This document shows, piece by piece, positions 1 to 26,813 of a stretch of 26,813 nt of DNA (position 1 is the first letter of the stretch; the number at the start of each line of letters is the position of its first letter). The stretch is taken from the IMG/VR virus record IMGVR_UViG_3300042520_000961, positions 1 through 26,813 of that record; one strand, 5' to 3'. The notes beneath the pieces were generated by a model. The model did not search any database, was not told where the DNA came from, and worked only from the letters and a program-made list of their open reading frames with translations. Made by a program: the position numbers and the translations under genes. Source of the stretch: a virus.

Positions 1-1641
1 ATCACGGTATCGGCCCCAGCGACATCGTCGGGAACCACCGGAGCCGCTGATTTTGCGTACCAGATTTCCGTTGGCGGTGAGATTTTCACGGTTGGCGTGG
101 GTTGGGGCGCTGGCGGCTGGGGCGGAACCACAACGATTTCTGCGTTTACCACGCTGGATGGGTCGCTGAGTTCAAGCGCCACCACCATTACCGTTATCTC
201 CACCACGGGGTTTGCTGCCTCGGGGGCAATCGGAATTGGCGGGGAATACATCACCTACTCCGGCAAAACAGGAACCACCTTCACGGGCTGTGTTCGCGGG
301 GTGGGCAGCACCGCCTTGGCTTATGCGTCGGGCACTACGGTAAATCAGTACATCGGCGCTACTGGCTGGGGCTCAGCTGCACCCGCTGGCCTTGGTGTTG
401 ACTTGCAACTTCGCTTGTGGAGTCAGGACAATTACGGCCAAGACCTTATCCTCAACCCACGAGGTGGCGGAATTTACTTGTGGAAAGTGAACGCCAGCCC
501 AACGGTTTACGACCGCGCAGTCCTACTGGCGTCCACGAGCCCTTCGCCCTACACCACCGATGCCGACTGCCCCGAGGTCTGCAACTCCATAGCGGTGTCC
601 GATTCTTCGCGCTTTGTGATCGCGTTTGGCTGCAACGACTACGGTTCGTCGGACCTCGACCCCCTGCTGGTTCGCTGGTCTGACCAAGAAAACTACGCCC
701 TGTGGGAGCCCCAAGCCACCAACCAAGCGGGTAGCTACCGTCTGAGCACCGGCTCGTCCATCGTGGCGCACCAGCAAACCCGTCAGGAGATTCTGGTCTG
801 GACGGATGCAGCTGTGTATTCCATGCAGTACCTTGGCCCACCGTTTGTTTGGGGCTTCCAGATCATGGGCGATAACACGTCTATCGCTGGCCCGAACGTC
901 ACCGCCACAGCTTCCAACATCACGTACTGGATGGGGCTGGACAAGTTTTACATGTACTCTGGCCGGGTGGAGACGCTGTACTGCCCACTGCGCCAATACA
1001 TTTTCGGTGACATCAATCTGCAGCAGCAGTACCAATTCTTTGCGGGCACCAACGAGGGCTTCAACGAGGTCTGGTGGTTCTATTGCTCGGCCAACTCGAC
1101 GGCCATCGACCGCTACGTGGTCTACAACCACTTGGAGAAAATCTGGTCCTATGGCAATCTGGCTCGCACAGCTTGGCTGGATACGCCCCTGCGCGACTTC
1201 CCCTCGGCTGCAGGCTACGACGGCCAGTTGATTTACCACGAAGACGGTGTGGACGACGCCACGACCAACCCACCAAGCCCGATCAGCGCATACATCCAGT
1301 CTGCTGACGCGAACATTGGGGACGGCCACAACTACGGTTTTGTCTGGCGCATGATCCCGGACGTCACATTTGACGGCTCGACGGTCAACAACCCGGCGGT
1401 CACCATGACGCTGAAACCTCGGCAAAACCCCGGGGCGAACTACACGTCCGACTCCACCACTGTGACCAGCACGCAGAACTACCAAGCACAGCGCAACTAC
1501 ACCGTGCAGCAGTTCACCGAGATTGTGTATGTCCGGGTCCGTGGTCGCCAGATGGCGTTCCGCATCAGCTCTGACGGCTTGGGTGTTCAGTGGCAGTTGG
1601 GCGTCCCTTCACTCGACATCCGTCCCGACGGTCGTAGGTAA
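1..1641 (+). CDS. Tail-hub / packaged-DNA stabilisation protein resembling P22 gp10 (5' partial)
   Basis: The frame is open from base 1, so the true start lies upstream; 546 residues are visible. An apparent GTG start at 97 is only the first in-frame start-like codon. The central part reads like the beta-propeller of P22 gp10-type proteins: a WSDQENYALWEP segment, a SGSSIVAHQQT-type loop, then an LVWTDAAVYSMQY strand and a WMGLDKFYMYSGR strand. In that family the protein closes the head-tail channel below the portal and stops packaged DNA from leaking out. Near the visible N-terminus a Gly/Trp-rich segment is interrupted by an Ig-like insert (listed separately). The stop is followed after 3 bases by the next gene. 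The family call comes from recognised sequence character, not a search. A generic tail tubular or tail-fibre base protein is the main alternative. Confidence 0.65.
   Translation: MTVSAPATSSGTTGAADFAYQISVGGEIFTVGVGWGAGGWGGTTTISAFTTLDGSLSSSATTITVISTTGFAASGAIGIGGEYITYSGKTGTTFTGCVRGVGSTALAYASGTTVNQYIGATGWGSAAPAGLGVDLQLRLWSQDNYGQDLILNPRGGGIYLWKVNASPTVYDRAVLLASTSPSPYTTDADCPEVCNSIAVSDSSRFVIAFGCNDYGSSDLDPLLVRWSDQENYALWEPQATNQAGSYRLSTGSSIVAHQQTRQEILVWTDAAVYSMQYLGPPFVWGFQIMGDNTSIAGPNVTATASNITYWMGLDKFYMYSGRVETLYCPLRQYIFGDINLQQQYQFFAGTNEGFNEVWWFYCSANSTAIDRYVVYNHLEKIWSYGNLARTAWLDTPLRDFPSAAGYDGQLIYHEDGVDDATTNPPSPISAYIQSADANIGDGHNYGFVWRMIPDVTFDGSTVNNPAVTMTLKPRQNPGANYTSDSTTVTSTQNYQAQRNYTVQQFTEIVYVRVRGRQMAFRISSDGLGVQWQLGVPSLDIRPDGRR
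145..351 (+). other. Ig-like / beta-rich insert module inside the tail-hub protein
   Basis: This stretch of about 69 codons is rich in Ser, Thr and Gly. It carries the pattern TTITV...TGF...G.I.I..EYI.Y.GKTG..F.G..RG...T.A....G, seen as an inserted unit in many unrelated phage tail proteins. It is flanked by similar Gly/Trp-rich segments (GWGAGGWGG before, TGWGSAAPAG after), as if it had been inserted into a repetitive linker. Such modules are usually surface-exposed and may aid attachment. That role is inference here. Confidence 0.6.
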
Positions 1642-1644
1642 GAC

Positions 1645-1956
1645 ATGGCTCAGAAAAACGTCAAAGCCCCTATGCTGCCGGTTGCTCCGGTAGAATACAA
1701 CGCGCAGTTCATGAACCAGTTGATGGGCATATTGAGGTTGTATTTCAACCAGCTGGACAACGCCGGGCCCATGACTGCGGCGACGCAGCGAACCGGCGGC
1801 AACATTGTGGCTGCGCTGAGCTTCATCCAGCCTGATCCTGCAAACCCGAATACGTTCACGCTTAGCTTGCCAAGTCAGGCGGATTTGAGTAACCTCCGAG
1901 TGGGCGACGTCTACTATGACAGCTCTGCCGGGAACGTCTTGAAAGTCAAAACATGA
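1645..1956 (+). CDS. Conserved phage protein of unknown function, 103 aa
   Basis: This small soluble protein has no signal peptide or membrane segment. Residues about 10-40 hold the pattern LPVAPVEYNAQFMNQLM...LYFNQLDN, which I associate with short proteins beside tail genes of freshwater phages. The C-terminal half (LRVGDVYYDSSAGNVLKV) looks like a small beta domain. The ATG lies 3 bases after the tail-hub stop, with AGGTAAG just upstream as a ribosome binding site. Its last bases overlap the next ATG (ATGA at 1953-1956), indicating translational coupling. It may be a minor structural or tail-fibre-adjacent protein. I cannot assign a function. Confidence 0.75.
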   Translation: MAQKNVKAPMLPVAPVEYNAQFMNQLMGILRLYFNQLDNAGPMTAATQRTGGNIVAALSFIQPDPANPNTFTLSLPSQADLSNLRVGDVYYDSSAGNVLKVKT

Positions 1957-3743
1957 GCCTACAACTTGCCGCACAACATCTTGCCTCCCGTGGCAGGGGG
2001 CCGGACACCACCCTCGTCCACATGGCCCCACAAGAAGTGGCTGGCCTGCAGGCGCTTGCCAAGGCCCACGGCGGCACGCTGACCGTCAACCCCGATACGG
2101 GTTTGGCTGAAGCTGGCTTCCTGTCGAGCATCCTGCCCATGGTGGCAGGCGCTGCTTTGACGGCGACCGGTATCGGTGCCCCTATGGCAGCAATGATCGT
2201 TGGTGGTGGTATGACTGTGGCCACTGGCAGCCTACAGAAAGGCCTGATGGCGGGTCTGGGTGCGTACGGCGGCGCAGGTTTGGCTGGTGGTTTGATGGGT
2301 GCTGGTACGGCTGCAGGAACAGCCGCCGCCGCAGGAGAAGCCGCAGCCGCAGGCGAAATGGCTGCTGCAAACGCCCTTGCAGAATCTCAAGCAGCCAATG
2401 CGGCTATGGCGGGCACAGAATCTGCAGCCAACGCTGCGGCATCCGCTACGCCGGAGTTTGCCGCGCTCAACGCCACGCCCAATCAGTTTGGCGCTTTTGG
2501 CGAAGCTGCGGGGTCGTACGTTCCCCCAACGCAGGCGGCAAACATGGTGGCTACTACGACGGCAGTACCTGCGGTTTCCGGCGTTGGGAACGTCTCCGTG
2601 CAAGAAATGCTGAATGCCGGATTTACGCCGGAACAAATTGCGGCAAGCGCCCAAGAATATGCCGCCAACACTGCAGGCAGCGCGGCTTCGCCGTTTACCG
2701 CCGGGACAAGCGCAGCGCTTGACAGTCCGATGAAGGCCGGTTTGAGCGAAGTCATGAAGCGGCCGGGCGACTTCCTGACAAAAGACAACCTGAAATACGG
2801 TCTGGCCGCACTGGCTCCTGTCGGCATGGAGCTGATGAAGCCAAAGACCGCGACGCCGCGTCCTGCCGAAGCCACCCCACGCTACTCCTACGCCCCCGGC
2901 CGAGTCGAAGACCCGCAAGCTGGGTACACCGGAGCCTACACAGGCGAGCTTACATACTTCGACCCACGCTTCACGCGTGTTGCCGCTGGTGGCGGCCTGA
3001 TGGACATCGGCCCAATCGAAGCCATGTCAAACCGCAACCAAGCCGAGACCCTGATGGCCAATGGCGGTCAGATGTTTGCCGAAGGCGGAGCGACCAAGGC
3101 AGTCAAGCCCGTCGAGGAAGACCCGTACTACACCATGTCCGGCCAGTCCGGCGATGCGTTTAAATACCTGATGGGTCAAATGCCTGCGCCATCAAAAGCC
3201 CCTGCGCCAGCAGCCGTGACCCCCGTACAAGCGGCAGCCCCAACAACATCTGGAGCGCTGGGCGCAGTGCAAAGCATGGCGGGGGCAGGATCGTCAAACG
3301 CAACAATGCGCCCCTACACCTTTGATCCTGCAACCGGCACGTTTACTGCGATGCCAATTATTCAACCTGTTGCACCAGCGCCCGTAAACTACAACGACTA
3401 TGTTGGTGGCGGCATGGCTCACGGCGGTGTTGCATCTCTGGCTCAAGGTGGCGTAAGCCATCTGGGGGATTACTCGGACGGCGGTCGTCTTTTGAAAGGC
3501 CCCGGCGATGGTGTCTCTGATGACATCCCCGCCACGATTGGTGAGAAGCGCCCGGCGCGTCTTGCTGATGGTGAGTTTGTGGTCCCCGCCCGCATCGTCT
3601 CTGAGTTGGGTAACGGCTCGACCGAGGCTGGCGCACGCAAGCTGTACGCCATGATGGACCGGGTGCAAAGTGCCCGCAAGAAGTCGATTGGCAAAGACCG
3701 TGTGGCCGTTAACAGCCGCGCCGAGAAACTTCTCCCTGCATAA
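1953..3743 (+). CDS. Ala/Gly-rich virion-associated protein, 596 aa
   Basis: The start overlaps the previous stop (ATGA). After a short N-terminal domain, residues about 55-150 are hydrophobic and Ala/Gly-rich (repeated AAG, GLM, GAG runs) and could insert into or cross a membrane. This is typical of internal virion proteins ejected with the DNA. The middle is low-complexity Ala/Pro-rich. Two A-x-GG...A-x-GG motifs lie at residues 368-379 and 488-500. A compact C-terminal domain begins with GPGDGVSDDIP at about residue 516, continues with RLADGEFVVPARIV, and ends in a basic tail; it looks like the best conserved part. Its position between tail hub and giant protein supports an internal or tail-channel role. 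The exact function is unknown. Confidence 0.75.
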   Translation: MSLQLAAQHLASRGRGPDTTLVHMAPQEVAGLQALAKAHGGTLTVNPDTGLAEAGFLSSILPMVAGAALTATGIGAPMAAMIVGGGMTVATGSLQKGLMAGLGAYGGAGLAGGLMGAGTAAGTAAAAGEAAAAGEMAAANALAESQAANAAMAGTESAANAAASATPEFAALNATPNQFGAFGEAAGSYVPPTQAANMVATTTAVPAVSGVGNVSVQEMLNAGFTPEQIAASAQEYAANTAGSAASPFTAGTSAALDSPMKAGLSEVMKRPGDFLTKDNLKYGLAALAPVGMELMKPKTATPRPAEATPRYSYAPGRVEDPQAGYTGAYTGELTYFDPRFTRVAAGGGLMDIGPIEAMSNRNQAETLMANGGQMFAEGGATKAVKPVEEDPYYTMSGQSGDAFKYLMGQMPAPSKAPAPAAVTPVQAAAPTTSGALGAVQSMAGAGSSNATMRPYTFDPATGTFTAMPIIQPVAPAPVNYNDYVGGGMAHGGVASLAQGGVSHLGDYSDGGRLLKGPGDGVSDDIPATIGEKRPARLADGEFVVPARIVSELGNGSTEAGARKLYAMMDRVQSARKKSIGKDRVAVNSRAEKLLPA

Positions 3744-3745
3744 CC

Positions 3746-4153
3746 ATGCCGCTGCACTACGTCGAACCCCGCCTGCTGCCGTCCATCTGGCCGATTGCTG
3801 CACCCCTGCTGCAAAAAGCCATCGACATTGATCCCGGTTCGATCACAATCGAGCAAGTGGAGTACGGCGTTCGCACAAATGCTTACAGCCTGTTGGTTTG
3901 GGAAGAGCCGGGTGAGGGCATCACGGGTGCTGTGACGATCAGTTTCCAAGACCTGCCGATGCACCGCGTGGCACACGCACACTTAATGGGCGGCAAGAGT
4001 ATTGTCCGCAAGCACGTCTTTGAAGAAGCCATGAACTGGATGCGCCTGAACGGGGCGACAAAAGCGCAGTGCTGGTGCAAAGACAACTTGGTGCCCATGT
4101 ACGAAAAAATGGGTCTTGAGAAGACCCACAATGTGATGAGGATTGAGCTATGA
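3746..4153 (+). CDS. GNAT-like small protein, 135 aa, in virion cluster
   Basis: The length and layout fit a minimal GCN5-related N-acetyltransferase fold. A beta strand (ITGAVTISFQ) is followed by a helix-rich middle (EEAMNWMRLNGA) and a strand-helix end (AQCWCKDNLVPMYEKMGLEKT), where GNAT proteins typically have N..M...Y.K.GF. The classic Q/R-x-x-G-x-G/A acetyl-CoA loop is not clear, so catalysis is uncertain. Small GNAT-like proteins occur in the internal-virion clusters of podoviruses, and a non-enzymatic structural role is possible. The ATG follows the preceding stop by 2 bases with a weak ribosome binding site, and the stop overlaps the next ATG. Confidence 0.6.
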   Translation: MPLHYVEPRLLPSIWPIAAPLLQKAIDIDPGSITIEQVEYGVRTNAYSLLVWEEPGEGITGAVTISFQDLPMHRVAHAHLMGGKSIVRKHVFEEAMNWMRLNGATKAQCWCKDNLVPMYEKMGLEKTHNVMRIEL

Positions 4154-5202
4154 ACATTCTGGATATGAAACGCAAGATGTTGCCTCTGGGCAATCCTCAA
4201 GGCGACGGCGGTGGTGGTGGCGGTGGTACAACTACACAGGTCCAAGACTTGCCAGACTGGGCCAAGCCATACGCTCAAGAGGTTCTGGGCAAAGGCGCTG
4301 CGCTGTCTGAGGCCCCATACCAAGCGTATACCGGGGAGCGCATTGCGCAGTTCACCCCGCTGCAGCAGCAAGCATTCCAAGGCGCTGGCGCTATGGCCCC
4401 ATCGGCTGCCACAGGCGAGGCCGTTACTCGGGCGCTTGGCACATCCTACGACCCTTACGCCACTGGGCAGTTCGGCGCGCAGGCCAGCCAGTACATGGAC
4501 CCCTACATGCAGAACGTGGTGGGTATCCAGCAGCGCGAAGCCGCTCGGGCATCCGAGATGCAGCGCAACCAGAATCAAGCGCAGGCCGTCGGGCAAGGCG
4601 CTTTTGGCGGTTCGCGCCAAGCCATCATGGAAGCGGAGCGCCAGCGCAATCTGGCTACGCAGCAAGGTGACATCCAAGCCCGTGGCTTGCAGGATGCGTT
4701 CAGTCGTGGCCAGACCCAGTTCAACACTGAGCAGCAGCTGCGCGAGCAGTCCAAGCAGTACGGCGCGGGCCTCGGTCTCCAAGGTCTTCAGACGGCCCTC
4801 ACAGGCGCTGGCCAGCAGTTCCAGCAAGGCATGGACGTCAACAAGCTGCAGGCAGGCTACGGCACGCAGCAGCAGCAACAGGTGCAGAACATCCTCGGCC
4901 AGCAGTACCAAGACTTTCAGGATCAGAAGAAGTTCCCATACCAGCAGCTGGAGTTCCAATCCAACCTGTTGCGCGGCACGCCATCTGGCACGACTCAAAC
5001 CATGTACACAGCACCTCCAAGTGCCAGCTCACAGCTTCTTGGCGCAGGTACAGCTTTGGGCGGCGCATACCTTATGGGTGGACGGGCCAATGGCGGCGTT
5101 GTCAGCAGCTACGCCAAGGGCGGCAAAGTGTCTGACGCCAAGGTCAAGCGCGAAACAAAAAAATCGGCAGGTTTGGCTGAGCTGGCCCTGTCTAAAATCT
5201 GA
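4150..5202 (+). CDS. Gln/Ala-rich probable internal virion protein, 350 aa
   Basis: The start overlaps the upstream stop (ATGA). A run of seven glycines sits at about residues 20-26. A conserved-looking helical region follows, with YMDPYMQNVV, QREAARASEMQRNQ and GAFGGSRQAIMEAERQRN at about residues 115-170, and then long Gln-rich amphipathic helices to about residue 280. The C-terminal tail has A-N-GG...A-K-GG at 313-325 and ends Lys-rich. There is no signal peptide. The composition and position match proteins ejected from the capsid with the DNA in short-tailed phages, in the way P22 gp7/gp20/gp16 or T7 gp14-16 are. That role is inferred from context, and no enzymatic motif is visible. Confidence 0.7.
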   Translation: MNILDMKRKMLPLGNPQGDGGGGGGGTTTQVQDLPDWAKPYAQEVLGKGAALSEAPYQAYTGERIAQFTPLQQQAFQGAGAMAPSAATGEAVTRALGTSYDPYATGQFGAQASQYMDPYMQNVVGIQQREAARASEMQRNQNQAQAVGQGAFGGSRQAIMEAERQRNLATQQGDIQARGLQDAFSRGQTQFNTEQQLREQSKQYGAGLGLQGLQTALTGAGQQFQQGMDVNKLQAGYGTQQQQQVQNILGQQYQDFQDQKKFPYQQLEFQSNLLRGTPSGTTQTMYTAPPSASSQLLGAGTALGGAYLMGGRANGGVVSSYAKGGKVSDAKVKRETKKSAGLAELALSKI

Positions 5203-5210
5203 GGTAAGCC

Positions 5211-6923
5211 ATGATTGACGTCAACAAAATTACCTCCACGCTGGCCAAGTTGCCAGACCAGCAGCTGCAGCAATACGCGCAGATGCACAAGAGCGATCCG
5301 TACATCATGGCCTTGGCCATGTCGGAGTCCAACCGCCGCAAAGAGATGCGCTCTGCTGGTCAGGGCGCACAAGGCATGCAAGAGCAGCCCAAAGTGGTCG
5401 ACCAGATGGTGGCCGAGATGGCTCCCCAGCAGCTTCCCGAAGACCAAGGTATTGGCCAGCTCCCCGCAGGCAACATGAACTTTGCAGGCGGCGGCATCAT
5501 TGCATTTGCTGACGGCGGTGATGTTGAGCGGTATCAGTACGGCGGCATGCCGCCGCGCAGCATCATGGGGGACATTCCCGGTTTTGTTGCCGGTACAGGC
5601 AACCTCATCCCCCAGCAGGGCGCTCCAGAAGAAGTGCCGCTTTTCCGCAGAATGTTTCGAGACGCTCGTGCCGTAGGCGCAAACTACCAGCTTGAGCAAG
5701 CCAAGGCCCGTATTGCTGCAGGAGTAGGCACTTCCGCCGATGAAGCAATTATTGCCGCCGCACAGCCAGCGCAAAGCACGGCTCCGTCCCCCCAAGACAT
5801 GGCGCAGTTTGATGCCGCGTCTAACCTGTACATGACTGAGCGTGCAGCCAAACAAGCGGCTGCCCCCAAAGCTCCCGATGCCGCGCCCAAAGTTGACCCT
5901 ACCCGTCGTTCTGGTACAGGCACCGGGGCTGCCTCCGCCGCAGCTGCAGGCACCAAACAGCCCCCACAAGCGGGGCTCGATGACCTGATTCAAAAATATC
6001 AGCGCCAAACGGACTTGAACATTGGGCAGGCGCGAAATGCTACCGCGCAGTACGCAAAAGAACTTGAAGACGAGGGTACACAACTTGTGGCATCCGAGAA
6101 AAAACGGATTGCTGAAAAGGTCGATCCGTACAAAGACCGCGAAGCCCGTCTGCTCAAACAGGAAAAAGACTCGGAGGGTATGGGCGACAAGTACTTGGGG
6201 CTTGCGTTGCTGCAGGCAGGTGCGGCAATGATGACCACACCGGGCGGCATCGGTATGGCTTTGGGCAAAGGCGTTCAAGTTGGAAGCGACCGCTACATTG
6301 CGGGTATAGAAAAGATCAACGCCGCCAAAGAGAAGTTTGCATTGGCCAAAGACAGGCTGGAAGATTTGCGGATTAACCGCGCCGACATGAACGAGCGCGA
6401 TGTACGGGATGCCGAAAAAGAAGCGCGTTCGCTCAACCGCCAAGGCAAGTCGCTGTTCTACAGCGGCGCAAAAGACGAGCTGAACATGAAGGACAAGCAG
6501 ATTACGGCGGTGCTGGGGCTTGCAGCAGACGATCTCAAAACAACTCGCCAGATTGATGCTGAGCGCCAGAACACCCTCATAAGGGAAGGCGGGGCAAACA
6601 CTCGGAACAAGGCCACTACAGACGCCGCCATGCAGAGCCCCGAACGTCTGGCGTTTTTGTCTGCTTTGGAGAAAACAAAGACCAAGGAAAATCCGCAAGG
6701 AGACCCGGCTGCCGCATACCAAAGCATTATTGCAATGAAGCGCGAACCTGTCTCGATCGAAAACCTGCGCAAAGATTGGTTGGATACGGCTAAGAAGATG
6801 GAAATTCAGTCTAGCTACCCTAACATCAAAACTTTTGAAGACTACGTAGCGGTCTTTGGTGGCGGTGCAGGCGGGGCAGGGGGCGACGGCTTTAAGGTTG
6901 TCGGCGTGCGTCCAGCGAAGTAA
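5211..6923 (+). CDS. Coiled-coil probable internal virion protein, 570 aa
   Basis: The ATG at 5211 is preceded by GAGGTAAGCC, a good ribosome binding site, 8 bases after the previous stop. The N-terminal domain (LPDQQLQQYAQMHKSDPY, then MALAMSESNRRKEMR) is followed by the motif FAGGGIIAFADGG at residues 91-103. An Ala/Pro-rich linker leads to a long charged coiled coil at about 260-480, interrupted at about 325-365 by a Gly/Ala/Met-rich hydrophobic stretch (LGLALLQAGAAMM, PGGIGMALGKG). The C-terminus ends in a Gly-rich run. The architecture is shared in style with its two upstream neighbours, suggesting a co-assembled set of ejection proteins. The function is unproven. Confidence 0.72.
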   Translation: MIDVNKITSTLAKLPDQQLQQYAQMHKSDPYIMALAMSESNRRKEMRSAGQGAQGMQEQPKVVDQMVAEMAPQQLPEDQGIGQLPAGNMNFAGGGIIAFADGGDVERYQYGGMPPRSIMGDIPGFVAGTGNLIPQQGAPEEVPLFRRMFRDARAVGANYQLEQAKARIAAGVGTSADEAIIAAAQPAQSTAPSPQDMAQFDAASNLYMTERAAKQAAAPKAPDAAPKVDPTRRSGTGTGAASAAAAGTKQPPQAGLDDLIQKYQRQTDLNIGQARNATAQYAKELEDEGTQLVASEKKRIAEKVDPYKDREARLLKQEKDSEGMGDKYLGLALLQAGAAMMTTPGGIGMALGKGVQVGSDRYIAGIEKINAAKEKFALAKDRLEDLRINRADMNERDVRDAEKEARSLNRQGKSLFYSGAKDELNMKDKQITAVLGLAADDLKTTRQIDAERQNTLIREGGANTRNKATTDAAMQSPERLAFLSALEKTKTKENPQGDPAAAYQSIIAMKREPVSIENLRKDWLDTAKKMEIQSSYPNIKTFEDYVAVFGGGAGGAGGDGFKVVGVRPAK

Positions 6924-6927
6924 AATA

Positions 6928-6948
6928 ACGCCAGCGCCATGCTGGCGT
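6928..6948 (+). promoter_or_regulatory. Perfect 8-bp stem-loop between virion genes
   Basis: ACGCCAGC (6928-6935) pairs perfectly with GCTGGCGT (6941-6948) around a GCCAT loop. It starts 4 bases after the stop of the 570-aa gene and ends 11 bases before the AGGAAG ribosome binding site of the giant gene. No T-tract follows, so it is not a standard terminator. It may be an RNA-processing or mRNA-stability element, or it may tune expression of the giant protein. The loop contains an ATG (6939) in the giant gene's frame, which would be buried. Confidence 0.55.
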
Positions 6949-6959
6949 ACTCACAATTC

Positions 6960-6965
6960 AGGAAG
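6960..6965 (+). promoter_or_regulatory. Ribosome binding site deciding the start of the giant gene
   Basis: AGGAAG lies 6 bases before ATG 6972. The upstream in-frame ATG at 6939 sits inside a hairpin loop without a Shine-Dalgarno. The protein read from 6972 begins MPIYSVQGPDGRIYDVEGP, a natural-looking small N-terminal domain, so 6972 is preferred. Confidence 0.7.
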
Positions 6966-6971
6966 CAGGCT

Positions 6972-9900
6972 ATGCCCATTTACAGCGTACAGGGTCCAGA
7001 CGGACGTATTTATGATGTGGAGGGCCCTGCTGGCGCTTCCGAAGATCAGATTCTTGGCGCAGTACGCCGCCAGTTCTTGACGGCTCAGGCCCCTGCGCCG
7101 GAAAAGAAGGGCTCTGGCTTGGGCGACATTGCTCGCTCGTTTGGTCTGGGCGCGGTAGGTTCGACTGGGGCAATTGCCAGTGCGGCTGGAGCCGATAACG
7201 CAGCTGCCCGCGCCCTTGATCGGGCAGGCGAACGCCTTCAAGAAGGCTTTAGCGCAAGCCGCAAAGCCGAACTGCAGGCACAAGCCGAGCGCATGAAAAA
7301 AGCCGAGGCGTCCGGCTCCACCCTTGAAGAGATCAAAGCCGGTGCCCTCAACGTGATTGAGGCTCCGTTGCAGTCTGCTGCGCAGGCCGTAGGTTCGTTT
7401 GTTCCCCTTGTCCCCACACTGTTCTTGGCCAAGCCGTTGGCAGCTTTGGGCCTTGGGGCACGCGCCATCATGGGTATTCGTGGTGCAATTGGCGGAGCGC
7501 AGGGTGCCGGTGCAGTCAAGCAAAACATCTACGACACGGTGCTGGAAGCCGAAAAAGCCGACGGCAAGACTGACGAGCAGGCAAACGCTGCCGCAGCGCG
7601 TGCGCAGTCCTATATCAGCGAGAACGCAGACCAAATCCTTTTGGGCACAGGTCTCGGCGTTGCTGCTGGTACTACCGGCGTTGAACGCATTTTGCCCGGC
7701 GGCGCACGCGGCGCGGCAAGCAAGGCGCAGGAAGCATTGGCCAAACGTCTGGGTGCACGCACAGCGTCAGGTATCACAACCGCAGCGGCCGAGATGCCGC
7801 TCGAAGGTTTGCAGGGCGGACAAGAACGACTGGCTGCCAACCTTGCTTTGCAGCGCACGGGCCGTGACGTTGATGCGTTTACCGGTGTGGCAGGTCAAGC
7901 CACACAAGAAGCACTGACTGGTGCATTTGGCGCTGGCCCAGTTGGCTTTTTGTCGCCTGACCGACGCGCTGAGCTTGCAGAAAAAGAGCGCCAGCAAAAG
8001 GAGCAGGCCGATGCTGCGGCCGCAGCCGAAGCTGCCAAGAACTCCCCTGAAGCACTGCGCCAACTGGACACCGAGTTCCGCACAACCGACCAGCAGCTTA
8101 AAGCGCTGAACGCGCAGCTCAACGCAAACAAACCCAAGAAGGGTGCAACCGACGAGCAAAAGCAAGCGTACGAAGCCCTCAAGGCCCAGCGCGACGAACT
8201 GCTGGTTGGGTACAAGCCGCTGCGTCAGGAGTTCATGCAGCGTAAGAGTGCGATTGATGCGCTGCAGACCGCCGAGCAGTCGGCCATAGAGGTCGCTGCC
8301 GCAGAGGGGCAAACCGCCGCAAAGCAGCCACTGCCGTCCGACATCCCCGGCGCACAGCCGTTCCAGTTGTCAGACACCTCGCGTCTGATGAACGAGTACG
8401 ACAACCTGCGCAACCAAGTAGGTACGCTGGAGCAACAGCTGGCCGCAGGCCCTGACCTCGATACCCAGACACAACTGACGCAGCAGCGCAGCCAGATCAT
8501 GGCCCGCATGGCAGAGATGGCCCCGGTCATTGAGGAGCGCGGTGGTGTCACGGACACCGAGAAAGATTTTGCCAAGAAGCTGGCCGCTGCCGAGAAAGAG
8601 CGCTTGCGTCTGCTTGAGATCGGCGACTTTGAAGCGGCTGCAAAACAAGCCGAGGTTGTGCGCGATCTTCAGGCCCGTGCCCCACTCTTGCAAGAGCTGA
8701 CCGCTTTCCGCACGCAGTCTGGCCAAAACCGCAATTTGTTTGCAGAAGCTCCGGCCCCCGCTGAGACAGAGACAGATGCGCAACTCAAGCAGCAAACTCT
8801 GGAAGAAGAAAAACAACGGGCGCTGTATGGTCCCGAGTCAAAGAAAGCATCTGCTGAGCAAGCGTTTGGCGAAGCCGCTGTTGGCCCTCGCGGTCAGCTG
8901 GAGCCCATCACGCCCATGCCTGACCTCAAAGCACAGACAGGCATCAAGCCAAAACAGTTGGAGCTGGTGGAGGAGACAAACCAGAAAGTAGCTGCTGCAC
9001 AAACTGCCTTGTCCGACGCGGCCAAGACCAAAGACACGCAGGCAATTTACGCTGCTGCCGATGCGCTCAACCAAGCACAGAGCGAAGGCTCCCGTGCGCA
9101 GGACGAAGTTGGCCGTGGCATGTTCCGCCCCGTGGTGTTGGATTTGTTCAGCCCTGCCAACATCATGAACACCGCAATTCAAAGCGGCGACACCAAGCTA
9201 ATCAACGACATCGCTACCCACGCCGATACTACGGCACTGCGTACGGCGCTGGATGAAAAAGCCAGCGAGCGCGATAGGCTGGTGCGTTTGCTCGACACAC
9301 GCTTGGACTTGGGCGGTGAAGAGAAATCCTCAACAGGCGAAAAACTAAAAAGCGTCAAGCGCGAACGCGCCGACTTGTTCTCCCAACTGTACGATGCCCG
9401 GCAGCAAGCGCTATTCAAGAACGGCACATACCCTGACCGTGAACTGCAAGCCCTCTACGACAAAGGCGGTCCAGCCGCCGTTGAGTACGAGCGCGTCATG
9501 CAGGACGTTGAAGAGCTGTCCAAGAAGGTCACGACCAAGCAAGGCAACGCCAAGAAGTCGTTATATGAGCAGCTCGTGGACTTGGCTGCTCAGCACGCTG
9601 CGTTGATGGCTCAGATGGAAGCAGGCGTTGCTACGCCCAACCTGCGCGAGAAGACTGCTGGACTGCAAGCAAAGCTAGGCAAGGGAGAAGCCCCGGCTGC
9701 GCGTCAGATGGACGCCGCAGAAAAGTACCAGCTCCAGCGCAGGATTGATGCAGTCGTCAACAAGTACCGCATGGTTGAAGGCCAAGTGGCCCCTGTCCGT
9801 GACCAGATCACGAAGTTGTACAGCAGCTTGTACAAGACTACGCCGCTTGAGAAGGCCAGCACCGTTGCTGAGCGCCGTGTCCGCGAATCTGACGAAGCCG

Positions 9901-12900
9901 CAAGAGGCCCCAAGGCTAAGACACGTACAGCCTCTACTGCTACGCGTATTGCCAAAGGCAACGTGCGCAAAGAAGCGGAGACCTCGCAGAAGATGCGCGA
10001 TCTGGCGCGTGACTTGGGTATGGAAGAAGCCGAGTACAAAAAGTTCAGCGACAAACTCACCAAGCGCTATGCTGACTTGAAAGAGAAGTACGGCAAGAAC
10101 GATCCTGCGGTAAACAAGTTCCAGATCGGCATGGCTGACCAGCTGACCGACAAAGCAATGGAGCTGGGCAAGGCTACGCCCGAGTACAAAGCCACGCTGA
10201 AAGAGCAGATCGAGTACGTCAAAGGCGCACTGGCACAGAGCAAACAGGCAATCCCAACAAAGCGCTCAGGGCAAGTTACGCGCAAGCAGTCGGCAGCGCC
10301 GAGTCGTTTGGTCACGTCGTCGCCTGAGAGCCGCGCACAGACAAACATTGAAGACCGCGCAGTGCGCATCAAGCGCGGCTCACTCAAGGACTTCCAAGAA
10401 GGCATTGACTCCGAGAAAGAAGGTCGGGATTTCTTGCGCGGTGTTGAGGTTGAGAGTGTTGAACTGGACAGCGTGACGGTCTCATTGCTCAAGCAAAACG
10501 ATCTGCGCAGCGCACTTACAAGGGTTGGCGTAGACAACAACGTCGACGAGTTTAGCCGCGCTGTGGCTAAATTGCTCAAGACCGTCTTGGATAAAACCGA
10601 CGTCAAGCTCGTCAACAAGCTGGTTGATGATGCCGGAAAAGAAGTGCTGGGGGCCGCAACCAGCCAGCTCATTGAGTTGAATACAGACGGCGGCTTGTCG
10701 GTGGAGACACTGCTGCACGAAGGAACGCACGCTGCGGCTGAACGCATAGTGCAGCTGGCTGAGACCAACCCCGACTTGTTGACCAAAGAGCAAAAGCTCG
10801 CCATCAACGAGCTTAAGGCCATTCACGCCCGAGTCAAAGCCGATCCCGGCATCACCAGCAAAAATGCCAAGGGCAGCCTGTCCGAGTTCATTGCCGAAGT
10901 GATGTCTAACGCCAATCTGCAAAAGCAGTTGAAGCAGCGCAAGTGGCGCATGTCTGACATGTGGAAAGGCATCAAGTCCGTCATCATGCGGATGTTGGGC
11001 TTCAAAGATGTCGAGACAATGTTTGGCGCATCCGCTGTGGCAATTGAGCAGCTGTTCGTTCCGTCCAGCGTGCGCAATCTCGGCGGCAAAGCCAGCGCCG
11101 AAACCAAAGTAACGCGAAACCTGTCCGCAAAAGAAATTGCTGCACTGGACGACGGCAGCAATTCCATGAAGCAGTTTGCTGCGCAGTTTGGCGATCTCAT
11201 CAAGCAAAAGGACCGCACGCCAGAAGACGTAGAGCGTATTGCAGATCAAGTAATTGACAGCATGTTGGCCAGCGTTGCAGACGCTCCTCGCCGAAGCGGT
11301 GCGCCTCGTTTGAAGTCAGTCAGTATGGCTGACCAAGAGGCCCGACGCGCAGCGTCTGTTGTGGCGCTGCCGACAAAAGACTCGCTGGACTACAAAGGCA
11401 TGACCACCATGTCTGACGGCAAGCCTTACGACGAGAACAACCCACTGCACTACGTTGAGGCAACTCCAGCTACATTTGCTGCGTTGGAAGCAGTGAACAA
11501 CCCTCAGTTGCGCGAGAGAGAAGCTGATGCTATTACCAAACAGCGCAGAAAAGATTTTCAAAGCCTTGGCGATTACTTGCAGGCCAACTACAAGAACTAC
11601 ACAACTGTGGAGACAGCGCTGGTGCTCAAAGCTGCGGCCAAGTACGGCGTCATCTCTGGCAGCAACGGCCGTTTGAAGTTAGTTGAAATTGGCAAAGACA
11701 ACCGCCACAACATTGCCGTGCTTGGCAAAGAAACCGCAGACGCGGTCATCGAGCAGTTGCGTGCAGGCAAGGGCCTCAAGCAAGCTTTCTTGGACGGCTT
11801 GCAGAAAAACGCAGACGACAGCGCCAAGAACAACGAGCGCAAGAACGGTTGGAAAAAGTTTGACCAAGCTATTGCATCGTATGACGCGCAAAAAGAATTT
11901 GCCTTTGACGAATACGAAGCGCACCTTGAAAGCCTGTATACAGACGCTGAAATAGACACTGCGTTTGACCAAACAGGGTACGACGGCGCGGCATTTGCAA
12001 ATAACGCCGGGCTCATTGACCAGCTAATCGGTGATGGGTTTTTAGAAGACAGACGGACAATCCGTCCCCCAGATCAAGAAATTGCAACCAACAATAAAAG
12101 TGTGGAAGAAGCTGCAATTGCCCTGAACGAAGGTTGCGCAGGTACGCCGTGGTGCACAGGCGCGAGCGTAGGTACGGCCCGCAGTCAAATTGAAGAGGGC
12201 GATTTCTACGTCTACTACAACAAGGGTCGTCCTGAAGTGGCTGTTCGCATGGATGGTGACAACAAGATTGGCGAAGTTCGTGGCAACAACCCAAACCAAG
12301 CGCTTGACCCTGCGCAGCAACAAATTGCTGCCAACTTTTTGCGGGCAAAAAAGTTTGAAAAAGCGGATGAGTACCTTTCGGAGTTTGAGCGCCGTGAAGC
12401 GTTGGTCAAACTGGCCAAGGGCGAAACAAAACTGGACGTTAAAGATTTGCTGGGGGAAGACTCTATTGTTAACAGCAACGGCAAAATAAACGAAAGCAAA
12501 ATAAAGTCCAAACTTCGTTTCCGCGTCATTGACGGTTACGGCAACCGCCCTGCCCCCGCCCAAAACATCATTGATTTTTTTGGTCAGCAGTATCTTGACA
12601 CGGCGATTACCGCTTACGAAAACAACCAGTTTGTTTTTTCAGACATTAACGTCGACGAAAACTTAAACAACAAACCAATTGAAGTTGAGTTTGCCGGTAA
12701 AAAATACAAAGCGTTGCCGACGGAAATCAAAGCGGTAAATGAAATCAACCTCAACGTGTACACGTACCGTGGCAAAACTCAAAAAAGTTTAGAGCTTCCA
12801 AAAATGCAGTACGTAGGATTGCTTGACGTTTTTAACGGAACGCTTAACCTTCCTGCGTTGGTAGAAGTAAAGAGCATTGTATTTTTTCGGGACACGCTTG

Positions 12901-15900
12901 GGCAACCCAACGACACTGCAAGACTTGTTTTGCCCGCAGACGCCGTTGTAAAAGAAGTTAGCGCGTATGGCGGCAAGTCCAGCGGCACAATTGAAGGTGT
13001 TGAAACCATTCAAACCGTTACGCTGCGCGACGGTACTAACGGCTTGACGTTGGTGCTGCCCGACACAAAATATGCCAACGTAGTAAGCGACGATAAAAAG
13101 GTAGCAAGCGGTTTTGCGCTCAATGCTGTAAGACCTGTTGATACAGCGTTGGACGATGCAGGCATTGATTACTACTTACAACGCCGAATCAAACGCGGGG
13201 AAGGCACTACTGAAGAAACCGCCAAATACGAGGCGATTGTAAAACCGGCGTTTAAAAAGTTTTTTACTGCTATTGAAAACGTGTTTGGGTACGAAGCGTA
13301 CGAGCACGCGTTGAACAACGACGAAACGGCAAAAGCGTACCGAAATACGTACGATTTTGATAACGCAGTTAGTACCGCCATAAAAGACGTACTGGAGCTT
13401 AACAAGTACTCCCGTGAAGCCTTTGACAAAATGGCCAAGGTCATCAAAGACTCGACCGGCGCAAAGGTGGCATACCCAGAAGGCGAACTGATTGCGCCCA
13501 AGCGCGTGGGCGATCCACCGTACGGAGCAGAGTTTACTGAGGCTCCTGAAGAGCGCCGCTTTGCTCCCAAAGATGTGGGCGTGCAGAAAGACAAGCAGGG
13601 CGGCTTCTCGTTTGCCCGTAAGCAAGTCAACTCGTCGTCTGTGGTTGCCCGTGAGCCGGGCGTTGTGGACACCATACTGGGCAACATGCTCGGCCTTGCA
13701 GGCCGTGTGCAGTTCATCGACCAGTACGCAGCTTTGGAAGCCGCTACTAAGAAGGGCTTGAGCGCGGGCGTCATAAGCAGCTTGGAGGCTACCAACGCCA
13801 ACTACCTGCTGCGGTTTGGCCAGCAGCGCAGCCAGTTCTCAGGTCAGTTCCTGACCAACGGTCCGGTCAAGGCGGAGATCACGCGCAAGAACGGCGGCAC
13901 TGAGACGCTGTACCGCAGCACCAAGGGCACGTCCATGGTGGACGTTGCGCAGGCACTCAACAAAGCCAAGCTGTCCAGCGACGTAGAGCAGGAGAACATG
14001 TTCACGTTGTACGTGGCAGGCAAGCGTGCGCAGCAAGTTGGGTGGGACAAGCTGAACTTTTCCAGCCCTACGCAAGCTAAGGCTGAGTACGACGCAGTCA
14101 TCGCTCGGCTGAACATCAACGAGACCGCCAAGAAAGCGTTTGAGGAAGCCGCCAAGCTGTACCAAGAGTACAACGCAGGCTTGCTGGACTTCCTTGCGCA
14201 GACAGGCGCGTTGTCGGACAAGAAGGTGGCCGAGCTTAAAGCGATCAGCTACGTGCCGTTCTACCGTGTGAACAACAACGGTGAAGTTCAGTTGATGGTG
14301 GACAAAGAGCGCCCAGTTCGGATTGCCAACATCAAGGACCAGCCGCAACTCAAGGAGCTGATCGGCGGCAACACCGCCATCTTGCCAATCTTTACCAGCG
14401 CAGCGCAGAACACGTTCATGCTGACCGGCATGGGCCTGCGTAACCAAGCGGTGAAAGAGACGTCCTTCATGCTGCAAAAGCTGGGTATTGCCAGCCGTGT
14501 AGCCTCGGGCAACGGCCCGACAGGGGCCAACGTGGTGCGCTTCTTCAAGAAGGGCGAGCCTTACTACGCACTGATCGACACCGACGCTTACGGCATCCCG
14601 GCCGATTTGATTGTGCGCGGCATGGAGGGCATCAAGACAACGATGCCCGCTATCATCAAGCTGATGGGAATCCCTGCCAACATCTTGCGCTCGTTTGTTG
14701 TGCGTAACCCTGCCTACGCTGTGCGTCAGATCATCCGTGATCCGCTCAACGCATGGATGACTACCGGCACTGACGCTGTGCCCGTGCTCTCGTCCATGAA
14801 AGAGCTGGCCAGTATGGTCGCAGGGCGCAGTGAAGCCGAGCGCAAGCTCATGGAGACAGGCGCAATCAGCAGCAACGTCTACAGCGGTGACGATCAAGAC
14901 ATGGCCAAGTTCCTCAAAGACATGTCGGCAGGCAAGTCTGGGTGGGACAAAGCCACCGCGATGCTGGACACGTTTGCGCTGCAGGGCGATGCCGCTACAC
15001 GCGCTGTGATCTACAAGGACTCGCTGGCCAAAGGCATGTCGGAGCAAGAAGCACTGCTGCGCACACTGGAGTCAATGAACTTCAGCCGCCGTGGCGTGTC
15101 GCCCAGCATGCAGGCGCTGTCTACCCTCATCCCGTTCTTCAACGCACAGGTGCAGGGTCTGGACGTGATTTACCGGGCCATGAAAGGCGACATGCCTTAC
15201 AGCCAGCAGCTCGACATCCGGGGCAAGATGGTGCGCCGTGGTTTGATGCTGGCCGCAGGCACGATTGCCTACGCCGCCATGATGGAGGACGACGAAGCCT
15301 ACAAACGCGCCAAACCTGAAGAGCGCCTTGCCAACTGGTTTGTTTACGTGCCCGGTGTTGACGAGCCTGTGCGTGTGCCAATCCCGTTTGAAATGGGTTT
15401 CTTGTTCAAGGCGTTGCCTGAAGCTGTGTACGCTATGGCCATGCAAGACGGCAAAACGGACGCTGCACTGAGCGGGTTGTCCAAGCTGGCCCTGCAGACT
15501 GTTCCGTTGAGCTTGCCGCAAGCGGTTAAGCCGTTGACAGAAGCTGTGCTGGGCAAATCGTTCTACAGCGGTGACATCGAGTCCACACGCGAGAAAGACG
15601 TGCTGGCAACGCAGCGTTACCGCGACAACTCCACAGAGCTGGCCAAAACAATTGGTGCTGTGACAGGCAACGTGGGGCTCAGCCCCATCACGATCGACTA
15701 CCTGATTCGTGGGTACACCGGCGGTCTGGGGATTGCGCTTGTGCAGCTGGCCAACCCGATACTGGCTCCGGGCGACAAAGCCGAGGTTGCGCAGCCTACG
15801 ACCAAGATCAGCAAGACGCCATTCATTGGCGGTTTGTTCCAGCCCGTTGAGGGCCGGGGCACGCTGGACGAAGCCTACGACCGCATGAAAGAGATTCAGC

Positions 15901-16166
15901 AGGTCAAGGGCACGTTCAACGACATGGTCGATAAAGGCAAACGCGCTGAAGCCATGGCGTTTGCGCAAGAGTACTCGGAGAAACTGGCCGCAGCATCCGT
16001 CTCTGGCAGTGTGCAAAAACGTCTGGGGGAGCTGGCCAAGCTGGAGCGCCAGATCAAGAGCAGCCCGAACCTGAGCACCGAGCAGAAAGATTTGCGTCTG
16101 GCACAGCTGGACAAGCTCAAGACAGCTACGGCTCGGCAGTTTCTTGCAACAACCGCTCAGCGATAG
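6972..16166 (+). CDS. Giant polyvalent virion protein, 3064 aa, with metallopeptidase-like and LPD38-like regions
   Basis: Layout from the chosen start: a small N-terminal domain (1-35); an Ala/Gly hydrophobic region with possible membrane segments (about 120-300); very long charged coiled coils (about 320-1150); a HEGTH zinc-protease-like motif with H1249, E1250, H1253 and candidate third ligand E1305 or E1309; a WCTG module around W1727; an AT-rich beta/solenoid-like segment (about 1820-2150); and a C-terminal region of about 900 residues. The last includes RNPAYAVRQIIRDPLNAW near 2578 and NFSRRGVSP...IPFFNAQVQG at 2703-2730, the signature I associate with large polyvalent protein domain 38. 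Such proteins are packaged and ejected with phage DNA. They can carry peptidoglycan, anti-restriction or protease modules. The architecture is seen directly; the ejection role is inferred. No lysozyme or transglycosylase motif was recognised. Confidence 0.8.
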   Translation: MPIYSVQGPDGRIYDVEGPAGASEDQILGAVRRQFLTAQAPAPEKKGSGLGDIARSFGLGAVGSTGAIASAAGADNAAARALDRAGERLQEGFSASRKAELQAQAERMKKAEASGSTLEEIKAGALNVIEAPLQSAAQAVGSFVPLVPTLFLAKPLAALGLGARAIMGIRGAIGGAQGAGAVKQNIYDTVLEAEKADGKTDEQANAAAARAQSYISENADQILLGTGLGVAAGTTGVERILPGGARGAASKAQEALAKRLGARTASGITTAAAEMPLEGLQGGQERLAANLALQRTGRDVDAFTGVAGQATQEALTGAFGAGPVGFLSPDRRAELAEKERQQKEQADAAAAAEAAKNSPEALRQLDTEFRTTDQQLKALNAQLNANKPKKGATDEQKQAYEALKAQRDELLVGYKPLRQEFMQRKSAIDALQTAEQSAIEVAAAEGQTAAKQPLPSDIPGAQPFQLSDTSRLMNEYDNLRNQVGTLEQQLAAGPDLDTQTQLTQQRSQIMARMAEMAPVIEERGGVTDTEKDFAKKLAAAEKERLRLLEIGDFEAAAKQAEVVRDLQARAPLLQELTAFRTQSGQNRNLFAEAPAPAETETDAQLKQQTLEEEKQRALYGPESKKASAEQAFGEAAVGPRGQLEPITPMPDLKAQTGIKPKQLELVEETNQKVAAAQTALSDAAKTKDTQAIYAAADALNQAQSEGSRAQDEVGRGMFRPVVLDLFSPANIMNTAIQSGDTKLINDIATHADTTALRTALDEKASERDRLVRLLDTRLDLGGEEKSSTGEKLKSVKRERADLFSQLYDARQQALFKNGTYPDRELQALYDKGGPAAVEYERVMQDVEELSKKVTTKQGNAKKSLYEQLVDLAAQHAALMAQMEAGVATPNLREKTAGLQAKLGKGEAPAARQMDAAEKYQLQRRIDAVVNKYRMVEGQVAPVRDQITKLYSSLYKTTPLEKASTVAERRVRESDEAARGPKAKTRTASTATRIAKGNVRKEAETSQKMRDLARDLGMEEAEYKKFSDKLTKRYADLKEKYGKNDPAVNKFQIGMADQLTDKAMELGKATPEYKATLKEQIEYVKGALAQSKQAIPTKRSGQVTRKQSAAPSRLVTSSPESRAQTNIEDRAVRIKRGSLKDFQEGIDSEKEGRDFLRGVEVESVELDSVTVSLLKQNDLRSALTRVGVDNNVDEFSRAVAKLLKTVLDKTDVKLVNKLVDDAGKEVLGAATSQLIELNTDGGLSVETLLHEGTHAAAERIVQLAETNPDLLTKEQKLAINELKAIHARVKADPGITSKNAKGSLSEFIAEVMSNANLQKQLKQRKWRMSDMWKGIKSVIMRMLGFKDVETMFGASAVAIEQLFVPSSVRNLGGKASAETKVTRNLSAKEIAALDDGSNSMKQFAAQFGDLIKQKDRTPEDVERIADQVIDSMLASVADAPRRSGAPRLKSVSMADQEARRAASVVALPTKDSLDYKGMTTMSDGKPYDENNPLHYVEATPATFAALEAVNNPQLREREADAITKQRRKDFQSLGDYLQANYKNYTTVETALVLKAAAKYGVISGSNGRLKLVEIGKDNRHNIAVLGKETADAVIEQLRAGKGLKQAFLDGLQKNADDSAKNNERKNGWKKFDQAIASYDAQKEFAFDEYEAHLESLYTDAEIDTAFDQTGYDGAAFANNAGLIDQLIGDGFLEDRRTIRPPDQEIATNNKSVEEAAIALNEGCAGTPWCTGASVGTARSQIEEGDFYVYYNKGRPEVAVRMDGDNKIGEVRGNNPNQALDPAQQQIAANFLRAKKFEKADEYLSEFERREALVKLAKGETKLDVKDLLGEDSIVNSNGKINESKIKSKLRFRVIDGYGNRPAPAQNIIDFFGQQYLDTAITAYENNQFVFSDINVDENLNNKPIEVEFAGKKYKALPTEIKAVNEINLNVYTYRGKTQKSLELPKMQYVGLLDVFNGTLNLPALVEVKSIVFFRDTLGQPNDTARLVLPADAVVKEVSAYGGKSSGTIEGVETIQTVTLRDGTNGLTLVLPDTKYANVVSDDKKVASGFALNAVRPVDTALDDAGIDYYLQRRIKRGEGTTEETAKYEAIVKPAFKKFFTAIENVFGYEAYEHALNNDETAKAYRNTYDFDNAVSTAIKDVLELNKYSREAFDKMAKVIKDSTGAKVAYPEGELIAPKRVGDPPYGAEFTEAPEERRFAPKDVGVQKDKQGGFSFARKQVNSSSVVAREPGVVDTILGNMLGLAGRVQFIDQYAALEAATKKGLSAGVISSLEATNANYLLRFGQQRSQFSGQFLTNGPVKAEITRKNGGTETLYRSTKGTSMVDVAQALNKAKLSSDVEQENMFTLYVAGKRAQQVGWDKLNFSSPTQAKAEYDAVIARLNINETAKKAFEEAAKLYQEYNAGLLDFLAQTGALSDKKVAELKAISYVPFYRVNNNGEVQLMVDKERPVRIANIKDQPQLKELIGGNTAILPIFTSAAQNTFMLTGMGLRNQAVKETSFMLQKLGIASRVASGNGPTGANVVRFFKKGEPYYALIDTDAYGIPADLIVRGMEGIKTTMPAIIKLMGIPANILRSFVVRNPAYAVRQIIRDPLNAWMTTGTDAVPVLSSMKELASMVAGRSEAERKLMETGAISSNVYSGDDQDMAKFLKDMSAGKSGWDKATAMLDTFALQGDAATRAVIYKDSLAKGMSEQEALLRTLESMNFSRRGVSPSMQALSTLIPFFNAQVQGLDVIYRAMKGDMPYSQQLDIRGKMVRRGLMLAAGTIAYAAMMEDDEAYKRAKPEERLANWFVYVPGVDEPVRVPIPFEMGFLFKALPEAVYAMAMQDGKTDAALSGLSKLALQTVPLSLPQAVKPLTEAVLGKSFYSGDIESTREKDVLATQRYRDNSTELAKTIGAVTGNVGLSPITIDYLIRGYTGGLGIALVQLANPILAPGDKAEVAQPTTKISKTPFIGGLFQPVEGRGTLDEAYDRMKEIQQVKGTFNDMVDKGKRAEAMAFAQEYSEKLAAASVSGSVQKRLGELAKLERQIKSSPNLSTEQKDLRLAQLDKLKTATARQFLATTAQR
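12050..13430 (+). other. AT-rich, compositionally distinct segment inside the giant gene
   Basis: Hand counts give 121 G+C in 300 bases (40%) over 12601-12900, against 35 of 60 (58%) at 14161-14220. Codons shift to AAA, TTT, GTA and GTT. The segment begins around the WCT module and continues through a Leu/Val-rich stretch with repeated LxLP-like turns (LNLPALVEV, LVLPADAVV, LTLVLPDTK) that suggests a beta-solenoid or degenerate leucine-rich repeat. The reading frame stays intact. This looks like a horizontally acquired domain cassette. Its boundaries are approximate. Confidence 0.55.
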
Positions 16167-16345
16167 AACCAAACCCCGCTCAGTCCCTTGTGGACGGCGG
16201 GGTAGGCTTTAGCGTCGAAGATGCGGCAGCGCAGCGCCTCACTGAGGCCTGCTTTGCGTACTGCCTCAGAGTCGAGGCAGGGGACGAAAAACCCCTGCCC
16301 CCGCTCAACTCGTGACCATGGGAATGCTCTGGAGTATCGAGTCAT
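16157..16345 (-). CDS. Probable small phage protein, 62 aa, at the convergent junction
   Basis: On the minus strand the frame ATG 16345 to TGA 16157 reads as a plausible protein with core GQGFFVPCLDSEAVRKAGL and ending in GVWFYR. Codon choice (CTG, GCC, GAC, TTC, CGC) looks like that of real genes here. The compact pattern of FFVPCLD, a helix with R and L, and a GVxFYR end resembles short phage proteins I have seen, but I know no function. The start overlaps the primase-helicase 3' end by 41 bases, with only a weak GAG upstream. A TTG at 16348 could serve instead. The stop overlaps the end of the opposing giant gene by 10 bases. Without it, 16167-16304 would be noncoding. Confidence 0.55.
   Translation of the reverse strand: MTRYSRAFPWSRVERGQGFFVPCLDSEAVRKAGLSEALRCRIFDAKAYPAVHKGLSGVWFYR
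16173..16203 (+). terminator. Possible bidirectional terminator hairpin between convergent blocks
   Basis: ACCCCGC (16173-16179) pairs with GCGGGGT (16197-16203). An inner GTCC/GGAC stem (16183-16186 with 16192-16195) closes a CTTGT loop. It lies 6 bases after the giant gene stop. On the plus strand it is followed by AGGCTTTAG, on the minus strand by TTTGGTTC, so the U-tracts are weak on both sides. The position fits a terminator, but it also lies within the putative 62-aa minus-strand gene. Confidence 0.4.
16261..16299. repeat. Two overlapping, mutually exclusive inverted repeats
   Basis: CTGCCTC (16261-16267) pairs with GAGGCAG (16274-16280), and GGCAGGGG (16276-16283) pairs with CCCCTGCC (16292-16299). 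The shared GGCAG means only one hairpin can form at a time. The element lies just downstream of the primase-helicase stop in the leftward direction. It may be a structural switch or simply a consequence of coding sequence. Confidence 0.4.
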
Positions 16346-19292
16346 CAAGTGTGCTCATGTTCGCGCTCAAACGCAGTGTTGCCACGCGCATCGGGGGTCC
16401 GTCTGTCCTAGCCATCATGTCCTTCTTGGGGACCTGATGCACGATAAACGATTGCGCGATCTCTTGCTTGAACGTGGCGTAGCTGAAGCTCATGTTTGAG
16501 CAGAACGCACGCAGCAGGCGCTCCTCGATGTAGTAGTCGATGTAGCCCGGATTGACGCCATGCTCCACCCGGCCCATGACTTCTTGGCGTGTCGTGGTCT
16601 TGCCAACCGTAGTGCCATCTCCGAACATGGCGGCAGGGCTGGCCTTCTCGCCGTACTTGACGATGACAAACTTGCCTTGGAACTCTTGGGTGTAGGCGTT
16701 GAGCACGTCTTCTGCTGTGCGCTTGCCGCCCTTGATGGCCTGACGCTGGTGGTCGATCTGGCGGCGGTACGACTCGATGATCTCCTGCAAGGGGATGTTG
16801 ACGATGCCTGCGTGCTTGTCGCTCAGAAGCAAGCCTGCGGCAATGATCGTGCCCACGCCAGCCATCCAGTAACGCTCGTCGTTGGGGGCCTTGTATTCGG
16901 CGTACATCCGGCGTACACACTCGGGCACCAGTTCGCGCAGCATGCTTGCGTTGTCCACCATGTACTGCACCAAGACCTCCCCGGCAACGCCGAAGTTGTT
17001 GGGCAGCGACTTGATGATCTCAATCTCCTCTTGCGACCACTCCAGCTTCACGTCCATGTTGAACTCGATCATGCGGCGCAGCTCACCCTCGGAAGAGTGC
17101 TTGCGCTCACCTGTCATGTAGTCAACGGCAGGGCGGTTGGATGACATCAGCGCCAGAGTAGCCCATGTGGACAGGTTCAGGCGCTCTTTGTTGGTGCCCG
17201 ACTCCATGCGCTCTTTGCCGCGCCCTTCGCTCATACTGAACAAGAAGGCAGGGAACCACTCAAAGTCCTTGCGGTTGTTGGTCGTGATCTCGTCCGTGAT
17301 TAGTGGCAAGCTGCGCAGGTGGCCAAGGCGCTGCTGCATGGCAACAGGCGATGTGCCCGCACCTGTGCGGTAGTGGATGGGGTGGCCCCAAACGGATGCG
17401 GCTGCGTCCAGCGACAACGACTTACCAGTGCCTGACTCAGTGGAGGCTACGTGCACGGTCATGCCGAGCAGGCCAGTGAACTTCATCAAGGGGGCGGCAG
17501 CACCGGCCAGCACCACGGCCAGCTGATCCCACATCTTGCGCCGCACCATCATGTTGATGACCTTGCGCCACTCGTCCAAGGAGCCGGTGGGTTTGGTGCT
17601 GTTCACAATGTTCTGCAGCTCTGTCATTGGCACCATGACGGGCGGTTTGTTCGCGCTGTACACGCGGCTTGCAAACACAAACGTGCCATCGTCTTGCCAG
17701 CCGTAGCTTGGCGGCATGTTGACGGGGGACTTCTCTACGCTCAGCTTCTCAACGCTGGCGCGGATGTAGTCGAAGAAGTTCTTGTCGTTGCCCGAGCCAA
17801 ACGCAGCCATGACGTTCTGGTTGGCCAAGTGCTTGACCGTCTCGTCTTTGCTGGCCAGACATTTCTGTGGGACCAGCACGTTGTGCAGCTGCTTGTTCTT
17901 GATGACGCAAAAATGCACCTCGTGGCTGCCGTTGTTGTTCAGCACGTCCACAGGGAAAATTGTGTTGGAGCACAGCAGCAGTTGCTTGGTCACCTTGTGG
18001 CCGTCAGCGTCCTCTTCGGAGCGCTCCAGAAATACACCGCCCCTTGCGCCAAAGGCATAGCCCCGTGGTGGCTCAGGCTGGGCGATCAGCACAGTGTCGG
18101 CCTCAGTATCGGCATCGACCGCTGCACTGCTTTCAACCTCGACCATGGTCTCGTCCGTGGTCAGCGCCATCTCTCTGCCCCACAGCAGTGGGTTTGTGAT
18201 CTTGCCCCAGTGGGAGCAGCCACGGCACACGCCGGGGTTCATGTCGTCCATGGCAGCGCAGGAGTACGGGCCTTTGATCTCGGCCAGCTTCTGGTGCATG
18301 CGCTCGTGTGGGTAGGGGTGCAGGTCACTCAACCACGTAGCGGCCTTCTCGCCGTCTGCGCAGACCTTGGCCCAACTGAGCATCCCACGCCAGATCGGCT
18401 CCATGCCATCGTCCGATGCGTTCTCCACATAGTTCTGGAGCTGGGCGCAGCCTGTGCCGCTTTTGGTTTTGACCAGAATTTTTTTGAACAACGTCACGCT
18501 GTTTTGCGCAAGCGCAGTCAACATGGCCGGTGCACTGACACCCGTTGGCCTCTGCCCCGGCAGCGCCAGCGTTGAGCTGGTGGGCTTCTTCACAAACTCA
18601 GGACCGAACCCCTCGGCCGTCATGATGGCCTCGATGTCGTCCACGGCAAAGCGATTGCCTTCGGAGAGACTGCGCACGCGAGTAGCTGCGCGTACGGCTT
18701 TGCCGTTCTTGATCCCGGTGTTGGTAGTGTCAGGTACGCGCAGGACTCGGGAAGCATCGCCAGTGACCGCAGTGTCGATAGCCAGCCCGTGTTTCAGGCA
18801 CAGCTCTTTGAAGCGCTTGGCAAAGGCGTACCAGTCGTCCTTGAACAGCATCTCGTCCAGCGGCCAGTAGGCGTGGATGCCACCGCCAGAGTGAACCAGC
18901 CAAGGGTCGCCCAGCGCAGCCAGCCCTGTGTCTTCGCAAAACTTCTGCAACGCCTGCGCCGCAGCTTTGGCGCTCGGGTATGACTTGGCCTTGATGACCA
19001 GCTCCCCGTCCTTGTCCGGCACCGGGATGTCTTTGGGGTGATTGCAGTCAAGGTCCACGGCCAGCACTTGGCTGGCGTGCATGTTCTCTTTGGTGCGGTC
19101 CTTGTCCGTGCCGAACGTGCCCAGCGCAAAGTACGTGTCGTATCCAGCCTGCGCCCACTTCTCAACGGTGGGCATGAGTTCCTCAAGTGTCTGTCCGAAG
19201 ACGTGTTGTTTCTTCTTTGAAAGTTCTACCGCGCAGTAATAGCCATTACCCGGAGACGGCAAAACCGCCGCCATCAAATCAAGCGGAGTCAT
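16305..19292 (-). CDS. Primase-helicase: AEP-type primase fused to a DUF927-like P-loop helicase, 995 aa
   Basis: The N-terminal third shows archaeo-eukaryotic primase motifs: VDLD (D80, D82) for metal binding, HSGGGIHAYW (134-143) with H140, and the D173 region followed by GDASRVLRVPDTTN, which contains conserved R182 and R185. A linker includes a possible zinc cluster (SCAAMDD..PGVCRGCSHWG). The C-terminal half has a P-loop STESGTGKS with K624 and a Walker B LITDE with D667/E668, in the arrangement of DUF927-type helicases. The protein would unwind the fork and make RNA or DNA primers. Its ATG is preceded by GAAGGACCTCC, 20 bases after the 49-aa gene. It is the last large gene of the leftward replication operon. 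A plasmid-type PrimPol is the nearest alternative description. Confidence 0.85.
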   Translation of the reverse strand: MTPLDLMAAVLPSPGNGYYCAVELSKKKQHVFGQTLEELMPTVEKWAQAGYDTYFALGTFGTDKDRTKENMHASQVLAVDLDCNHPKDIPVPDKDGELVIKAKSYPSAKAAAQALQKFCEDTGLAALGDPWLVHSGGGIHAYWPLDEMLFKDDWYAFAKRFKELCLKHGLAIDTAVTGDASRVLRVPDTTNTGIKNGKAVRAATRVRSLSEGNRFAVDDIEAIMTAEGFGPEFVKKPTSSTLALPGQRPTGVSAPAMLTALAQNSVTLFKKILVKTKSGTGCAQLQNYVENASDDGMEPIWRGMLSWAKVCADGEKAATWLSDLHPYPHERMHQKLAEIKGPYSCAAMDDMNPGVCRGCSHWGKITNPLLWGREMALTTDETMVEVESSAAVDADTEADTVLIAQPEPPRGYAFGARGGVFLERSEEDADGHKVTKQLLLCSNTIFPVDVLNNNGSHEVHFCVIKNKQLHNVLVPQKCLASKDETVKHLANQNVMAAFGSGNDKNFFDYIRASVEKLSVEKSPVNMPPSYGWQDDGTFVFASRVYSANKPPVMVPMTELQNIVNSTKPTGSLDEWRKVINMMVRRKMWDQLAVVLAGAAAPLMKFTGLLGMTVHVASTESGTGKSLSLDAAASVWGHPIHYRTGAGTSPVAMQQRLGHLRSLPLITDEITTNNRKDFEWFPAFLFSMSEGRGKERMESGTNKERLNLSTWATLALMSSNRPAVDYMTGERKHSSEGELRRMIEFNMDVKLEWSQEEIEIIKSLPNNFGVAGEVLVQYMVDNASMLRELVPECVRRMYAEYKAPNDERYWMAGVGTIIAAGLLLSDKHAGIVNIPLQEIIESYRRQIDHQRQAIKGGKRTAEDVLNAYTQEFQGKFVIVKYGEKASPAAMFGDGTTVGKTTTRQEVMGRVEHGVNPGYIDYYIEERLLRAFCSNMSFSYATFKQEIAQSFIVHQVPKKDMMARTDGPPMRVATLRLSANMSTLDDSILQSIPMVTS

Positions 19293-19312
19293 GGAGGTCC
19301 TTCGGGAATGGT

Positions 19313-19462
19313 TTACTTGAGGTCGTCTTCGGTGGTGTCCAGCAGCTTGGCGAAGCGCTCGTACAGCTCTTTCACGACTTCAGCAGGCACGGTGTAGTTG
19401 GCCATGTAGATGTGGCGCAGCAGTTCTTCGTCGGTCAGGGCTTGAGGTTGTACTCGTGACAT
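19313..19462 (-). CDS. Small acidic phage protein, 49 aa
   Basis: A clean ATG frame with a strong GGAGAA ribosome binding site 4 bases before the start. The product begins MSRVQPQALTDEELLRHIY, continues as two amphipathic helices (VPAEVVKELYERFAKLL) and ends acidic (DTTEDDLK). It overlaps the 3' end of the helix-turn-helix gene by 28 bases in another frame and sits directly upstream of the primase-helicase gene. It resembles small helical proteins commonly found beside replication genes of freshwater phages. The function is unknown; a replisome adaptor or regulator partner is a guess. Confidence 0.75.
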   Translation of the reverse strand: MSRVQPQALTDEELLRHIYMANYTVPAEVVKELYERFAKLLDTTEDDLK

Positions 19463-19713
19463 ATTCTTCTCCATGCCTCGTCAGCGTTCTGCGAGGACTG
19501 CATGATTGTTAAAAGGGTTTCCACGCGGTGGCGGTACGCGACAAAGACTTCTGATCCGTTGAACCAGTTGTAGACGGTCTGTCGTGTGACGCCGAGGGCG
19601 TAGGCGATTTTCGTGACAGGGAAATCCAAGTGGATAGCCCAACGCCCAAGCTGGTTGCCCAGAGACTTGGGAGTCTTCATCACGTCGTCAATGATTTTTT
19701 GTGAGTAGGCCAT
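19435..19713 (-). CDS. Helix-turn-helix DNA-binding regulator, 92 aa
   Basis: Residues 31-53 form a clear helix-turn-helix (FPVTKIAYALGVTRQTVYNW), with the recognition helix around TRQTVYNW. Flanking helices give the usual small Cro/XRE-like or homeodomain-like fold. The C-terminal helix region (DEAWRRICHEYNL) may dimerise. It probably binds an operator and controls early or late phage transcription, but no operator was identified. The start codon has no Shine-Dalgarno; a UUCG hairpin lies 6 bases upstream instead. It is embedded in the replication operon, which suggests autoregulation or a timing role rather than a lysogeny switch. Confidence 0.8.
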   Translation of the reverse strand: MAYSQKIIDDVMKTPKSLGNQLGRWAIHLDFPVTKIAYALGVTRQTVYNWFNGSEVFVAYRHRVETLLTIMQSSQNADEAWRRICHEYNLKP

Positions 19714-19719
19714 GGTAGT

Positions 19720-19735
19720 AGGGGCCGAAGCCCCT
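19720..19735 (-). promoter_or_regulatory. UUCG tetraloop hairpin before the HTH gene
   Basis: On the minus strand AGGGGC-TTCG-GCCCCT forms a 6-bp GC-rich stem with an exceptionally stable UUCG loop. It lies between the lipoprotein stop and the HTH start. No T-tract follows, only ACTACC and then ATG. It might be an mRNA-end or stability element, or a translational control element for the regulator. Confidence 0.55.
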
Positions 19736-19740
19736 GTTGT

Positions 19741-20118
19741 TTATCTGATCTCGATGTCAGGGATGATGGTCGAGGGCTTGAACACAACCCGATAGAAACT
19801 CGTGCTGACGTTCTTGGCGTCCAGTTGCTCAACAAAAAACGTCACGTTGTCAGACAGACCGAGAAAGTGCTTCTTGTAAACGCCGGGGCCCGTCTTGCAA
19901 GTTACCGAAAGGTAGCCCGCTTTGTCGTTGTTACCGAGAGAGCAGTAGCCTTCAATCGACAGCATGTAGTCGTTGGTGATGCCGTTGTAAAAAATCACAC
20001 GCCGGGCAACTTCAAAGTTGTCGGCGGCTTTGGATACGTTGCGCGATGCCACGTCTGCATCGGACTGACAACCAACGAGCGCCGCAGTAGCCAGCAGTGT
20101 TGCAATTAGTTTTTTCAT
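19741..20118 (-). CDS. Phage-encoded lipoprotein (beta-sandwich lipoprotein type), 125 aa
   Basis: A short basic start (MKK), a hydrophobic stretch (LIATLLATAAL) and a lipobox LVGC with acylated C17 mark a type II signal peptide. The mature protein is small and beta-rich, with a characteristic run NFEVARRVIFYNGITNDYML, a CKTG segment and an FVEQL segment. It would be exported and anchored in the inner or outer membrane of the infected cell. The ribosome binding site AGGAGA is strong. Lipoproteins of this size in phages can mediate superinfection exclusion or act in lysis. The sequence resembles phage proteins annotated as beta-sandwich lipoproteins, whose role I do not know. Confidence 0.8.
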   Translation of the reverse strand: MKKLIATLLATAALVGCQSDADVASRNVSKAADNFEVARRVIFYNGITNDYMLSIEGYCSLGNNDKAGYLSVTCKTGPGVYKKHFLGLSDNVTFFVEQLDAKNVSTSFYRVVFKPSTIIPDIEIR

Positions 20119-20216
20119 TTGCTTCTCCTGTTGTTAAAAGTAGGTGGGGGTACTCGCTGCGTCTGTCAGTGGCAGGAACGCCACCCGTGCCAGCATCCGC
20201 TTTCCCCCCGATTTAA

Positions 20217-21191
20217 TTACTCGTCGTCCCAGTCGGACACGATGTCAGCCAGCTTGGACTTCTTGGCGGGCACGGCACCACCTTTGGCGGTCTCCTTGCG
20301 CACTTCGGGTTCGTCCGTTTCAGCTTCTGGCTCAGCCTTGACCTTGGCCTTGGCGGCTTTCGGTGCGGGTGCTGGAGCCTCGTCTTCTTCCTCCACCACA
20401 GGCGCTGGCTTAGCTACGGGCTTGGGCGCAGCACCGCCGATGTTCATTGGGGCAGCTTTCACGCCGTCGGCTTGCGCCACGGTCAGGGTCACAGCCTTCT
20501 TGGCATCGTCAGAGTCGCCTTGGGTCACAGCGATCGGGTACTCGTCATCTGTCAACCAGCGCGTTGGCGCGAAGAACAGCTTGGGAGACTCGGCCTTGGT
20601 GTCGAACTTCATGCGCGTGACGATCTGCTCGGGGTTAACCGGAGGTGTCTGCGCTGCCAAGAAGCGGGCGTAGGCTTGCAGGGGACGCTTGTCGCCTTCT
20701 TCCTTACCGAAGATGCTGGTCGCTGGGAGTGTCAGTTGCAGCACATCGCCTTCAGGATTGTTGGCCAGCACAACAGCAAGGCGCTGTTGGAAGCGGCAGG
20801 CACGGCTGTTGCCGTTACCGGAACCGGCTTCGTTCTGTGGGCAACCCATGCAGGTCTTGCTCTGGGGAGCAGCGATGCTGGCGTCAGGCTTCTCGCCGTC
20901 ATTGCTCCAGCAGTCAGGGCGCACAATCGCATCGGCGTTGTAAGCACCAGCGTAGAAGATGCGACTGACCTTGGGGGCAGCACGGACGATGATGACGTCA
21001 AGGTGACGGTCTTCGATGGCGGCGACTTCCTTGCCACCTGCCACCAGACGGAACACGCCGCCTTTGATGGAGATGCGCTTGGTCGATACACCAGCACCGC
21101 CGCCCGTCAGGGCCTTGGCTGTGTCAGACAACTCGTTGTTACGAGCAAATGCGGGGACGTTGGACGAATTGAAAAGCGTAATGTTGCTCAT
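20217..21191 (-). CDS. Probable single-stranded DNA-binding protein with zinc motif and acidic tail, 324 aa
   Basis: A core of about 220 residues contains four cysteines spaced C94-x19-C114-x2-C117-x14-C132, consistent with a structural zinc site. A Pro/Ala/Lys/Glu-rich disordered linker follows, then an acidic tip DWDDE. The last is the hallmark of phage and bacterial SSBs (T7 gp2.5, T4 gp32, E. coli SSB), used to recruit replication partners. The zinc site recalls gp32. It lies between the 138-aa gene (7 bases away) and the lipoprotein, in the replication operon. Its Shine-Dalgarno is weak (AAGAAAG). The SSB role is inferred from architecture and position; no OB-fold was tested. Confidence 0.65.
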   Translation of the reverse strand: MSNITLFNSSNVPAFARNNELSDTAKALTGGGAGVSTKRISIKGGVFRLVAGGKEVAAIEDRHLDVIIVRAAPKVSRIFYAGAYNADAIVRPDCWSNDGEKPDASIAAPQSKTCMGCPQNEAGSGNGNSRACRFQQRLAVVLANNPEGDVLQLTLPATSIFGKEEGDKRPLQAYARFLAAQTPPVNPEQIVTRMKFDTKAESPKLFFAPTRWLTDDEYPIAVTQGDSDDAKKAVTLTVAQADGVKAAPMNIGGAAPKPVAKPAPVVEEEDEAPAPAPKAAKAKVKAEPEAETDEPEVRKETAKGGAVPAKKSKLADIVSDWDDE

Positions 21192-21198
21192 GATTGCG

Positions 21199-21615
21199 TT
21201 ACTTTCTTGCTTTGGTTACACGAATGTCGAACTCAGTGACTGAGTTCAGCCCCGGCGGCAGAACACCGGGGTTCTCTTCCAGAAACTGCGCCATGTTGGT
21301 TTGGGCGATGCGCTTCTCCAACAGGTCTACGACTTGATGCTCAAGCACGAATGCTTTGAACGAGTCCCAGTCCTGTGTGTTGTAGCGCGTCTTCTTCATC
21401 AACGACACGGTTCCCGTGGAGGTCTGGACCGATGTCAGGCCGAGGGCCTTCATCTGGTCTTTGATGGCGAGGCGCACTTGCGTGCGGGTCTCGTCCAGCT
21501 CAGCGAGCTGGCGGTCAAGGCCTTCCATCTTGGCCTTGATCTTGGTGTGAATGGCAACCAGCTTGTCGAGCGGAATTGCTTCGACTTCCGGTGCTTCTTC
21601 GATGTCTTCGGTCAT
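21199..21615 (-). CDS. Helical phage protein, 138 aa, Gp157-like in character
   Basis: An acidic N-terminus is followed by a long coiled-coil helix (about 25-60, KAKMEGLDRQLAELDETRTQ). A small beta segment with TGTVSLMKKTRYNTQDWDSF comes next, then a helical C-terminus containing LLEKRIAQTN and NPGVLPPGLNS. The helix followed by a TxxGTxSLxK strand recalls Siphovirus Gp157-type proteins, but the match is not firm. The start has a strong AGGAGAAAGCA ribosome binding site. It lies between SNF2 helicase and SSB genes, so a role in replication or recombination is likely. The function is unknown. Confidence 0.7.
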   Translation of the reverse strand: MTEDIEEAPEVEAIPLDKLVAIHTKIKAKMEGLDRQLAELDETRTQVRLAIKDQMKALGLTSVQTSTGTVSLMKKTRYNTQDWDSFKAFVLEHQVVDLLEKRIAQTNMAQFLEENPGVLPPGLNSVTEFDIRVTKARK

Positions 21616-21649
21616 TGCTTTCTCCTAATGTTTTTGTCAAGCGTTGGAC

Positions 21650-21677
21650 AGTTTACATGGGTTTTTTCTTTGCGCAA
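21650..21677 (-). promoter_or_regulatory. Candidate sigma70-type promoter in the gap after the helicase gene
   Basis: On the minus strand TTGCGC (21672-21677) and TAAACT (21650-21655) are separated by 16 bases, a partial match to -35/-10 elements. The -35 lies in a perfect TTGCGCAA palindrome (21670-21677). This is one of the few gaps of more than 60 bases in the leftward operon, upstream of the 138-aa and SSB genes. Support is weak. Confidence 0.3.
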
Positions 21678-21684
21678 CCCCCTT

Positions 21685-23244
21685 TCAAGAATTTATTTCC
21701 AGTGTGAACATCTCGGTCAGAAGTGAGCTGTCACTAACTTTCGCTCCGAGGGCTTTAAACATCTTGGCCTCCACCGGGGAGCTTTGGATGTGGAAGACTG
21801 TCACCTTGTCGGAGTCCTGCCCCTTGCGGTCGGCACGGGCAATACACTGGATGTACTGCTCCACGCTCATCAAGGGGCCGTAGAACACCACGGTGTCAGC
21901 GGCAGTCAACGTAATGCCGTGCGCTGTGGCCGCAGGCTGCATGACCAGCACCCTTGGGTCGGGGTCGGTCTGGAAGCGGTGGATGATGTCGCCGCGCTTG
22001 CTTGCTGACACGCCGCCGTGGATGCACTCGTTGGTGATGCCCTTGGCTGTCAGGTGTCGCTGGATGGTCTCGATGCTGGCGCGGAACAACGCAAAGACGA
22101 TGACCTTGCGCGATGTCTCCTCCAGAATTTCTTCCAACACGCCAAGCCGTGGGCCAGCGTCGAACTCCACCACCTCTTTGGTGTCCGTGAGGGCAGCGCC
22201 GCAACTAACTTGCAGCAGCTTGCTCAGCATAGCAGCGGCATTGACCGCTGTGATGACCTCCCCTGCAGCTTGCACCAGCATCTGGTCCTTGAGCAGGTTG
22301 TAGTACTTGGCCTGCTGCGGAGTCAGCGGCACCTCGCGGGTGAGCGTCATCACTGGCGGCAAGTCAAGGCACTGGTCTTTGGAGTAGCGGATCGCTGGCT
22401 GCAGCGCATTGAACACACGGTCACGCGCATCAGGCTTGGGTGCCCACTTGTACAGCGTGATCTTGTTCATCACCGAGTCGCGCCATCCTGTAAAGAACAT
22501 TGGCACGTTGTCAGGGTTGACCAGCTTGGCCAGCCCGTACGCATCAGCAGGCGACTGCGATGCAGGTGTGCCCGTCATCATCCACAAGTGTGTCTTCGGC
22601 GTGATGATGGACTTGAGCGTCTTCCAGCGCTTGGTGGTCACGGTCTTGTAGGCGTTGGCCTCATCGACAATCACCAGATCAAACCGACCGTCGTTGACGA
22701 TCTCCTCGGCAATCAGGTTCAGCCCGTCGTAGTTGCAGATCACGAACTCGTAGTCCTGCTGAATCATCTCGATGCGGCGCGATGCTTTGTTGTGATGCGC
22801 CACGATGGCCGAGCGGTGGATGATGGAGTTGTTCAGATCACTGAGCCACGCTGAGTGCATGATCGACAGTGGGCACAGTATCAACACACGCCGCACGAAG
22901 CCAAGCTTCATCAGGTAGTCAGCCGCCCACAGCGATGCAAGCGTCTTGCCTGTGCCGGGATCGTTGAAACAGAACGCACGCTTGTGCATGGTCAGAAACG
23001 ATGCGGTGTCCACTTGGTGAGCCATAGGCTTGTAGCGCCCCGGCCAGTCATAGCGCCTAGTGATAGGCGATTGAATGTCTTTCACGCCGAGGTTCTTTAG
23101 AACACGCGCCTCGTCCAAGCCCCAGTACACAGCCACATCGTAGCTGCCATCCTCGCGGTCAAACACTTGGTGCTTGGGGATGATGCGGTACTTGTCCGGG
23201 TTGCGCGTTCTGAAGACAACGGCTTTGTTGTCAATGATGTCCAC
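21685..23244 (-). CDS. SNF2-type superfamily 2 DNA helicase/translocase, 519 aa
   Basis: Helicase motifs appear in order: motif I GTGKT (97-101) in FNDPGTGKTLASL, motif II VIVDEAN (191-197, DEAN rather than DEAH), motif III MMTGTPASQ (222-230), and motif VI QCIARADRKGQ (466-476) with arginine fingers R470/R473. This arrangement is that of SNF2-like ATPases, which translocate on double-stranded DNA and remodel forks or protein-DNA complexes. In phages they support recombination-dependent replication. The start is GTG with AAGGAG 5 bases upstream. A 15-base gap separates it from the HNH gene. The product appears full length for a compact phage version. Confidence 0.88.
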   Translation of the reverse strand: MDIIDNKAVVFRTRNPDKYRIIPKHQVFDREDGSYDVAVYWGLDEARVLKNLGVKDIQSPITRRYDWPGRYKPMAHQVDTASFLTMHKRAFCFNDPGTGKTLASLWAADYLMKLGFVRRVLILCPLSIMHSAWLSDLNNSIIHRSAIVAHHNKASRRIEMIQQDYEFVICNYDGLNLIAEEIVNDGRFDLVIVDEANAYKTVTTKRWKTLKSIITPKTHLWMMTGTPASQSPADAYGLAKLVNPDNVPMFFTGWRDSVMNKITLYKWAPKPDARDRVFNALQPAIRYSKDQCLDLPPVMTLTREVPLTPQQAKYYNLLKDQMLVQAAGEVITAVNAAAMLSKLLQVSCGAALTDTKEVVEFDAGPRLGVLEEILEETSRKVIVFALFRASIETIQRHLTAKGITNECIHGGVSASKRGDIIHRFQTDPDPRVLVMQPAATAHGITLTAADTVVFYGPLMSVEQYIQCIARADRKGQDSDKVTVFHIQSSPVEAKMFKALGAKVSDSSLLTEMFTLEINS

Positions 23245-23249
23245 TGCTT

Positions 23250-23255
23250 CTCCTT
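23250..23255 (-). promoter_or_regulatory. Strong ribosome binding site fixing the GTG start of the SNF2 helicase
   Basis: Minus-strand AAGGAG lies 5 bases before GTG 23244. This supports the rare start codon, and the protein begins sensibly from it (MDIIDNKAVVF). Confidence 0.7.
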
Positions 23256-23259
23256 GGAG

Positions 23260-23493
23260 TTATTTGTTGTCGCCTTGATTGGCTTTCTTCGCACGCAGTC
23301 TCAGGTTGCCCGGAGTGGATGCGCCGCCCTTGCGCAGCGGCTTGATGTGGTCGATGTCTTTGCCTGCACGGTCTATGCCTTTCTTGTCGTATGCACGACG
23401 CGCACGTTGGCGCTCATGCTGGTCTGAGTCTGGGCCGGACTTGCCGGTCTCCAGATCGCGTTTGTATTCCTTCTTGTAGTCTCTCGTTGCCAT
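23260..23493 (-). CDS. Small HNH-type nuclease-like protein, 77 aa
   Basis: A basic N-terminal half is followed by a beta-beta-alpha-metal-like core: DIDHIKPLRKGG (46-57, D48, H49), then GNLRLR with N63 and a final N72. This fits the DH...N...N/H arrangement of HNH endonucleases. No CxxC zinc pairs are present. It could be a free-standing homing-type nuclease, a host-DNA nickase or a recombination nuclease. The ribosome binding site is AGGAG. It lies between the 61-aa gene and the SNF2 helicase gene. The small size and the Asn at the last position leave catalytic activity unproven. Confidence 0.65.
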   Translation of the reverse strand: MATRDYKKEYKRDLETGKSGPDSDQHERQRARRAYDKKGIDRAGKDIDHIKPLRKGGASTPGNLRLRAKKANQGDNK

Positions 23494-23497
23494 GGTG

Positions 23498-23683
23498 TTA
23501 CTCCTGTGTTGGCGGGAATCGTGTGGTCAGCACGACAAGGTAGCGGCGCAAGTCACTGTCTTGCATGTTCAGTAAATTGCGTATGTCGTTGTAGCTAAGC
23601 GTGATGCTCTCTACGTGGTATCCGTAGGTTGCACCGCCTGCTTGAATGGTACGCCGTTCTCCGTTACTTAGCTGTAGCTCCAT
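23498..23683 (-). CDS. Small phage protein of unknown function, 61 aa
   Basis: The ATG at 23683 is one base past the nuclease stop (TGATATG), with GAGAG upstream. A longer in-frame extension toward 23887 is rejected because it overlaps the nuclease gene and reads as noise. The product (MELQLSNGERRTIQAGG...) appears as a small beta hairpin followed by helices (SYNDIRNLLNM, DSDLRRYLVVL). There are no catalytic motifs. Close coupling to the nuclease and HNH genes suggests a regulator or partner of one of them. This is speculative. Confidence 0.65.
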   Translation of the reverse strand: MELQLSNGERRTIQAGGATYGYHVESITLSYNDIRNLLNMQDSDLRRYLVVLTTRFPPTQE

Positions 23684-23684
23684 A

Positions 23685-24350
23685 TCAGTCTCTCTTTCGA
23701 TTGTGTTCACAGGTTTTAACAACGCACCACCCGCATAGCGGTGTGGGCTTGGGGTTCCACACCCCGGTCTCATGCGCCTTTTCAATGCGGGCAACGCGCT
23801 CCCGGTAATCCCACCAGTACTCCTCGGCTTCACCGCGCAAGAAGCTGGCCTTGACCAAGTCGTTCTTGACCACGAACAGCAGACCACCGCTGACTTTGCG
23901 GATGTGCGGGAAGTGCACGAACACCATCAAAGCCATCAGCCGAAGCTGCTCCCGATCCGGGTACTTGTTGTTGCCCGTTTTATAGTCCACCACGCGAGCT
24001 GTCAAGTTGTCATCGTCGATGATGAGCAAGTCGGCAATGCCGCGCACCCATACATCTTTGTCCATGAATCCGCAAGGGCGCAGATCGGCCGTCACGCCCA
24101 TCTCGTGCTCACACAGCTTGCGACCGGGCTTGGCCTTGAGCGCATCGAGCATGTCCTTGACGAACTCAAACTGTGGCGGCAGGGGCGTGTTGTCCTTGAT
24201 GTAGAACTCCGCCGCTGAGTGCAGCTCCTTGCCGTACAGCGTAGCTTGCGTGTCAGTGAACGGGAACTGCTTGAGCACCTTCACTGCGTGATAGCGCCGG
24301 GGACAACCTTCGTAGTCCTTGAGCGCTGAGTGTGACCATTTAACTGTCAT
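23685..24350 (-). CDS. PD-(D/E)XK nuclease, Cas4/RecB-like, probable Fe-S cluster, 221 aa
   Basis: Active-site residues are H44, D107 (RGIADLL), D122 and K124 (VDYKTG) and Q135, the RecB-family order. Four cysteines, C16 (YEGCPRRY) and C206-x2-C209-x4-C214, match the layout of the 4Fe-4S cluster in Cas4 and AddB nucleases, where one Cys is N-terminal and three are C-terminal. The chosen ATG (24350) is preceded by AAAGG and overlaps the upstream stop (ATGA). A GTG at 24380 is less likely. It probably resects DNA ends for recombination, supplies nucleotides, or processes concatemers. In Cas systems such proteins process prespacers, but no other Cas gene is present here. Confidence 0.85.
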   Translation of the reverse strand: MTVKWSHSALKDYEGCPRRYHAVKVLKQFPFTDTQATLYGKELHSAAEFYIKDNTPLPPQFEFVKDMLDALKAKPGRKLCEHEMGVTADLRPCGFMDKDVWVRGIADLLIIDDDNLTARVVDYKTGNNKYPDREQLRLMALMVFVHFPHIRKVSGGLLFVVKNDLVKASFLRGEAEEYWWDYRERVARIEKAHETGVWNPKPTPLCGWCVVKTCEHNRKRD

Positions 24351-24529
24351 CGTGCTGCCTTTGTGTTTTGTTGAATCCACTGAAGATGTTCGCCCACTTC
24401 GGTGTACTCCTCGATGGGTACTACCCGCGTTGAAAACTGCATCTTCTCATCCATCTGCATGACCAGCACGCCTGTGCCGTAGAGCAGGGCGTGTTGCATC
24501 ATCTTGTCGAAGTCGTCATCGGGCTCCAT
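24347..24529 (-). CDS. Small phage protein of unknown function, 60 aa
   Basis: The stop and the nuclease start overlap (ATGA), and the start overlaps the metallopeptidase stop by one base (TGATG). This double coupling makes it a convincing gene. GCGAGG upstream is the ribosome binding site. The product has an acidic start (MEPDDDFDKMMQH), a Val/Met-rich strand region (GTGVLVMQMDEKMQF) and a helical end (VGEHLQWIQQNTK). No membrane segment or motif is recognised. Its position suggests a helper of the nuclease or the metallopeptidase. Confidence 0.75.
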   Translation of the reverse strand: MEPDDDFDKMMQHALLYGTGVLVMQMDEKMQFSTRVVPIEEYTEVGEHLQWIQQNTKAAR

Positions 24530-24837
24530 CAGAACCTCGCAGATTGAATTGCTTTGGTGAGCCTGTTGCTGAACTCTTCGACGAAGTGCTCGTCGTTGTT
24601 CAGGTCAGGGCGGTCCATGCTCTCAAGTATGGCGTGTGTCAGCTCATGCCAGAACGTCTCTTGCAAAGCCGACAGCTTGAGCGGTATGCCGTGGTACGAC
24701 TTACGCGCCAGTGTGATGGTGCGCTTGGCGTAGTGCACCTCGCCCATGTACAGACGCTCACGCATCGCTTCTGCGATATGCACGCTGTACCAGTTGTCCC
24801 CCACTTTGATCTTCTTGGGCAGTGTCAGTTGCTTCAT
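24529..24837 (-). CDS. Small zinc metallopeptidase-like protein, 102 aa
   Basis: HELTH at 64-68 (TFWHELTHAILESM) gives H64, E65 and H68, a zincin active site, with E87 or E88 as candidate third ligand in HFVEEFSNR. The N-terminal half is beta-rich (VGDNWYSVHIAEAMRERLY, then GEVHYAKRTITLARK), matching minimal SprT/ImmA-like peptidases found in phages and mobile elements. Possible substrates are a host repressor, a DNA-bound protein adduct or a phage protein. The start has AAGGAGAAAGCA upstream, which lies inside the overlapping 67-aa gene. The enzyme class is clear from the motif; the target is unknown. Confidence 0.75.
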   Translation of the reverse strand: MKQLTLPKKIKVGDNWYSVHIAEAMRERLYMGEVHYAKRTITLARKSYHGIPLKLSALQETFWHELTHAILESMDRPDLNNDEHFVEEFSNRLTKAIQSARF

Positions 24838-24961
24838 TTGCTTTCTCCTTAGTTAAAACTTGACGCAGTGTCCACCGTGCGTCAACACGGTCCGCAAACC
24901 ATCGGAACAGTTTGCGGCAATCATCTTGCAGCAGATACGGTGGCCACCCCGTCTTTTTCAT
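24758..24961 (-). CDS. Probable small phage protein, 67 aa, overlapping the metallopeptidase gene
   Basis: The ATG at 24961 lies one base past the polymerase stop (AAAGGGATGATATG, with AAAGGG as ribosome binding site). The first 41 residues, outside the overlap, read as a real protein (TGWPPYLLQDDCRKLFRWFA, then DARWTLRQVL). The rest overlaps the metallopeptidase gene by 80 bases and is more irregular. Tryptophan- and arginine-rich, with no motif recognised. Without this gene, 24838-24962 would be an unusual gap in the operon. Confidence 0.55.
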   Translation of the reverse strand: MKKTGWPPYLLQDDCRKLFRWFADRVDARWTLRQVLTKEKANEATDTAQEDQSGGQLVQRAYRRSDA

Positions 24962-24962
24962 A

Positions 24963-26813
24963 TCATCCCTTTGCCAAACCATAACGGCGGTGTGCGCCGA
25001 CTTCTGAGTTCAGTGGGATGCCGGGCATGTACTTGGGCTCCACAATCATCTGCTCCAGCACCCAGTCAGTGGCTCCCGCGACCTCAGCGTCAGGCACGAC
25101 GCAGAGCAATTCATCATGCACTGTGCCTACCACGGGGTACTTCTTGTCCACCCGCAGCATGCCGTCTGTCATCACCACACGCGCAGTTCCCTGCACAATG
25201 TTGTTCGTTATCTTACCTGCGTACAGCTTGGTTGGCTTGACGCCTTCTTCACCGTACACCCAATTGCGTTGCTTTGTTTCTTTATCGTATTCGTTGCGTA
25301 AGTTCGGATACTTGAGGGTCATGCCCGAGGGCAAGACGATCTCTTCTTTTCTGAACGTGACGCATTTATACACCACCTCTTCGCCGCCGTAAAGAGACTT
25401 CTCCATCAGCTTGGCGCACATGTCCCAGAAGCTAACCACAGGGTGCGATGTCTCCCGGTAGATGTCGATGATCTTCTTGGCCGCAACGCAGTGGATCAGC
25501 AGCTCCCGCTCCGTGCAGATGTGGGGAATCTCCCGGAGCTTCTTAACATTCTCGTCCCACCCAACGAAGCGGTCGATGTAGGCGGCATCCACGCCGAGCT
25601 TCTTTGCGAACGCTTTGTCGTAGCGTACGGGAGGAGCGCCAAGGAATCCAACGAGAAGCTGGGCAGCGAAAGACGCCCAGCCGAGCTGATACCCGCAGCC
25701 AAGTAGCGCCGACTTTGCAGACTGTCTAAGGTCTGGATGGCTTTCTTTTGAAAGGCCGGGTATGCCGAACATCTGAGCACCGAAAGCGGCATAAGCGTCA
25801 CGGCCAGACCTGAAGATGTCGAGCAAATCTTCGTAGTCCGCAAGCCACGCAAGTACTCGCGGTTCAATTTGCGAAAGGTCCCCAACGACAAGCTGGTGCC
25901 CCACCGGTGCCATGATTGCTTTGCGTAAGAACGAACCTCGCTTGAGGTTTTGCATGTTGATGGCGCTGCCTTTAGCAGCAGTCCAACGACCCGTTGCCGC
26001 GCCGTAGTAGCTAAGAGGAACCGGGAGCGCGCCCCTGCCCGAGATGTCCAAGAAGCGCTGGGCACGAGTTCTCTCGGTTGTAGACTTAACCCGAAGACGC
26101 GCTTCACAAAGAAGGGCAACGTCTTCACGTTCACCGTTAAGCAGCGCTTGAAAAAGCGCGTCATTCTTTGCAAAAGCAAACGCCTCCTTCCCAGTGGTCT
26201 TGCTGACTTTTGTAGGGGGAGTGACGCCCATGAGAGTAAGTACCTCCGCAAACTTTGGGTTCGACGCAAGTGCAGCTTCCTCGATGCCGAGTTTCTTGAG
26301 TAGACCTTCACGCTTTTCTCCTTCTTCAGTCAGCGCTTTGATGAGCATCTCCCGGTCAAGCTCAAGGCAAGCGTTTGTGTACATGCGCAGGGTCATGTCG
26401 ATCAGGCGCAGCTCCTTGGCGGGGTAGCCCTCGATCATGCGCAAGAAAATCTGCTCACACAACCATGTGTCGTGGCAGCAGTAGTCGGCCAGTATCGCCT
26501 CCACATCAGCAGGCAGCTCGTCCAGAATGTTCTCTGACGGAGACAGGCCATCGCCCTTGGGCGGCAGACCGAAGCGCTCAGCGAGCTTCTTCAAACTGTT
26601 GCCCACCTCCACACCGTGCAGCGCACGGCCCATGGACAGCGTGTCGAAGATGAACGCAGGCTTGGCGTTGTAGCGCCACGCCATGACAGACACATCGAAC
26701 AGTGCGTTCTGTGCAACCACAGCAGTGCGGCTCCAGTCGATGCTGGCAAAGAACTCAGGCAAGTCCTTGCGTGTCACCCATACTGGGCTGTCATCGCTGC
26801 CCAGATACTTCCA
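24963..26813 (-). CDS. Family A DNA polymerase with 3'-5' exonuclease domain (5' partial)
   Basis: The frame stays open to the window edge, so the first codons, including the Exo I motif, are missing; 616 residues are visible. Exo II-like NALFDVSVMAW and Exo III Y111-x3-D115 (DYCCHDTW) are present. Polymerase motif A is VVGDLSQIEPRVLAW with D312. Motif B is R363-x3-K367-x3-L371-x3-Y375 (RQSAKSALLGCGYQLG), which places Leu at the position of E. coli Pol I F762. Motif C is GTVHDELL with H566, D567 and E568. There is no 5'-3' exonuclease domain in the visible part. It would be the replicative polymerase and is the first gene seen of the leftward operon. Confidence 0.93.
   Translation of the reverse strand, partial: WKYLGSDDSPVWVTRKDLPEFFASIDWSRTAVVAQNALFDVSVMAWRYNAKPAFIFDTLSMGRALHGVEVGNSLKKLAERFGLPPKGDGLSPSENILDELPADVEAILADYCCHDTWLCEQIFLRMIEGYPAKELRLIDMTLRMYTNACLELDREMLIKALTEEGEKREGLLKKLGIEEAALASNPKFAEVLTLMGVTPPTKVSKTTGKEAFAFAKNDALFQALLNGEREDVALLCEARLRVKSTTERTRAQRFLDISGRGALPVPLSYYGAATGRWTAAKGSAINMQNLKRGSFLRKAIMAPVGHQLVVGDLSQIEPRVLAWLADYEDLLDIFRSGRDAYAAFGAQMFGIPGLSKESHPDLRQSAKSALLGCGYQLGWASFAAQLLVGFLGAPPVRYDKAFAKKLGVDAAYIDRFVGWDENVKKLREIPHICTERELLIHCVAAKKIIDIYRETSHPVVSFWDMCAKLMEKSLYGGEEVVYKCVTFRKEEIVLPSGMTLKYPNLRNEYDKETKQRNWVYGEEGVKPTKLYAGKITNNIVQGTARVVMTDGMLRVDKKYPVVGTVHDELLCVVPDAEVAGATDWVLEQMIVEPKYMPGIPLNSEVGAHRRYGLAKG

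Follow-up and report, generated by a model that had tools for sequence, protein, structure and literature searches.

A giant phage protein with an LPD38 platform and an exchanged payload cassette, in the probable slot of T7 gp16 and N4 vRNAP

T7 gp16 and the N4 vRNAP (gp50) are third ejection proteins (PMC8954989, PMC12633501), and the N4 vRNAP is described as ejected (PMC12633501). Other giant phage proteins are known as polyvalent proteins, in which several unrelated domains share a chain and a zincin is the common hub. In the survey by Iyer et al. 2017 (PMC5512222), LPD38 is one of the listed domains whose function was unknown, and a zincin was proposed to process polyvalent chains.

The giant gene analyzed here is located in a linear 26.8-kb IMG/VR fragment, referred to below as the window, and its product resembles each of these systems in part. 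As in the LPD38 polyvalent proteins (PMC5512222), LPD38 and a zincin occur in a phage-encoded multidomain giant. Here, however, LPD38 lies in the tail of what is probably a gp16-slot ejection protein, and the payload is exchanged as a unit. Compared with N4 gp50 (PMC12633501), the gene order is the same, the size is similar (3064 versus 3500 aa), and in both a zincin precedes a large C-terminal part that reaches the end of the protein. In contrast to gp50, the giant is without an RNA polymerase domain, its tail is without similarity to the N4 C2 domain, and its payload cassette follows the zincin, whereas the N4 payload precedes it. phiKMV gp37, which over its full length matches the internal virion protein of PDB 9sfn, shares the gp16 slot and a zincin (motif HEAVHAA), but it comprises 1337 aa, is without the WCT cassette, and revealed no LPD38 similarity. 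T7 gp16 has the same third position, but it has no sequence similarity to the giant and is less than half its size. The N-terminal lytic transglycosylase of the T7 group has no Pfam match in the giant even at E 10, and no peptidoglycan hydrolase was found there with Pfam. Bcep22-type DarB-like giants are linked through phage JC1, whose protein, annotated as DarB-like antirestriction, weakly matches the platform (E 2e-6). Those giants carry a methylase and helicase payload (PMC10269572), whereas a zincin and WCT are present here.

The giant gene and its neighbours

The first-pass annotation described a single uninterrupted frame of 3064 aa that occupies a third of the window, and this description holds. 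The frame is open throughout from either ATG 6939 or ATG 6972 to the stop at 16166, and the gene makes up 34% of the window. The annotated start at 6972 is preferred over ATG 6939, because AGGA is found about 10 nt 5' of the former and is absent 5' of the latter, and because the alignment of relatives begins at the same Met-x-x-Tyr...PDG as the product of ATG 6972. Comparison with the relative L002 gives dN/dS values of 0.04-0.29. Purifying selection thus holds in each module, so the frame is not a chance occurrence. An inverted repeat (CGCCAGC...GCTGGCG, window 6928-6948) spans the earlier ATG 6939 just 5' of the likely start; it is terminator-like on the minus strand and possibly has a regulatory role.

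The gene, its neighbours and its modules are as follows. Residue numbers refer to the 3075-aa version; subtracting 11 gives the 3064-aa numbering.

3746-4153: 135-aa protein, upstream of the ejection genes
4150..5202, + strand: ejection protein (PHROG 4287), gp14-like by position
5211..6923, + strand: 570-aa protein in the gp15-like position
6972..16166, + strand: giant gene, 3064 aa (3075 aa if read from ATG 6939)
6972..7076, + strand: N-terminal tag of about 35 aa, MPIYSVQGPDG... (aa 12-46)
7101..7958, + strand: N-terminal region rich in Gly and Ala, including one strongly hydrophobic segment (aa 55-340)
7959..10388, + strand: long charged region, coiled-coil-like, Lys/Glu/Ala-rich (aa 341-1150)
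10455..11093, + strand: zincin metallopeptidase-like domain, type A (aa 1173-1385), with HEGTH at 10716-10730 (aa 1260)
11243..13406, + strand: payload cassette, a single unit of exchange between the window and the relative L009 (aa 1437-2155)
12090..12419, + strand: WCT core of the cassette, with WCT at 12150-12158 (aa 1738)
12615..13094, + strand: predicted beta-solenoid, hypervariable between relatives (aa ~1893-2052)
13095..13469, + strand: predicted helical block, hypervariable (aa ~2053-2177)
13581..16163, + strand: conserved C-terminal platform, common to all relatives (aa 2215-3075)
15291..15809, + strand: LPD38 (PF18857) inside the platform, Pfam match (aa 2785-2957)

Each of the regions named in the first-pass annotation (hydrophobic, coiled-coil, protease-like, WCT and LPD38-like) is thus present, and the polyvalent architecture of zincin, WCT cassette and LPD38 in a single frame is borne out. 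A version of the N-terminal tag opens each full-length relative inspected, and L009 has a different version on a body that is otherwise nearly identical to the window protein. The hydrophobic segment (aa 143-161 in the 3064-aa numbering) makes the Gly/Ala-rich region a candidate for membrane interaction. No Pfam domain was found in the long charged region, and a tblastn search of annotated phages with the N-terminal 1354 aa gave no match.

The order of ejection protein, gp15-like protein and giant recurs in most relatives with loci that cover this stretch, and in most of them the 570-aa gene is directly 5' of the giant. In Pelagibacter phage HTVC034P, tail tube genes are followed by an internal virion protein B-like gene, genes for a 580-aa and a 1229-aa protein (gp46-gp45-gp44 being the three slot genes), and a tail fibre gene. 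The tail of the 1229-aa protein aligns with the platform (E 5e-26). The same order is found in N4 gp52-gp51-gp50, phiKMV 35-36-37 and T7 14-15-16, and this agreement with HTVC034P, N4, phiKMV and T7 places the giant in the slot of T7 gp16 and the N4 vRNAP. A tblastn search of annotated phages with the two upstream ejection genes gave no match. The 135-aa gene at 3746 was considered as a gp13-like acetyltransferase and set aside, as the Pfam hint is weak (E 0.17) and HTVC034P gp47 is not similar to it. Elsewhere, window 19741-20118 adjoins replication genes and matches PHROG 478, a family named recombination directionality factor (E 2.4e-54); it is odd here, as no integrase was seen in scans of the fragment.

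The platform and the zincin-like domain

LPD38 lies in the giant's C-terminal 860 aa. Absence of similarity to LPD38 in this region would have spoken against the first-pass annotation, but PF18857 is found at 107.7 bits (curated cut-off 27) and E=1e-30. Single-sequence comparisons, which are weak tests, gave no match of the platform to T7 gp16 or the N4 C2 helical domain with hhalign, and no similarity to phiKMV gp37 by profile comparison. The structure models were built on whole multi-domain stretches, and that of the platform is poor (pLDDT 60); Foldseek with this low-confidence model found no match, and PDB sequence searches with the platform and cassette profiles returned nothing usable. 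With no platform similarity to these three proteins, and with a platform model of too low quality to decide the fold, the assignment to the slot rests on position and the zincin. E-values from the related-locus search refer to candidate stretches only. Among bacterial genomes, the platform was found in one MAG contig, a near-absence that fits a mostly virulent lineage.

The protease-like region of the first-pass annotation is identified as a zincin by its HEGTH motif, by profile matches and by its predicted fold, and its peptidase activity is putative. The two His residues and the Glu of the motif, together with two downstream Glu residues, are invariant among 18 diverse type-A zincin domains. 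PHROG 2206, which represents the N4 vRNAP, has its best match in the zincin part of the giant, and profile comparisons link this domain to the C1 zincin domain of the N4 vRNAP (E 1e-5) and to phiKMV gp37 (E 3.9e-5). Membership of the giant in the N4 vRNAP family was rejected: no Pfam polymerase was found, and in the best PHROG 2206 match the aligned profile positions, 2098-2291, lie past the polymerase domain.

Structure matches of the predicted zincin model (5-206) are all zincins or N4 gp50, with Z of 5.2-7.6. They include lethal-factor-type catalytic domains (Z up to 7.6), N4 gp50 (9pnr; Z 6.8, rmsd 4.9, 147 aligned) and Pro-Pro endopeptidases (Z about 6), and the model also resembles viral models of internal virion proteins and of a virion RNA polymerase. 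As Z is below 8, the fold match is to be read jointly with the sequence match. The likeness of the model to lethal-factor-type domains is one of shared fold and has no bearing on toxicity.

A protease motif is a regular feature of this slot. In all 67 distinct relatives that have 1100 aa or more upstream of the platform, one HExxH/HExxxH motif falls within that distance (0.86 expected from shuffles), and only one of the 67 has a motif inside the platform. Several zincin clades occupy this place among the relatives. The motif is missing from two short relatives, those of HTVC034P (gp44) and Bacillus phage Page_20, so the slot does not require the protease.

Exchange of the zincin and the payload cassette

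The DNA of the window and of L009 is 96-98% identical over 7092-11242, 13407-19743 and 20142-22978 (about 13 kb aligned), and window 11243-13406 is replaced in L009. Between the two, dS reaches 1.4-3.2 in the cassette, against 0.04-0.14 for the coil, zincin and platform. GC3 in the window changes from 0.71 in the zincin to 0.53 in the cassette and 0.75 in the platform. Other close pairs repeat this contrast; for example, L088 and L093 are 96% identical in the platform and 93% in the zincin, but 52% in the cassette.

Larger replacements also occur. In nine relatives (L007, L008, L010-L012, L014, L015, L017 and L018), zincin A and the cassette give way to a different zincin type (HELIGHYG and variants), and L016 has zincin A alone. 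Well supported branches of the platform tree force at least 8 changes in the zincin A plus WCT state. In L015, the giant lies in two overlapping frames (5949-8714 and 8648-12631), which reflects either an error in sequencing or a genuinely split gene. Neither Pfam nor PHROGs scans revealed a strong domain in the middle regions of relatives in the metagenomic set.

The WCT core has many invariant residues, which include T..WCT, GDFY, RM and E.RG. Across 28 pairs of relatives with zincins of 85% identity or more, identity averages 92% for the zincin and 81% for the WCT core, compared with 52% for the solenoid and 49% for the helical block, and solenoid identity is below zincin identity in 27 of the 28. 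Such conservation of the core next to a variable solenoid suggests an enzyme whose recognition part changes. The one structural lead to the chemistry of WCT is a weak GNAT-like signal in the predicted model (Z 5.0-5.3 over about 80-90 residues). A possible relation of WCT to PcfJ found no support: PF14284 is without a match at E 10 in six relatives' records.

WCT is also present in LPD39 giants and in one 694-aa protein, so it moves between backbones. In L101-L103, giants of about 2450 aa carry WCT ahead of two HExxH/HExxxH motifs, and L101 matches LPD39; these represent the WCT module on a different backbone. The 694-aa protein (L104, 5158-7239) has the WCT core outside any giant. No occurrence was confirmed in bacterial genomes, and an alignment of the WCT core alone is too diverged for scanning.

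Among LPD38 proteins of annotated phages, payloads ahead of the same tail include a methylase and ddrB-ParB in Aeromonas phiARM81mr, a helicase and methylase in Vibrio 1.232.O, and a methylase in Vibrio 1.183.O. The first-pass annotation had raised a role at the time when restriction acts. This is not borne out, since Pfam detects no methylase, helicase, ParB or Ard domain in the giant, whereas same-slot relatives do have methylase, helicase and ddrB-ParB domains.

Proposed function and significance

The giant is probably an ejectosome protein, that is, the largest of a short-tailed phage's ejection proteins and the third in order, which would occupy the T7 gp16/N4 vRNAP slot and deliver a swappable effector. 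Synteny and homologues support the earlier suggestion that it is ejected together with the DNA. In this model, which joins observed features (architecture, synteny, modular exchange and selection) to inferred ones (ejection, proteolysis and the action of WCT), copies packaged in the virion would exit before the DNA, together with the two ejection proteins encoded by the neighbouring genes. Roles in packaging, threading or membrane insertion would fall to the N-terminal tag and the Gly-rich region, and the LPD38-containing platform would form the conserved inner-membrane or cytoplasmic part of the channel. Between them would sit the payload, the zincin protease and, here, the WCT core with its variable solenoid. 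After entry, the zincin may cut the chain, or a host protein; the cut would allow the WCT part to act on a host target selected by the solenoid. The first-pass annotation did not include the payload swapping, the protease rule or the gp16-slot position.

The giant might instead be an internal head or assembly protein that stays behind and whose zincin matures the capsid; phage head proteases are common. This is very unlikely: the gene adjoins ejection-protein genes rather than head genes, and the N4 vRNAP, which has the same architecture, is ejected (PMC12633501). The HExxH domain could also be a structural remnant without peptidase activity, retained for folding or ejection. The two short relatives manage without the motif, and the accessible text of PMC12633501 refers to the N4 C1 domain through its motif and reports no proteolysis. 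Yet motif and downstream Glu residues are invariant in the diverse type-A domains, and the motif persists in every one of the 67 relatives even though zincin clades replace each other, which makes a remnant unlikely.

For the cassette, a tentative proposal is that the slot is an injected polymorphic effector system, in which a conserved ejection platform and protease deliver interchangeable payloads; the WCT cassette would then be an undescribed enzyme whose hypervariable solenoid picks host targets in an entry arms race. Alternately, the variable cassette might be an envelope adaptor rather than a cytoplasmic effector, with WCT and the solenoid helping the ejectosome to cross or bind a host-specific envelope and the variation tracking differences in host surfaces. 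Hypervariability of the solenoid beside a conserved core and platform is compatible with such an adaptor, as are the resemblance of the predicted solenoid to those of surface proteins such as Ag43 and the lack of any known cytoplasmic domain found in the cassette. The adaptor is nevertheless rather unlikely, because the DNA methylase, helicase and ddrB-ParB payloads of same-slot relatives are sensible only in the cytoplasm, the WCT core retains many invariant polar residues, as enzymes do, and WCT also occurs on the LPD39 backbone.

With the giant read as an ejectosome protein, LPD38, which had no assigned function in the 2017 list, gains a concrete place in the tail of a gp16/vRNAP-slot ejection protein, and T7-like, phiKMV-like, N4-like and polyvalent giants are linked by position and protease. 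Since the payload slot is marked, the payloads of relatives can be listed by reading between the zincin and the platform, which shows where such phages vary the material that they would inject at entry. Should these payloads target host defences or metabolism during entry, the slot would be a natural library of entry-stage effectors.

What the first reader, a model, noticed from the sequence alone, without database searches (positions are those of the whole stretch)
12050..13430. AT-rich cassette with WCT module and solenoid-like segment
The segment drops to about 40% GC at its core while flanks are near 58%, and codon choice shifts although the frame is kept. It carries the WCTG...VAVR...EVRG..NQ pattern, reminiscent of PcfJ-like proteins, then a Leu/Val repeat-like stretch. 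This suggests a recently acquired, swappable effector domain within the ejected protein.
Basis: partly seen in the sequence, partly recalled or inferred. Interest (0 to 1): 0.72.

Follow-up and report, generated by a model that had tools for sequence, protein, structure and literature searches.

The report
Swappable WCT module in injected protein
A freshwater phage's giant, probably injected protein carries an exchangeable unit, a conserved domain with the protein's only cysteines plus a fast-changing solenoid, and that conserved domain also heads hypermutated proteins of uncultured bacteria.

Summary
In detail: residues 1705-2163 of the 3075-aa ORF 6939-16166 have GC 0.471 against 0.575, with a real synonymous shift. 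The cassette is larger than marked (about 11243-13406): helical region, WCT domain, solenoid, helical tail.

It is swappable. Window and phage L008 have dS 0.05-0.14 over residues 351-1400 and 2236-3075 but saturate between; 48 of 56 relatives lack the WCT motif. It is not recognisably newly acquired: its GC3 is low in 42 of 42 homologues.

The only two cysteines in 3075 residues lie in this motif, while 37 of 48 module-less relatives have none. This resembles injected N4-type proteins and suggests a working thiol.

The domain matched no Pfam or NCBIfam family. It has bacterial relatives, mostly Patescibacteria and gut Bacilli, that end in repeat solenoids or, in 8 of 77, in a diversity-generating-retroelement variable region.

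Best reading: a cysteine-dependent effector with GNAT-like topology, aimed by an exchangeable recognition part. Injection, activity and target are inferred. PcfJ kinship is only suggestive.

The parts
6939..16166 (+). 3075-aa giant polyvalent-type virion/ejection protein that holds the cassette
   Evidence: LPD38 PF18857 E 1e-30; phrog_18222 E 3.8e-26
10419..11138 (+). zincin-like metallopeptidase region, HEGTH at nt 10716-10730; many relatives without the module carry a different HExxxH zincin here
   Evidence: sequence; matches the virion RNA polymerase profile phrog_2206 at residues 1252-1421, E 8e-7; exchange point near nt 10417; motif table
11243..13406 (+). exchanged cassette: span between the two 96-97% identical blocks shared with L008
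   Evidence: blastn window/L008; dS profile
11451..11873 (+). conserved helical part of the module (protein 1505-1645), ends GWKKFDQ
   Evidence: collinear with bacterial relatives, hhalign E 4e-4
11874..12098 (+). variable linker (protein 1646-1720)
   Evidence: mean pairwise identity 0.38-0.43 over residues 1661-1720 among five close relatives
12099..12488 (+). WCT domain (protein 1721-1850): W1738 C1739 T1740, GDFYVYY, VAVRM, EVRG..NQ
   Evidence: invariant W, C, GDFY, RG, Q in 73 rows; AF2 pLDDT 86 for residues 1505-1860
12153..12155 (+). Cys1739 codon; with Cys1733 the only cysteines in 3075 residues
12627..13091 (+). variable beta-solenoid (protein 1897-2051)
   Evidence: VIA-align Z 9.8 to a stretch of chitinase ChiW; mean pairwise identity 0.28-0.59 over residues 1901-2060
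13092..13457 (+). variable helical tail of the module (protein 2052-2173)
15291..15809 (+). LPD38, large polyvalent protein associated domain 38 (protein 2785-2957), in the constant C-terminal part
4150..5202 (+). DNA ejection protein, no cysteine
   Evidence: phrog_4287 E 2.4e-17
1953..3743 (+). 596-aa cysteine-free protein of the same gene cluster
   Evidence: no PHROG hit
5211..6923 (+). 570-aa cysteine-free protein of the same gene cluster
   Evidence: no PHROG hit

Best explanation
The segment is a two-part cassette inside a giant phage virion protein that is most likely ejected with the DNA. Part one is a conserved helical plus WCT domain, undescribed in the family libraries searched, with one invariant cysteine. 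Part two is a rapidly exchanged solenoid with a helical tail. Proposed mechanism: the protein enters the host largely unfolded, which its lack of cysteines permits; the neighbouring zincin may release or process it; the WCT domain then performs a cysteine-dependent transfer or modification, plausibly on a GNAT-like scaffold; and the solenoid selects the host target. Phages swap whole cassettes by homologous recombination in the conserved flanks, which renews target choice. Shown by computation: cassette boundaries, allelic replacement, patchiness, cysteine pattern, bacterial homology, solenoid prediction. Inferred: ejection, enzymatic activity, target binding, arms-race cause.
For: Allelic exchange: flank dS 0.05-0.14 against saturation inside; edges at about 11243 and 13406; tree conflict p-AU 0.012 against 100/99 support for window+L008 on the C-terminal tree. 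Patchy presence needing at least 5 changes on starred branches. Ejection context: phrog_4287 DNA ejection protein two genes upstream, LPD38, zincin region matching the virion RNA polymerase profile. Cysteine purge: 16 Cys in 117,941 aa of 48 module-less relatives, 37 of 48 with none; in 42 module-bearing ORFs, 14 of 73 Cys lie outside the motif, against 53 Cys in 5236 aa of the 13 other window ORFs counted. N4-like virion RNA polymerases lack cysteine and this is tied to injection in PMC3915230 (passage; absence also stated in PMC4837373, passage). Retention of the WCT cysteine in all 73 aligned phage and bacterial rows. In bacteria the same domain precedes repeat solenoids or a DGR variable region, so conserved head plus diversified tail looks like the family's rule. 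GNAT-like topology: nearly all 50 listed rows are titled acyltransferases, Z 4.5-6.5.
Against: GNAT-like Z values lie under 8, the level at which common arrangements occur, and PDB Foldseek on the whole module found nothing at E <= 0.001. The GNAT acyl-CoA loop motif (recalled) is replaced by RGNNPNQ. The cysteine could be structural. No virion proteomics was available for this uncultured phage. 48 of 56 relatives lack the module, 30 of them with the HExxxH zincin motif, so it is dispensable. 12 of 42 module-bearing ORFs do have a cysteine elsewhere. The 42 include fragments and near-copies.
Confidence: 0.5

Rival explanations
1. Host-range or structural part: the solenoid is a virion or envelope-binding element (for example in the ejection conduit through the periplasm), swapped as phages change hosts, and the WCT domain is a scaffold without enzymatic activity.
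For: The solenoid part of the model matches adhesin-titled and insulin-receptor chains (Z 5-7; ChiW 9.8). Variation is concentrated in the solenoid and tail. The protein sits near a virion structural and an ejection gene.
Against: The WCT cysteine is retained where nearly all other cysteines are absent, which a passive scaffold would not need. Bacterial relatives are stand-alone proteins, at L141, L143 and L166 among housekeeping genes, not virion parts.
Confidence: 0.25
2. Recent import of foreign AT-rich DNA into the gene.
For: GC and codon shift; saturated divergence from L008 between near-identical flanks.
Against: The module has lower GC3 than its own C-terminal flank in 42 of 42 homologues, and the closest relatives L001, L002, L005 and L008 all hold an allele of it. 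The recent event is allele for allele.
Confidence: 0.07
3. A divergent member of the PcfJ family, with whatever role PcfJ has in conjugation and phages.
For: hhalign of viral WCT (25 rows) against 6 PcfJ domains: E 0.00088, score 26.6 against at most 19.1 in 200 column shuffles, in register from the cysteine to the helix. Viral-only and bacterial-only sets also beat their 60 shuffles each. PcfJ-like proteins appear among weak BFVD hits (E 0.26-2.1).
Against: Probability only 4-23%; with 8 PcfJ sequences E rises to 0.02-0.13. No PF14284 match in 8 phage records at E <= 10 or in Pfam scans of nine members.
Confidence: 0.2
4. Hypervariability by a DGR or in-place hypermutation in the phage.
For: Bacterial relatives of the domain are DGR targets.
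Against: The window has no second copy of nt 12489-13600 and no RT motif; 0 of 50 module-bearing viral loci shows the RT motif. Synonymous sites are saturated as well, which points to recombination.
Confidence: 0.03

Closest known systems
Polyvalent proteins of phages (Iyer et al. 2017, PMC5512222; passages read)
   Same: Giant multidomain protein with a zincin-like HExxH or HExxxH peptidase and LPD38 (listed there as phage-type only); domains combined and exchanged; inferred to be injected.
   Different: The WCT domain matches no LPD or other Pfam model; PcfJ and leucine-rich do not occur in that paper's main text. GNATs are described there, but as RimI-like families.
N4-like virion RNA polymerase
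   Same: About 3400 aa, injected, cysteine-free (PMC3915230 passage); profile match in the zincin region.
   Different: The only profile overlap found is around the zincin; the window's protein keeps two cysteines, both in the WCT motif.
PcfJ (PF14284)
   Same: Order of motif: Cys, helix, Gly, strand, Pro, strand, strand with Gln or Glu-Val-Arg-Gly, Asn, helix.
   Different: No HMM-level match; Trp before the cysteine, GDFY, and no HC pair.
GNAT (GCN5-related) acyltransferase fold
   Same: beta1-alpha-alpha-beta2-beta3-beta4-alpha3 order in the model (GNAT order recalled); nearly all 50 VIA-align rows are titled acyltransferases.
   Different: Z under 8, no Pfam GNAT hit, acyl-CoA loop motif absent.
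Patescibacteria (CPR) DGR target proteins (Roux et al. 2021, PMC8144416; passages read)
   Same: Bacterial relatives of the WCT domain carry the variable repeat at their C-terminus with adenine-directed mismatches, six with an RT nearby.
   Different: The phage form ends in a solenoid and a constant virion domain, without a DGR.

Membership tests
Polyvalent protein (phage type) | large multidomain protein with a polyvalent-associated domain | tested here: met
   LPD38 E 1e-30 over its cut-off, 3075 aa
Polyvalent protein (phage type) | zincin-like metallopeptidase domain | tested here: met
   HEGTH at residue 1260 and a match to the virion RNA polymerase profile over residues 1252-1421, E 8e-7; no Pfam zincin hit, so by motif and profile only
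Polyvalent protein (phage type) | packaged and injected | not testable with these tools
   indirect: ejection gene upstream, cysteine purge
PcfJ PF14284 | match to the family HMM | tested here: not met
   0 of 8 phage records at E <= 10; no hit for P0001 or for 9 module members
PcfJ PF14284 | profile-profile kinship | tested here: inconclusive
   E 0.00088 to 0.13 depending on the set; the 6-sequence set is above all shuffles
GNAT acyltransferase | GNAT fold | tested here: inconclusive
   Z 4.5-6.5 with 82-107 aligned residues, rmsd 3.2-5.1
GNAT acyltransferase | acyl-CoA loop motif Q/R-x-x-G-x-G/A after strand 4 (recalled) | tested here: not met
   RGNNPNQ there; R, G and Q invariant in 73 rows
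Leucine-rich repeat / Receptor L domain | Pfam match of the solenoid | tested here: inconclusive
   none in the window; Recep_L E 4e-4 just under its cut-off in bacterial L166
DGR target | variable and template repeat with adenine bias plus RT | tested here: not met
   no second copy or RT motif in the window, RT motif in 0 of 50 module-bearing viral loci; met in 8 of 77 bacterial WCT ORFs by repeats, RT confirmed in 6

The most novel reading that the evidence does not exclude
The WCT domain is an undescribed cysteine-dependent effector that several lineages couple to whatever diversifying recognition part they have: DGR-mutated C-termini in Patescibacteria, repeat arrays and tandem paralogues in gut Bacilli, and recombination-swapped solenoids in an ejected phage protein. 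In phages it would be a pre-packaged, re-targetable weapon delivered with the genome, and it would supply the missing conserved domain of some Patescibacterial DGR targets.
Probability: 0.35. Interest if true: 0.85.

Novelty: new variant of a known kind. Interest (0 to 1): 0.7.

Why it matters
Roux et al. 2021 (PMC8144416, passage) left open whether Patescibacterial DGR targets have functional domains that were not recognised. Eight DGR-type loci found here, seven of them titled patescibacterial, share one conserved domain with a probably ejected phage protein, so the question becomes testable by expressing the phage or the bacterial form in a laboratory strain. The cysteine pattern is a cheap guide to function in any cysteine-purged ejected protein: where a lone cysteine is kept, look for an active site. 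The cassette also gives a clean case of effector replacement between near-identical phages.

Tried and rejected
Foreign-DNA reading of the low GC: rejected by 42 of 42 homologues with the same drop. In-place hypermutation: rejected by saturated synonymous sites and the lack of a template repeat or RT motif. Amino-acid bias as the cause of low GC3: rejected. Family libraries: Pfam, PHROGs, NCBIfam and PADLOC gave no family for the module; weak lone hits (Archease E 0.045, PARP_reg E 0.006 in one member, MreB-like_C best E 0.047 in three of nine members, phrog_4328 E 0.017, phrog_5192 E 0.004 in one member) were set aside as weak. PDB Foldseek on the 831-aa model gave nothing at E <= 0.001; the single strong BFVD hit is an uncharacterised uncultured phage protein (E 2e-7; E 4e-5). 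No isolate phage record held the module with three queries; 153 phage records match the C-terminal part, all below 60% identity. Genome-contig scan with the C-terminal part: none. A PcfJ scan of viral contigs gave only 2 loci, not used further. Plasmid matches to a bacterial relative (5 records) cover only its C-terminal part, not the WCT domain. Paper searches for PcfJ, DUF4116, LRR with Patescibacteria, hypervariable internal virion proteins, cysteine and ejection, and DGR with polyvalent or WCT strings listed nothing on this domain by title or abstract; that covers this open-licence library only.

Rows dropped: for the C-terminal tree 4 duplicate loci and 23 short ones of 83, then identical rows merged, 57 (window included) to 50; for the structure alignment 73 rows of a list of 114 were used; only 80 of 204 bacterial relatives were returned and read; for the main PcfJ comparison 6 of 8 PcfJ sequences were used.
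Full report
What the sequence shows. The window is a virus record of 26,813 bases. ORF 6939-16166 encodes 3075 aa. Its residues 1705-2163 are AT-rich with shifted codon use beyond chance and beyond amino-acid make-up, and carry the WCTG ... VAVRM ... EVRGNNPNQ motif. The constant C-terminus has LPD38 (E 1e-30). A DNA ejection protein lies two genes upstream (phrog_4287 E 2.4e-17), and the HEGTH zincin region matches the virion RNA polymerase profile (E 8e-7).

Boundaries and exchange. A scan with the C-terminal part found 83 relatives, 80 kept. Compared with L008, 7092-11242 is 97.1% identical and 13407-19743 is 96.4% identical; between them only two pieces of about 77% align. dS is 0.05-0.14 for residues 351-1400 and 0.07-0.13 for 2236-3075, but saturated or near it from 1401 to 2180. 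So the cassette was replaced by another allele recently, by recombination. On the C-terminal tree window and L008 are sisters (100/99); on the module tree that pairing is rejected (p-AU 0.012). L007, L009, L010, L011, L013 and L014, with 71-91% C-terminal identity, lack the module and have a HExxxH zincin there. Across 56 relatives long enough to judge, 8 have WCT with HExxH, 30 have HExxxH without WCT, 10 have HExxH alone and 8 neither (motif patterns only). The WCT label needs 5 changes on the tree, all forced by starred branches; it is still more clustered than shuffles (1 of 500 as low).

Low GC is not a mark of recent import. In all 42 homologues with module and C-terminus on one ORF, both module halves have lower GC3 than the C-terminus. 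Variation among the five closest sequences (window included) is concentrated in the linker 1661-1720 and in 1901-2160.

Structure. AlphaFold of residues 1405-2235 from 9 rows gives pLDDT 76, with a beta-solenoid at 1897-2051; VIA-align places this part on ChiW (Z 9.8, rmsd 4.2, 141 aligned), on adhesin-titled chains and on insulin-receptor chains. Residues 1505-1860 with 73 rows give pLDDT 86, pTM 0.73. Nearly all of the 50 best VIA-align rows are titled acyltransferases of GNAT type, but with Z 4.5-6.5, below the level at which chance arrangements thin out. The GNAT acyl-CoA loop motif (recalled) is absent. I therefore speak of GNAT-like topology and not of membership.

Cysteines. The protein has two cysteines, 1733 and 1739, both in the WCT motif. 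The other thirteen window ORFs counted have 53 in 5236 aa; the genes 1953-3743, 4150-5202 and 5211-6923 have none. Of 48 module-less relatives 37 have no cysteine at all (16 in 117,941 aa); of 42 module-bearing ORFs 30 have none outside the motif (14 outside in 121,415 aa). N4-like virion RNA polymerases are cysteine-free, and PMC3915230 links this to injection through the tail (passage read; the absence is also stated in PMC4837373, passage). A cysteine kept against such a purge is probably needed; that it is catalytic is inference.

Relatives of the domain. A profile of the domain found 50 viral loci, of which 42 have the same C-terminus on the ORF, and 204 bacterial stretches, 80 fetched, mostly titled Patescibacteria lineages and gut Bacilli. 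All 80 contain the motif in an ORF. The upstream helical region is collinear (hhalign E 4e-4). Among 192 sampled genomes of the phylum of G011 (the Uhrbacteria genome of L137) 14 have a match, and 1 of 195 of the phylum of G009 (an Erysipelotrichaceae genome; the one match is G009 itself). Ten neighbours at five loci were scanned; those at L141, L143 and L166 are housekeeping genes (YceG, tRNA methyl transferase/thiolase type, CTP synthase, SerRS, GyrA), at L179 a histidine phosphatase and a weak transglutaminase hit, at L162 a transposase and an RT, at L167 nothing (L167 makes six loci). Their C-termini differ: leucine-rich-like arrays (L142, L166 with three tandem paralogues, L167, L176), DUF4116 repeats (L183 E 4e-170, L212 E 1e-94), or a DGR variable region. 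For the last, 77 ORFs with a 3' end were tested; 21 have a second copy of the gene end outside the ORF; 8 have at least 80% of mismatches at adenines of the other copy (L138 23 of 23, L140 15 of 15, L145 18 of 18, L187 16 of 16, L202 22 of 23, L139 15 of 16, L137 24 of 29, L162 25 of 30), and L188 reaches 76% (binomial P below 1e-7 for all eight). The other 12 show no such bias and are paralogous or repeat copies. A reverse transcriptase lies nearby in six, RVT_1 E 6e-22 or better. Seven of the eight records are titled as patescibacterial lineages; L202 is titled only as a bacterium (the placing of the named lineages in Patescibacteria is recalled). The remaining 56 ORFs without a second copy include contigs too short to show one.

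PcfJ. hhalign puts viral WCT on PcfJ in register with E 0.00088 and a score above 200 of 200 shuffles; bacterial and viral sets apart give E 0.004 and 0.006, above 60 of 60 shuffles each, but 8-sequence PcfJ sets give E 0.02-0.13. No PcfJ HMM match exists. Kinship is possible, membership not shown.

Reading. Conserved, cysteine-bearing head plus exchangeable recognition tail, carried in a probably ejected protein. The recurrence of the same head with other kinds of fast-changing or repeat tails in bacteria is the strongest argument that the tail selects a target and the head acts. The phage shows no DGR of its own in the stretches held; it diversifies by swapping. Injection, activity and target are not shown here.

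Noticed in passing
window 19741-20118 (-): This 125-aa ORF fills a gap (19744-20141) in the otherwise 96-98% identical alignment with L008, so it is probably another exchanged gene.
   Followed up: no
window 6939-7091: The first 50 residues or so of the giant protein are unlike L008 (22% in the first 50-residue bin) although residues 51-350 are 90-100% identical.
   Followed up: no
L137, L138, L139, L140, L145, L162, L187, L202: Bacterial WCT genes, seven of eight titled patescibacterial, are DGR targets with adenine-directed variable/template repeat pairs.
   Followed up: partly
L166:941-7125: Three tandem paralogues with near-identical WCT halves and different leucine-rich-like arrays, next to gyrA, in a gut Bacilli MAG.
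   Followed up: partly
L132:7158-9239: A 694-aa WCT protein on a viral contig closely resembles the protein of a bacterial MAG contig (L203); the viral contig may be host DNA or a provirus.
   Followed up: no
L128 and L131: Other phage giant proteins in which WCT is followed by long plain repeats of roughly 20 residues.
   Followed up: no
window 3746-4153 (+): A 135-aa protein between the cysteine-free genes does contain two cysteines and matches no PHROG or Pfam family.
   Followed up: no
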